Of a DNA stretch of 64,000 bases, positions 1-64,000 are shown one piece after another. How positions within the stretch are numbered: the first letter of the stretch is position 1; the number at the start of each line of letters is the position of its first letter. The notes beneath the pieces are model-generated. The model ran no database searches. It saw only the letters and a list, made by a program, of their open reading frames with translations, and was not told the DNA's origin. The position numbers were made by a program, and so were the translations under genes. The DNA is taken from NCBI GenBank assembly GCA_027605045.1, contig JAQFWX010000046.1, positions 62,001 to 126,000 on the forward strand, written 5' to 3'. This DNA comes from Phallus indusiatus (lineage: Eukaryota > Basidiomycota > Agaricomycetes > Phallales > Phallaceae).

Positions 1-3000
1 ATGTTGAATCAGAAAGATATACCGGGAGACATTTGTTTCGACATACATGGGCAAGGATCAAACCATCCAGTGAGAATCGTATCATCCGGATCAATAGTAT
101 TTTACCATTATTTTCGTAAGATCGTGAATAAACGTGTAGGAGCTGAAGGGATAAATAGGTAATTGAAACAAGTGCTAACGAGTTATACACACCTGATGTT
201 TTACAATAACTGATACAACTCGCTAAGTCAAAAACAACGGAGCCGGGTAACACATACACACGCACCTGATTCGACACAAAAATACACCAATGCAAAGGGT
301 ATCACGAGTGGGTTGAGTAAAGAGAAAAGTAGGACAATAGTGACTACTAATAAATGATTGGGGAGCCAGTCTGTCATCAAAGTGAGTGATGTAGAAACTT
401 AGGGGTTGGGAGGAGCGACTTGCAATAGTAGTTGAAAGTACGAGGATGAATACCTTCAGCTCTTCTTCGAAGTGTATTTGACACTTTGGTAGATGGGTAA
501 ACGATGAGGGGGAGCTGCGATAATGGGGTGAGTGTAGTATGGAATATGATTTTCGTTTCCTTGTACGTACACCGACTTAGGGGTAGGGTTGTTAGTATAT
601 TGTGAATAAAAGGGCAAGGTATAGACTTACAAAGGCCGAGTTCAAGGAATCCGTGAACGGCTGTTTGAAGGATTACTTCAAGAATAATGAGTCAAGTTCT
701 CCACGAGACAAATACAAAGTCAACACATACACCATCTGGGAACAATTAGTGAGAAGAAAAAATCTATTTATGAAGATATAATGACTTACCCGACATAAAA
801 AGGACCAGCAATGGGAAAGCTACTAGCAATAACAGGAATAAAATCCACACTATGTTTGAAGAATTGCAAAAAAGATTCAAGAGCACCGACTCCGACGCAG
901 AAAAATATCAATAAATTGCACACGAGAAATTTCCAATATCGAATCATAATGGTATCGTGGAGTTTGCTGAACGTGACAATCGTGTGGCCCTTTTTGCCTA
1001 TCAAAAATAGCAGAACGGGTATTAAGATAGTGAGAAGGGAGAAGATTATTGTAGGGAGTAAAGAAGATATCGCTTCTTTGTCGTCTGGATGTTTGTCGAA
1101 GTATTTTTGCTAGTTAATGGGTTCAGTTATACGATGTTCAATGAAGGTAGGGCAATTAGCACGAACTAGACCGGGTATGACTATGCTTAGGTTTTGAATA
1201 TTCACCAGACCAATGAGCAGCGAAATCTAAAAATTGAGATGTGAGTAGGAAATTGATTCAAAGAGTGAGATGGGGTATACAGGTATTATCCAAGAGAGTG
1301 TGAATCCCTAGGAATCCGTACTTTCAGAATGATGAGATAAGGCGACATTGTACGCAAAGACTCACCAAACTCCCGCGTCAATCACCCAATCCTTGATGAA
1401 CTAAAGAAGAAAGAGGCGTTTATTGGGAATATAAAGGATGTGAAGCAAAAAACATACTTCACCCGTGAACGAGCTCTTCATAATCCTAGCCCAATCAAGA
1501 TCCCGTACATCAGGAGCCGGCACGACTAAACAAGCCAACGGATTACGTGGATGAGCTTGCAAGAATTTAGTAGCTCGTTTCGCATCTTCGATTTTGGAGA
1601 AAGTGACGAATGCAGTAGAAGTAGGCTGATAGTCTTCTATTGGGCGAGATTTGTCGTCGTGGATGAGAGTAGTTAGATATCCTAGCCGCGTTGTGTAGTA
1701 ATCTATTTCTGGGACAGCTTTGCCGAGGAAGAGCTTGTTAAGACGGATGAGAGGTTGATACGGGTCCAGATATGATGGAGGAAGACTATGTAAGGCTTCC
1801 CATATTGTACCATGAGTCTGATTCGAACAGCTCTTTCCTAGTGCCTCGGAAGTGAGATCATCTGTCTCAAAATCTTCCACCTCTTTAGCCTTCCGAAACC
1901 CGGGAAGTTTGAGTAAAAACTGTTTCACGTGTCTAAAGCCGGTCAAAACGGAATTGACAGGCTGTGGGGATGACGACGGAACACGAAATTGCTTTACAAA
2001 TGGAGAAAGTCTGGAGTAGAGTTCCTTTTCTTCTTGAGTCATCTCTTGTTCTGGGTTATTATCCGTATCCATGCCGTCTTTAACTGCCTGAAGAACATTT
2101 CGGGCGAGTTGTATATGCGCGTACTCGAGATCCTTGAGGACCGTATCACGTCTCGAGAGTAACGATGCCAGTTCTGTCATTTTCCGAGCAATAACCACGC
2201 GTTCTACGACTGGTAGAGAAGAGTTTTGATGATCGTCATCCGCCTTTGGTTCATGTTGGTGTGGAGCAGCGTCATCAGGGATAGCCCTGAAACGCTTTAT
2301 GGCAGATGAAGTCGTGATACGTTGTAGTAAGGCCGATGCGACTCTTGTGAAAAATCCAAAAGCGATTGGGGGATTGGCTAGATGTTGAGAGAGATAGTAC
2401 TCAAAATACTCTTTGAGATCCGTTTCGCTGCGTAATGGGACGGGTATGTTGGTCACCATTACGGTGCGGAGACGCACTCCGCGATTGGCGAATGATTCGT
2501 TGTCTTCTTCTTCGATAGGTGGTAATACGGACGTTGTCAGTTGTGTATGTGTGGAGTATTTCTCGCGTAGGGCCTGAGTAGCTTGTTCGCGAAAACGGAG
2601 GGTGTCACGAGTTATCCAACGAAGGTTGAGAAGCCAGGTGATAGAAATCCAGTAGGCGATAATGACGTGAATATATAGAAGATGTTGTTCTGACGGAACC
2701 AAGGAGGATATAGAAGCTTTGTCCATGGAGCTGATGGGTATGTTGGATGGAGAGAAGACGAGGTGAACTGAGAAGATGATGGGAAATGTGGTTAACGTGT
2801 GTAATAATACAAAAAGTCCTGTGCAATGAATGCTATCAAAATGTTTATGAAAAAAGAGGAGCAAGCGACTTACTGCAACGTTGTAAAAAGCGGATGTAGG
2901 TCGAAGCGTCCACGCCAATAAGGTTAGGTAAATCTGATTCTGGGTAAAATATGGCTTGAATAACCCATTGTAGAGGACGTTTAGGCAGTGCTGGAGAAGG

Positions 3001-3340
3001 AAGTCTGTATGATATAGTGAGTACAGACGTACAGCCAAACTTGCTCAACAGGTTTCTTTACCGTGCCCAACACCGGCCTTGGAATAGACTAGATAGGGTG
3101 ACTCTTCAGTCTCGCATTCTCAGAAATCGAGAAAAGGTAGGAAACGTACTATCCGAATTCCCAGGTCTCGACACTTCCTAGCTCTTGCTGATACTTGGAT
3201 GATCGGCCACGACCTCTCCGCCGCCTTCGCATGAGTTCGTAGCCCGTCAAACAGGCTGCAGCTAAAACACCGGCCACTGCAAACTGGTTCTTCAAGCCGG
3301 AATAGGTATGGCTAAATGTTCTGTCTTGAATCGTAGCCAT
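1..3340 (-). CDS. CSC1/OSCA-like (DUF221) membrane channel protein, 3' end off the window
   Basis: This gene encodes a multi-pass membrane protein of the CSC1/OSCA/TMEM63 family, whose characterised members are osmosensitive or mechanosensitive cation channels. The ATG at 3340 opens a first exon with an N-terminal membrane segment followed by an arginine-rich stretch (about 3155-3340). A second exon (about 2870-3010) has the family motif LIGVDASTYIRFLQ. A long third exon (about 1455-2820) carries the PHM7-type cytosolic domain, with VMVTNIPVPLRSETDLKEYF near its start and STAFVTFSKIEDAKRA near its end. Further exons encode FIKDWVIDAGVW (about 1366-1402), FSLLTILIPVLLFLIGKKG and SFPIAGPFYVG (about 790-1110), HGFLELGL (about 630-680), GIHPRTFNYY (about 420-515), a segment around NPLVIPFALVYF (about 265-355) and SLDGLILAH (47-142). 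A GTATGT donor at 41-46 shows that the gene continues left. The family assignment is secure; exon edges are approximate. Confidence 0.9.
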
Positions 3341-4382
3341 AACTCAAATAAAGAGAAAGAGAGAGAAAAAGGAAAATGATGCTGGTGATAAAGCTAGCGA
3401 GGACGATGATGTCGATGATGTGGTGCAGTGTGGACGAATTAGGAAAGGTCCGAGGCCCTTTGCGTCACATGATGTAAACGTGGCGGGGCAAACGCCACCA
3501 TCTATTATTAGAATCACGGGAGATGCCAGAGCTCGGGAGCTGGAGCATTCAAGATATCACTCGGTCCTGGAGTCGGCAAATGATTTACAGACACAGACTG
3601 AGCAGTGGCTATTGCAAGGGTATTGATGTCACAAACACAGCTGGTGAGCCTCATAATATCCAGTCCGTGCAAATGATATTTTAGTCTCTTACATAGTTTG
3701 AAGCTTGAAGCAGCTTTCAGAATGCCTTTCTCAGTACCGTTCAATAATATTCCTTATACCAATGTGATACGAATCTAACCATCGCCGATCGCCTTTCTCT
3801 GGCTAAATTAAGGGCTCGTACTACGTCGTATTATTATTATCACTGAGAGAAGTTCTGCATATCCTATATGACGTTCGGTCATCGTTCGTGGCAACTGCAT
3901 TTGACGATCCCGGAGTCGTAAATCCGGAGTAACATAATTTAAAGTAATACGTTATTTGAATTTGGAACCCGATTTTTTTCACATGCTTAAACTTAACCTA
4001 TTTATGGTACCTGCGCTATGCCGTCAATCGTGTTCTCACACCTATCATATATTAGACTGGCCAGAAACCAGAATTATGATTACAGCACGGACGCCCGCAA
4101 CAACGTCAATTCAAGATTGATTATTTCTCATGCAGCCAATGCTTTGGGTATTTTTTTTTTAGAAGCACTTCGATTTCGTGAAAATCTCTTAAAACTCCAT
4201 AAACGCTCCGAACGAAGTTTCCCTTTAAAGAGGTTCAAGCTTGTGATAAATGAGTACTAGTAGAACCAACCTCGATTACTAAAGCTTCACACCCCATTTC
4301 TGATTTTCATATATTTTCAAATGATTTCCTGATAGCTCGGCGTCTGAGCACCTACTAGTAGTCGGCAAAAAAAAACACATAA
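3341..4382. other. intergenic region between divergent genes
   Basis: About 1 kb between the divergent starts of the CSC1-like gene and the alcohol dehydrogenase. It must hold both promoters. The short open frames here have no recognisable domain and I see no transposon ends or RNA gene. AT content rises towards 4000-4380. Confidence 0.5.
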
Positions 4383-5784
4383 ATGGTTCGACCAAAAAAC
4401 CGTCTTCCCACTGACAATTTCACCTTCACCATGTCTGAAATCACGTCAGCCACTGCGAGGGAACCAGAGGTTCATCCTGTAACTCAGAAGACGAATACAA
4501 TTCCTTCCACTATGTCTGCCCTTTTATTGACCGCCCATTACGCTCCGTACAAATTGGTTCATGACCATCCAACGCCGCGCATCCAGGCTCCAAACCAGAT
4601 TCTTGTCAAAGTGGCCGTGGCAGCTTTCTGTCATAGCGACGACATGATACGCTGCCCGGGGAAAGAAAAACCATCAAATGCGTACATTGCTAGCATGATG
4701 CCATTCGTCGCTTCTCATGAAGGAGCAGGGTACGTGTGCGAAATTGGCGACGCTGTGCGAAACTTCAAGGTAGGTTTTGTTCCCTCTCATAACTTCGGCA
4801 AAGGGCGGGTGCCAATCTTTGATGCCATAACATATGCATACACACATACGTACAGGTGGGAGACAGAGTTGGCGTAATCGCTTTTCGTGATCCATGCGGC
4901 GAATGCTACGATTGTCAACTCAGCGAGAAGGGAATTATTCCAGGCGCGAGAGTGTACTGTGATAAGAAGAAGTTCATGGGTGTTTATTCGGACGGCGCAG
5001 CTGCCGAATACATGCTTGCCGACGAACGCTTCGTCGTCCCGTTGCCCAATACTCTCCCATTCGAAACGGCCGCACCTCTCATGTGCGCCGGAATGACAAT
5101 ATACCGCGCCATCAAAGTGTCTGGTGCTCAACCGGGACAGACGGTTGCCTTCGTCGGGATTGGCGCACTGGGTCATTTGGGCGTTCAGTTTGCCAAAGCG
5201 ATGGGAATGCGTGTCGTAGCCATTGATGCAAGAGATGCGCCATTGGAGATGATTAAAACCCTCAAATACGCCCCGGACGTGGTTTTGGATTCGAGACATG
5301 GTGTTAAAGCCGCGTTGGACGCTATTGGTGGAGGCGGCGTAGATGTATGTTTGGTAGCCACACATGTCAATGAGGCGTTCACATATGGTTTGGACATTAC
5401 AAGAAGACACGGTGTATTTGTCGCGGTCGGAATTACAGACGATCCTATTGTACGTATTTGTGCTTTACTTAATCGCACCTGTGTTCGACCATTCGTTTTT
5501 TTATCCAGCCCGTGCACACAAATCACATTATTTTTCGAGACATCACCGTGAAAGGATCGTTCATGAGTGATACTGCAAGCGTGAAAGAGATGGTTGATCT
5601 TGTCGCGGAAAAAGGTGCGTTCCTGGCGCTAATCCATGTTTGTATTCGTCAAACTCTCTCATTTCGTTTGCCAGACATAGAAATAAAAACGCACGTATAT
5701 GGGTTACATGAGTCAGACAAGTTATTGGAAGATTATGCTTCTACTAGTTTATCTGGAAAGCTGGTTATTCGCATCGCTCAGTAG
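4383..5784 (+). CDS. Zinc-dependent medium-chain alcohol dehydrogenase
   Basis: Medium-chain dehydrogenase/reductase that would oxidise or reduce alcohols and aldehydes with NAD(P). The catalytic domain shows the zinc-site sequence FCHSDD and then SHEGAGYV. The Rossmann motif VAFVGIGALGHLGVQFAKAMG follows. The structural zinc lobe has DPCGECYDC, but the fourth cysteine is 14 residues later (VYCDK) instead of the usual 7, which is an insertion of about 7 residues. Introns lie at about 4770-4855, 5452-5508 and 5614-5672; the last exon ends SGKLVIRIAQ. I use the first ATG, which adds 43 residues before MSALLLTAHYAPY. The paralogue at 43800 also has an extension before MSALLLTAY, so a start at 4512 is possible. 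Substrate cannot be told from sequence. Confidence 0.88.
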
Positions 5785-6487
5785 TAGCGGGAGGAAGAGA
5801 TATAATGGTTTTTTCTTCCTCAGGATTGAGTGATGAGAAACTGATACAAGAAACAGGAGTGATGTATTGTGGTAGAAATAATATATAGAAAGGAATACCA
5901 TTAGTATGACGGACGATTCTGGGTAGACTTTCATTTCACGACATGGACCATGGACATTGCAGTGACATGACGGTGACAAACTCAGTTTTGGTTCCGCTCT
6001 GTTTCTTTTTTCCTTTTTTCCTTCGTTTCCATTGTCCTCGCACGCTCCTTTTTGCCACCATGACTATCGACTCCATTGCTGCCTATAAGAAGGGCCGTTT
6101 CGGAATTTTGCATGACGAGAAAAGTATTTGAGGAATGGACGATTGTGAAGACTGACCTTTATGAAATCTCTGCGTTTTGGGTCTGTGTTGGAGGTTGAAA
6201 AAACTTTTTGGGGACATGGTTGTGGACACAATGGACTGTTCTTTTATGTAGGGCTTCGAAAAGGTGGGTTTTTTGGGACCTCGTAGGGTGCGGCCCATGA
6301 CTCTGAGAGTATAAATTGCGGTTTTGGCATCTTGGATTGAGGAACTTTTGCTCTCTCCACCGTACTCCTCGTCTGTTATAGCGTTTAGACCTATTCCAAG
6401 TGTCAAAACGCTGGTCTCTGACTTCCTTGAAAATCCGCCTTCGACTCCATTTATACCCCATTGCACCAATCCCAACCAACAGCCAAA
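5785..6487. other. intergenic region upstream of the small Ser/Asn-rich gene
   Basis: About 700 bases with no recognisable gene. The minus-strand frames between 6083 and 6518 have no domain and overlap the promoter side of the next gene. I see no repeat or RNA gene. Confidence 0.4.
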
Positions 6488-6809
6488 ATGTCGAGCCGAG
6501 AGAACCAATCGCCTTCAAACACTACCTCTGGGTCGAATTCTTCCGGCAAAGGTACCTCTCTCTATACCTTTGCTCCTACGACAGCATCTCTGCTTCTTTC
6601 GAAAAAAGCTCTTACCCACACATACATAACACACAGGTGCTTCATCATCATCCAATAATTCCAGCAATCCAACCGCGGCTGGTACGATTGGATCTTTCTA
6701 CCGAGCAACCGACCAACAGAATTCTGGAAGCACGAGAGGCCGATCTGGTTCTGGTAACCAACGTCCGCCACAACGGCATGCGCTGGCACCACTGCCCCAT
6801 AACAGATGA
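6488..6809 (+). CDS. small Ser/Asn-rich low-complexity protein (family copy 1, intact)
   Basis: Two exons: ATG at 6488 to 6551, intron 6552-6636 (GTACCT to ACACAG), second exon 6637-6809 ending in TGA. The protein is about 78 residues, starts MSSRENQSPSNTTSGSNSSG, continues with a run of Ser and Asn (SSSSNNSSNP), and ends in a basic tail (RPPQRHALAPLPHNR). No domain, signal peptide or membrane segment is visible and I do not recognise the function. It is called as a gene because two diverged relatives with the same exon pattern occur at 7210-7550 and 47720-47893, and this copy keeps the start codon, splice sites and stop that they have lost. Short length and low complexity leave the coding status uncertain. 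Confidence 0.5.
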
Positions 6810-7209
6810 CTACTAGGTGAGCAACAGAAAGACCGTGTTCGTTGTCTTTTTTCCTGCTGACGCGCGTCTTTTCGTTTTTTTTTTCCACGCGTCAAGCCGT
6901 CATTTGTCCTTGCTCATCCCCCAACGTCAAAATTACCAACGCGAAAGTTCGCGTAACTGCGACAACGATCAGCATCATGACGCGTTTTCGAGTTCATAAT
7001 CTTCTTCTTCATTTCTCCTTCTATGGTCCAACTGTATCGATAGCATATTTCTGTTTTACGTATCCACCGCCTAATTATTGTCCTATTTCTTTTTGGTTGT
7101 TCATCCATCCTTCGGGCCTGACTATGAAAGACGACCGATCATAACCAAGCCAAAACAGACGTGACGAAAAGAATGAGGAATTAAAAATGACCGGTGAAAT
7201 ACTCGAGAA

Positions 7210-7550
7210 AGCTATATGCATACATGCAATTAGAAGAACATAGCCTCGAAACTCGATGGTAATTTTGCAACGCGTCGGGGCCCTGGCCTCTCGTGATCCT
7301 CGCGTTCTGTTGGGAAGTTCCGGAGGAGGCAAATGCAAACGCACCAGCGACGCTTGGATTGCTGCAATTATTGTATGATGAAGAACCCATGTGTTATGCG
7401 TGCATGGGTGAGAGCCAATCAAAAGGAAGCAATAAAACTGTCGGAGCGATGCAAAGCTCTAGGCCGCGCGCAGAGTACCTACCTTTACCGACCGGAAGAA
7501 TTGGAACCAGAGGAATTGCTGGAAGGTGATTGGTTCTCTCCACTCGATAT
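7210..7550 (-). pseudogene. broken inverted copy (copy 2) of the small Ser/Asn-rich gene
   Basis: Read on the minus strand, this aligns with the gene at 6488: a first block equivalent to SRENQSPSN..SGSNSSG (about 7485-7550), then a second block with SSSYNNCSNPSVAG and QQNARITRG (about 7215-7390). The start codon equivalent at 7548-7550 reads ATA instead of ATG. The intron acceptor ACACAG of copy 1 has become ACACATG, so the AG is lost. It lies about 400 bases from copy 1 in the opposite orientation, forming a long imperfect inverted repeat. Homology is seen directly by alignment; the pseudogene call is inference. Confidence 0.6.
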
Positions 7551-7990
7551 TTTGGCGGTTGGCGCGGTGTAATGAGGTACAAATGGAGTTGAAGACGAAA
7601 AAGCAAGGAATTAGAGACCGAATGAAGTGCCAGGTACGTTATAGAGCTTTCATCCTCAGCCTCCTTCTGCCAGTGGCGGCCCCCTACCTGAGTATTGCGC
7701 ACATAAGAGTCTTTAATAAAGCATGTAGTGACCGTTACTTGCTCACGACTACCTTGGCAAATTTACAAGAAACTGGGGAACTGCCAGCCTGTGGAGAGAG
7801 GAGACTCTACCACTTCCTGGTGATGAGGAGACTGTTACGACGGCGGCTCTTGTTTATATACAAAAATGACAATCAAAATTCAGAACATAAGGACACCCAA
7901 ATGTCCTTTTCGCGATATACTATTTCATGACTGACGCAAGTCCAAAAGACCACATTCTCTCCCCTCTTGACCAACTTGAAAGCGTCCAGC
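7551..7990. other. spacer between copy 2 and the helicase 3' end
   Basis: No recognised gene. Around 7770-7860 there is a short stretch resembling 47990-48060 (both contain a GAGACTCT(A/G)CCA core in the same relative place), which suggests that the spacer was part of the segment copied to 47.7-48.45 kb. The similarity is weak and judged by eye. Confidence 0.35.
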
Positions 7991-10900
7991 TTATCTGTCC
8001 GCCTGTTCGGGAGGCAATGGGATGTCCACCAATGAACAGGCCTGAATGGCCCGTTTCCAGAGTGGACTGTTCGTCTCCAATGTTCTGCGATCCCCTACAA
8101 TGATCAGCGCTAGCTTCGGTCTTGTCCACGCGACATTCAGCCGCCTCGCATCCTCCACAAAACCAATGTCTCCCTGCACATTACACCGGACAGTGGAGAA
8201 GATGATAATGTCGCTCTCTCGGCCTTGGAACCCATCAATTGTGCTTACTACGATGTCTTGTATGTTTTCCGCCTTTAGCTGAGCTACCTGTCGAGAGTAG
8301 GGCGTAAGGACAACAATGGATGTTGATCCTATGTCCATGGACTCGGATGTAGTGCTATTATCAGACAATCCCGATCGCTTGGTTCTAAGGACAGATATTA
8401 TCTCCTTCACTAATTTCACCTGTCCAATATTGCTTTTCGAAGCTCTACCGTGATCTTCTTCAGAAGCACATGGAACAAATATCGTCGGAATTATGCTTCC
8501 CGTCGTAGGGTTTATAGGCCATGGAAATGCCGATGAGGTGAAGTGGCGGTATATTCTTTGCGGAAAATTACTCGTGTCGTACCGTTATGGGTCGATGCCG
8601 TCATCAAAATTCTCCTAGGGGAATCATCTTCGTCATTTTCTTCTAGCACCTGGCGCACGAAAATTTGCAAAATCTGCACGATCACTGTAGTTTTTCCAGT
8701 GCCTAAAAAGAAATAAGTTCGCAAAAATGTTTAAGAGGATTTTTGTTCTCCAGGTTCACCAGGAGGCCCCCAAATCAAAGTCATCCCATCTTTTTGAGTT
8801 AAGGCAACGCTGATGGAATGGCGCTGACTTGGGTTAAGAGTGTCTTTTACTACGTACTCCGCTGATAGCGTTTCGATATTCACGCCTTCCCTCGACTCCT
8901 CTTCCGCGAGTTCTAATCCTTGGTTATCCGTGATAGCTTTATAAAAACTGCAGCATTCCTCCCTCTCTTCGACAAGGCGTAAAACGGCGTCTAACATAGC
9001 TCGAGCTGTAGCAATACTCCCAGCCGTGTAGATATTCCAATCCATGACCATGAACTCGGGAGGGAGCGGATGCATAACCTGCAGCGTGATTTCACCTTTT
9101 CCAGCCAAAGTTACTATGCCGTCAATGATAGCGCGTGGGATAACCGAGCGTTCTGCAGGTGAAGCAACTTGCAGACGAATGTGTGAGTGTATTCTAATGG
9201 AAGAGAGCGCATCCACACGAATATGAGCACAAACGATGTCGTCGTCGGGACGGGATTTAGGTTCTTCTGCAGTGTCACTGCTGTCCTTCTTTTTCGGTAG
9301 AACAAGCTTCGCTCGCACCGGGGCCGTTTTCTGTCGTGTCGGCCTGCCCTGATCATCCGTTGGACATTCTTCTGCAGCTTCTTCTGCGTGATCAAAAACG
9401 ATAGCCAACGCGTTTTTGTGCGCATATTTCATCAAAGCCGACTCTCCTGGACTTTGACGGCATTCATGTAGTACAAGCAACACTTCTTGGACCAGCTGTC
9501 GGGGTCGAACAGAAAGACAGGTCAGCCAGAGGAGTTCGGAATATTGTCTAAACTCGAGATCTCTGATCTGTTGACCCATCTTCTCCAAGGCCACCAGCGA
9601 TGCCATTCCTAGCTCATTCGCGGAACGTATGACCCCTCGCAGAAGGACGTACGCAAGTCCTGCCAGTGAAGGAGGCAAAGTGCTATCCTCGACTAAATGC
9701 CGCTTCAGAACCACATAAGACAGTGGCGGATACTGATTAATATGCGTCGCAATTCTCGAGTGATCTCGCTTTAATAAAGTCTCAAATAGCCAGAACAGTT
9801 GCTCCTCCGCGCGTCGTTCATAAGCGAAGTCCATAAGTTCCTCGAGTACATTTAACTCCAGTAGGTCGATGTGCGTCTGAGCAATTTCTCTCGGTGTCGT
9901 GAAGATTTGCTTTTGCGTTGCAGGGTAATTGGACCAGTCCACCGAGTTCAACGTGTTCGGGGTAAATGGAACGGGTTTATGATCGAATCGTCGGAGGAAT
10001 TCCGTAGTTTCAACACTAAGTCAGAATGAATCAGTACTAGGTAAGGTGACAACGGCAAACAAAATCGGTTCACTGTTCAAAGCGTAAATCAAAAGCTTGG
10101 TGAGCGAGGCGGTCTCGGTTGGAGATGACATGAATTTCCATGTCAATGACAGGCGTGCGGTTAAGTCGTCCTAATTGCTATTAACGAGTCAAACAAGAAT
10201 ACCTTGATATATAATAGGATGTACGTCACCTTTCGTATATTTGGAGATATCTTTTGCAAAGCAATGCTGGTCACGACGTCGGCACCACTCCTTGGAGGTG
10301 GTCTTGTAGCAAAAACAAACGTATCCGCACGCTGACGATTGAAAACTTCGAAAACATTTTCTCCAAAGTGTATTTTGTAGCCTTTCGTCCCTTGGCGGTA
10401 TGTTGTCGGTGGACCACCTGCTTTGGCCATAAAGGAGCAAACGGCAACATTCTCATCGATATCATCCTGATTAGGAGAATATCAGCACATTTTTGAATGA
10501 ATTTCCCAGTGGAGCTACTAACATCTTCGTTCACGTTAAGTCGTCCTTTTACAAATATCCCCGCCGCAAATCGGTCATCTGTCTATTGGACCATCGACGT
10601 TGTGGTCAAACCATCAAACTGAGATATGCACAACGGCATTACCTTCATGATGATCAACTTCCTTGTGAAATTCTCCATAGCTTGTGTCAAATACTCGAAA
10701 AATGCGGCTCTTCCTTGGATACGTGAGGTGTATAGACGTTGAAACCGAAGGGGTTGGTTTAAATTACGGTCAGTCAACTCTCTAGGTTGGATAATATCTG
10801 AACGGACCAAGCTGGGCGAGGGACATTTAGACAGAAAAGAGAAGGAGGCGAGATAATCATACCTATTCCAGATGGGTGCTTCCTCGTCTGGAGAAAGACC

Positions 10901-13277
10901 TAGGCGGACAATAAGAGCACACTTTTCGAAAACTGTCAACGCCCCGAAATCGAGATGAGACATGTAATTGCGTGGATTAAGTCCGCTTCTTCGTGCTACA
11001 TCAAAGCCCAAGTCGGCAAGTTCATACTCTGTCACGCCAAGCCTTTCTGTGGACAGAAATTGCGACAGGATATCATGGGCATCTCTCGGTGCAATTTCGC
11101 GAATGGTAGATCTCCTAACTTCCAAAAATCGCTCCGCAAAGTTTTGAGCTGCTTCGGCAAGAACATTGAGAACATATCCTTTTCCGTCGAGTTTAGGAGG
11201 GTTTTTCAACCTGTCTGGAATGTTGATTCGTCCACCATCTACAGAAAGGGAATGGAGCGCGTTTAACTCTTGACATTCGGCACTCATTGCTCCGTTTGGA
11301 CTGGCTATGACCCATTTTCTGTGCAAGGCGGATACCCGTGCAAGGTCAGACCTAGAAAATACTCAGTGAGGACATCGAACTTCACAGTCAAATTATGAAG
11401 GAGACATACGCATTGTAAGATGCAAAGTGACGAGCTAGGTCTTCTCGGGTTACATTTCTCGGAGGGGGCGATTTACCTTCGGGGTATGTGTAGGACTTGA
11501 ACATGTATTTCGTCAACGAAAAACAGTTTATTATCAAAATAAACACTATCATACCTCCGCTACTTTAGGGGGCATGATGTCCGGATCAAACATAACAAAG
11601 TATTTGTCGCCATCTACCAACCAGTCGGGTCAATTATTTAAAGTAAATAGAGAAAGAAAGAAGTGTACTACCAAGATCGCCGCCGGAGCTCATGGATGGT
11701 GCTGCGCGCCGACCTACGGTGGGGAAAACAACACAATCCACGAGATGAGCCAATTTTGGATGAGAAACAGCTCGAAGCTTCAGGCAGTCTCCAGGGTGAA
11801 GACAAGGATTTCTGACGATCAAAACATCGATGTTTGTAAGTGTCGTGGCTCCTTTCCGTGGCTCCATGATTCGCACGTGTACTTGGCCTTCTTTAAGAAC
11901 CTGATATGGATCGCAAACACCAAAGAGGAGTCTAGACTTGTGGATGATTGTCCTCGTGCGATAGTTATCCTTCTTTTTGAATGATGCGATCTCCGAACTT
12001 TGAAGCGCTTGAACGTCTTTTTGAACTTTGACGCTGTCTAGACCGTCCAATAAAACACGTTCAGCCAGCTCATAACTGCGAAGGCTACATAAAAAATCGA
12101 AGGCGACTTCCCACTCCACTGATGCCCTTGCGATCCAGTCGAAATATTGCTGTTGTTTGCGTTGAAACTGCTCTGTTGTGACGCCCAAGCTTGCCAAAAG
12201 AACCACGATGTCGTCATTAAGGCGACCATAGGCGTACGGAACGGAATGGTCGACGACGGAGAAAATGTTATCGCCTGTTGCTGTAAACTTTTTCTGGCTG
12301 GCGCGAAAGGCTACTAAAGTCTCTCGTCGAGCATCGAGATCTGGATGAAGCATTAAGACGCCCTAAGATGAATTGGCATATTAGTGCAAGCAATAGCGCT
12401 GTGGACATTCGCGGACCTTATATCCTTTATATCTACCGAAAGTGTCAGTGAACAAAGTCCAGTAAACTAATCAAACTCATACCGAATTTGATAGACTGTG
12501 GGCGTATAATTCTTTCCATGAAATCGAATTTGCTTGTGTTTTGCAAGTAGCATGGCTTGTTTTCGTGAGATTAACCCACAACCGTCCGAAAAAAGTTGCC
12601 CGTTCATGGTGATATCTGAAATGTCTTTTGTGTGTTTTGGATCAAGAGTCCAGTCAATGGAAGCTTCCGAGAATAATAGGCCAATTCGTTTGGCCTCTAT
12701 TCATTGAGAATGGTCAAGTACTACAATCAGAATGAATATTATATGATACGTACTTTTGGCGGCATTCTTGATGTTGTCGAAATCGCCGAGACGTGAAATC
12801 CTTGTGTCGATTTCTTCGTCATTCTGTGCTTCTCTTAGAAAGCAGCTTCGTCCCCTCTAGAAACGTATTCTATAGTTACTTCAGTTATTCAATGAGATAA
12901 ACGTAGATATTCACCAATTGGGAATTGCTGTGGCCATAAAACCGATATTGTTTGCCATTAAGAATCAATCCGGCTTTGAACAGGTTGATCATGTAGTCCC
13001 TTGTAACGGCCAATCCCGAGTCAGGAAATCTGAGATCACCGAATGTGGCTAGGATGAAATTTGATGGATCGTCGCCATGCAAAATCCGATTCTTGGGGAA
13101 CGCAATGAGTTGCAGAGTGATGCCGGTGCTTTTGAAAGAGATCATCTTTCCCATCTGACGGTTTCGAGAGGTGGGAATGGGGACATTTCTAAAGTTCCAG
13201 GCCTCATCGTTGGGGTCAGGTTTTTCTCGGAGGACAGTTGTCATGTTGGTGAAAAGCTGAGGAGGGACTGAGATCAA
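7991..13277 (-). CDS. RNA-dependent RNA polymerase fused to a UPF1/SDE3-like helicase (helicase core deleted)
   Basis: The 5' part encodes an RNAi-type RNA-dependent RNA polymerase, which copies single-stranded RNA into double-stranded RNA for silencing. It has GKQYRFYGHSNSQL near 12920 and the region DVLIVRNPCLHPGDCLKLRA near 11800. The catalytic motif is GGDL, interrupted by an intron and completed as DGDKYFVMFDPDIMPP near 11600 (DLDGD intact). The frame continues through introns, including 10188-10232 with acceptor AATAG, into GRLNRTPVIDMEIHVISNRD and then a long exon (8752-10015) ending TLIWGPPG. The next exon completes Walker A (GPPGTGKT) of an SF1 helicase. The 3' end keeps STIDGFQGRE (motif V), RRLNVAWTRPK (motif VI) and a stop at 7991. 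Between STHN (about 8585) and SSAFPWPIN (about 8540) roughly 150 residues with motifs II-III are missing and the frame changes. No ATG is in frame upstream of 13277, so the N-terminus is unresolved or lost. Confidence 0.8.
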
Positions 13278-13460
13278 TGGGTCACGCGGAATATAATTTG
13301 TACGCTTATCATATCGTTCTCAGAAGACTTTTGCAATATGGTGCCGGAGCGCTCGAGTATGACTCGAGTTTAAGTTTAGAGTTTGAACCTGAGCTGAGAA
13401 TAGATTGGACCCTCTTCTCGTTTCCTCTTAGGTTCTTCATAGACAACACCATCATTGGAT

Positions 13461-14111
13461 ATGAAGACATCTAGACCTAGAGCTGTCTTTATCGTTGGGC
13501 CTTCGTCCTGCGGTAAAACGACGACATGTGATGCGCTTGCACACCATTATGGAATTCCTGCTTCTCTTCACATTAAAGAAGTCGCGCGTACAGTCATGAG
13601 AACCCAAGGTTTTAGCAGGAAGAATGTGGGAACGTTCGATATGCAGAAAGCAATCTTGGACGCGCAACTTGAGGCGGAGAAGAGGGCACGAGAAGAGGCA
13701 GATAGAAATGTGAAGAAAGAATCGCTCATCTTATTCTTGAGTGATAGATCGGCGCTGGATCCTGTCGTTTATGCAGGAATGGAAGACACAGCGGCCGCTG
13801 CAGCCATGGAGAGGAAATTGATGTTATCCGAAGGATTGCAGCAAGCTATTCAATTCTATAGAAGCTCTTTATTCGGTGAGAAAGATGGTAGAATTTAGGC
13901 TTACCCAGTTTTCTGATCACTTAGACGACTCCAAGTTCTCCTGCCTTTCGTGAAGGAATGGGTGTATGATGATGGGGTGAGAACTTTGGAGGAACCGGAA
14001 AAATATTCTCGTAGGATGCGGCGAATGATTGAACGGTTCAATATTCCCTGCATTAGAATTCCAGAGTCTTCCCGGGATCTTCAGGTCAGGCTTGCAATAG
14101 TGGATACCTAG
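13461..14111 (+). CDS. P-loop AAA/kinase-like ATPase, possible frame break at the exon junction
   Basis: The first exon starts at ATG 13461 and carries a Walker A motif, GPSSCGKTT, near residue 15, then IKEVARTVMRTQGF and LSDRSALDPVVYAG. This arrangement is typical of small fungal AAA-type P-loop proteins of unknown substrate. A GTGAGA donor at 13876 and a CTTAG acceptor at 13924 define a 49-base intron. The expected continuation (VLLPFVKEWVYDDGVRTLEE, then IPESSRDLQ) follows in the second exon, but the canonical junction puts it out of frame by one base. Either a frameshift mutation, an unseen splice choice or a sequencing error explains this. It diverges from the polymerase-helicase gene with under 200 bases between them, so they probably share a promoter region. 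Confidence 0.65.
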
Positions 14112-15050
14112 TATGTATCAGTGGCTAAAAATGCATTATTGACACTCAGATAGTTTTGATGTAGTTTGCGAAAGCTCGTTGCTGAAAATAAATCAGACAG
14201 TGAGACAGACATTCACGACTTGAAACCACAATATTTATCCCACTTATGATGACAAACACGAAGGTAATACCGACGTTAGCTGTGGAACTTTAGTATATAT
14301 ATGACATACTTATTATATCTATTGTTACAACTTTCACGAGCGACATGAGTGCATCACATACCAGTGCATACCCGTTGCTACGACTTTATAGAAAGAGCTC
14401 AGCCAGCGCTGAACAAGAATCTGATCAGAAATTTTGAAAAGTCGCTTCGTAAGTAGTTGGTCCAGTGAGCACCGAGAAGGGGAATTGACACCGGACGTAG
14501 GTGCCGAAATTTAGCGATAGGTCTTCAAACGCATCCCTTTTAACGAACCATCGATTGGTCAACCGCCGATTAATTATCGTCCTGTTCATCATCTTCTTTT
14601 TGTTGGCGAAGTTGACCTTATGGTTGAGTTGACTTTCTTGTTTGTGTGTTTTATTGTAACCCTGGCCAAGCTTTTGAAACTCCGAACCGAGCTGTCAACA
14701 ATAGGAGCATTGCTGTGCTCACCGGCAACACACACTCACCCCATGGCAATTTCAGCGAAACAAACGAAAGATAAAGGATGCGCTCGGTTCCCTTTTCTGA
14801 CTGTACAACAAACGACAATCAATTCTCTGTCAATTATCCACCCAGCCGCTATACCAAAAGACTCCAGGTTGAAGTGCGGTTAACCCCGACGGTTGTTTTT
14901 TTCTGTAATCGGTAATGCTGAGCAAACAAAAGAGGCCAGAGAAGATATAGTCGCGACAATTCAAGTAGGTTATCAACATACTTGCCCTGGTTGCTTTGTA
15001 CGCCCCCGATTTGTCGCAGTTTTCTTTGTTTCGCTCTTTTCTTCCTCTAA
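14112..15050. other. intergenic region
   Basis: About 940 bases with no convincing gene. A plus-strand frame at 14620-14883 begins with a hydrophobic stretch but has no partner exon or recognisable domain. I see no repeat or RNA gene. Confidence 0.35.
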
Positions 15051-15524
15051 ATGCCACAAAGCCTCCACAGTGTCCGTACATTCATTGATGACGATGTATA
15101 TACGCCCGAAACCGCGAGAGCCGAGGCTAGGCTCGATACTAGGTCCAGACGAAGACGAAGTACACGATTCTTTGAGATGGTTGGGCAAATCGTTGCGCCA
15201 CCACGTTGTATTAGAATTGAAATATCCTTCACTGATACGACAAATGTGAACGAAAATAGTTGGGAAATCTATCCATTCGAGTGAGTCTTCCGCATTCAAA
15301 GCATTCACTAACAACCCTAAAGCTATCTTTTTGATCATAGTATGCTAGAACGCCCCAGTAGTGTGGCCACACAGGAGGACATGAGAACATTCCTCAGGTC
15401 GACACCGTCTTACCATCGAAGTAGACGAAAATGGAAGTTGCGTAAACTCTTGAGAAGGGCTGCGCATGTACTTCCCCGTCAAATCGCCCGACGGAAGGAT
15501 GGTCCAAGGAGAGGGAGAGAGTAG
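15051..15524 (+). CDS. hypothetical protein, weakly supported
   Basis: Two frames join cleanly across an intron with a GTGAGT donor at 15282 and an ATCATAG acceptor at about 15339. The first contains FFEMVGQIVAPPRC and ENSWEIYPF; the second starts MLERPSSVATQED and is Arg/Lys-rich to the stop at 15524. I recognise no domain. Both strands are open over much of this stretch, so the strand is not certain; the good splice pair is the main evidence for plus. Confidence 0.25.
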
Positions 15525-15760
15525 GAAGGGACCTATGGGTCCAGGATACACATCATCGTTCACGCGTCCAGTGTCCATAATATTACTTTGACTCTTGGGA
15601 CATTGTTCAATTATGCCTCTCATTATTAATTTCGTCCACTATCTCATATAATCGTCCAAAACAGACCTTTTAGATGAATAAAACGCTTACACGATGACTT
15701 TTTACAAGTTTACGAATAAGGCACCCATTTTCCTACTCTTCAACTTAACTCGAAGTTTAT

Positions 15761-16828
15761 ATGGCTACGTTCTCTCCTTGCTATGTTACACTTCCAGGAA
15801 ACTTTCGGTACAAAGTTAACGAAACCACATATGCAGAATTCTATGGAAAACCCACGAAACCCTGTCTTGGAATTATGAAAATGTTGCGATCACTATCGGT
15901 GGCGGCCGCGTCACTTTGCGCCAGAACACACGTAGCGCAATACTATGAAAGATCAAATAGTCTTCCTTCCCTTCCCCATAATTCCCTCTCTCCACGATAT
16001 TCAAGTAAGGATTTCAAGTCGAGTTATATCTCTCCGTCATGTACGGAATTCGGGGAAAGAAGGTAAGTCTGCCAAATTTGATAACGTTTTATATCCAAAC
16101 CCGAAGTTCCTGCGATCTAGGCAAACGGCTTTTATCGAACATGAATATGTGTCTTATCAGAACAATGCTCTCCACAAATTGTTTGTGAAAAATCCCTACA
16201 AGGCCGAAAAGCTACCTTTTGCGACCAATACACCGTTATGGTCCAAGATTCTCAGCAACACATCCACCATATCAACGAAATCTTCGCTTAAAAAAGAACA
16301 TAGGAATGGAAAGTGAGAATAATAATGCATTAAATTATGGTTACATACATTCATACTTTGAAAGGACTCATCATTCTAGCTCTGCCCCAACTTTTGGAAA
16401 AGCTGAACCTCTCCGGCGTCCACGGGTTCTCAAGAAAAAACGGCCTCAGCCTAAAGTCAAAAATCGTAAATTAAGGAAGGTTAAAAAATTATATTCGTAT
16501 GATTCTTGTGAAAACCAAACACCCGCTTGAGTGCTGACTTTCTGACCCTAGATGCAACGTAGTATACGAAACGACGATGAAGGGCTCCGTGATCGAATTT
16601 TGTACGGGGACCAAGAAAGTCGTATGGGAAAACCCAGAAGTCAACGGCAAATATGTCTCATTTCTCCCTTCTATAACGGAAACGAAGAACAAGGATGAGT
16701 TATTCCGTTGGCAAGGTTCTGTGAGAGGATACCCCAAGAGGACATTACCACAATACACAGTTGCAGTCGAGGCCGCTGTTATGAAACGCGAGAAGAAGCT
16801 GTCTCGGTGGTGGAAAGTGTTTGGATGA
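15761..16828 (+). CDS. hypothetical multi-exon protein, weakly supported
   Basis: A chain of plus-strand frames: 15761 to about 16060 ending at a GTAAGT donor; about 16122-16310 with FIEHEYVSYQNNALHKLF; about 16290-16480, very basic (KKKRPQPKVKNRKLRKVKK); and about 16550-16828 with GSVIEFCTGTKKVVWENPEV and a Lys/Arg/Trp-rich end (KLSRWWKVFG). The last piece looks most protein-like. I recognise no family, and the exon joins after the first are not firm. It could be the 3' end of a gene that includes 15051-15524. Confidence 0.25.
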
Positions 16829-17107
16829 AATAAGATTAATGAGAATATATGCACTCGTAGGAACTCGTAGTTCATCAATAAAGCCTTTGGTGAATTCCGA
16901 AATGAGCTCCGCCTAGGCATTTGCCATTCAAAATCTGAAGTAAACGGACTGATTCAGTGGGGAGCGGGTTTAACAGCAACACAGAGTATATTTATTCCAC
17001 AATGATACTAGCACAAAGTTTAAAGCTTAGAAATTGATTTCTTTGATTGTCTACAATCAATTTAAATACGTCAGCCGGAAGTACGGATAGTTGTAATCCT
17101 CGCCGAT

Positions 17108-18375
17108 TTACCCGCAGAAGACATCTAGAACTCCGATCCAGACATCCACATCGAAGTACTCGTACCAGAGATGTCCAAATGAATAACTAGGAACCTGCCC
17201 TCGCTTAGAACCTATGGATACGAGTCGAGCTTGTGGGCATGCTCGAAGGATTTCTTCTGCCATGCAAAACGGGACGACAACATCGTCCACGCCATGAATC
17301 ACGAGGATTTTTGTATGTGGCTCGATTTCCGCCAAACGGTTGACAAAAGAGAAATTAACGAGCTGAAGGGGAAAGTTAGGTCGCACGCGCACAGAGTTTC
17401 AGCGAGGTAAGTTTACCATTTTACGCTGTTTCACTAGTAAATAGTTTCCATAATCCTTGAGAACCGACGAAGAGCAAAAGGAAGGGATGTTACTTACTGA
17501 CGGTCTTGAAAGGTCTAACCATTTGGATCAATAATGGGATGTTTTAAACATGAAAGCTAGTCTCAAAATACCTATTCCTGAGAGAATTCTCCAGCCACAC
17601 TTTGTATCTTTCCTGATTTTCCGGTGCAGCGATCCATTTGGCTCCCAAGGAAGCTTCAACAAGTGGCCGGACAACATCTAGTTGTTGACCTTCCGGCTTA
17701 GAGCTTGAGCTATCACCGACTCCCGCCGCCTTAGGAAGAGGTTTTGGGTAATACTCTGGAGGAATAGGGGATGCAAAGCTTGCGGTAATAACTGCATGAC
17801 AAATGGAAAAAGGCAATGTAATCGGAGTAGTAGGATGCACATGGAAAAGTAGCATTTGCTGCAGCACCGCACCTAGATTAATTAAAAAGAGAGGTCGACG
17901 CTCATTTTCTAATAATTAAACATACCACCCATAGAAAGCGCTACGACATCGATTTCGGGCCATTTAAAACTCTCGATGAGAGCAATCGCATCCCGGGCTA
18001 ATAATTCAAGACTAAGCTTATCGTCATTCGCGGGAGTGGAGAATGTAGATAGCCCGATTCCTCTGAAAAGATATCACAAATCCCTAGCTTAGAGCTAGAC
18101 AACAAAATGCAAACCTAAAATCAAACGTCAAAACTGACACGAACATCGTTAATTATTCATAGTATGATAAAACCGAATAAACGAATAAACATACCCATTC
18201 GTGTTTTGATAAGATGGGGTAGTAATCGCGCCCAATCATCTTTGGTACTAGCAACACCGCCGAAAAGGACAAGCGGTCGGGTTTTGGTCTCTTCGTTGTA
18301 TAGATGCTCTTCCCCATAAATATCATATGCAATTCGTGCACCGTCCGATAGGTCAAAGTACTTCTGCGTAGACAT
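17108..18375 (-). CDS. alpha/beta hydrolase (paralogue A)
   Basis: Alpha/beta-hydrolase fold protein, probably a cytosolic esterase-like enzyme of unknown substrate. It begins MSTQKYFDLSDGARIAYDIYG at 18375. An oxyanion-side segment VLFGGVASTKDDWARLLPHL follows. A short exon VLTFDFR, then GIGLSTF leads to the nucleophile elbow ALSMGG near 17940. The C-terminal exon has the acid in LVIHGVDDVV and the histidine in FGHLWYEYFDVDVW, with the stop at 17108-17110. Gene order within the protein and splice positions match the two paralogues at 21444 and 23427, although it is on the other strand and more diverged. All three catalytic residues are present. Confidence 0.82.
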
Positions 18376-20195
18376 TATTCGTTTGATCTGCTAGAAGCTG
18401 TCGGGTATGCGAATAAAGTGTCTCCTTACGGCGAGGAACGACCGCATCCACGTGACAGTCAACCTTAAACCCGGCGCTCACACGATTGGTTTCACTATTT
18501 CAAAGGCAAAAAAATTGTTAAAATTTTTTGAAAGGATGACGGAGAGGATGGCTTAAAAAACAATTAACAACAGCATGGCATTGAAGCAAGGGTCAACAAC
18601 CGTACAAACGTCGAGGAAGTGACCATATTACATAAGTATTGTCACAGTTTTCTTTCCTTCGCGGCAGCTTTTCTCTTAGGTTCGGCGCAAGCCGGTGAAC
18701 TTCAGGTTCACACGTTCAAAGAACGGGCTTGGAGCAAATGCTTCCGCTGAAGGGGGTAGCGTTTTCGAGGATTGTGAATTATTCTGTAAATAAATTTTGT
18801 ATACAATATCACAAAAATAAACTACATATATATTGAAATTTTTTAGAGGTATAAACATTATTTCTGCATTTACGTGGATCACACAATTTCATGGTTAAGT
18901 TGGATGAGCGTCACGCGGAATGATCACGACACGCCGCCTCCAAAAAAAATCCCAAAGACTCACACATTCTTGAGATGATTGAAATAGTGAATCCGGACGA
19001 GTTTCGATAAGACACAAAGATTAAATTCATACCAAGTTATTTAAGAAACTGCAATCTTCTAGACAGCAAAATCACGTGATTTCTAAGCTTGAACAGGCTT
19101 GACGCTAAGTTTATTCACTGTTAAAACCCTGTAAACGTTGGAATAGAGGAAAAAGTCGTGTATATTATGGAAGAACCTCATGGGAAAAAAATGTATTTGT
19201 GAAGGTCTCAAGATATGTAGCGATTTGACGAGGGGCGCGACTATTTTCTGTTCCAGGATCACTTTGATAAGCTGGAGACGAACGGGTGAAGCATTTTCAA
19301 AATTTAATATAATGAATAATAAGATAAATAACATGTTTTTTACAGGTTTTGAACGAAAAATAAGGTCAAGATGTAAATAAACGGATAAAATGGAAAAAAC
19401 TGATTGCATGAAAAAAAACGCTCCGTACCTAAATCCTAATTTCCTCCATTTCCGCCGCTAAAACGCGAAGTATTTCCGGACCAAATATATCTTTACATAT
19501 CTCCTCTTCAATATGTTCCACATCGATAAAGTGCAAAAATCAACGAGGAAGACGGTAGAGACAAAAAGGCTACCCCCCTTTGAGGTCGAGTTTGCACCAA
19601 GCCCCTTTTCTGAACGCACGAGAACGATGTCACGGTGACTGACTGAGTCTCAATTCGGAAAAGCGGCTTGGCACGAACCTACTTTTCTCTGGCTTTGCAA
19701 CTGGTTCACTGTTCCGTTCCAGTGGATCGCGGTCAATCCTCGATATTGCAACTGGTTCACTGTTCCGTTCCAGTGGATCGCGGTCAATCCTCGATATTGC
19801 ATACGTCAAAACTTAAAATCTCGGAGACATTGACTTTGAATCATTCAAATTGCATAACGCCACGTTTGGAGATGATTTACCGCGAAATCGGCTAATCATA
19901 AATTTGTTCTCGCCGAAGCTAACCGTTCTAATTGTGAGATTTGCCATAGCTGCGTAATTATCGATGTTTGCCATTCTCCTTTCTTCACTCCACACAAACT
20001 AACACGAATGCTCTTCATAGTTAGACTCCATGCTCAAGAAGCTGTGGCGAGCAAACTGCTGGCGATGTCACGAGGCTTTTATTCGAACACCCTGGAGAAT
20101 ATAGCAGAGTCCAGCTGAAAAAAATTTCGGGAATGACTTTTATGTTTAAATAGGATCGTTGTTCCTAGTCTCGACATTGCAAGACTTCATCTGCT
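18376..20195. other. AT-rich intergenic region with a tandem duplication
   Basis: About 1.8 kb without a recognisable gene. Frames at 18676-18882, 19083-19409 and 19668-19895 have no domain. The only clear structure is the 51-base perfect tandem duplication at 19695. The last 200 bases should hold the GH12 promoter. Confidence 0.4.
19695..19801. repeat. perfect 51-bp tandem duplication
   Basis: A 51-base unit beginning TTGCAACTGGTTCACTG is repeated exactly twice (19695-19745 and 19746-19796), followed by the first five bases of a third. Because 51 is a multiple of three, the copies stay in the same frame. Each unit holds a small inverted motif, ACTGG...CCAGT. Perfect identity suggests a recent duplication. 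Confidence 0.9.
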
Positions 20196-21180
20196 ATGAA
20201 GATATTTACTATTTTTGGCCTTTTCCCAGTTGTTCTGAGACTCGTCAGATCATCTCCAATTAAACAAGATATCGACACTTCTATGGTACGTATTTTCATG
20301 TTGTTTTCGAGAACCACACTGAGCTATAACTCAGCACTGTGGTCAATGGGATACCGTCACGGCTGGTAACTACTCGCTTGTTCTTGATCAGTGGGGTGCT
20401 TCTGGCGCGACATCCGGCACCGATTGTGCTCAAATTGTCAGCCTTAATGGGAATACCGTATCTTGGAAGGTCAAATAAATCCATGCAATCCTTCGTATTA
20501 TTGCTTAAGGATTACTCAATTCTTTCAGGTTACTTCCAACTGGGTCGGTGGAACCGGTGTGAAGAGCTTCACCAACATACAACTCAACACGGGCATAAAT
20601 AAACAACTCAGCGCAATTAAGAAGATGCCTGTACGTTCAACTGTTCATTTTGATAATTTTGACTTACTAAAGCAGACTAAAAAAAGACCATTTGGGACTG
20701 GTCCATTTCATCCACGTCAATTGTTGCTGACGTAGCGTTTGATATGTTCACGTCTAACTCTCCAGGGGGCTCCAACGTGAACGAAATTATGATTTGGCTC
20801 GCCAACTTCAATGCGGGACCCATTTCTGCGCAGTATGGTTCGAACGGACAGCCTGTCCCCGTTGCGTCTAGTATCAGCTTGGGGGGACACACATGGAACC
20901 TGTACAGCGGCTCTAATGGAGCGAACAATGTGTTCTCGTTTCTACCTACCTCTGGAACTGTAACGAGTCTTAATACTGATATATTCCCATTCTTCCAGGT
21001 AAGTATGGTTTATTTTAATACTTGAGCTTCTGATTTCTACGAGTGACATATCCGCAGTACTTAATTGAACACGAAGGCGTTTCGTCTTCTCAGTATCTTA
21101 TCACGGCACAGGCCGGCACGGAAGCGACGAGCGGCAATGCTACATTGACAACAAGTTCTTATAGTCTTGCTATCGAGTAA
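20196..21180 (+). CDS. secreted glycoside hydrolase family 12 endoglucanase/xyloglucanase
   Basis: GH12 enzymes cut beta-1,4-glucan or xyloglucan with two catalytic glutamates. The ATG at 20196 opens a hydrophobic signal peptide (MKIFTIFGLFPVVLRLVRS). The mature part contains CGQWDTVTAGNYSLVLDQWG, then TSNWVGGTG. The nucleophile region NEIMIWLANFNAGPI is near 20790, and the acid/base region AGTEATSGNATLTTSSY is close to the C-terminus, with a TAA stop at 21178-21180. Four introns are visible (donors near 20286, 20470, 20630 and 20998). Length of roughly 245 residues fits the family. The neighbouring hydrolases are unrelated in sequence. Confidence 0.88.
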
Positions 21181-21390
21181 AGACCACCTATCAATGTAAT
21201 TTGTAACCGCACAACGTATTTACCGTTATTGACAACTGTATTGAGCCACAAAGAAGGCATAAACTTACACCGAAGCAATTGAATGGCAAACGAGCGGACT
21301 TTTTGGAACAAATAGAAGAATCCGTTAGACATACGTCAAACTCATATTCTGAATATGCATCACGTGTACGATAATGTTTGGGGTAGGCAA

Positions 21391-21397
21391 TATAAAG
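21391..21397 (+). promoter_or_regulatory. TATA-like element of hydrolase B
   Basis: TATAAAG lies 47 bases before the ATG of the hydrolase at 21444. Position and sequence fit a core promoter; function is inferred. Confidence 0.4.
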
Positions 21398-21443
21398 ACA
21401 TTGGGATGCAGCCCCAAATCACACAATAAGCCATACTGGCTCA

Positions 21444-22732
21444 ATGTTCGAGTCAGAATATCTGATTTTAGAAGATGGCACTAAAATTGCTTACACTGTA
21501 CATGGGAAGGAGCATCTGTCCAAGAAGCAGACTTTGCCGCTTGTTCTCATCGTCGGCGCGGCTTGCACCCAAATCGATTGGGCGCGACTATTGCCCCATC
21601 TCATCAAAAAGCGGACGGGTAAAGCCTTCTTATACTAATTTTCTTTTGATCTGAAACAAATATTCTTTTTTTTCCCAAGTTTTGACATTCGATCATAGGT
21701 TTGTCTTTGTGGTTATTCTTTTGTAGCTGTGACAATTCAATAGCGTTTTCAAGGGGATTAGGCTTATCGACATACTCTGACCCAAAAGTACACAACAAGG
21801 TCAGCATTGACTTATTGGCGGGAGATGTAGTTGCCCTCATAGAAAAGCTTGGATGGCGGGACATTGATATTGTAGGGTTTTCTATGGGTGGTAGGAAGAG
21901 TGAAGTTAACCTTATCAGTGATACGAGCTTATGCAAGACCAGGTGTACTTTTGCAACAGATTTTGATTTTTCACAGGCATCCCACCAACCCCCATAAATT
22001 ATCTTTTCGCATTCATCACGCCTTACTCGGGGGAACGTATGCGTCGTCTGTTCCAATGAAAGATTACGACACACAATTGTCAGCAGCTGATAGTGGCGAT
22101 AGCGATCGACAAAAGTCTTATTCAGAAAATCTAAGAAGCATATTCATCCGCGACATTTTGTATTATTCATTCAGCCCTAAATGGATGTCCGCGCCTGAAA
22201 ATGAGATGCGACTCAATGCATGGAAAACCAATGCCTTAATTAACCGGTAAGCATCTGAGTGAATTATAGTAAATCTTCTATAGCAACTCACAAAAGGCCA
22301 TCTACAGCCCATTAGACGTTGTTTGTAGGTCCAGTCGTTTCAAATGGAATATGTCTACTAATAATCGTCACTCGAAGTCGAGCAGCGCAGAATGGTAAGT
22401 AAGCTTTGATACACGCCAAAATGTTTTCAGCTAATGAAATTTGGATTATTTTCCAGGTGTCTAAATTCTCTTTCGTCGATGAGCTGAAATATATAGATCC
22501 GTCCATAAAGGTCCTAGTCGTTCATGGTACCGATGATCACTGTGCTCCATTCAGCTGCGCTGAAGAGATTTTGCGAGCGTGTCCCAACGCCAAGCTAGTG
22601 ACCATTGGGTTAAAACGAGGACAAGTCCCTAGTTATGCTTTTGGACATATATGGTTTGAATATTTCGATGTAGAGGTTTGGGTTGGTGTTATCGAGTCAT
22701 TTTTGGATCAATGTACTAGCACAAAGCTGTAG
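21444..22732 (+). CDS. alpha/beta hydrolase (paralogue B, tandem copy 1)
   Basis: Near-duplicate of the gene at 23427. It starts MFESEYLILEDGTKIAYTVHG and has the conserved CTQIDWARLLPHL. A small exon VLTFDHR precedes GLGLSTYSDPK. The nucleophile motif is GFSMGG near 21880, the acid is in VVHGTDDHCAPF and the histidine in FGHIWFEYFDVEVW, with a TAG stop at 22730-22732. The intron before GLGLSTY must use an AAG acceptor (TTTTCAAG) where paralogue A uses CAG. The exon covering about 22325-22440 is hard to place. Substrate unknown. Confidence 0.8.
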
Positions 22733-22832
22733 AGATTTTTATGCTTGTGTTACAAGGACGAAAGAATTAAGAAATGTTTTAGTACGTAGCATCAGCAGAA
22801 GACACCCTGCGAAAGGTCCGGTCACCTACTCC

Positions 22833-23010
22833 ATGAGCTTCAGTCTCTCGTCCGGAATCTTCGCCCAAGCGCGAACAACTCCAACCCACGGTCCATAATT
22901 TTTTTGAGCTCAAAGTCATTTTCAATCCTCCGGTTAGGTCCGTAGTTGCTATAGCTGCCCTGGTAGCCGGAGGCCCATTATTGCTTGTTTTACCACTTCC
23001 GACTCTGAGC
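22833..23010 (+). pseudogene. truncated copy of the dihydroorotate dehydrogenase 5' end
   Basis: Starting at ATG 22833 (MSFSLSSGIFAQARTT), about 180 bases align with the first part of the gene at 24774 ([16 protein letters not shown]), including the later [13 protein letters not shown] stretch, which here reads close to IAALVAGGPLLLV. A small deletion around 22890 puts a stop in frame. Nothing of the catalytic domain follows. It sits just downstream of hydrolase B, as the true gene sits downstream of hydrolase C, which marks it as the end of a duplicated segment. Confidence 0.8.
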
Positions 23011-23426
23011 GATGAACACTCAATAGTAACAATATCCTCTTTCGACTTACGCATAGAATGAATGATTTTTATTCGGCCACGTGAAACGATTATTCTGATT
23101 GAGTTCATCTTATTGCTTTTCAAAAAAGAAGAAAAAGTGTAGACCAAAAGCTTCAAGTTGGCATTAGCAGGCCTCCGTAGTAACGTACTTAGGAATAAAG
23201 CCAGCCAATAAAAGTACATCATACACACAAAAGAAAAAAACAACGTGCAGATGGAGGCCAGCTGAACGGTATGGCGAACCAGGGCGAACCCTTGCTGCAT
23301 GCAAAATGGGGATGGCATCGTAGGCCAAAGCCAAGCCAAAGCTGAGAAAAGAATTTAGACGCCTGCCGCAATTACTGACACAGTGCAATAAGCTATACTC
23401 ACTCAAGCAAGTACTCAATATTGTCA
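23011..23426. other. spacer between the duplicated units
   Basis: About 400 bases between the dihydroorotate dehydrogenase stub and hydrolase C. No gene recognised; the minus-strand open frames lack domains. The end nearest 23426 includes the promoter of hydrolase C. Confidence 0.35.
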
Positions 23427-24712
23427 ATGTCCGAGCCGGAATACCTGATTTTGGCAGATGGCACCAAACTTGCTTACACTGTACACGGGAGGGAACATCT
23501 GTCCAAGAAGCAGACTCTGCCGCTTGTTCTTATCAATGGCGTCGGTTGCACCCAACTCGATTGGGCGCCCAGGTTAATGCCCCATCTCAGCAACAAGCGG
23601 ACGGGTAAAGCCTTTTTATATTGGTTTTCTTTAATTTGATTTTGAACAATTATTTTTTAAAGTTTTAACATTTGACCAGAGGTTTGTCTTTGTGGTTATT
23701 TTTTTGTAGGTGTGACAATTTAGCGTTTTAAAGGGGATTAGGCTTATCAACATACTTTACTCCAAAAGCACGCAACAAACTAAGTATCGACTTATTAGCG
23801 AGGGATGTAGTTGCCCTCATAGAAAAGCTTGGATGGCGGGACGTTGATATTTTAGGGTTTTCTATGGGTGGTAGGAAGAGTGAAGTCAATCTTATCAGTG
23901 ACATCAACTGACACAAGAACAGGCATACTTTTGCAACAGATTTTGATTCTTCACAGGCATCCCACCAGTCCCCATAAATTATCTTTCCGCATTCATCACG
24001 CCTTATTCGGGGGGGCGTATGCGTCGTCCGTTCCAATGAAAGATTACGGCAGGCAGTTGTCAGCGGCTGCCAGTGATGGGGTTGACGACCGACAAAAGTC
24101 TGAAAATCAAATAAGCTCAATTATTCACGAGATTTTGGTGTATTCGTTCAGCCCTAAATGGATAGCCGCGCCAGAGAATAAAATGCGATTCAAGGCATGG
24201 GAGGATGTTTTGAATAGACGGTGAGCGTCTGAAGTGTAGTATGTAAGTCCTCTATGGCGATTCACAAAGCCATCTGCAGTCCATTCGACGTTATTTGTAG
24301 GTCCAATTCGTTTCAAATGTTGATATGTCTATTGAATGTTCATCATTCAAAGTGGAGCAGCGTAGAATTGTAAGTTCTGGTACTTCTCACCATTTTCAAC
24401 TAATGATTAACTAATGAGATTCGGATCCTCTTTCAGCTCTCTGAGTTTTCTTTTGCCGATGAGCTGAAATATATAGATTCATCCGTAAAAATCCTCGTCG
24501 TACATGGTACGGAAGATCGCTGTGCTCCATTCAGCTGCGCTGAAGAGATTTTGCGAGCGTGTCCCAACGCCAAGCTAGTGACCATTGGGTTAAAACGAGG
24601 ACAAGTCCCTAGTTATGCTTTTGGGCATGTGTGGTTTGAATATTTTGACGTAGAGATTTGGATTGGTGTTATCGAGTCATTTTTGGATCAATGTACTGGT
24701 GCAAAGCTGTAG
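23427..24712 (+). CDS. alpha/beta hydrolase (paralogue C, tandem copy 2)
   Basis: Tandem duplicate of hydrolase B. The ATG at 23427 gives MSEPEYLILADGTKLAYTVHG. It keeps all motifs: CTQLDWA, VLTFDQR, GLGLSTYFTPK, nucleophile GFSMGG near 23865, acid in VVHGTEDRCAP and histidine in FGHVWFEYFDVEIW. The stop is at 24710-24712. Relative to B, a few indels lie in the variable lid region (around SAAASDGVDDRQ). A TAA near 23730 is inside the intron and does not break the frame. The C-terminal exon is almost identical to B at the DNA level. The dihydroorotate dehydrogenase gene begins 62 bases downstream. Confidence 0.8.
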
Positions 24713-24773
24713 ACATTTTTTTGTCGGAGACTTCTACTTAGCGTCACCTGATGACTAAGCAACTCTCACCTCC

Positions 24774-26448
24774 ATGAGCTTCCGTCTCTCGTCCAGAATA
24801 TTCGCCAAAGCGCGAACAACTTCAACATCATCTAATACCCGGTCCATATTCTCTTCGAGCTCAAAGTCGTCTCCAATCTTGCGGTTAGGGTCCGTAGCTG
24901 CTCTGGTAGCAGGAGGCACATTATTACTTGTTTACTACTCCGACTCCCGCTCTGCTATCCATCGTTACTTCTTCACCCCTCTATTAAGAAACGCTGTTGA
25001 TGCGGAAACTTCGCACAAACTAGCGATTAAAATTTTACGCTCGGGGTGGGCCCCTAGAGATCGTGGTGTGGACGACGAACGACTCGCCGTTGAAGTGAGG
25101 ACTGGCCGAAGCCCGTTGATATCTTTTACTTATGCTTCTTGTAGCTTTGGGGAAGTCAATTATCGAATCCAGTTGGATTGGCCGCTGGATTTGACAAAGA
25201 TGGAGAGGCTATAGACGGTCTATTCGGCCTCGGTTTTGGATGGGTCGAGGTAGGAAGCGTTGCACCAAAGCCACAGGTACGTTAGTTTTATCTCTTGAAC
25301 GTGGCTATGATTTAAATTTACATAGCCAGGGAATCCCCAACATCGGGTGTTCCATCTTCCCGACGATAATGCTGTGATTAATCGATACGGTTTCCCTTCT
25401 AAAGGCCACACGTTCCTCGTGTCCCGGTTACTTGCTTACAATCAAAAACACTCCGACGCAGATTCAACCCGGCTCTTATCTGTCAACTTAGGAAAGAACA
25501 AGAACTCTCCTCCGGACTCCATATCAGACTTCTTAACAGGCATACGGGTATTTGCACCTCTAGTGCCAGTCCTCGTCATCAACGTCTCATCACCGAATAC
25601 TCCCGGCCTAAGATCTTTGCAAGGACGAGGTTTACTTGAGCAACTGCTTCGTCATGCAAAGCAAGAACGAGACTCTATCGCTAAAAATACAGGTCACAGG
25701 GCGAAACTGGTGCTCAAGATTGCTCCAGACCTGACGGAAGAAGCCATACGCGATTTAGGCGAGGTTGTACGAAACAGCAATGTAGACGGTGTCATTGTTA
25801 GCAATACAACGATATCACGACCGGATACCTTGTTATCAGGTGAGCTATTATTCCCACAAAATACCTCATTATGTTCTGACGCCTACTTTTTCCTTGATAG
25901 AACACAAGGACGAGATAGGAGGTTTATCTGGCCCACCGCTCAAGCCTTTATCATTGAAAGCTCTTACCGTACTGCGTTCTGAACTGCCGTCCTCTATCCC
26001 CATTATTGGTGCAGGTGGGATTACCTCTGGTGCTGATGCCTTGGAGTTCGCCCGTGCGGGTGCGTCCGCAGTACAGGTATATACCTCATTTGGGTACGGT
26101 GGCGTTGGGACCGTCAGAAGGATCAAAGACGAATTAAATGATGAACTAAGGCGTTTGAATACCACTTGGATCGATGTATCTGGCAAGGCAATCAATAGTT
26201 TGTCATGGAAATCACCTTCGCAACTAGTCACAACTACCGGCTCGTCGTCCGATATACAGGCTCTCATCAGGGAGGCTGAAAATTTAAAAAAGCGATTAAG
26301 CGAAGTTGAAGACAACTATTTCTCACCTGGCTGCGACTCTCAACAAAAATCTGTGGCACTTGCTATGACATCCGCAGGCGAATCGGATTTGCGAAAGAAG
26401 GATCATATCGATACGCCGATTATACCTCCTCCTGGTGTTATACCATGA
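24774..26448 (+). CDS. dihydroorotate dehydrogenase (class 2, mitochondrial)
   Basis: Catalyses the fourth step of pyrimidine synthesis, oxidising dihydroorotate to orotate and passing electrons to ubiquinone. The N-terminus is a Ser/Arg-rich mitochondrial presequence followed by a membrane segment ([15 protein letters not shown]), as in class 2 enzymes anchored to the inner membrane. After an intron (25101-25148) comes [20 protein letters not shown] and [13 protein letters not shown]. Later there are [16 protein letters not shown] (substrate-binding serine region), DGVIVSNTT and [10 protein letters not shown]. Introns lie near 25276-25325 and 25839-25898. The C-terminus is about 80 residues longer than usual, with a likely coiled segment ([17 protein letters not shown]). 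This tail is unusual for the family. Confidence 0.92.
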
Positions 26449-26841
26449 CTGGGATATATTCAAAAAAACAAAATCGCTGGTTTTCCGTTATCTTTTGGCC
26501 CTGAAGATAGTCGTGCTGTGTAGAAACCGAACTGCGGGAATACTTATTTGTTTTCCAATCGCGCTTTATATCTTACTGGTTACGTATTCACTATGTGAAG
26601 TAAACACCTTATAAATTTGGTAAATCAGTCGACAAAAATAAAAATAATGTCTTCTTCAGCAGAAGTTTGCTTTATACTATGGTGCAGCCGTTGATCATTG
26701 TGCGTAGTTTGAGGTGCTTATGTAAGACACTAACTGAGTGCGCCGTATATTAGGAAGCGTGAACAAGTAAAATTCCGCTCAAAAATTTTATTTCGGTTCC
26801 TTAAGCTCGTACCACGACCATCTCCCCTTTTTCCTCACATT
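26449..26841. other. intergenic region
   Basis: About 390 bases between the dihydroorotate dehydrogenase stop and the importin start. It is AT-rich with no gene, and should hold a terminator and the importin promoter. Confidence 0.4.
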
Positions 26842-29800
26842 ATGGATGTACGTTTCAATGATTGTTGTATCATGACCATTGAAAAAAACTTCCTTTAGCC
26901 CTCGTTCGTTCAAAATTTACATGGCCTTTTAGAGCAAACAACAGCACCTGATACAAATGTTATAAAAGCAGTATGTTCGATACTTCACGCGATCTCACAT
27001 TTCTCAGTAATTGAATATCGTTTACCTCAGGCTACTGCTACTCTTTCACGGGAGTTCTATCGTGATAGTCGCTGTATTCCCGCCCTTTTTGAGATCATTG
27101 CTACTTCGCCTCAGATCAACGTTAGTGTGCACCTTTTTCCTTATCAAGCAGAACTTTATATTGATTCTTCACAATCTTCTGTAGATTCGTCAACTAGCAG
27201 CAGTTGAATTACGAAAACGCACAAGTCCAGGTCAAAATTCGCTTTGGGAAACTGTCCCAGTTGATACCCGCCAGACCATAAAAGATAAGATCCTGGAGCT
27301 GGCCTTTAATGAACAAAAGTAGGACATTACATTTGCAGATCGCGTCAACTGTATCTAACACCCTGCAGTAAGCTTGTCCGTCATGCAATTGCGCGTGTCA
27401 TCGCTGCCATCGCCGAGATCGAGTTCCCTCTTGGAACTTGGTCAAACCTATTACCATCTTTAACCCAAGCTGCAACATCCAATGTAGTTTCCCAACGGGA
27501 AACTGGATCGTACATTATTTGTGCTGTTCTTGAAAAAGCTGGACCCGAGCTTCAACCCCATCTCGCGGACTTCTTCAAGCTTTTCAGTGCCCTTGCCCAT
27601 GATAACGACTCATTGGAGGTCCGAGTTACAGCTGTCAGGTATGGATGTAACTTTCCAATACGACAATTGGTGTAATTTCTGTTGTTCTAGATCTCTTGGT
27701 CAATTGGCTGAATATATCGACATCGAAGAAAAAAATGCGGTCGTATGTTGCCTCAACTCACGTGGTAGTTTTCGAAATATCTAATATACAATTTGTTCAG
27801 AGACAATACCAAGAGGTCTTACCGAGTATGATGAACGTTCTTGGACAAGTTATGGAGGCTGGAGATGAAAAGAGTGCAAGAGATATCTTCGATCTCTTTG
27901 ATACGCTGCTGATCCTTGTATGCTCACTCCAATTATGAATGTTTGCCGTAACTAACGTTCTGTAGGAAGCGCCCCTTCTCTCAAAGCACGTCCCTCATCT
28001 GGTTCGGTTTCTTCTCCAATATGCTTCGAATACCACAATACAAGAGGAGATACGCAACATGACCCTCAATGCCCTTAATTGGACGGTTAAATAGTATGTG
28101 GTCATTCTTTGGTGGCATTCAGATCTCTTATTTATTTCTAGCAAACGTACTAAAATCCAGAGCAACAACCTTGCCGCTCCCATTCTTGACGGACTTCTAC
28201 CTATTGCGGCAGAGCCTGTCCCTGAAGACCCGGACGATGAATCTCCTTCGAGGGTAAGATATAGTTTAGCTATAGCCTTGATTAGAGTGACCGAACAAGC
28301 TTTATAGAGTGCTCTCCGTGTTATGGATGTTTTGGCATTGTCACTTCCCGCTTCTCAAGTCTATCCACCTGTCCAAGCCCTTCTTGAACGATACATGGTT
28401 TCGCCCAATGCAGGTCATCGTCGTGCCGCTTTGATGATGCTTGGAACTTGTGTCGAGGGAATCGCCGAATATCTTTCTCAAAATATTGCAGGTGTATGGG
28501 CCGTCATCGACCGGGGTCTTTCTGACGGAGACATTGATGTACGCAAAGCTGCTTGTACCGCTATTGGATGTCTCTGCGAGCACTGCGAAGACGACTGTGC
28601 CGCCCGTCATGCTGTTCTCATGCCCGCAATCCTTGAACTGCTCAATGACCCTTCGACGCAAAAGTATGCTTGTATCGCCTTGGACAGTATGCTCGAAATC
28701 TTGCCGAACGACGTCGATCCTTATTTGAATCCTATTATGGAACGCCTTGTGACGCTTTTGGAAACCTCGCCCATTGATGTTCAGGCCGTTATTATGGGTG
28801 CGATTGGAAGTGCCGCACATTCCGCAAAGGAGCGCTTCATTCCATATTTCCAGACGACCGTGATGAAAATTCAACGTTTCTTATCACTAGGAGACTCAAC
28901 CGAGGAAGTCGAGCTGAAGGGCATTACCATGGACACTGTTGGGACGTTTGCTCAAGCTGTTGGCAAGGACACTTTCAGGCAATTCTTCCCCGACCTCATG
29001 GCCCAGGCCTTCGCTTTCTTACAACAGGCAAACCCGAGATTGGCCGAATGTAGCTTCATAACGTTCGACATTATGGCAGATGTCTTTGGCGAAGAATTCT
29101 CTCAATATCTTCCTCAAATCATTCCTGCCATCATTAAGAGTCTCCAGCAAGACGAAAATGCTCTTGATGACTGTACGTTGGTCAATCGTTGGATTGTTTC
29201 TAACCTCGTCTAAGTTTTCCTTGAGTAGCTAGCCCAGACCAATCTTTCAGCGGAGACACATCTTCAAATGCAATTCCTGTTTCTGATACCCTCGACCTCG
29301 ATGTAGATGAGCTATTCAAAACCTCTTCGGCAATTTGCATCGAAAAACAAAATGCGGCTAGTGCTGTCGGCTCTATCTGTGTCGCAACTCGTGACCAATT
29401 CCTTCCTTACGTCGAGAACATTGTGGTCGAACTTCTCAATCTTGTTCAGCACTATAGTGACGGAGTACGGAAAGCGGCCTATGATTCCTTGTTCTCGATT
29501 TGCCAAGTATTCTATCAACTCTCGGAGCCCGCTGAATGGGTTCCTGGCTTACCTGCAGTACGTAGCACCAGCTCCTTAACCAATCATGTCTGACTACTTT
29601 GTTTCAGAAAGTACCTCTTCATGCGAAGGTAGTCGAGTTGGTTAGCCACATATTCCCCAAGATCATTGAAGCAGCTAACGAAGAAGACGAGAAGTACGTG
29701 TTACTTTACTATTACTCTTTCCCTTTCTTCGCCCTGTATGATGTGAAAAACTCGTATAACTCAGCTCACTTCGAGTGTCCTAAGGACATATGAGACGAAT

Positions 29801-31030
29801 GCGATATATTTCTGACTTTTTTTCCGTCCTATTTTGCATCACCTTTGATTTTTGTGATACTGATACCTTTATTAGAGCGTCCGCTTCTACGCTTTTTGTC
29901 GGTTTAGCAGAAACCATCAACGAGATGGGACCCGCCCTTGTTGAACCCTGTAAGAGATAGTGTTGTTTAAATTATAATACAAGCTGACGTTGTTCTAGAT
30001 TTCAAGCAGATATCCGAAATAATCACCACTGTATTAGAACAAAAGGCCGTTTGCCAAATGGATCCGGACCAAGAAGAGACAGATGATCAGCCAGAGGACC
30101 AAGCTGAAGAAGATTCGATGCTCATCAGCGCTGCAGCTGATGTGGTGGCTGCCCTTGCTAGCGCTTTAGGTGAACAATTCACAGAGTCGTTTAAGAAGTT
30201 CTTCCCGTTGATTGCCAAATACTACGTACGTCGTTGTGTCGCCCTTATGGATCGTTGCTAAATGTTTACTTCCACATTCAGGGTAAAAACAGATCCATCA
30301 GCGATCGCTCTTCAACAGTTGGATGTATTGGTGAGATCATAGGTGGAATGAAAGAGGCTATTACACCGTTCTCTGAAGTTCGTCTCGGCCCTTTTCTCTT
30401 AGTCACGCTATCTCTTATCAAGTGTTAATATAGCCCATTCTAACCCTACTCTTTTCTGCGCTTGCCGACTCAGATCCGCAAGTACAAAGTAACGGCGCGT
30501 TTGCTACAGGGATGCTTGTCGAGAACTCGGGTGCCGACCTTTCTTCGCAATACATGAACTTGTTGAGTGCCTTGCACCCGCTCTTTGATGTTTCAGAGGG
30601 ATCTCCAACTGCACGCTTCAATGCCCGGGATAACGCTACAGGCGCTGTGTCGCGTATGATTTTGAAAAATACTTCCGCGGTGCCTCTCGACCAGGTACAT
30701 CTCTCGTCACTCAGAATCGCGGCTTCATGCTGATTCATTTCTCAGGTATTACCCGTTATTTTGTCAGCTCTGCCGTTGAAGCATGATCATCTTGAAAATC
30801 GGCCTTTGTTCCGCATGATCTTCCACCTCATTCATACAAACTCTGCTGTCCTTCTTCCCTATGTTGATCAACTCTTGAGCGTATTCGCCTACGTCCTTAA
30901 CCCTGATGGACCGGATCAATTAGGCGACGAAATTCGAAAAGGACTATTAGAAGTGCTCGTTTTATTCAACAGCCAAATGCCGGATAAAGTTGCCGCTGCT
31001 GGGCTAACGATTTTCCTTCCTAGTACTTAA
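26842..31030 (+). CDS. karyopherin beta, Kap123/importin-4 type
   Basis: Nuclear import receptor built of HEAT repeats; Kap123 carries ribosomal proteins and histones into the nucleus. The start is a two-codon exon (ATGGAT at 26842) joined by a GTACGT donor and TTTAG acceptor to PSFVQNLHGLLEQTTAPDTN. The conserved IRQLAAVELRKR follows near 27200. HEAT-type helices run through the whole protein, with the large central exon at about 28309-29170 (LMMLGTCVEGIAEYL, VRKAACTAIGCLCEHCEDD). An acidic stretch lies near 30060-30120 (DPDQEETDDQPEDQAEED). The end is LEVLVLFNSQMPDKVAAAGL. About fifteen short introns are present and I see no disruption. Its 3' end faces the 3' end of the Dus3 gene 270 bases away. 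Confidence 0.92.
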
Positions 31031-31300
31031 AAATACACAAACAACGATACGTCCACCACTACCACTTATGCCTTTTAGATTCCATTGGTTCTCTCTTCTC
31101 AATCGCACTTGTTCTTTCCTTCCGATTTGCACATGGAACTTAGTTACTTGCTTAGTTACTTTCCTTGTTACTTTTTCATAGATCCTGTTTAATGGCATAT
31201 AATCATATGCATGCTATACCACGTATCCAAAATTATTTTCACAGGATTAATAAATACATTAAACATGTTTAAACAGCACAACAAAGTTATAGAGTATCGA

Positions 31301-31601
31301 TCAACCCTGATACTCATCTTCCCCATAAGCGTTACTTTTGTGTTTGGGTATGAACGTAAAACTGTCCGGCGCGGGACCGAGGAACATCTCCGAGATTTTG
31401 ACCCAGGTGTTACTATTGCCGCTGGCGAGAAGGGTTTCTATAGTTAAACGTCAAATACGGCACTGATGAATGTAAATGAAAAAAAAGCGCGCCTAATTCA
31501 TCTCGTCCACGGAATAGCGGGGGTCTTTCGTTAATTTTACCCGGCAGTCGTTCAAGAAGGCCAATTGGAATGTATCGGTATTGGAAAGACAACGCGTCAC
31601 A
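31301..31601 (-). pseudogene. DUS3: Dus3 C-terminal part, cut off from the rest of its gene by a transposon
   Basis: Read on the minus strand, this is the C-terminal end of tRNA-dihydrouridine synthase 3. It begins [20 protein letters not shown] and contains [14 protein letters not shown]. After a short intron (about 31435-31495) it ends with [17 protein letters not shown] and a TGA at 31301-31303. Its 5' end at 31601 is the duplicated target of the transposon. The preceding codons of the same exon (ARRYLCD) are found at 41010, 9.4 kb away. Sequence within this part is not decayed, so the insertion appears recent. Confidence 0.9.
31595..31601. repeat. target site duplication, left copy
   Basis: CGTCACA, identical to 41010-41016. 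With the preceding G it can also be read as an 8-base duplication (GCGTCACA at 31594-31601 and 41009-41016), because the last base of the right inverted repeat is also G. Confidence 0.85.
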
Positions 31602-31617
31602 CTCAGTAAAAACGGAA
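31602..31617 (+). repeat. left terminal inverted repeat of the transposon
   Basis: CTCAGTAAAAACGGAA, the exact reverse complement of 40994-41009. The motif ACGGAA recurs just inside, at about 31612, 31622 and 31632, suggesting clustered transposase-binding sites at this end. Confidence 0.88.
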
Positions 31618-32358
31618 GTCACGGAAATGCACGGAAAAATTACAAGCGCGTCACCGGAATTAATAACTTGCTATATCGTCCGTTTTTTTTACAGGCGATT
31701 TACGAAATGCTAATATATTTTTAATTGATCTCAGAAGGTTGGTAGTTCGCGAGTAGTCAGTTGAAATTAAATTACCAGCTGGATCAGGTCTTCAAAGATT
31801 AACGGCACAGTCCAACATCGTTAGTCGGAAGTATTCAAACGTAAAATTGTATTCAAAAAGTTTCAACCGAGATTAATTCATAGTCAACAGACATTAATCA
31901 GGAGTATATTGTAGTCAGTATATTTTATATACAGGTTAATACTAGTCAAATTAATGTAATATTGATGTATATGAATTACGCTGAATTAATGTATATTAAT
32001 ATTAGATTTCGCTCCAGTGCTCGTTTATTTTTGCCGCAGGGACAGAAGCCAAAGCCGTTATGTAGTCTAAGTTTGAGACCGTTAGACAAATACTTGGAAT
32101 ATGATGGGAAATTGTACTCACCCTCCTTAAGTATGTTTTTACCTTTTTTCTTGAAAACGGGGATATTCAGCTTCTCTGACAAATTCTTGAGTTGCATAAC
32201 ACGCAATTTCTAATTATGGTTGATGTAGATACGATCACGAACACAGAAACTAGAAGGCTTGCCTTAAAATCGAAACCTTGTTGCAGTCCGGCTGATGTTG
32301 ATGGGCCGGGATTTGACATGTGGCTTTGCTCCGAAAGATTCAAGTCAGATGTCTAAGT

Positions 32359-33265
32359 TCAATGTTCAACTTGAGTCAAAGCGTTTAAATGAGCACGGTC
32401 ACTTACTTTTTTTGCTGTTTCCCAATGTTTCCACATATTACCCACAATGGTTTCTAGATACACATGGGCGACGACATTTGCAGTAGTAATGTTGCGCTTG
32501 AAACAGAGATGTCTGGCAACCCGACAAGTCTTGACTGTTGCGGCGAGAATCCGATAAGCCGTCTGTTTGTTCGCGATTTGTTCCCAAGGGATATTGTCAA
32601 ACCGAATATCACCACTACGGAAGTGGCTATGACCCCAACATGAATTGGTGTCGTCTTCACCAGTATCCGGAGAGTTTGGATCAGCATTCTCAATCATGGC
32701 TACGAAATCTTCGACTGCTGGCGATGAGGACGCTTCTTCGGTTACTGGAATTTGGTGCAGGATCTTGAGAAGGTCCAGTGCATGTGGAACACCCTTGAAC
32801 TCCGAGTCGTTTGTGAAAACATCTGTGTCCATTCAGGTTAAATAAATGAAACAATATATGCAAGAAGTTAGATACCTTGTAATTCTTCATACGAAGCAGC
32901 AACTTCGATGAAGGAAACATCGACGGTATTATCGACGGTCGTACCCATTTCAACATCTACATTCATCGCTGGGGAGACAACGATGGGCGGTATATCCGAC
33001 ACGCTGTTTTCTAGTGAAATTGTAAGCGAAAAAAATAAAACCAAAAAAAAACGACATACTAATGCGCCTTTTCTTTTTTAAACGCGCGGTCGGAGAGTTG
33101 ACTTGAATCTGGTGTTTAGCGACAGCCGCCGCGCTTGACATTCCCGATGATAATGGTGGTGGTTGTGGTTGTGGTGATGATGATGATGATGATGGTGGTG
33201 ATGATGATGGTGGTGATGATGATGGTGGTGATGACGAGGAGGATAATGCTGATGATGGTGATAAC

Positions 33266-33303
<38 letters not shown>

Positions 33304-34352
33304 TGGGGGCGACAAGGTTCCAGACGGCCCTTCCGTACCTTGAGGTAGCTGCGCCGCAGAACCCAGGTCAAGCGGTGATGGTGTCGGCGGCGCTACTAAT
33401 GGTGGCGGTGGTGTCTCATCGGTCTCATCGACATCTTTGGTTTCCCCGAAGACATGCGAGAGCATACTCCCCAAAACGTAATGTGCCTTCCAGTGCAAGG
33501 AGCAAAGCCTCAGATCCGGAGCGCGAGCCTCAAGTCTGGCCACCGCATCATCCCACTCCTTAGGCCAGTTGCTCTTGAAGTAGGTTTTGGACATCTTGAC
33601 TTTGTCAGGCGAAGAACTGACAAGAGTTTGAAAAGTCTCTCGAAGGATCCGAATGGACTCTTGTTTGATAAAGTTCCATGTGCCATTTGAGATGATTGTT
33701 CCCTGGTCCGACCGAAGGGAAGCCGGCAACGGAGGTCGCGACTGGTTGGTTTTAGAAACCTTCATTTGGTTAGACTTGCGGGTGTCTTCCCGGTCCCACA
33801 GCACTTCAAAGGGATAGATTGGGGGTCGGACCAAAGGCTGATCGATGAGTGGTGGTATTGCTATTCCCGCATTTTGGGATGCTGAGTCGCTTGGAGAGAG
33901 AGATGATACCGAAGGGAAGGTTCCTAAAGAGCTATATGTGCATGTCAGTAAAAGACAGCTCACGTCATCATATGGAAGACTTACTGGGGGTGTCTCTTTA
34001 GTTCGTTCAATAGCTCATTATGAGTATGGCGTAGCTCATCATGTTGGTCGCGCAGGATTAAGTACTTCTGGAACAAGTCGGCAAGCTGGGTTGACGAATT
34101 CACGTGGAGTTTGTATATTTCGACAAAGTATTTGTTTTTGGTCATATCTGTGAATGAAAGGGTCTCTATATCTTGTAATGAGAGTCGAGTGCAGCTAGTG
34201 CAGGGTTCTGAGGGGATCGAGAGTGTCGGGGAAGGTGAGAGAGTCAGGGCAGGTGCAGTCAGGGCGGGTGCAGTCAGGGCGGGTGCAGCAGTCAGGGCGG
34301 GTGCAGCAGTCGCAGCCAAAAGGCGAGAAAAGTCGAGTTGGTCAGGTCCCAT
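32359..34352 (-). CDS. transposon-associated accessory protein, Pro/Ser-rich
   Basis: Divergent from the transposase. The probable ATG at 34352 opens MGPDQLDFSRLLAATAAPAL with short PALTA repeats, then a coiled-coil-like segment (LADLFQKYLILRDQHDELRH). The next exon (33.0-33.93 kb) includes WNFIKQESIRILRETFQTL and the run DLRLCSLHWKAHYVLGSML, then a long low-complexity Pro/Ser tract encoded by the trinucleotide repeat at 33148. Two more exons (about 32880-33010 and 32390-32830) are acidic and then contain AYRILAATVKTCRVARHLCF. A GTAAGTG at about 32399 suggests another exon to the left, so the 3' end is uncertain. Similar Trp/Cys 'LC..HWKA' proteins occur beside basidiomycete DNA transposases as I recall it. 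No enzymatic domain is visible. Confidence 0.6.
33148..33306. repeat. trinucleotide-rich microsatellite inside the accessory gene
   Basis: Runs of GAT and GGT/GGTG units on the plus strand, giving Pro/Ser runs in the accessory gene frame on the minus strand. The same DNA gives His or Met/Val runs in other frames, which are not real genes. Confidence 0.8.
34242..34311. repeat. 15-18-bp minisatellite
   Basis: Four to five tandem units of about GTCAGGGCGGGTGCA, some with an extra GCA. They encode the Ala/Pro/Leu/Thr repeats near the N-terminus of the accessory protein. Confidence 0.8.
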
Positions 34353-34740
34353 TGCATAGCTACGCTCCAGCGGAGCACCCACAATAATATTCGTTGGAGT
34401 GGATGGGAAGGAGGCGGCGGTGTGCATGAGATGATGGAGGCAGCTGGCAGAGAGCAAAACGTACGCGTACCACATTGAATGTCCGCAACGTGGGAACGTA
34501 GCTGCTGCGTCTGTATACAGCCGGCATACAACGTGCAAAACACGCACGAACTTGTAACTCTTAATGAGGTGAATATTAATATTTAGATAGCTAATACTCA
34601 CGGAAACTAACTTATTACATGGTTTGACATGTTGTTTCCTCAAGGCTCAAATAAATGTTGAATCTATATATATGCACCCGAAATCATGTAAATAATTGCA
34701 GTTACCAATCATTACAAACCCCAATATCAAGTACACGATT

Positions 34741-37700
34741 CAATGATCTGTTATTGCTCTTTCTGCTCCTGCCAAGGCGGGAAACAGCTTCAGCCTAAAA
34801 CAGTCGTCGCTCACCGGAATAGCGATCAGAAACGCCTAGACCTTCTCAATCAATTAGACGACCCTGAGTCCAAAGCATATTCTATCAAGCTTGCAGAGTC
34901 TATCATAAAAACTCAAGCTCAGCTACAACTCGTTCTATCTGGAGTTGGTGAGTGCTCAATTTCATGCCTTTGCTAATAAATCAATTTGAATGTGACATCG
35001 ATACTTTCAGAGAAGAAAAGAAGAACTCGAGCGCGACGCACCGTCAATATAAATGCGCCTGATTTAGCACCACAGTCTTCCGGCAAGACTGATATCGTTC
35101 CTGGGCCTGATCATGAATTCATGGACGAGGAGATTGACGAATGTGAGGAATTTATAGACGAGAGAATTGACGAGTGTGAGAAATTTATGGATGAAGGGAT
35201 TGACGAATGTGAGACATTCGATTTGTGAAATAGTATAACTTAACTCACGCGTTTGCGGATTAATAAAATTAGATGAGGACCATGCCGCATCTCTCGAATT
35301 TCCAGAAGATAGTTGCGAGCCAGGTTTTTTTTTCTTTCTTTCTACTTTCCATTTTGTTTATAATGGAATAAGGTACTACGGAAATACTTATAGAAGATAT
35401 TGAGTCAGCCTCTGATATGCCAGAGGAAATAGTGGAATTGGTGTGGTCTATTTAATCAGCTGCAACGTGCTCATACTGACTAAAATGTGCAGCACGCGCA
35501 GGACAATACCGATTTGGACAATCCGGACAGTCCGGACTCTGGGAGCGTTGACGATTCTGATTCTGAATACATGGAAAATTTGGAATACAATAGTTCAGTT
35601 GATGTCGACGTACTTCCAAACTCAGTGATGAAACTTCGAGAAGAATTTCTTGGAGGATACAGATGTCCACAGACTTCGCCGAAAAATGTCCAGCCTGTCA
35701 AGCTTACCCCTACTGAAGAGGCGTCTCTAGCTTATTATATTGGTTGGTGGAAAGGAAATTCCAGGGATGAGGCATATGATATCAGCAGATACCTCATTTC
35801 CAACCTAACTGGAATGCCTTTACTCTCCTTGCATAACGTTCGAAAGCTAGCAGAGTCCGTGGTGCACTTTCGCGTCGTAATGGTGGATATGTGCCCAATG
35901 AGCTGTTTGGCATATACTGGGCCGTACGCACAACTGAGTCACTGCACTCATCCGAAAAAGAATGGGATTTGCAACAACCCAAGATATCGCAGCGACAACA
36001 ATGGGGAGCCTACACCCCTGAAGAAATTACCTTCTCGTAAACAATTCGCCGTTTTACCAGTCATGGCAATAATACGGGCTCTGTTTGCCAACGAGACAAG
36101 CTCGAAGGACATGCGCCACAGAGATACCTGTCTGAAGGAGGCTTTACATCTCGTTGGAACAGCCATAAAATACCAAGATTTCGCGAATTCGACTAGCCAC
36201 CGTACACAATTTCAACGCATGCATCTTTTCCAAGATCCTCGCGACGTTGCTTTTGCGATCTCTTCGGACGGAGCACAGCTAACTATGAAACGTCAATCCA
36301 GCACTTGGATTGTCATTTTAATCATTCTCAATTTACCTCCTCATATCCGCTACAAATCCAACAATGTTATTATGAATCTAGCCATTCCGGGACCAAATAA
36401 CCCGCAAAACCTTGATTCTTTCTTATACCCGCTCTTTCAGGAAATGGCAAAGGCATCTGAGGGGATATGGATGTGGGACGCCGTCGATTCGACTGCCTTC
36501 TGCATGAGGGCGTATATTACCTTGGGGCTAGGTGATATGCCCGGCTCTGCAAGACTAAGTGGTATGGCAGGACATACCGCCGTTCATGGAGACAGATTCA
36601 GTCACGTCGAAGGAGCAAAAACTAGTGATACGAACAAGAAACGAATTTATTATCCCATGTCACCACCCGAAAAAGAAATTTACAACAAAAGCCGGCCAAC
36701 CTATGATCTCAATGCCCTCCCATTACGCACTCACGCAGATTATTGCGAAACGATTGGCAGGCTTGAAGCTGCAACTTCTGAAAATGAACGCTCCCGTATA
36801 GCACAACAAACGGGTATATCACGACTCAGTTTGTGCGCCGCTAGCCCGGCATTCCAACACCCGAGCTTTTTCCCATTCGATCCATTCCATTTATTTTACG
36901 AGAACTGTATGGCATACATATGGGAATTATGGGTGAAAGTAGCGTCAAACCCTATTGAAAACATACAGATACAAAAGTCACACCTTCAGCGAATAGGTGA
37001 ATGGCTGCCGCCAGCAATGACGACGCTACCTCCGGCTTTTTGTGGTCCCGTTAGAGACGTCTTCTTGAAAAACCAGAGCCAATACAAAATATACGAATGG
37101 ATGGCCTTAGTTCATTGGTATATCACCCCCATGTTGATCGAGTTGCGCCATGTCGATGGTAGAATCGTCGACAACTTTTCACAATTTTCCTATATAGTGG
37201 AGTATGCAATGACGATCACCGGAAGAAGCGAAAGTGATCTCGCATCCCTTCATTCCAGGATCGTTACCTTCCTCACCGAATACGAGAGGGTTTACGTTGG
37301 TAACAATCCAGCAAATGTGTCAAGGTGCCGTCTTTGCATCTTTCAACTCATTCACATTCCGGCCCATATACGATGGAATGGATCGGTTCGATTGGGCTCT
37401 CAAGCTACAGTCGAGCGAAGTATTGGTGAACTAGGATATCGAATACGTTCTCAAAAAGCTCCCTTTGCAAACTTAACGCGCCTCATCAAAGAGAGGGAAC
37501 TCATTAAAATTCTTCAGCTATACTATCCAAAATTAACGTCTCTGCTAGCTCCCCCGGTGACTAGGACTAGGACTTCGCCCATAAAGTCGAAGATGTTTTC
37601 TCGACAGCTGCAAAAGAAGAAATTGCTAGACGAAACACAGAAAGATCTACATGAACTCAACGCTATCAAGGAATGGCTGGGGAATACAGATATTCTTCCT

Positions 37701-38194
37701 AAAGATTGTGAACGATGGGGAAAAATCAGGTTGAATGGATATGTTCTACGATGTGCGCTCTTTGAATTACCTGAAGAGCCCCCAAAGCGATACTATCGAT
37801 GGTTCAAGGTGAATTAAACTTTTCGTAGTGTATCTTTACAATGACCCAACTCGATTTTGAATAGGCTGAAGGCAAAAACAATTTTGGAGAGGCTTTAGTT
37901 TTTTATCGCGTCCATTTTGAAGGAGTCGTCAAGGAATTGGTGATTTTTAAGCCGCTTATTGATATAAAAATCAAATCCTGTGCCTCTAGAATTCGGGGAA
38001 AATGGAGCAAAGACATTAGGATTATGGAAGTCTCTTGTATAACGAGTATCGTCGGTATATGGCGTATTCCGAACTCGGAATACGTCTATATTTTGGAAAA
38101 ACATCCCGGGCTCGACGTGCTCATGCAACATTTGCCTGATCTAGCAGAGACGGCGTCCGAAGATGCGACGGAAGAAAAAGAGCCTGAGGAGTAA
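34741..38194 (+). CDS. Tnp2-type transposase
   Basis: The ATG at 34741 begins a likely zinc-binding N-terminus (CYCSFCSCQGGKQLQPKTVV then AHRN). Four short acidic exons follow, including DEEIDECEEFIDERIDECE. The main exon (about 35494-37810) has YYIGWWKGNSRDEAYDISRY and then the Transposase_21/Tnp2 core: ISSDGAQLTMKRQSSTW (first catalytic Asp region), IPGPNNPQNLDSFLYPLF, and LGLGDMPGSARLSGMAGH (second Asp region). After it come CAASPAFQHPSFFPFDPFHL, and near the end SQATVERSIGEL. A last exon after a GTGAATT donor encodes FGEALVFYRVHFEGVVKEL and stops at 38192-38194. No internal stop or frameshift is seen, so it looks intact. I considered Plavaka and KDZ families and reject them because their signature segments are absent. 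Confidence 0.85.
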
Positions 38195-38559
38195 TTCATT
38201 TTTCTCTACTATCTAAACACGATTCCATAATATATGCATGATTATTATTTACATACCCTGCCTTAACGAACAAATTATCAGTATTCAAAGAATATTATGA
38301 TGATATGAATTATTAATTACATCCGAAGAAATGACAATGTCAGATACGAAGTGGTTGTGGCCGTGCAAGATACGTTTGGGGTATCCATACTCGATCTGTT
38401 GAACCGGTTAATTATCGGACAATGATGGTGTTATCTCTTGAGGCAGTTAGAATTATATCTGGGTTTTCAGAAGAAGTGGCTATAGCAGTAATCCATCCTT
38501 TATGTCACTATAGAGAACAGGCGTAGATAGCCCAAAGATCTTGCCAGAAGATTTTGTGA

Positions 38560-39480
38560 AAAACGTCGCGTAAAATACTCCACAAGTCTAATCTGAAAGA
38601 CGAATATATCCATATGAAGTCGATCCTACGACTATGTAGTGACCTCGGCAAGGATATACATCGTCGAAAACTCTTATCTTCATGGTCTCACTCCTCAGGA
38701 ATTCTTCTTTAAAACTATGTGGTTTGAGAAGATATAATTGATACGACTGCCATTTCAGCCGAGACCAGTTATATTCAGCGTCGTCTAGTACAAGCCTCGG
38801 AATATGGTCTGCTACGATGGAACTGCACGCAATTATCTGGGCGATTTAATCCAATTTGACAGAGAAGACGGTGCCTTGATCCAACGTCAATTAATACCCT
38901 TTCCTCTCAGCAATAAGGCCAAGGCTTTTAAGTGACGATACAAAGATATGGACAGAGCCCATCAAAGGGTTTTTCCCTCGTACCTTTCCAGTTCGAGTTG
39001 AACGATAATTTTTAAGTACAGACCGTTAATGCATAATTGAATCAATTGATTGAAGATCGTCGCATCCTCCGGGACTTCGTCTTTACAGCCAACGATGCAA
39101 CTTGGCCACACTATCTACCTGTGAATTTTCGAAGAATTGCGCAGAATTTGCAGCAGATTTTCCGCGAAGATCGTCGAAAGCCCGGTGACATGTTGGCATT
39201 CTCCCTGCATCATCGATTCAGTAAAAGCATTATCTTCCAAGCTTATCTTTGTAGAACTGTTGTTGAACATACACCTTCTATAGACGTTCGCAACTTGACC
39301 CGTACTAGAGGCCATCTAAACAAAGAAGCGTTTGAGTGGGAATTATATAGAAACGAAGTTCAAACAATCTACTAGTACAGTTAATTCTGGAGATGTGCGA
39401 GACATTGGCAGCGCAATCTATTGGTGAACCAGCGACACAAACGACGTTGAACACTTTTTACTAAACATAACACACTCAAA
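38560..39480 (+). pseudogene. RPB1: decayed fragment of the RNA polymerase II largest subunit gene inside the transposon
   Basis: Translated pieces in shifting frames match successive parts of Rpb1: VENSYLHGLTPQEFFFKTMW (38664), then IDTTAISAETSYIQRRLVQA (about 38730), then MVCYDGTARNYLGDLIQF (about 38810), then QLIEDRRILRDFVF (39042), then LPVNFRRIAQNLQQIF and DRRKPGDM (about 39115-39190). Last comes [20 protein letters not shown] (about 39400). The order is the same as in Rpb1. Several frameshifts and stops separate the pieces, the first few hundred bases (before 38660) are too decayed to read, and neither end of RPB1 is present. It therefore makes no functional subunit. No clear introns are seen in the fragment. 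Confidence 0.85.
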
Positions 39481-39971
39481 AAACCTTTCTGCATAAAACA
39501 AATATACTCATCTTTGACGTCAAATTCCACAGATTTATCGGTGCGGTAAACCACGGGAGTATTGAATATCCTATTGTAATATTTGTCAAACAGGAATGCG
39601 AACTTACAGACTTACTTTCACATGTAAAAATATGTTATTACGATTGCAGAATTATGAGTCTGTGCTGTTCTATATGAGTGCATTAGCGATATTCAAGAAA
39701 CATAAACAGAAGTCGTTACCGCAGTGGCTTGAATAATGAAGCAAGGTGATATATGCCGTTAAAAATATTCCTGTGCTAGAAAAGACAGAAATATTAATGA
39801 CTCTGTTGATAAAACAGACGTCTAAACAAAATATTAAAGAAAAGCGAAACATGATGTAGGTAATTACATCAATTTGATTGCGGAGACATCTTTATTCCCT
39901 GCTAAAATCTTTCTACTAACCAGTTTCTTTATTTAAATTAGTATTACGATTGAAGGTGAAGAAACTAAATC

Positions 39972-40697
39972 TCACATATACTCCAATACAGCCGCTAAGA
40001 TTCCGAAGCAGCAAGCAAAGTAAACCGATGCTTGTGTATTAAACAAGCCCGTAAAACTAGCGGCGAAGTCGAGGAAGATTGAGAGAAAACCAAGACAACG
40101 TTTCCTCGCCGTTTCGTCTTCAATAAAACAGAGCCTAATAAAGTTTATTGACGAAAAAAATATTCATAATGGGCTGCGTGAACACTTACAAAAAGTCAAT
40201 TTGTGCGGACATAATGTTGAGGAAAAACCCGAGCGCAATCGACGTATTTGATATAGACAGAATCGCAGAAACCACGGCAAAAATCACTGAGACGACTTTG
40301 TGAGTGATAAAATTCGCCTGTGGAATAGATAGTTAGTCTGGCGGCGTTGGGTTGTGGGTGTGTCTCCTACCTGGTGGCGGTTTAAGCGGTTTTCTTGATA
40401 TAGATCAAAGATGAAAATGCTGATAAACGTCGTCAATAAAATATAGAATATATAATGAACGAGAATTACTCACAAAAGACCCGTCATAAGCCTAGCAACG
40501 AGGATTTTTCCAGCGACGGCGTAGCTAGACGAATTAGTAGCCAAAGCACTACTACAAATCGATAAAACTAGCATAGAAGTACGTGAAATACTAATGATAA
40601 TGAGATACATAGTAGTTGAAGAAAGAATGAGTTGTGTGACGAAAGAAGGCGGTGGCAAGCAACGACGTAATCGACGTAAATGACCGAAAGCGTGCAT
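39972..40697 (-). CDS. multi-pass membrane protein carried by the transposon
   Basis: Four exons with good splice sites: ATG at 40697 to about 40472; then IFIFDLYQENRLNRHQ (about 40375-40422); then ANFITHKVVSVIFAVVSAIL with SISNTSIALGFFLNIM (about 40190-40320); and LCFIEDETARKRCLGFLSIF to the TGA at 39972-39974. The protein of about 190 residues has at least four hydrophobic segments and short loops. I do not recognise a named family; the pattern resembles the many unnamed small fungal integral membrane proteins. It lies inside the transposon between the RPB1 fragment and the right inverted repeat and runs opposite to the transposase. Intact exons suggest selection or a recent capture. Function unknown. 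Confidence 0.6.
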
Positions 40698-40815
40698 AAC
40701 CCAAACGGACTCGCGGGATGCAGTATAAAAATTGAAACGAGCGTAAACTGCTATTGTTTGAAATGTATTTACTATCTACAAGTTGAGTAAATACATGGGA
40801 TTTGAGCTATACCGA

Positions 40816-40843
40816 CGCGTTGATGCGTCAACGCATCAACGCG
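40816..40843. repeat. 28-bp near-perfect palindrome near the right end of the transposon
   Basis: Two exact 13-base arms (CGCGTTGATGCGT and its reverse complement) with a 2-base spacer CA, GC-rich in an AT-rich surrounding. It lies 166 bases inside the right end. It could form a hairpin or bind a dimeric protein. Confidence 0.9.
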
Positions 40844-40993
40844 ACTGTACTAACGTGCCCCAAGTCCCACCCGTCGACCAATCCGCGCGGCCCATCAAAA
40901 ATCGTATTTCTGCAAGACTTCGGCTGACTAAGGTACGACTGAATTTTACAGAGCCGCTACGAGCTCCGAATCTCGCTTGAATTTTGTTTGAAT

Positions 40994-41009
40994 TTCCGTT
41001 TTTACTGAG
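40994..41009 (-). repeat. right terminal inverted repeat of the transposon
   Basis: TTCCGTTTTTACTGAG, the exact reverse complement of the left end at 31602-31617, followed at once by the target copy CGTCACA. Confidence 0.88.
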
Positions 41010-41016
41010 CGTCACA
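41010..41016. repeat. target site duplication, right copy
   Basis: CGTCACA, matching 31595-31601. On the minus strand it encodes the Cys-Asp codons of the Dus3 exon (RRYLCD), which are repeated at the other side of the transposon. Confidence 0.85.
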
Positions 41017-43299
41017 TAGGTATCGTCTTGCTTTGTTTACTCCAGCCGTATCGGAGCCGAAATGACTGGTATTTGCGGTAATTTTCGTGACAAAAGATTG
41101 GAATTGAGGTGTACACTTACTCTAAACCAAATTCAGCGTACTTACGGCATTGCGCGTAAGCAACATGATTTTGCAGATACTGAAAAATTTGCTATACCTG
41201 TCGTATAAGATCCAACCTTTCTCGAGAACTAATGTCCCATTCTCTTTTCTCTTTGATTTCAGTGAATATCCAAGGTTTAATCAAAGCTCCTCGAGCGATC
41301 ATGACTCCGTCTACTCCTGTATTATCGATGGCGGTCCAATAGCTTTCGGATGAATAACAATCGCCCCCACCGAAAATTGGAATAGTGGGTACTTTCGTTT
41401 TAAGGTAAGAACGCTATTCTAATTACAGATTAATAAGAATCAAGGATACGTACAATCGTCGTCCTGAGAAGCCTCGCGAAGGGTGTCGACGCATTGTTTG
41501 ATATAATCCCAATCCGCGAGACGGGTATACCGTTGTTGTCGTGACCGGCCATGGATCTAATAGTAATACTCAACACACACGAATAACGAAATAGCTTTAA
41601 AGCGAACTGTTATCGCGCTGGCACCCCATTCTTTGGCTACTCTAGGCATTAGCTTGTGCGCAGTGTTTTTGTTATCTTTGATTCCAGTCCGGATCTTCAG
41701 AGTGAGGGGTATTTCGCCTAAAGCACGATTCATTCCAACTAATATTTCTCCTAGTTTACTGACGCGATCAAGTACTTTTAGAGAATAATGACATCGTCAG
41801 AGAAAAATCCTTGCCCAAAACTTATCACTACTTACATGCAGAACCAGCACCCGATTTAAACACAAGGTCGATGGGACAACCACAGTTAAGGTCGACAAAA
41901 TCCAGGTTACTACCAAACTCTTTGGCCATTAATTCGGCTGTCGGTACCAGAGTTGAAGGTTTATTTCCAGCTAGTTGAATTCCGAATATTTTCTCGGATG
42001 GATGCCGACGGACCAAAGACCACTCTTCCTTGGAAGCGGATAAAAATGAGGTCGCCAAACCCATTTCTCCACATGTGATATCCGCTCCCATCTTGACGCA
42101 TAGCCTTCTGAAGGGCTACATAGAAGAGGTCAGTTGGTGGTCATTGTAATAAAAGGTGGTCATTCGCACCAAATTTCCGACGGTAGTGAGAGGCGCAAGA
42201 TCTGGAGTGATATCAGTTAGCTACAATGCATTCGATAATCGTTTTACGTACATGTTTTCCCCCTCCAATCCAAACGTTTTTTCTCGATGGGCCGCAATAT
42301 CGCATCTGGAGAATCGACTTGAGACTCGTCGAAGTCTATTGTTGGAGTAAAACTGTCTGTTTCAAGGGCTTCATTTGCATTTCCCGCGGCCGTTGGCTTG
42401 ATCTTCTCTAATGCGGCCAAATATTCTGTGGCAATTGGTGTCAGGTACTGAGTGCAAGAACGAGTGGTTAGTCATAAATCCATTTGAGCTACGAAGAGTA
42501 CGTCTACCGTTTTCGTTCTTAACGCTTTAGCCGTTTCGGTTTTCAAAAAATTCCGTTCAGCAAATGATTTTTTGAATTCGTCTTGCTTTTGTTCGTCCTG
42601 TATCAGAGCTATCCCGAGACCGGAATCCACTCGACTAGCGTGACCTCCGAGGAATCTACATTTTAAACCGACGTTGCATACGCCGGCCGACTCAAAGATT
42701 GGGCAAGAGGTTGTAAAGTCAACGGATGGAAAGTCAGGATCGACAGGTCCGGTTTCTAATGGGATAACAAACGGCGGTTCCGTGGACAGAGAAGAGGACG
42801 GGGGAAGCTTAATGTCTCTGGATTTGTTTATGAGGTAAGCCTTGATATCATGTGTAAAACGACATCTATACAAGAAAGAAAAAACAGATTTATTAGCCAC
42901 TCAATGTGATGATAAAGCTTGAAGTGGTTACTGTTCTCCGAATCCGCATGGCACCCCGGACGCAAGTTTCCAGCATAACTCAACATTCTCCGTCACTCTT
43001 GCAAACCTCCGATTCTTATTAGCTCCTCTATTCTTTTTCTTTTCTTCTTTTACTAATTGCTTTCGCTGAGCCCCTGAAAGCTTCTGCTTTTTACTCGGCG
43101 GTTCTTGCGCTTCGCTCTCATCGATACCGCGACCTTGATCAGCTTGATTGTGCTCAACATCCTGTCCTTCTGCTGCGTCGTCGTTTGGTATTGGAGCATT
43201 CAACGATATTATGTATCTGGAAAAGTTTATTTATGGAAGATTTACTCTGCAAGTGACCTACTCGGGCTTAACAGGCGCGACGCCAGGGAGTAATGGCAT
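41010..43299 (-). pseudogene. DUS3: Dus3 N-terminal and catalytic part, truncated by the transposon
   Basis: tRNA-dihydrouridine synthase 3 reduces a uridine in the variable loop (U47) of tRNAs using FMN. The ATG at 43299 starts MPLLPGVAPVKPEYII after which a basic stretch (PPSKKQKLSG) is likely a nuclear signal. Two CCCH zinc fingers, typical of Dus3, follow: CWKLASGVPCGFGEQ with CRFTH, and CPIFESAGVCNVGLKCRFLG. The catalytic domain has [16 protein letters not shown] and the active-site cysteine in [15 protein letters not shown], with [18 protein letters not shown] and [16 protein letters not shown] later. Exons YAEFGLE and HFGSDTAGVNKARRYLCD end at the transposon. The rest (about 75 residues) is at 31301-31601. 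Without precise excision the product lacks the conserved C-terminus. Confidence 0.92.
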
Positions 43300-43799
43300 T
43301 TTGTTGCTGGTTTAGTGGACCAACAGTCTGGGAAAGTTACGTAAGTAAATCAAGCGCTCACCAGACATTGACGCGCTGAAAAAAAACATGACAAGTACAA
43401 GTATCATTCAATACTCAAAATTCAATGTTCAGTAATGATAGAGAGGTAAGTAATTTGGTTTCATGACCCGTTTGCATTCGAAATCTGATCTTCCCGGCTC
43501 ATATATTGGTACCATGTAGTGAGAAGTAAACATCGGATGAAGGGTATCAGGCTAAAACAGCTAGGTCAAAATGACTGTTGATGCATGTCTGGTTCTTATT
43601 CGGGTCTCGTTGGTTCTATTAAAAGTCGAAAGCGAGAAACCCACGAAGAGTGCTTTCGAGATCCGTGACATTGCACCAATTCTATTGGCCATGATAGGCA
43701 CTCACGTGAAAAGCAGTTTATTGAAGCAGATTAGGTTCTGGAATCGGCTCTAAAATTCACACCGTAAATGACAGACAATTATCTCAGAAACGGCTCTTC
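43300..43799. other. intergenic region between divergent Dus3 and alcohol dehydrogenase
   Basis: Five hundred bases with no recognised gene. One plus-strand frame at 43571-43753 has no domain. It should hold both promoters. Confidence 0.4.
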
Positions 43800-45342
43800 A
43801 TGCAACCACGTCAACATGCATCGTCTCCGTCTCTACCACAGACTATGTCCGCACTACTATTGACCGCGTACAAAAGCCCTTATACGTTGAATCGTTCCAT
43901 GAGCCTTCCAATATGGACCCATGGAAATCAGTCGGACTCTAGAGATCCAGGATTAGTCGGTTTGAAACCAGACGAGATTTTGATAAAAACCGTTGCGGCT
44001 GGTTATTGTCACGGTGATCTCATGATCCAGAATCTTGAGTTGGGTGTAGAAGCGGGCGAGCTCCCCACCGGAGGCACCGGTCTACCCATGATTCCGTTTC
44101 ACGAAGGAGCTGGTGTTATTGTGCAAGTCGGAAGTGGAATAGAAGATAAAGATTTAAAGGTAGGTACGCAACGTTCAATCAGCCTGTTAAGTCGTCTAAT
44201 ATGCTGTTGAACGCAAGGTTGGCGACAGAGTGGGGGTAATGGCGTGCAAAGATCCTTGTGGAATATGTTCAGACTGCAACAAAGGATTTCAGAATTATTG
44301 TGCGAATCTTAAATTAAGGGGCATTACTATCGATGGGACAGCTGCTGAATATATTTTGGCCGATGCTTGGTCTGCCATCAAACTTCCTGACGAGATTGGG
44401 TATGACGCAGGGGCGGGCTTAATGTGCGCAGGTGAGATGATTAAATTGATGAGAAAATAAGCCTTTAACCGACACCTTCAATTGGCTCCACTATGTACTC
44501 TGGCCTTAAGAAAGCTGACGCAAAGAAAGGGAAGACTGTCGCAATCGTTGGAATTGGGGTATATCCCAGCTTTGAAAGATATAATACCCTCTCTTATTTA
44601 AATGCAGGGGTTAGGTCATATAGGTGTTCAACTTGCCAAATGTCTGGAATGTTGCGTCATTGCGATCGATATCCGACAGGCACCACTCGATCTGATACAG
44701 AAAGCAAAGTTTGCACCGGTAGGCAGAGTCTTTTCCTTTTTCGCGCGAGGTTTTCTCAGACGTTACTCTCCGATTTCATTCAGGACATTTGCATAAACAG
44801 TTCTCAAATCTCGAGTGATAATTTGCATTCGCATCTCGCAAAGCACGGTATCGAAAACGTTGATGCTTCGATTGTAGTTGCAGACTCAAACGCTGCATTT
44901 GACTTGGCCATTAAGTTGACCGGGAAGCATGGAACAGTCGTTGGAGTTGGCATGTAAGCATCTTCAGAAAAAAAGAAACAGCTGACGTCACTGACTAACG
45001 ACTTCACTTGGCAAGCCCTCAACATGCGATTGTAAGGTCCTGAAATTTTTATCAGTGATATTTTACTTGATTTGCTAGAATGTTCATTATACCGACTTGA
45101 TCTTCCGTAACATTACGTTGAAGAGCGCAACCCTTGGGACGCCAATGCAAACACGAGAAATGCTTGCTTTAGTCGCTGAGCATGGTAAGACGAGTATCTT
45201 ATTGATAATGTTGAGTCTTGGCTGAAAATTTATTCCAGGAATTGAAGTCCAGACAAATGCTTATCCCCTAAAAGACTTTGAGCAAATGTTGAAGGATTAT
45301 CAAAGCGATCGCCGAGCGGGCAAATATATCCTCAGGATGTAG
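43800..45342 (+). CDS. Zinc-dependent medium-chain alcohol dehydrogenase (paralogue)
   Basis: Second member of the family found at 4383, with the same MSALLLTAY start after a 15-residue extension. The catalytic zinc region is GYCHGDLM and PFHEGAGVIVQVG. The structural zinc lobe has the normal spacing DPCGICSDCNKGFQNYC. The Rossmann motif is split by an intron (TVAIVGIG, then GLGHIGVQLAKCLECC). Further exons carry VDASIVVADSNAAFDLAIKL, DLIFRNITLKSATLGTP and the end RRAGKYILRM with a TAG at 45340-45342. At least seven introns are needed, more than in the other copy. It diverges from the Dus3 gene; both promoters share the 500 bases at 43300-43799. Substrate unknown. Confidence 0.88.
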
Positions 45343-45467
45343 TAGTTCGATTTAACATGGTCTGCATAGGTATCAAAAAATTACAATAAATGCAATACGC
45401 TCCATGTCAAACCTCGCTTGACAGTTTCAGTCACTTACAGAATGCACTCATGCAAGAGAGACCGACA

Positions 45468-46814
45468 CTAGCATACATATTCTGAAAATAAACTATTCAT
45501 AATATGAAATGACAGTGCCGCAGAGTATTCCGTGTTTAAATCGTGCCCGGTTCCTGGTACGACAATCTGCCCAACACAGTCAACCTGTTTCTTTATTTCT
45601 GTAAGGGTTAAAAGCATTCACTCACTAAAGTGACATTTTTCGAGTCAGGGAAGAAAGCTGGTTCGGATTTTTCAAGTGCATCCAGATCACAAGGACCGCC
45701 GTCCAGTATGCAATGCACCATGTCGAACTGTCCTACCATTTCTGTCACCGGTCCGCGGTATCCTACAGCTGGAGTATATACAGAAGGAACTTGCTTCGAC
45801 AAAAACCTCGAACCAACGTCAAGGGTCAGGATGTCCAATTGTAACACAAAGGGCGAAAAAGAGGTATTAGTAGGACCGTAGAAAACTGAGCGAGACGCAG
45901 CAGTCGTTGTTTCATACCCTGGATCTAGGTTTCCGAAACGAACTGGATCTACTTGGTCGGCGATGGCGGTGAATGATGGTGGGTTTTCACTATGATCAGT
46001 TTGATACTTTGCTAAACTGTGAATGATAATGTGAACTAACATGAATGCAAGATCGTGAATATGACCTATGTTCAGGAGATATGTAAGTTGAGTTGCTATG
46101 CCATCACATTGACATGAATCAAACCTGTCAAGACCAGTCCATCGAATGGGGAAGATGCTCCGTCTTTAATTATTGCATAATTCATCACCACCGAACCGAC
46201 GGAATGACCCAATCCAACGACTTTCTTGAATTTTTTTGTCTGTCCTGTAAAAACCTGGGAAAGTGTACCGCTTTTTGCCGCGCGTGCAATAGAGGATACG
46301 ACTGCAGCTACAGAAGGAAGTTGACATTCTTCAGATTGTGGTTTTGAAGAAAGACCAGCGCAGATATTGTCATAAGCGAAGGATGTGATTCCATTTCGGC
46401 AGGAAAACTGGACATAAGAATAGTTTTGATACCCGTTCCAATTGATATCCCAGTATGCGTGAGTGTACGTTTGGCCGTGGAGTAAAATTTGTATATCGTC
46501 TAGTCATGATTCAATGTGCATACACAACTTTTTTTTCAATACCACGCCTTGAAAGCAAAACGTTTGAGGAGAACCAAACCTTTAAGTTTGGACGGAGAAA
46601 GCGGTTGGCACAATTCCCCATATATATCAAATGTCTTTTGAAGTTGCACCAGGTCCGTTGTGTTCAAGCTCTCTGTTGATGGATCCCTTGGGACGGACAC
46701 GTTTACTGATATTGGAATGAATCCAGAGCTGCATGAACAGACGGCGGCGACTCGAGTGGCGGGGAGGAGAGCAATAATCAAGTTGGATAGGAGCATGAAA
46801 GAAGCAGAGAACAT
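45468..46814 (-). CDS. secreted alpha/beta-hydrolase, esterase/lipase-like
   Basis: The ATG at 46814 opens a signal peptide (MFSASFMLLSNLIIALLPAT) followed by CSCSSGFIPISVNVSVPRDP. Later exons encode ILLHGQTYTHAYWDINWNGY (oxyanion region) and the nucleophile motif VVGLGHSVGSVVMNYAI near 46200. The third part (45608-46010) includes NPPSFTAIADQVDPVRFG and the probable acid region CILDGGPCDLDALEKSEPAF. The last exon has the histidine in VVPGTGHDLNTEYSA and ends FSEYVC with a stop at 45468-45470. The neighbouring alcohol dehydrogenase is convergent, 125 bases away. A decayed copy of the 3' part of this gene is at 51830. The natural ester substrate cannot be told. Confidence 0.8.
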
Positions 46815-47719
46815 CTGTGGCGTTGTAATAACGACATGAATGGCCGTTGATTGTATTTATACCAAAAACCTTTGCATATAATACCATCACGCCACTACAC
46901 GTGGACAAAAGAGTCGGCCAATCGGGTAAAGGTAATCGACGATTATTAACTAGCCTTCGAAATTGTTCAGTTCCGTCATAAGTATCGTGACTTGCAATTT
47001 ACGAGAATTTGATTTTAGGATGGTTTGGGAAAAAGCTCTCACATCAATCTCACAAAGTCTCATTTCAAGGGAGCTGTATATAAAAATTTGTGATACGCCT
47101 CAGTGAGAATTCTACAATCATTACTTGGTATTTTACAGCCTATTATCTATAATAAGGCCGAGTTTGCCCACTTAGTCTAGTGTTAGGGTTAGGACTGATT
47201 TTGAGCCAAAAAAAAGCAGCCCGGCCACCCCAGAGGGGGTAGACCAGGTCAGGAAAATATTTCGACAGTGCATGCAGTAATTTACCACATACAAACCATG
47301 GGCCTCGACAAAGGGACATTGGTCGCCGTGCAATGGTCAACTCCCGTGGCCCGCGAACACGAGTACATGAAAGTATTCACGCCATCAAGGTAAGTATGAG
47401 GAAAGTGGATATTTCGTGAAGGTTTATATATTATTTGCAAATGTCGTGCACGGACGCTACAGACAAGCGGTTGACGCGTGGCCATGGATGATGAACCGGT
47501 GAGTTTCTCGGCAAGTCCCTTGAAGCTCTCTTTGTAGCCGCTTTGGAGACAATTAAAAGTTCAAATCTCATCAATAAGTCACGTATGCCACATTCTCAAC
47601 CTCTTGACGCTGAGGATTTATCCTTTATTGTGTACGAGAGTGCCTCACCTAAGTATGTGCACTCATATCACACGCACTCACCTAAAAGCAGAAACTGGTC
47701 ATCCTCGACCAGATTTTAT
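46815..47719. other. intergenic region
   Basis: About 900 bases without a recognised gene. It includes the esterase promoter (TATTTATA near 46852) and a short GTTAGGGTTAGG at 47182, too short to be a telomere track. Confidence 0.4.
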
Positions 47720-47893
47720 CCATTGCACCAATCTCAACAGTCCAAATGCGAGTCAAGAAAACCGATCGCTTTCAAACAACGCCTCTGGGTCAGATCCTTT
47801 TCCGTTCAATAATTCCAAGGATCCGACCGCTGTGGATATGATTGCATCCAAAAGAATATCCTTGATGCAGCGTCCGCTATTCCGGCGGAACTG
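47720..47893 (+). pseudogene. broken, intron-less copy (copy 3) of the small Ser/Asn-rich gene
   Basis: Aligns with the gene at 6488: the start region reads CCAAATGCGAGTC against CCAAAATGTCGAGCC, then a frame equivalent to SQENRSLSNNASGS, then directly FNNSKDPTAVDMIAS, matching the second exon of copy 1 (NNSSNPTAAGTIGS). The 85-base intron is absent and the join is 18 bases shorter than the spliced form. Loss of one base just after the ATG puts the conserved frame out of phase with the start codon. Probably not functional. Confidence 0.55.
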
Positions 47894-48109
47894 AGCTGGA
47901 TTTGCCCCTTGGCGACATTGAGAGAAGGATAGCGTTGTAGTAATGAAGGCCGACTTGCGGACCAGTAAATTGCTCCAGACTAAAGTGCGCAAGACTGGGA
48001 GATTGGTATGAGACTCTGCCATTCCATGATGGTGAGATATGTAGCTATAACGTTTCCCGTTCATATACGGCAAGAAATCTGAACAGGACACGAATGTATA
48101 CTTGTTCAT

Positions 48110-48450
48110 CCTAAATCCAAATACCACGCCCCTGACGCACGTCCGATTCGTTTACCAGCCTGTTGAGGAGCCAAAGATGTTTCCCCTGATGGGCATGTCC
48201 ACAGCGTCTTGCGATGAGTAAGGCCACTGGCAGTTTCAATTATGTCCACGCCATTTCTGAGCTGGGAACAAAGTGATGGTAGGTAACCTTTCATTATTCT
48301 TCGGCGAATTGGCCTGGTACTCAAGCCCCAAATCAATAATACCCCTTCTGTGAAGTCTTTTTCAGGAGTGAACAAAATCTTCGGAGTTATGCTTCCGGTC
48401 GCAAAATAACAAATGGAAATGCCGATTCCATCACTAAAAAAGTTTGGTTT
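48110..48450 (-). pseudogene. decayed copy of the helicase 3' end
   Basis: Read on the minus strand, GGCATTTCCAT ... GGAAGCATAACTCCGAAGAT matches the helicase at about 8540-8480 (GGCATTTCCAT ... GGAAGCATAATTCCGACGAT). The other end, around TCCTCAACAGGC, matches the last codons of the helicase (CTCCCGAACAGGC) near 8000. The central motif V/VI region is mostly missing. It lies next to copy 3 of the small gene, as the helicase lies next to copies 1 and 2, so both belong to one old duplicated segment. Homology is by eye and is weak in the middle. Confidence 0.55.
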
Positions 48451-50633
48451 TTGGGGGTCACCGCAGTTGTGGATCTAAGCCTAGACCGAACGTAAGGGGC
48501 CTTCGTAGAGCTGCGCAGGAATTCCTAATAGCATTGGTAGAAAAGGCGATGCTGTATCTGTGAGACGAAGTTAAAAAGGCATATGCGCAAAAACGCCCCA
48601 GTCAGCAAAAGACTCACATCTAAGTTGTAGTTGTACCTTATACGACCACTTTTAAAATCTTCGATTGTCTATCGGAAATTGGGCCGTTCGATGTTCAGCT
48701 GCACGCTTCAGGCAGCCTCTTTTTCACCGTAACTGACACGCCGATTTGACGCCGATTAGAAAGAGAAAAACCGTAAAAATCGCGTCCACTGTTTATAACG
48801 CGGTTGAACACTAATATTGTCCTGATCATATGTATGACAATGAAAAAAAACGATGAACTTAATGATTCTTTGTAAGACTTGCTCCAAGCCAATACCCGGC
48901 GGCAATTGCCGTTGAGCAAATCTAGAGCGCTTCACTTTGACATTGAGCGCTTCAAAACCTTGCCTTCCTCTTGCCTTCTTCTTGCCTTCCTCCGAAGAGC
49001 GGCTGAATCAACGATCACGAACGAGACACCTGGATACAACGGCGCCGGGGTTCTTTTACCCTTGAAGCAAGAATCATAATCCTTGTATATTGTATCCCAA
49101 AACGATTCACCCAAGCATTGCCTACGCTTATAAAAAAGGCTTATCTATCGGCAACTTTTCATCAGCCTCTTCTCATACAATTAAACTGATATCAAATTCC
49201 GGGTGTTGAAACAATCAAACAAGCTCAATAAGCTCAATAATATATTTTGGACTACATACTTATATATATAGCTTTTCTCTTTCGAGAGAAAAAGGTTCAT
49301 GTTGTTTTATTTTATAGAACCTCGTGACCGGGCTCTCCTTGGAGTAGGTCGTGACCCTCGGATTCTATGGCAAAAATAGCAAGCGCCTTCACATCTCCTC
49401 AGTAAAAGGGTATCTGCTCACTTGTCAATGCCGTTTGACGTCGGACGTTCATTTGTGACCGTCAGTTCTATCCCCAACACATGCTCCGAGTCATGTATAA
49501 ACTTCGGATTGAGTACGTGCACAGTTGTTATTCTTACAGGATCAACTAACCCTGCTGCTCTAGATGACATTATATCAAATTAAGAATCACTCGCCCTGGC
49601 TGCTTCTAATAAGACCGAACCCATACAATTAATCATTTACTACGGGCATGGCATTTCTTATGCCCGACTTCGAAGCAGGAATCCTTTCTCGAAAATTTAA
49701 ACTCAATCAAAACTACTTGATTATCAGATAAATGATCCAACTTATTCTCTCTCTAAACAGCGGGTATGCATACACTTGCTTTACTATTTCATATCTATTA
49801 CCCATGCTATGAGATCCTAGTTGGCATTTGGTGTCTTACGCGCCGTTTCACTGGATTTTCTCTTTCATTCACGTGTGTAAACTGTATTAGCAAGCATTCC
49901 CGGGCAATAACACAGCTTCAATTTTATCCATCTGTGTGCCTCTTCTGCCCTTCATCACTCCACTTGCCCGAGTGCGTAGCTGTTTCTATGTGCGCCTCGC
50001 ACATTTCATTATACCTGATCTTTCTCCCTTTTATAATTATTCTGTATTTAGGCCTCTGATTCTAAACGTGTACCTTCAGGGCTTTCTCACTGCGGAATTC
50101 CTTTTTGTACTTTGAACCTTCACCCTCGCCCTAAGGATATCAAGTCTGGCTACCAACGTGAACATGCTCGCTCCAACATGCACATGCCGTAAAAACTCGA
50201 TTTTAAATTAAGTACGGATTCAAGATGTCGAGCTTGGATACACCTGTCGTATGTTTGCTCAAATATTCCCCTTTGAACGGGAGCAACACCATGACTGTTA
50301 CCCCTTAGAACGGTAAAAAGAAACCATGGTTCTATTACATAAATAATATGGATTCACGACAAAATTGCATGCGGATGGATGTTGAGCTCCTATAGATGCC
50401 GTGCTAGCCTCAAATCAGCAGCAATATAGGCGTAATAACCGGGATACACTACTACCTCAGAGCTTTCAGCCCTTTTTCATGCGCATGGTTCTTTGAAGTA
50501 TATCGGTCAGGAACACGGCGTCGATAACACCTACCCTTTTATGAATTCCAGATATACTCCGTCGAGCAGAAAACGCAATTGTGCAATGTATGCAATGGCC
50601 TGAACCTCGGACTAAAATTCACGCATTTCTGCG
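48451..50633. other. gene-poor region
   Basis: About 2.2 kb with no recognisable gene, RNA or transposon end. Frames at 48879-49079 and 49766-50059 have no domain. A short hairpin (CTTTTCTC..GAGAGAAAAAG) lies at about 49271-49293. Confidence 0.4.
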
Positions 50634-50640
50634 TATAAAA
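50634..50640 (+). promoter_or_regulatory. TATA box of the HsbA-like gene
   Basis: TATAAAA, 64 bases before the ATG at 50704, a usual distance for a strongly expressed fungal secreted-protein gene. Role inferred from position. Confidence 0.55.
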
Positions 50641-50703
50641 AGGGGCATGTTATGCTAACAAACCAACCGTAGCACTTACTGAAGTTGTCACTCAGATCGA
50701 AAC

Positions 50704-51620
50704 ATGGTCTCTTTCAAAAGCTCTTTTATTCTTCTTGCGGCTGCTATCAATGTCGCATTCACCTTTCCCATCGTGGAACGGACGCTTTCTCAGCTGACTG
50801 CTGACTTTGAAGCCCTCAAAGTTGATCTTGTGAGTGTTGTATTCCTTTTTTTTAGTGAGAACGCTTACTGAGCTTCTATTTGTCTTTGCAAAAGGCTGCT
50901 GTCAGCAGTGATCTCAGCAGTCTCTCTAGTACCGGTGTTGATGGACTGGATGTAATCCGCTCGCACCACTAGTCATGTTTTTATGGACTAATTTTAACTT
51001 CTCAAGGCTCTTGACACCGATTCAAATAAGCTTATAGCTGATATTGAGCAGGTAAGATGACCCACTTTACTCGTTAGAACCTCATTTGACGATACAACAA
51101 CAGGCAACTTCCGACTTCAATGTAAGAAAAATAGTCATAATTTTAACAATATACATAGTCGTTACTCACCTTTTTTTTTAAAAAAAAGGCTAATGGTCCT
51201 CTCGACGAAGCTGACTCTAGATCATTTCTCGCTCAAGAAGTTGCTCCGGCCACTAACGACCTTATTAGCGTGCTTGACTTGTTTGTCACTCAGAAGCCTG
51301 TCTTTGACCAGCTAGCTTCTCAAGTCCCTGGTCTCATTGAAGACACAGAGCAGGGAATCGAAGGGTTTGAAGGAACCACACAGGTTAGATACTCCAACTC
51401 AAACCTCATAGTCCTTATTGGCTAAATCCGATCACACCAGAATCTCATGAACGCCCTAGATAACAACAATCCGGTATGTTACAAATCGTTAGATGCCCAT
51501 AAGTGTTTTTTTTTTCCTAATCGAAGTTCACAACAGCCTGATGTGGTAGCTGAGGCTTCTGGCCTGATAACTTCTCTTGCAAACGCATTTGAGACTGCAA
51601 TCGCCACTTTCTCTGATTGA
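50704..51620 (+). CDS. HsbA-like hydrophobic surface-binding secreted protein
   Basis: HsbA proteins are small secreted fungal proteins that adsorb to hydrophobic surfaces and can recruit hydrolases there. The ATG at 50704 opens a signal peptide (MVSFKSSFILLAAAINVAFT), then FPIVERTLSQLTADFEALKV. Very short exons follow (ALDTDSNKLIADIEQ, ATSDFN), and a longer one (ANGPLDEADSRSFLAQEVAP then TQKPVFDQLASQVPGLIEDT). The last exon is SGLITSLANAFETAIATFSD with a TGA at 51618-51620. The protein of about 185 residues is helical and lacks cysteines, as expected for the family. Seven exons are a lot for so small a gene. Confidence 0.78.
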
Positions 51621-51829
51621 GGGTTTATGGTAGAAATTGAGAAGGTCAAATTCATGGCCAATTTTTGTATGAAATATCACTCTTTGAAATAAATCTGGTC
51701 CATTTGTACAATTTACGCACGCGGCATCTTTAAAATACAGTACATGAAATACAAGATATCGTTATGACAGCCACACAAATAATCGGATCACAAATATTGA
51801 CTATAAATATCGTACATGTTTTGAAAACG

Positions 51830-52200
51830 AATTATTCATAACGTCGAAGGATAATGCCGCAGAATATTCTGCGTTTAAGTCGTGTCCCGTCCCTGGTATA
51901 AACATCTTTCCAACAACTTCAGTTCATCAATTGGGAAGAATATCGTCATTACTGGCCACAATGACATTTTTCGAGTCAAGGAAGAAAGCTAAATTACGTC
52001 CTGCTCACAAGATCCCCCATCCTCTATCCAGTATGCAATGTAACATGTCAAATTGTCCTTCTATCTCTCCGGTGGTAGCCTACAGGTGGAGTGCATACGG
52101 CAGGAATTTGTTTGGCAAGAATTCGGACCAACGTCAGCAGTTACGATGTCTAATTGAGATACAGCCGGAGAAAAAAAAATGTTTGTAGGACCGCGTAAGT
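51830..52200 (-). pseudogene. relic of the 3' end of the secreted esterase gene
   Basis: Aligns over about 370 bases with 45490-45880: both contain GACATTTTTCGAGTCA(A/G)GGAAGAAAGCT, the AGTATGCAATG block and the GCCGCAGA(A/G)TATTC(T/C)G block near the C-terminus. The reading frame is interrupted by several indels and no upstream exons are present. It is on the same strand as its parent, 6.3 kb away. This is a partial duplication that has decayed. Confidence 0.8.
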
Positions 52201-52635
52201 TCAATCTTTCGAGTTAAAAAGAGCCAATATGGTTGAGAATGGTGAAGATATGGCATCCGGAAATGCAAAGTATAGAAAGCAAATAAGAAAGCTGAAAATG
52301 TGCCAGTTATGTATTGTGAAATGTGTAGCTCGTGAATTCGGAATGTTCCGTATGGTTCAGCGTGATAGAAAGACAGCATTTGTGCCGTCAATTGACCACC
52401 TATACATTCCCCGATTTTGTAGGATAAAAATTGATACCTCGTAGCCGACAGTGTTTTGTGAGGTACTTAGACGCTACGCCTGTAATGCTGCATTAACCTC
52501 CGATACTTTAGAGAAAGCTGACACCATTTGTTCACCTTGTCTAATCTATTTTACTTTGATTTTAAATTAATATTTGATACACCAAGGTTACAGACGAGTA
52601 TACACTTGACGTGCACGAGATAGTATTTCAAGATT
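52201..52635. other. intergenic region
   Basis: About 430 bases downstream of the reductase stop. The plus frame at 52229-52444 has no domain. Nothing else is seen. Confidence 0.4.
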
Positions 52636-54047
52636 TCACCATTGCCGTTCCAGAAGAACCTTAGCAGTGTCTTTAGCTGTCTTCTCAATCTTGGTGTATT
52701 TGAGACCTAGGATTGTTTTTGCCTTGGTGGTGTCCATGAAAGCGGAATGAAGTATGGTTTTACCCGCTCCTGGATTGCCTCGAGGAACGTTTGCAAAAAG
52801 GGCCGTTTCTGCCGAATCTTCAGATTCTGCATGAATGGCATCAAGGACATCTTGCCAACAATATGGACCTACGAGGATGAGAATTAGTAACAGAAAAAAA
52901 AGAATGAGCATACCCGCGGCTACAATAAATCTTTCTCCGCCAGCTTCCGGGGTCGTCAATACTTTGACATGGGCTTCCGCAACGTCGCGGACATCTATCC
53001 AGTTTCCCATATGTACCGCTGTAGGGTTCATCTTCCCAGTAATTATTTTATTGAAGTCGATGAGAGAAGTGTTCAAGCTCTCTAAATTTGGGATGTGTTG
53101 TAGCGGTGGCTGATAGCGCAACGGGTTTAGATATGGTTACAAAATGCAGATAATTACTTACGCCCCAAACCTGATATTATGACCGTATTTATCAATTTAC
53201 CTACCAGTAGTAGTATATATAATAGAACTTACAAATGGTGGATTGACAGAAACAATGTCCCATGAAATTTTGCCAGCATTTGCTTTCCCAAAGTCCCACG
53301 CGGCTAGATAAGTAAATTATCAGAAGTGTGAACGAGGTTTGTACAAACCCTGAACCTTTTTCTGCGAATACTTTGCTAGTACGATATTTGTGCACAGGAA
53401 GAGCGTCTTTTCCCTTTTCTGCTACTTCCTTGGCGGAAACTTCATTCCAATCTTTCTCCGTAAAGGTTCTTGTTTGACCGCTTGGAACTGGCTCCAAAAC
53501 ACACGCAACCGATGCAAGAATAACAACCCGCTTTAATGAAGGCCTTAAGAAAGTTTCAGTCACAAATAGTTGGCTGACTGAGAGGAATACCGACGAATGT
53601 TTAAGAGCACTTTCAAGAATATTTGTCGTTCCTTTGATGGCGGGTTTGATCAGGACTGTCGAATAAATTAACTTTCATCCTAGCAGAAAATTATGCTTTT
53701 GACGCACCATCAGGATCTTCGGATTTAAAATGAAAAGGGGAGGCTGTATGCTCAATAGCATCCACACCCTTTACGGCCTCATCAAACGCACCATCCTGCA
53801 AATGGTGTTTAGGTGGCAGAAAAACAAAATTGTGGCTTCTTACCGCGGTCATGTCTCCAACTACGACGTACTCAAAGCGATCACCATACTCCTTGAGCAA
53901 GTCCTGGAGATGCTTCCCTTTTTCTTCGGAACGAACCGTCCCTCTTACATGAAAACCGTTTTCGAGTAGAGATTTCACTATCCATGTGGCGATGTACCCA
54001 GAAGCACCGGTGACGAGGACTTTTTCTCCTGCTTTGAGTGATGGCAT
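52636..54047 (-). CDS. extended SDR, NAD(P)-dependent ketoreductase (dihydroflavonol reductase-like)
   Basis: Extended short-chain dehydrogenase of the dihydroflavonol-4-reductase/GRE2-like group, which reduces ketones or aldehydes with NADPH. The ATG at 54047 starts MPSLKAGEKVLVTGASGYIA with the nucleotide-binding TGxxGxxG motif. Next come VRGTVRSEEKGKHLQDLL and, after an intron, GVDAIEHTASPFHF. A downstream exon has LKRVVILASVACVLEP and the catalytic YRTSK (Tyr-x-x-x-Lys). Later exons encode NWIDVRDVAEAHVKVL and the end LGLKYTKIEKTAKDTAKVLL, with a stop at 52636. Six or seven introns. All key residues are present. Substrate cannot be assigned. Confidence 0.87.
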
Positions 54048-55235
54048 GACAGTGGAAGGTAGATAGTGGATCGCTGAGAGGAGGTGAGACTATGGGAAAC
54101 AGGGTCATATATATACATCCGCTTCGGGAAGCTTCGGACTTCGGATTAGATAGCTGAGTAATGGGCACTAACACTCAGAAAGAGAAAATCCTCCGCCGTT
54201 TCGGTGTGAGGATAATTAAATCGATTAATAATGATTATCCGCCACAATCGTAGGTTTGCAACTGTTTTGCATCTTTGGACTAGTTTGCGCTCCACTTTCA
54301 TTACACTTTCGACCTTCAAAGGAAAGGAAAAAGAAAAAAAAACTGGCTGTTGCAATGGCTTCGAAGCGCTATCATAGAATGCACCCTACTTCCCTGATTG
54401 CTCCAAATTGTTATCAACAGGATCCACAATTTGACTAATATGCCATACGAGTTCACCGCAGAAACGTGTCGGTCTTCTGAATAATATCCCGATGGTGAAA
54501 TAAAACCAATGAAGCTGTTAAATACAACGCGTCGGTGAACTTTCTCCGGGACTCGGCATAGCGACTAACCACGCGCGAAAAATCAAAATAATGATTCTAA
54601 CGAATTTCTGATAGAGGTATACGGAGGGGATCATAGAAGATTATTATATTGAAATGAGTTTGTTCAAATAAACTTATGAATTCAAGGTAACAATACGATA
54701 ATCTATTAGGCAACACCCATCATGGTACGATCACTTCTAATCAAGAAAGCACATGTCTTAAAACGTTGCCAATGACCATTCGGTTTTTTTCTAGGCCTTC
54801 ACCAGAACCGCATTCAGTATGAAACAATGAATCTGTGCGGGCAGAGACGGGCCAACAAACAAGAAGAAAAAGACAGTCAAGAGTGGGGCTAAATTCAACA
54901 ACGATTAGGTGGTATAATTTGAAAAGAGATGACAGAACTTGCCTGAATAGATATATTTCAAACGAACATATACTTATCAGACATGTCAACGTTAGTATAG
55001 AATAGTTTTGGTTTTGGTGAAAGGAAGAAAAAGCTCGCGCGCCCAAAACGACACTATTCGTGGGTTTTTATATATAGTCACATTCCGACTGTCTGGCGCA
55101 CTGCGTTTTTAGAACGCTTGCTGCGATACCCCGGCAAGCTGTGTTCATTCGGCCGGCATGCGAGCATAGGTTTACCTAATCAAACTATTGTCTTTCGCCC
55201 TCTCGCGGTCCTCCGACCATTTCCATCAACCTCAG
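54048..55235. other. intergenic region between divergent genes
   Basis: About 1.2 kb. A minus-strand frame at 54741-55046 has hydrophobic stretches (FSSLFKLYHLIVVEF region) but no family, and I do not call it. A TATATATA at about 55069 may serve a minus-strand transcript. The rest shows nothing. Confidence 0.4.
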
Positions 55236-56198
55236 ATGCGACCTCAGTCCTACTCCTCGTCGACAATAACAAGCTCTGAAGAAGAAAGCTGCGAGTTACC
55301 ACCTTCCCCGTCAACTTCATCGCTTTCCCACCCGTTTGCGAATAGCCGAAGTCTTCTGGTTGTTATTCCTCAAACCGGGGTCGACGTCGAAGAAGAGTCT
55401 GCACTCTACGATGAGCTCAACAGACGTGATTTCCGGGTACGCAGTGATGCTATTAAATGCTATTATGAATATTGACTTCCCGATATATGATTAAAAGATT
55501 CCCCCAGTAAGGTCTAAATCGCCAAACACAGTTGACTCTCGGTCTCTCATTTCTGGAGAAATCTGGTTGGGTGATAGTTTGGGCGAGAGCTCTGGGTTCA
55601 CTCGTGACGTTCGTATTACCGGATGGTCAAATGTTGGCGACAAATTAGGTGGCGCTTATGTAGGTCAGTAATTATATTTCAAATGTCGCGGAGCTGTCCA
55701 CGTCTATTTAAATCTGACAAATAATGATTGATATATTTTCGTAGTGTATGATTGCGCCGTCATCACAAAAGAGGTGGGGTGCCCTCGCTCCAGTTCCGAT
55801 TTTCAATTTAGAACACATGACCTAGGGAACAACATTCCATATGCTCAAACGATATAGCGATTTTGTGCAGTTAGCCATATTATTACGGCAAAGTCTACCT
55901 GTATGTATCTTATTATCCATTTCCTCTCTCAAAGATAAACTGATTCAACATAAATTTCATCATCTAGAAGGACTTAGTTCACAATGTACCGTCATTACCT
56001 CCCAAGTCACCACTTGGTGAGCCAATCGTCTCTCGTCCTAGAATCATCAGCCTGAACTTGATGCCTATCTATTTAGCTCGGTATCGGCCCGCATTCCTCG
56101 AAGGACGTCGAAGAAGATTGCAACACTGGTTATCGTCCGTATTGCTACATCCCGACGTGGGCGGTTGTTCCGCCGTCAGACAATGGGTTATGTCATAA
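55236..56198 (+). CDS. PX-domain (phosphoinositide-binding) protein
   Basis: PX domains bind phosphatidylinositol 3-phosphate and bring proteins to endosomes or vacuoles. From the ATG at 55236 there is a Ser/Pro-rich N-terminus (SSSTITSSEEESCELPPSPS). After introns near 55436 and 55661 come ISGEIWLGDSLGES and WSNVGDKLGGAYVVYDCAVI. The key basic motif is KRYSDFVQLAILLRQSLP near 55850. The proline loop is NVPSLPPKSPL and the second basic site ARYRPAFLEGRRRRLQHWLS, ending GGCSAVRQWVMS with a TAA at 56196-56198. Protein length of about 215 residues resembles small PX-only proteins such as yeast Ypt35. Five introns are placed with good sites. Confidence 0.82.
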
Positions 56199-57284
56199 AA
56201 TTAGCTCAACCATTTCCTGCATTTCCTGCCATCATCTGTATTCGCATTCTGTTTAGTGTTTTATTAGAGCATGCTTGTCCTTGAAGCTTGAAGGTTATGG
56301 CCTGATTTCCCTTCAAGCTCCGAATATCCAGTATCGCGACATTTATCTTTCCGGGTATTACGCCCGGTTCTGCCGTGATTTTGCACCGAAAATAATTATC
56401 TATTCAATAATCGCGACCGTTATCATTGTCAGGCTAAAAGACTTGGATAAAGATTCCAGTGATCCGGGTACGAAGCTGCGGTCCTCTCACAGCCCGTTCA
56501 AACACCCGCCTGGATCGAACCGCTTTTCCGACAAGACAATGGGGTTTATATAAGCTTTCTGGGAATGAAGCCCACTTTATACCCCTTCCCCTTGGGTAGA
56601 CTGGTTTTACTTCTTGGAGTGACAGGGTATCACTTCAGTTGATCATATCCATTCAAAGCGCCTTGAGTATTGAATATTGAATCATTCGTTGGTCTTATCC
56701 TGTAAGATTGATTTCTGACTAGATCCGACCTGGGCCCGATACTCTAAATCTGCAACAGAGGTAAGAAATGAGTGTTCAAATCTTCATCAATAACGTACAA
56801 TGATGGTTCCGATTTGGTTTGTATGTTTACGAGGATAGGTGTCGTGGCACTGAGTTAAGTCAGAATGGAAGATGAATCGATAAACATTCGTGATCAAGTA
56901 CAAGGGGTAACCCACGAATGTCCCTAATTCGGACCGTTAAGATGCACCCTGAGGTCCCCGCGCATCAAGGTGGACGTTTCAATTTGTGACTATTTGTTAT
57001 GTGAAGATGCAACTTGAAGCTTTCTGTGTCAGACTAAACTAGTCGGTTTCGGAAACGTTTGATTGACGGTAGTGTCACCTGTGAAACTCAACACACGTTT
57101 AAAGGAATTCGGAATTTGCAAATCAAGTCTCGTGAAAAGAAGTGTCAAAAGTTAAAAAAAGTCCATGAATTAATATTTAGACATGATTTAGCCTAAAGGT
57201 AATTACAGGCAGAGTAGAGGTCTGGGGGGAGAACATAGAGTAACAGCGAATACGAATTATCATTAACACTATTAAGAAATTAAC
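56199..57284. other. intergenic region
   Basis: About 1.1 kb between convergent genes. The plus frame at 56275-56553 has no domain. No repeat or RNA gene is seen. Confidence 0.4.
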
Positions 57285-57793
57285 TCAATCCTTGAGTCCA
57301 CAGCCAGAGTTAGGGACTTGTACAGCAGTCACATCGGCAAAGCCGAGTTGAACGGCTCTGTCCCCCGTCAAAAAGTCCAATGTTTCTTGGGCAACGTTGA
57401 AGCCAACACCAGCGGTATCGATGGCCGTCACTATCAAACGGAGGGTCAGAGCTGAGAGTTTATAAAGTACATTTCCTTTTTACCATTAACGCTCTTTCCT
57501 TGGAAAGACAAATTCCAACATGTTCCGCAGTTGGTGCTGTTCCAGGCAGCGACAGCAAATGCGCCACCGATGTTGGGGAACGAGGGCAAAGAGTTGAAAG
57601 TCGTGAATCCTTTAGTTATAAGACCATTTACGCCGTTACTGCAAGCGACAGTGTTAAGACTTGCATCTCCATTGTCGTATGTGTTGTCGTAGGTCGTTTT
57701 AGCAGTGAAAGGGGTTGGAGCGGGGCTCGGGCTGCTGGGGAGTGCAGTGACGAAGAGGGGAAGGGCGAGTGAAAGCAAAGTGAATGCGTGCAT
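57285..57793 (-). CDS. cerato-platanin family secreted protein (1)
   Basis: Cerato-platanins are small secreted beta-barrel proteins of filamentous fungi that bind chitin oligomers, loosen surfaces and can trigger plant defence. The ATG at 57793 opens a signal peptide (MHAFTLLSLALPLFVTALP). A Pro/Ser/Ala linker leads to [19 protein letters not shown], then [20 protein letters not shown] and NCGTCWNLSF. After one intron (about 57428-57482) the C-terminus has GVGFNVAQETLDFLTG and the final cysteine in NSGCGLKD. All four conserved cysteines are present. The extra Pro-rich linker after the signal is longer than in the neighbour at 59272. Confidence 0.9.
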
Positions 57794-59204
57794 ATTGACT
57801 ACTGGTGTGTCTGGGAAACTGAGACTGCGAAAGTGTTCAAAGAATCGAACTGAAGAAACTTTGCTCTCAGAAAGGCCGCTTTTTATGCATTTTAGGATTA
57901 TTTCGTTCAACAAATAACAGAGTAATAGCCTTATAGGCTATAGCGCATAGGCTTGGTGGAGTATTCGGCACTCTCAAGGACCGGGTTCAAAGATCCCATC
58001 TCAGCTCGAGCCGTTTGCAAGTTAGGAAAAATTGGAATTGAACCAGACTACGTGCATGACAAGGGTGCGAGAGCGGGCACAGCTTTAACCTGAACTTTGA
58101 ACGTGCTTGGGTCTTGAATTTGAACTCTGAACTGAAATCAATGGACTTGGAAGAAGCACCAACCAAGTGTGTTCAAGAGAGATCATGTGATCTAGGACGA
58201 AATTTGAAAAAGAAACTGTAATGTGCAGCTAGTTTATGTCTGCTACTAGCTCGAGTCTCTGCATACACGCTTGTCAATCATGTATATTCACGTAATTTGA
58301 TACTAGTGCTAAACCTATAAGATGTGAATATTGAATGAGCAGATTATAGGCTGAACCTTTTCGGACGGAACCACGGCCATATCACAAGTGAGGTCAACAG
58401 GGTCACGATGACATTGATTTTGTTTGAGCTTTCCGAGTACAATCCACAATCTCAAAGCCAAGCAGTGACTAGAAGGTGCGAATGTCAAAATGACTGATGT
58501 AGATGCGGTAAATTTTTGAAATCCAATGTGAAAATATATGGCCGACGTTCCGGAAATAGACGCAGGCCGAAGGATGCCGGGAGATCTAAAAGCCATAAAC
58601 ATCACGTGCGGGTAGAGTTTGAATCCATTTTTTCCACGGATTACGCACGAAACTGCGTCAGCTGCAAACTTTTAGCTTCGTTGAATACTTTAAATCAGAT
58701 TTTACATAGAAGAAGAAGCTGAAGAACGTTGGATTTGTGATGAAATTGCCAGAGTGGTGCCCCCGGAATTTGAACGATAAATGTGCGACTCCGCGAGGCA
58801 ATGAATTGCCAGCTGTAAATTCATTGATTAAGATTGTACGTTCAACAAGTATGCACATGCTTTAATCAAGTAAACTGAAATTTGCTGGCTTAGGCCAAAG
58901 TTTCTTAGTGGTACGCACCTTAGATAGGCTTAGCGCGCTTTGAAACTCCTAAACAAGCGACTAAGCGGTAATTCCGGCTCTGCTTCTTGTTCAGCCCTGG
59001 ATTGAAGCGACAGCAAATAACGTTTGGGGCTTACCACACGGATTCACCTTTTCACCCATGTCGTTCACTTCTTTTCCGCTTCTCCACGAGGATGTCAGTG
59101 CCAGCAGTGGTGGCGGCTGTTGCGGCCGTTCAACCTCTTCACCTCTTCTTCTGTGCCAAGCAAGAAAGAACGATCTCACACATGGTGAGCTCGAGGAAAT
59201 AGGG
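57794..59204. other. intergenic region between divergent cerato-platanin genes
   Basis: About 1.4 kb shared upstream region. A GGTTCAAAGATCC stretch near 57984 recalls a tRNA B box but folds into no tRNA. Frames at 58315-58605 and 58991-59287 have no domain. Likely promoter DNA for both genes. Confidence 0.4.
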
Positions 59205-59212
59205 TATATATA
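59205..59212 (+). promoter_or_regulatory. TATA box of cerato-platanin 2
   Basis: TATATATA 60 bases before the ATG at 59272. Role inferred from position. Confidence 0.5.
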
Positions 59213-59271
59213 CTTCGCATCCATCTCGAAACTGAAGACACAGTAGCATTCCCAATCACTGCTTTCGTACG

Positions 59272-59763
59272 ATGAAAATCTTCTCAACTCTTGCTATCAC
59301 CATCCTCTCGGCCTTTGCAGTCCAAACTCAGGCTCAAACCACAGTTTCCGTGTCATTCGATAACACTTACGACAACGCTAGTGGCAGTCTCAACACGGTT
59401 GCCTGCAGCGATGGTCCAAATGGGCTTGTGAACAAATTCCCTACGTTTGGGTCCTTACCCTCCTTCCCTAACATAGGTGGTGCGCAAGTCATTTCTGGAT
59501 TTGGTAGCGCGAACTGTGGAACTTGTTGGAAGCTAGAGTTCGAAGGAAACAGTATTAATGGTGGGTTGTCTTCCACAAATATAAATGTTTAGGTGTTTAA
59601 ACTGGGGCGATTTTTTTTCTTAGTTCTGGCTATTGATGTTGCTCTGAATGGATTCAACATCGCCGAAGCCGCTCTGAACACGCTGACGAACGGTCAAGCC
59701 GCATTCTTAGGCCGCATCACTGCTACAGCCACTCAAGTAGCTGCTGCCGATTGTGGATTGTGA
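59272..59763 (+). CDS. cerato-platanin family secreted protein (2)
   Basis: Paralogue of the gene at 57285. The ATG at 59272 starts a signal peptide ([20 protein letters not shown]), and the mature protein begins close to [19 protein letters not shown]. It keeps [36 protein letters not shown] and [17 protein letters not shown]. One intron (about 59560-59623) lies at the same place as in the other copy. The second exon has [20 protein letters not shown] and ends AADCGL with a TGA at 59761-59763. Four cysteines are present. Length of about 140 residues is normal for the family. Confidence 0.92.
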
Positions 59764-62700
59764 TAGATGGACACGTGCACTGTTTTATCATTCACTTCTG
59801 TTTTGAACGTGGACATTGGTCATTTAACTTTAACTTTCGGCAAATTTTTCCGAAGATCGTACGAAGTGTTGTTATTTCAAAATAGTTGTATCATGATTCT
59901 GCAAACATTAGCATGTTTGTGATCGAGATTTATAATATTGTCATTCACAAGGGCACAACTCGATTTAATACAACTGAAGCAACCTGAGAGATGGATTGGA
60001 CTAAGTCTATGACGCCATGAAATGATGGAAGGATAGTACCAATCTGAGTCTGCGTTGACAAAAGAGGTGTGTAGACGCTGTTCGTTCAAAAGAAACACTT
60101 GTTGTTTCACAATCAATTGGTAGGTATTTATATATTATACACATAAGTTAATGTCACGTATTCTTAAAGTTCGATCAACATCTGAGACTAGATTACGGTT
60201 TATTACGTATATAATTCATCTCGAGCTTCGCTGTTTAGTGTAGACAGTATTTGCGACCGGAAGCTGTTGATCATGAGGAGACTGTACCATCTTACATAGT
60301 AAACATTTTACATTCCGTTTGCGCGTTTAATGTTCATAATTTCGTGGATGTTCTTGTTCTTGTACCACGTGTATATAAATACTGGCACAGATCCAGGATC
60401 AGAAGTGGGAAAAAATCAACTTCAATTGATTAAAGTTGACCCAGTTCTTTCCCAGTTGGCATCAGCTTCGACGTTCTGCTGCGGTCAGCGATCTTGGAAC
60501 TTCCTGACCTCAGAACTATATATGATTTTTCTCAATGCGCCTGGAGGTGCGCCCTTAATGTGGCTTGTTATTAATGTCTCGCACTGAGATTGACCTGGCA
60601 GGTACACAAAGCAATGACAAGAGGGGTACCTCTAGATACCTACATTTGAAAACCGGGAGAAACCCGTTGAATGTAATTGGCGCTCAAATAAAATGGGCTG
60701 TAAGAAGTGTCAATAAACTTCGTGACGTTGATTTGCTGGCGTTTCCGCCAATGACACGAGGCTTTGAAGATCGAATGATCCTTCTGAGATCCGGTCAGTT
60801 AATCAAGAATTGTGATATGTACATATATAGATGTAATCTTTGTGTTTTGACCCCAATTTTTTAATCGGAATGGTTCTTTGGCTGAGAATTGTGACCTTCT
60901 CAAGTGATCAATCAAATACAGTAGGTTCTTATACGCGACGAATAAATAGCAATCAACATAGTCGTCCCTTTTAAAGGGTAATAAATAGTATAATATATGA
61001 GGGGTATGAAGGATTGGAAATTGGTTTGAATTTGGGTTTGGACAAGCTACAAAAGTTCATATGTGAATCAACGACTGGGCGAAACCTGGTTGCAATCATA
61101 TGAAGGCGACGTGACCAGATCGTGAGCGTTGATCTCATATGAGATAAATATTGTGCTACGTTCGATGATTCGACGTTTCGGAACTGGCCACGTAGTAATC
61201 CCTTTGGATGGGTATGGCGAAGGGTCATCCGAGGCACCATGGAGGGTCGATGAGCGTGAAATTTGGGACGTAGCGCCGGTTTTAAAACAGTTTTTTAGCG
61301 TAAAAGACGAACATGTTTGTCTAGTCTGAAGATTAGTCGTATTCCCACAGCTAATAGTATCCTTGTGGAAAAGTGGGTGTTCACCTGGAAGTATAATCAA
61401 AGCGGACTAGATGAAACCAACCATTCCGAACTCGACCCACGGTGCGGTGTTTGAGCCCGGAAGGGCGAGAAAATCAACCAGCCATTTCCAGATTCGTTTA
61501 AGAGCCTTTAAAACTTTGGCTTCTACAAGGCGGTCAAAGGTATATATATGGGACCATCTCAATGATCGCAAGAGTTAGGACGTACTCGCACGGAGGAATC
61601 GTAGTGATTGTGGTCGTAGATGATGGGGAACATCTGATGTACTCCCAATGAATCTGGAGCTAGAGTTGAAGCGAGAAGAAGGCCGCAAAGCTGTTTCTGA
61701 TGGGGAAACGTTGCCCACGATGGTCGGGGTATTTGAAGTGATGGTCATCATGGATGTGCTTGATTGAGCATGTTGTGCTCGACGATGATATGGAAACATC
61801 TCTTGTGAAGTATTTTGTGAAGGATTTTGAGAAAAAAAAAGGGATGCTACAGAGAGTGTTGTTGGTTCTTGAAGTTGGGTGGGATCTTTTTTAAGGAGAG
61901 AGAAGAAAGAAGACAGGAGGAGCGCAAATTAAATAATAGCGAAACGGAGGCGAATTATATATGATAAGGAAGTAATATATAAAATTCAGTCGGACGAAAA
62001 GCGAAATGGAGAAATTGTATTGAGTGAGGGCGACAATACAGCTAATACAGTCCTTATATGTATTGACGTTATTAATAAATGCGTCCAAGATTAATCTCCT
62101 TCCGGGCAGGGTTGAATGCAGAAACCGGTTTCCGAACGGAGCATGCGTGATACACCAACCATGGCTATGTATGGAGTATTTAAAACACGGTCATATATGT
62201 CCACAGGAGCCATACGATTGAATCCAAATTTAAAAAAGGAAGAGCACTCCAATTGTCTGATTGCGACGTTCTCGCTTTTTTAAGCGGGAATGAATATAAA
62301 TATGGGGCGGAATGCGGAACTCCAAGATCTGATGCATCTTATTGGTGGCGTGAAGATACAGAACCATTTGTGCTTATCGGTTTCGTCCTTTGCAAGGGCT
62401 GAAAACCTCCACCGGTGAGATCAAAACCCCTCCGCTCGTGGACCTGGTCAAATTGGGATAAGATCTTCCACATGGAGATCAAAACGTGACGATCCTTGAG
62501 CAACTCGCGAGGGGCGAGAAAGAGGGATGATGTCAGAGCAGGCTTTCAAGCTCAAGCATGAAATTAGAGTTTTCTGTCGATGCCATTAAGCACTTCTTTT
62601 CCGATTTATGGTCACTCAACCACCCACAAGTGTATTAATTTGAAGCTTTTCGTCCACCGTTAGAGTCGCATGGACTACCAAAAAAGGACTACTCAACAAG

Positions 62701-62904
62701 CTCTCATATCCTAAGCGGAATCTGCGAGATGATCAAAAAGAAAAAAATCCTGAACTTGTTAACCCCATCTTATACATGTATAACTTTTCGGTATTTGATG
62801 AGTGTTTGATCCAAAAAAACAGATATCTTTACGAAGTGACTCTCTGACCGGCCTCGGACATCCTTGACCAGGCATGGCTCGGTCATCAGTGACACAAGAT
62901 TTTG
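59764..62904. other. gene-poor region
   Basis: About 3.1 kb with no recognisable gene. Small frames at 60565-60864 (+), 61068-61400 (-) and 61575-61799 (-) are possible short hypothetical genes: the last is Ser/Arg-rich and starts MFPYHRRAQHAQSS, and the middle one contains TLHGASDDPSPYPSKG. None shows a domain. A perfect 14-base palindrome ATCTCATATGAGAT is at 61131-61144. No transposon ends are seen. Confidence 0.35.
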
Positions 62905-64000
62905 CTACTGGCTATCGGATTTGATTAAGGCGTAGGATTTGGAAGCCAAAATTCGATGAGTAACCGTAGTCGGCTATAATACAACGATACAATCATAAAG
63001 ATAAACTCCCAATATGAACTACAACTTACGTGGTACTCGTCCCAAAACATGTATCGTCCTGGATCAGAGCACAAGGTTCGATGGGGAACCTCGCCGTACG
63101 CACCACGCAAGCAGCTTACGTTAACCGTTTGCGGCGTGAAACCATACACTCCAGGATCAGCCGTGATCTCATTGAATAAGGATAAGAAATCGACATATAA
63201 AGGTCTGTCGAGCAAGAGCGGTTGGAGGTCAAGTTCGTACAGGGAGACTCGGAGTGCTGTTGAGAGGTTGGAGAGAAGCTCTGACGTTTCTGCAGGTATG
63301 AAGGCTTTGTATGGGAGGAGCCCTACGTCAGGAGGAATGGTGATCAAGATTCTGGATGCTCCTGTAAGGATATCCATTAATAGATCAATGGTCTACATTT
63401 TCCTTCCTCTCCAACACTTACCCATACGAGCTAATTGACCAACGATGTTGCGTACAGTCGTTGGGACGGCAAGGTATTCTTCCCCAAGTAAGATATCGTT
63501 AGCTCCTATGAGGATGACATATAGATCCTGCGATATTGTAGCCCGGTTGTTTTTATGCTTCCACAAATTGAATTGATCAACTAGTGATGGCACAGTGATG
63601 TTCCCAAATTGACCTGTATAACCCTGCACGGCAGTGTTATTACTCGTAGCTGGCGTAATGTGCATTTGATCAGTTCCCTGCGAAAATAAGAGCGTAAATC
63701 GCACCTCCTGCAACAGCGTAATCCTCTAATTCAGAACCGAGCATTTCAGCCAAATAGTCAACCCAAAGAGGCCCGTTACTGAAAGTATGTTCATAATAGG
63801 CTGGATCGGCAGGCCAAGTGTGATCACTGATTTTCCAAGCGTTACCTTTTCAAACACGAAACGAAGTCATGTGAAGTCAGTCAGTCTAACGTCATGCAAT
63901 GCAGGTTCTGGCCTGCGTATAGTAGTTTTTTTACCATTATCAGAAAGTGAGTCCCCGAAAACCACTAGCTTCGGCAGCGCATTTGGAACATCTATACTTG
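62905..64000 (-). CDS. GDSL/SGNH-family esterase, 5' end off the window
   Basis: SGNH hydrolase similar to fungal carbohydrate esterases and GDSL lipases. At the right edge the minus strand encodes LPKLVVFGDSLSDNG, the block I motif with the catalytic serine. Then come ISDHTWPADPAYYEHTFSNG and LWVDYLAEML. The exon around 63420-63700 has TVPSLVDQFNLWKHKN and the block III motif VILIGANDIL. The exon at 63010-63370 has ASRILITIPPDVGLLPYKAF and CSDPGRYMFWDEYH. The last exon (62905-62960) completes block V (DEYHPTTVTH) with the catalytic Asp and His, and stops at 62905. Signal peptide and start lie beyond 64000. Confidence 0.87.

What the first reader, a model, noticed from the sequence alone, without database searches (positions are those of the whole stretch)
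31301..43299. Dus3 gene split within an exon by a 9.4-kb transposon with exact target duplication
The two halves of the minus-strand Dus3 exon meet exactly at the two copies of CGTCACA (31595-31601 and 41010-41016). Each copy is joined to a 16-base perfect inverted repeat facing the transposon. Outside the insertion both halves read openly, so the event looks recent. The tRNA modification enzyme would lose its conserved last 75 or so residues, which implies a null allele, a second intact allele in the other nucleus of a dikaryon, or tolerance of Dus3 loss.
Basis: seen in the sequence. Interest (0 to 1): 0.88.

Follow-up and report, generated by a model that had tools for sequence, protein, structure and literature searches.

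The report
Mushroom tRNA-enzyme gene broken by transposon
In one of two copies of a chromosome region in what is probably a stinkhorn mushroom, a 9.4-kb jumping gene has landed inside a tRNA-modifying enzyme gene, while the other copy still holds the whole gene; the jumping gene itself looks like an unusual relative of the CACTA family.

Summary
A 9,408-bp element (31602-41009) with 16-bp perfect terminal inverted repeats sits in exon 11 of 12 of a Dus3 gene, flanked by 7-bp duplications CGTCACA. A collinear, 95-97% identical region on contig C184 of the same assembly has the empty site and an intact 658-residue Dus3. So one copy is broken and one is whole; that these are the two nuclei of a dikaryon is inferred. 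Translation enters the element and stops after Ala-Gln, losing 78 conserved residues; no splice at the duplications restores the sequence exactly. The gene break is ordinary. The element is less so: it encodes a tnp2-type (PF02992) transposase and a second gene conserved in a relative, but ends in CTCAG and makes 7-bp duplications (exact at 7 of 10 sites with this TIR; 5 of those 7 are NGTSACN), where a 2025 paper gives 2-5 bp for the CACTA/Transib group (passages). It also carries degenerate pieces of host RACK1, lacking exactly a 57-nt intron, and RPB1.

The parts
31602..41009 (.). DNA transposon, 9,408 bp, tnp2/PF02992 type, absent from the homologous region C184
   Evidence: TIRs and TSDs; empty site; transposase domain
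31595..31601 (.). 7-bp target site duplication CGTCACA, left copy
41010..41016 (.). 7-bp target site duplication CGTCACA, right copy
31602..31617 (+). left terminal inverted repeat CTCAGTAAAAACGGAA
40994..41009 (-). right terminal inverted repeat, 16 of 16 identical to the left one
35484..37817 (+). main open exon of the transposase gene, 777 aa, PF02992 Transposase_21
   Evidence: Pfam E 9.5e-22; 239 homologues at E<=1e-3, 120 listed; D262, D332, C618, H624, H628, E644 identical in >=97% of 123 rows
37865..38194 (+). C-terminal exon of the transposase gene
   Evidence: 49% identical over 108 aa to the same exon in the C171 element; 49% to residues 935-1041 of P0122
32359..32832 (-). part of the second transposon gene, function unknown
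   Evidence: 58% identity over 144 aa to the C171 element; no Pfam family
32950..34646 (-). probable further parts of the second transposon gene, proline/serine-rich (ORFs 32950-34014 and 33981-34646)
   Evidence: 36% identity over 127 aa between 32953-34014 and the C171 element; 33981-34646 has no Pfam family and was not compared with C171
38285..38638 (-). captured degenerate fragment of RACK1 (5' part), antisense to the transposase, lacking exactly the 57-nt host intron
   Evidence: 285 of 343 aligned bases identical, 12 gaps, to host C156 gene; RACK1 identity
38661..39484 (+). captured degenerate fragment of RPB1 (RNA polymerase II large subunit), 12 indels that break frame
   Evidence: PF04992 E 3.1e-13; 75% identity to host RPB1 at C97 and C129; indels
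41010..43299 (-). Dus3 exons 1-10 and first part of exon 11 (43262-43299, 42932-43216, 42508-42865, 42252-42447, 42170-42201, 41836-42115, 41608-41774, 41454-41556, 41198-41391, 41121-41140, 41010-41065)
   Evidence: exon map carried over from the C184 gene model, which was drawn by hand; PF01207 and PF25585 matches
31301..31601 (-). separated end of Dus3: rest of exon 11 (31493-31601, with one TSD copy) and exon 12 (31301-31437), after a GC-AG intron

Best explanation
A cut-and-paste DNA transposon of a tnp2 (PF02992) lineage inserted into exon 11 of one haplotype's Dus3 gene at a preferred heptamer, CGTCACA (NGTSACN), duplicating 7 bp. Shown: the element's ends, the duplication, the empty site and intact gene on C184, and the reading frame running into a stop (...Y-L-C-D-A-Q-stop). 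Inferred: the transposase bound the CTCAG ends and made a 7-bp staggered cut; the broken allele is a null or strong loss of function; the two regions are the two nuclei of a dikaryon, so the intact allele supplies dihydrouridine-47 synthase. Also inferred: earlier in its history the element picked up host sequence, at least once from spliced mRNA (RACK1), plausibly as filler during break repair.
For: Empty site in a collinear 95-97% identical region. Intact 12-exon, 658-residue Dus3 there. Elements with the same ends: 7 of 10 sites have exact 7-bp duplications, and 4 of the 6 exact sites other than Dus3 carry NGTSACN, the motif set by the Dus3 site (binomial P 1.1e-10). The three loci that match most of the transposase (C147; C171, 66%; C162, 62%) all lie between CTCAG ends. 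Pieces of the second gene are conserved in the C171 element in the same layout. The lost residues 581-658 are 77% identical on average to the 120 listed homologues, against 75% for 291-580 and 43% for 1-290. No GT/GC-AG pair in the duplications restores the sequence. The RACK1 junction matches the spliced form.
Against: No reads were available, so contiguity and phase rest on the assembly. Copy numbers of control genes are uneven, so the two regions could be duplicates in one nucleus. DNA searches with window 1-10000 and 12001-24900 gave no long match in C184, but did not return the window itself either, so they are uninformative. Three of 10 sites lack an exact abutting duplication, and 2 of the 7 exact ones (TGTTCCT, GATGACT) do not fit NGTSACN. 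Nine further, short or distant (27-34% or under 50 aa), transposase matches were not examined for their ends.
Confidence: 0.9

Rival explanations
1. The two regions are a segmental duplication within one haploid genome, and the transposon has broken one redundant paralogue.
For: Some other families have one, or more than two, copies in the assembly.
Against: Collinear across window 24850-60350, that is about 26 kb of shared sequence once the 9.4-kb element is set aside, with a pair of equally scoring matches further on at nearly equal spacing (C147:60.0 kb and C184:1918.2 kb). C147 is a 289-kb contig against 1.98 Mb for C184, as expected of a haplotig. RPB1 also has two copies, 98.6% identical.
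Confidence: 0.07
2. The 9.4 kb is removed from the transcript as an intron, so Dus3 is still made.
For: Plant elements are known to be spliced out imprecisely (recalled, not searched).
Against: No GT/GC-AG pair at the duplications restores the sequence; the obvious GT...AG pair at the ends leaves one extra base (worked out by hand). Imprecise splicing at other sites was not tested.
Confidence: 0.03
3. Misassembly has joined transposon and gene.
For: No reads were inspected; the assembly appears to hold redundant contigs.
Against: Element ends, duplication, empty site and six other sites with exact 7-bp duplications agree to the base.
Confidence: 0.02
4. The tnp2 gene is a passenger nested in a transposon of another superfamily (for example hAT with 7-bp duplications), which would explain the 7-bp TSDs.
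For: hAT7 and Kyakuja make 7-bp TSDs (PMC12730594, passages). The minus-strand second gene has no known domain, so a divergent transposase there is not excluded.
Against: The three loci that match most of the transposase lie between CTCAG ends, and in two of them, the two read in full, the layout of both genes is the same. Among 8 window-element ORFs and 5 C171 ORFs, the only Pfam families over their cut-offs were PF02992 and the RPB1 piece; other matches were below cut-off, such as PI4K_N, Spc29, DUF4218 and DUF1258. The C162 element was not read in full.
Confidence: 0.12

Closest known systems
CACTA/EnSpm (CMC) transposons
   Same: PF02992 transposase; conserved acidic residues and the C(2)C, H(3)H motif before a conserved E; a second gene, as En/Spm has (recalled)
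   Different: Ends CTCAG...CTGAG rather than CAC..GTG; 7-bp duplication, against 3 bp for the fungal EnSpm and 2-5 bp for the wider CMCT group in PMC12730594 (passages)
Plavaka (fungal)
   Same: Agaricomycete DNA transposon related to EnSpm
   Different: Plavaka has TGT..ACA or CATCA..TGATG ends and 2-3 bp duplications (PMC12730594 passages); no Plavaka hit in Pfam here
Kyakuja and hAT7
   Same: 7-bp duplications in fungi (PMC12730594 passages)
   Different: Different transposases; Kyakuja is described there as having no TIRs
Gene-capturing CACTA elements such as Tgm-Express of soybean (PMC1947982; title and abstract start in a listing)
   Same: Carry host gene fragments
   Different: Here one fragment lacks an intron at an exact splice junction; both are degenerate, and whether they are transcribed is unknown

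Membership tests
CACTA/EnSpm | PF02992 Transposase_21 domain | tested here: met
   77.7 bits, cut-off 28.6
CACTA/EnSpm | C(2)C and H(3-4)H between second D and last E | tested here: met
   C615-C618, H624-H628, E644; C618, H624, H628 and E644 are identical in >=97% of the 123 rows, C615 is not in that list. Which D and E are catalytic is inferred.
CACTA/EnSpm | CAC..GTG (or CA..TG) ends | tested here: not met
   CTCAG..CTGAG at the three transposase-bearing elements. The other elements were picked by these ends, so they are no independent test.
CACTA/EnSpm | short duplication (3 bp in fungal EnSpm; 2-5 bp in the wider CMCT group) | tested here: not met
   exact 7 bp at 7 of 10 sites, among them 2 of the 3 transposase-bearing elements (Dus3, C162; not C171)
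Plavaka | Plavaka transposase domain (PF18759) | tested here: not met
   no hit in 8 window-element ORFs and 5 C171 ORFs
hAT | hAT transposase | tested here: not met
   no hit in the same ORFs
Dus3 (tRNA-dihydrouridine-47 synthase) | CCCH zinc fingers plus Dus catalytic domain | tested here: met
   PF25585 E 5.5e-11; PF01207; 70% identity over the full length to Hysterangium Dus3
Dus3 (tRNA-dihydrouridine-47 synthase) | makes D47 in tRNA | not testable with these tools
   needs an assay

The most novel reading that the evidence does not exclude
The element belongs to an undescribed lineage of tnp2 transposons, with CTCAG ends, 7-bp duplications and a near-palindromic NGTSACN target, that lies outside the 2-5 bp range given for its clade, and that takes up host sequence from spliced mRNA (cDNA) during its own break repair.
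Probability: 0.4. Interest if true: 0.55.

Novelty: new variant of a known kind. Interest (0 to 1): 0.38.

Why it matters
The gene break itself is an ordinary transposon hit in one of two copies, probably masked by the other; it gives a natural Dus3 loss-of-function allele whose effect could be read in single-spore homokaryons. The element matters more: if the 7-bp duplication and CTCAG ends hold in other species, the rule that the CACTA/Transib group makes 2-5 bp duplications needs widening, and the target motif would make insertion sites partly predictable. An intronless RACK1 piece inside a DNA transposon points to capture from mRNA.

Tried and rejected
An 8-bp duplication was considered, because the BLAST overlap at the empty site is 8 bases; rejected, since the exact repeats at related sites are 7. 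Relaxed constraint on the broken copy was tested: 34 synonymous and 11 non-synonymous codon differences and 4 gap codons between the copies, none of the 11 at or beyond the insertion. There is no sign of an old pseudogene, but this says little about age. A literal search for the TIR letters found 37 papers, 10 of them listed, none of those 10 on fungal transposons by title. Searches for print on 7-bp duplications in fungal tnp2, EnSpm, CACTA or Plavaka elements (listings only, and passages of PMC12730594, PMC8290104, PMC4455052, PMC9674265 and PMC1636069) showed none; PMC4455052 names 7 bp only for hAT. Repbase itself could not be searched. Searches for the other haplotype with window 1-10000 and 12001-24900 were uninformative, because even the self match was missing. 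A solved-structure search of Dus3 covered residues 289-555 at most, so it says nothing on the lost end. No fold prediction was run.

Full report
Observation. The heptamer CGTCACA lies at 31595-31601 and 41010-41016, each joined to CTCAGTAAAAACGGAA facing inwards. Both sides carry parts of one minus-strand gene. The window is G000:C147:62001-126000.

The other copy. A family search for Dus (PF01207) found the broken gene on C147, a second Dus3 locus on C184 and two further Dus loci on C122. C184:1872001-1892000 matches window 54259-44258 at 95.2%, 44257-41009 at 94.9% and 31601-24850 at 96.8%, and C184:1866001-1871821 matches 60350-54522 at 95.0%. The 9.4 kb is missing there and only one heptamer is present. 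The C184 gene, modelled by hand, has 12 exons and 658 residues without interruption; 10 of its 11 introns are GT-AG and one is GC-AG. Its best relatives are from Hysterangium (70% over the full length), Sphaerobolus, Clathrus (77% over 92%) and Ramaria.

Consequence. In the C147 copy translation runs ...RRYLCDAQ-stop, the stop lying in the TIR. Residues 581-658 are lost. Among the 120 listed of 4730 homologues these are 77% identical on average, as high as residues 291-580 (75%); 119 of 120 align over at least 90% of them, and 33 positions are identical in at least 98%. A null is therefore likely, but not shown. No GT/GC-AG pair inside the duplications can restore the sequence.

The element. 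ORF 35484-37817 (+) is a PF02992 transposase with 239 homologues at E<=1e-3, 120 of them listed; named ones include Coprinellus, Panaeolus, Athelia and Agrocybe. In an alignment of 123 sequences D262, D332, C618, H624, H628 and E644 are among the conserved residues. A minus-strand second gene (ORFs within 32359-34646) is shared with the C171 element: 58% over 144 aa and 36% over 127 aa in the two pieces compared; a third was not compared. No other full copy of the element was found in the assembly: the longest DNA matches elsewhere are 68-69% over the transposase (40 of 47 candidates scored). By protein, C171 (66%) and C162 (62%) match most of the transposase; nine other matches are short or distant.

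Its family. A pattern search with the TIR allowing one mismatch gave 77 places against 78 for the backwards control, so a single TIR means little; but 10 inverted pairs within 12 kb stand out against 0.26 expected. With the C171 element, whose second end needed two mismatches, 11 elements were examined; C112 and C128 are two copies of one site, so 10 sites. Seven have exact abutting 7-bp duplications: CGTCACA (Dus3), AGTCACC (C162, 10.2 kb, around a transposase), AGTCACG, CGTGACT, TGTTCCT, GATGACT, TGTGACG. Three do not: C112/C128 and C24 show a 7-mer repeated 2 or 5 bases off, and C171 shows none. Taking the motif NGTSACN from the Dus3 site, 4 of the 6 other exact sites fit (P 1.1e-10); TGTTCCT and GATGACT do not.

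Captured pieces. Between the transposase and the right end lie 38285-38638, antisense RACK1 (285 of 343 aligned bases identical; the host gene at C156 has a 57-nt GT-AG intron that is exactly missing here; score 379 spliced against 318 unspliced), and 38661-39484, RPB1 in sense (75% identity; 12 indels that break frame). The host RPB1 is a long open frame there, so it cannot show whether that capture came from RNA. The name RACK1 rests, where designed and general WD-repeat proteins top the list through repeated matches, but the one-stretch matches at the expected position are RACK1/Gib2. A later gain of the intron by the host gene is not excluded.

Known ground. PMC12730594 (passages) says that the CMCT group shares CA..TG ends in most cases and makes 2-5 bp duplications, and that Kyakuja and hAT7 make 7 bp. 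PMC1636069 (passages) reports 2-bp repeats for animal CACTA relatives, at 7 of 14 copies in Schistosoma. Marasmius oreades work (PMC9674265, passages) suggests that new variation arises mainly in the monokaryotic stage, which fits an insertion in one haplotype. Gene fragments in a CACTA element and capture of spliced mRNA sequence at breaks in mouse zygotes are in print (PMC1947982, PMC4516963; titles and abstract starts in a listing).

Organism. The assembly (67.22 Mb, 206 contigs; window G+C 43.6%) resembles the Phallus indusiatus ZS assembly (67.32 Mb, 216 contigs, 44.05%; PMC9948255 passages; its abstract says 323 contigs), twice the size of P. rubrovolvatus (32.89 Mb; PMC11766896 passages).

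Noticed in passing
38285-38638: Antisense RACK1 5' fragment inside the transposon lacks exactly the 57-nt intron of the host gene, suggesting mRNA-derived capture.
   Followed up: yes
38661-39484: Degenerate RPB1 fragment in sense inside the transposon, 22 bp from the RACK1 piece.
   Followed up: partly
C112:269463-270117 and C128:322609-323262 (L076, L077), C24:303319-303572 (L052): Short elements with the same TIRs whose 7-bp repeats are offset by 2 or 5 bases at one end, perhaps imprecise ends or footprints.
   Followed up: no
31438-31492: Dus3 intron 11 appears to be GC-AG with a poor donor (G|GCGCGC) in both copies.
   Followed up: no
1-10000 and 12001-24900: DNA searches of the own genome with these stretches did not return the window itself, unlike the transposon query; cause unknown.
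   Followed up: no
18677-19684: A roughly 1-kb dispersed repeat, with 91-92% identical copies on C112 and C138 and shorter pieces on many contigs.
   Followed up: no
C120, C153, C183 (PF00562 hits): Three loci with identical scores for one RPB2-like gene suggest redundant contigs in the assembly.
   Followed up: no
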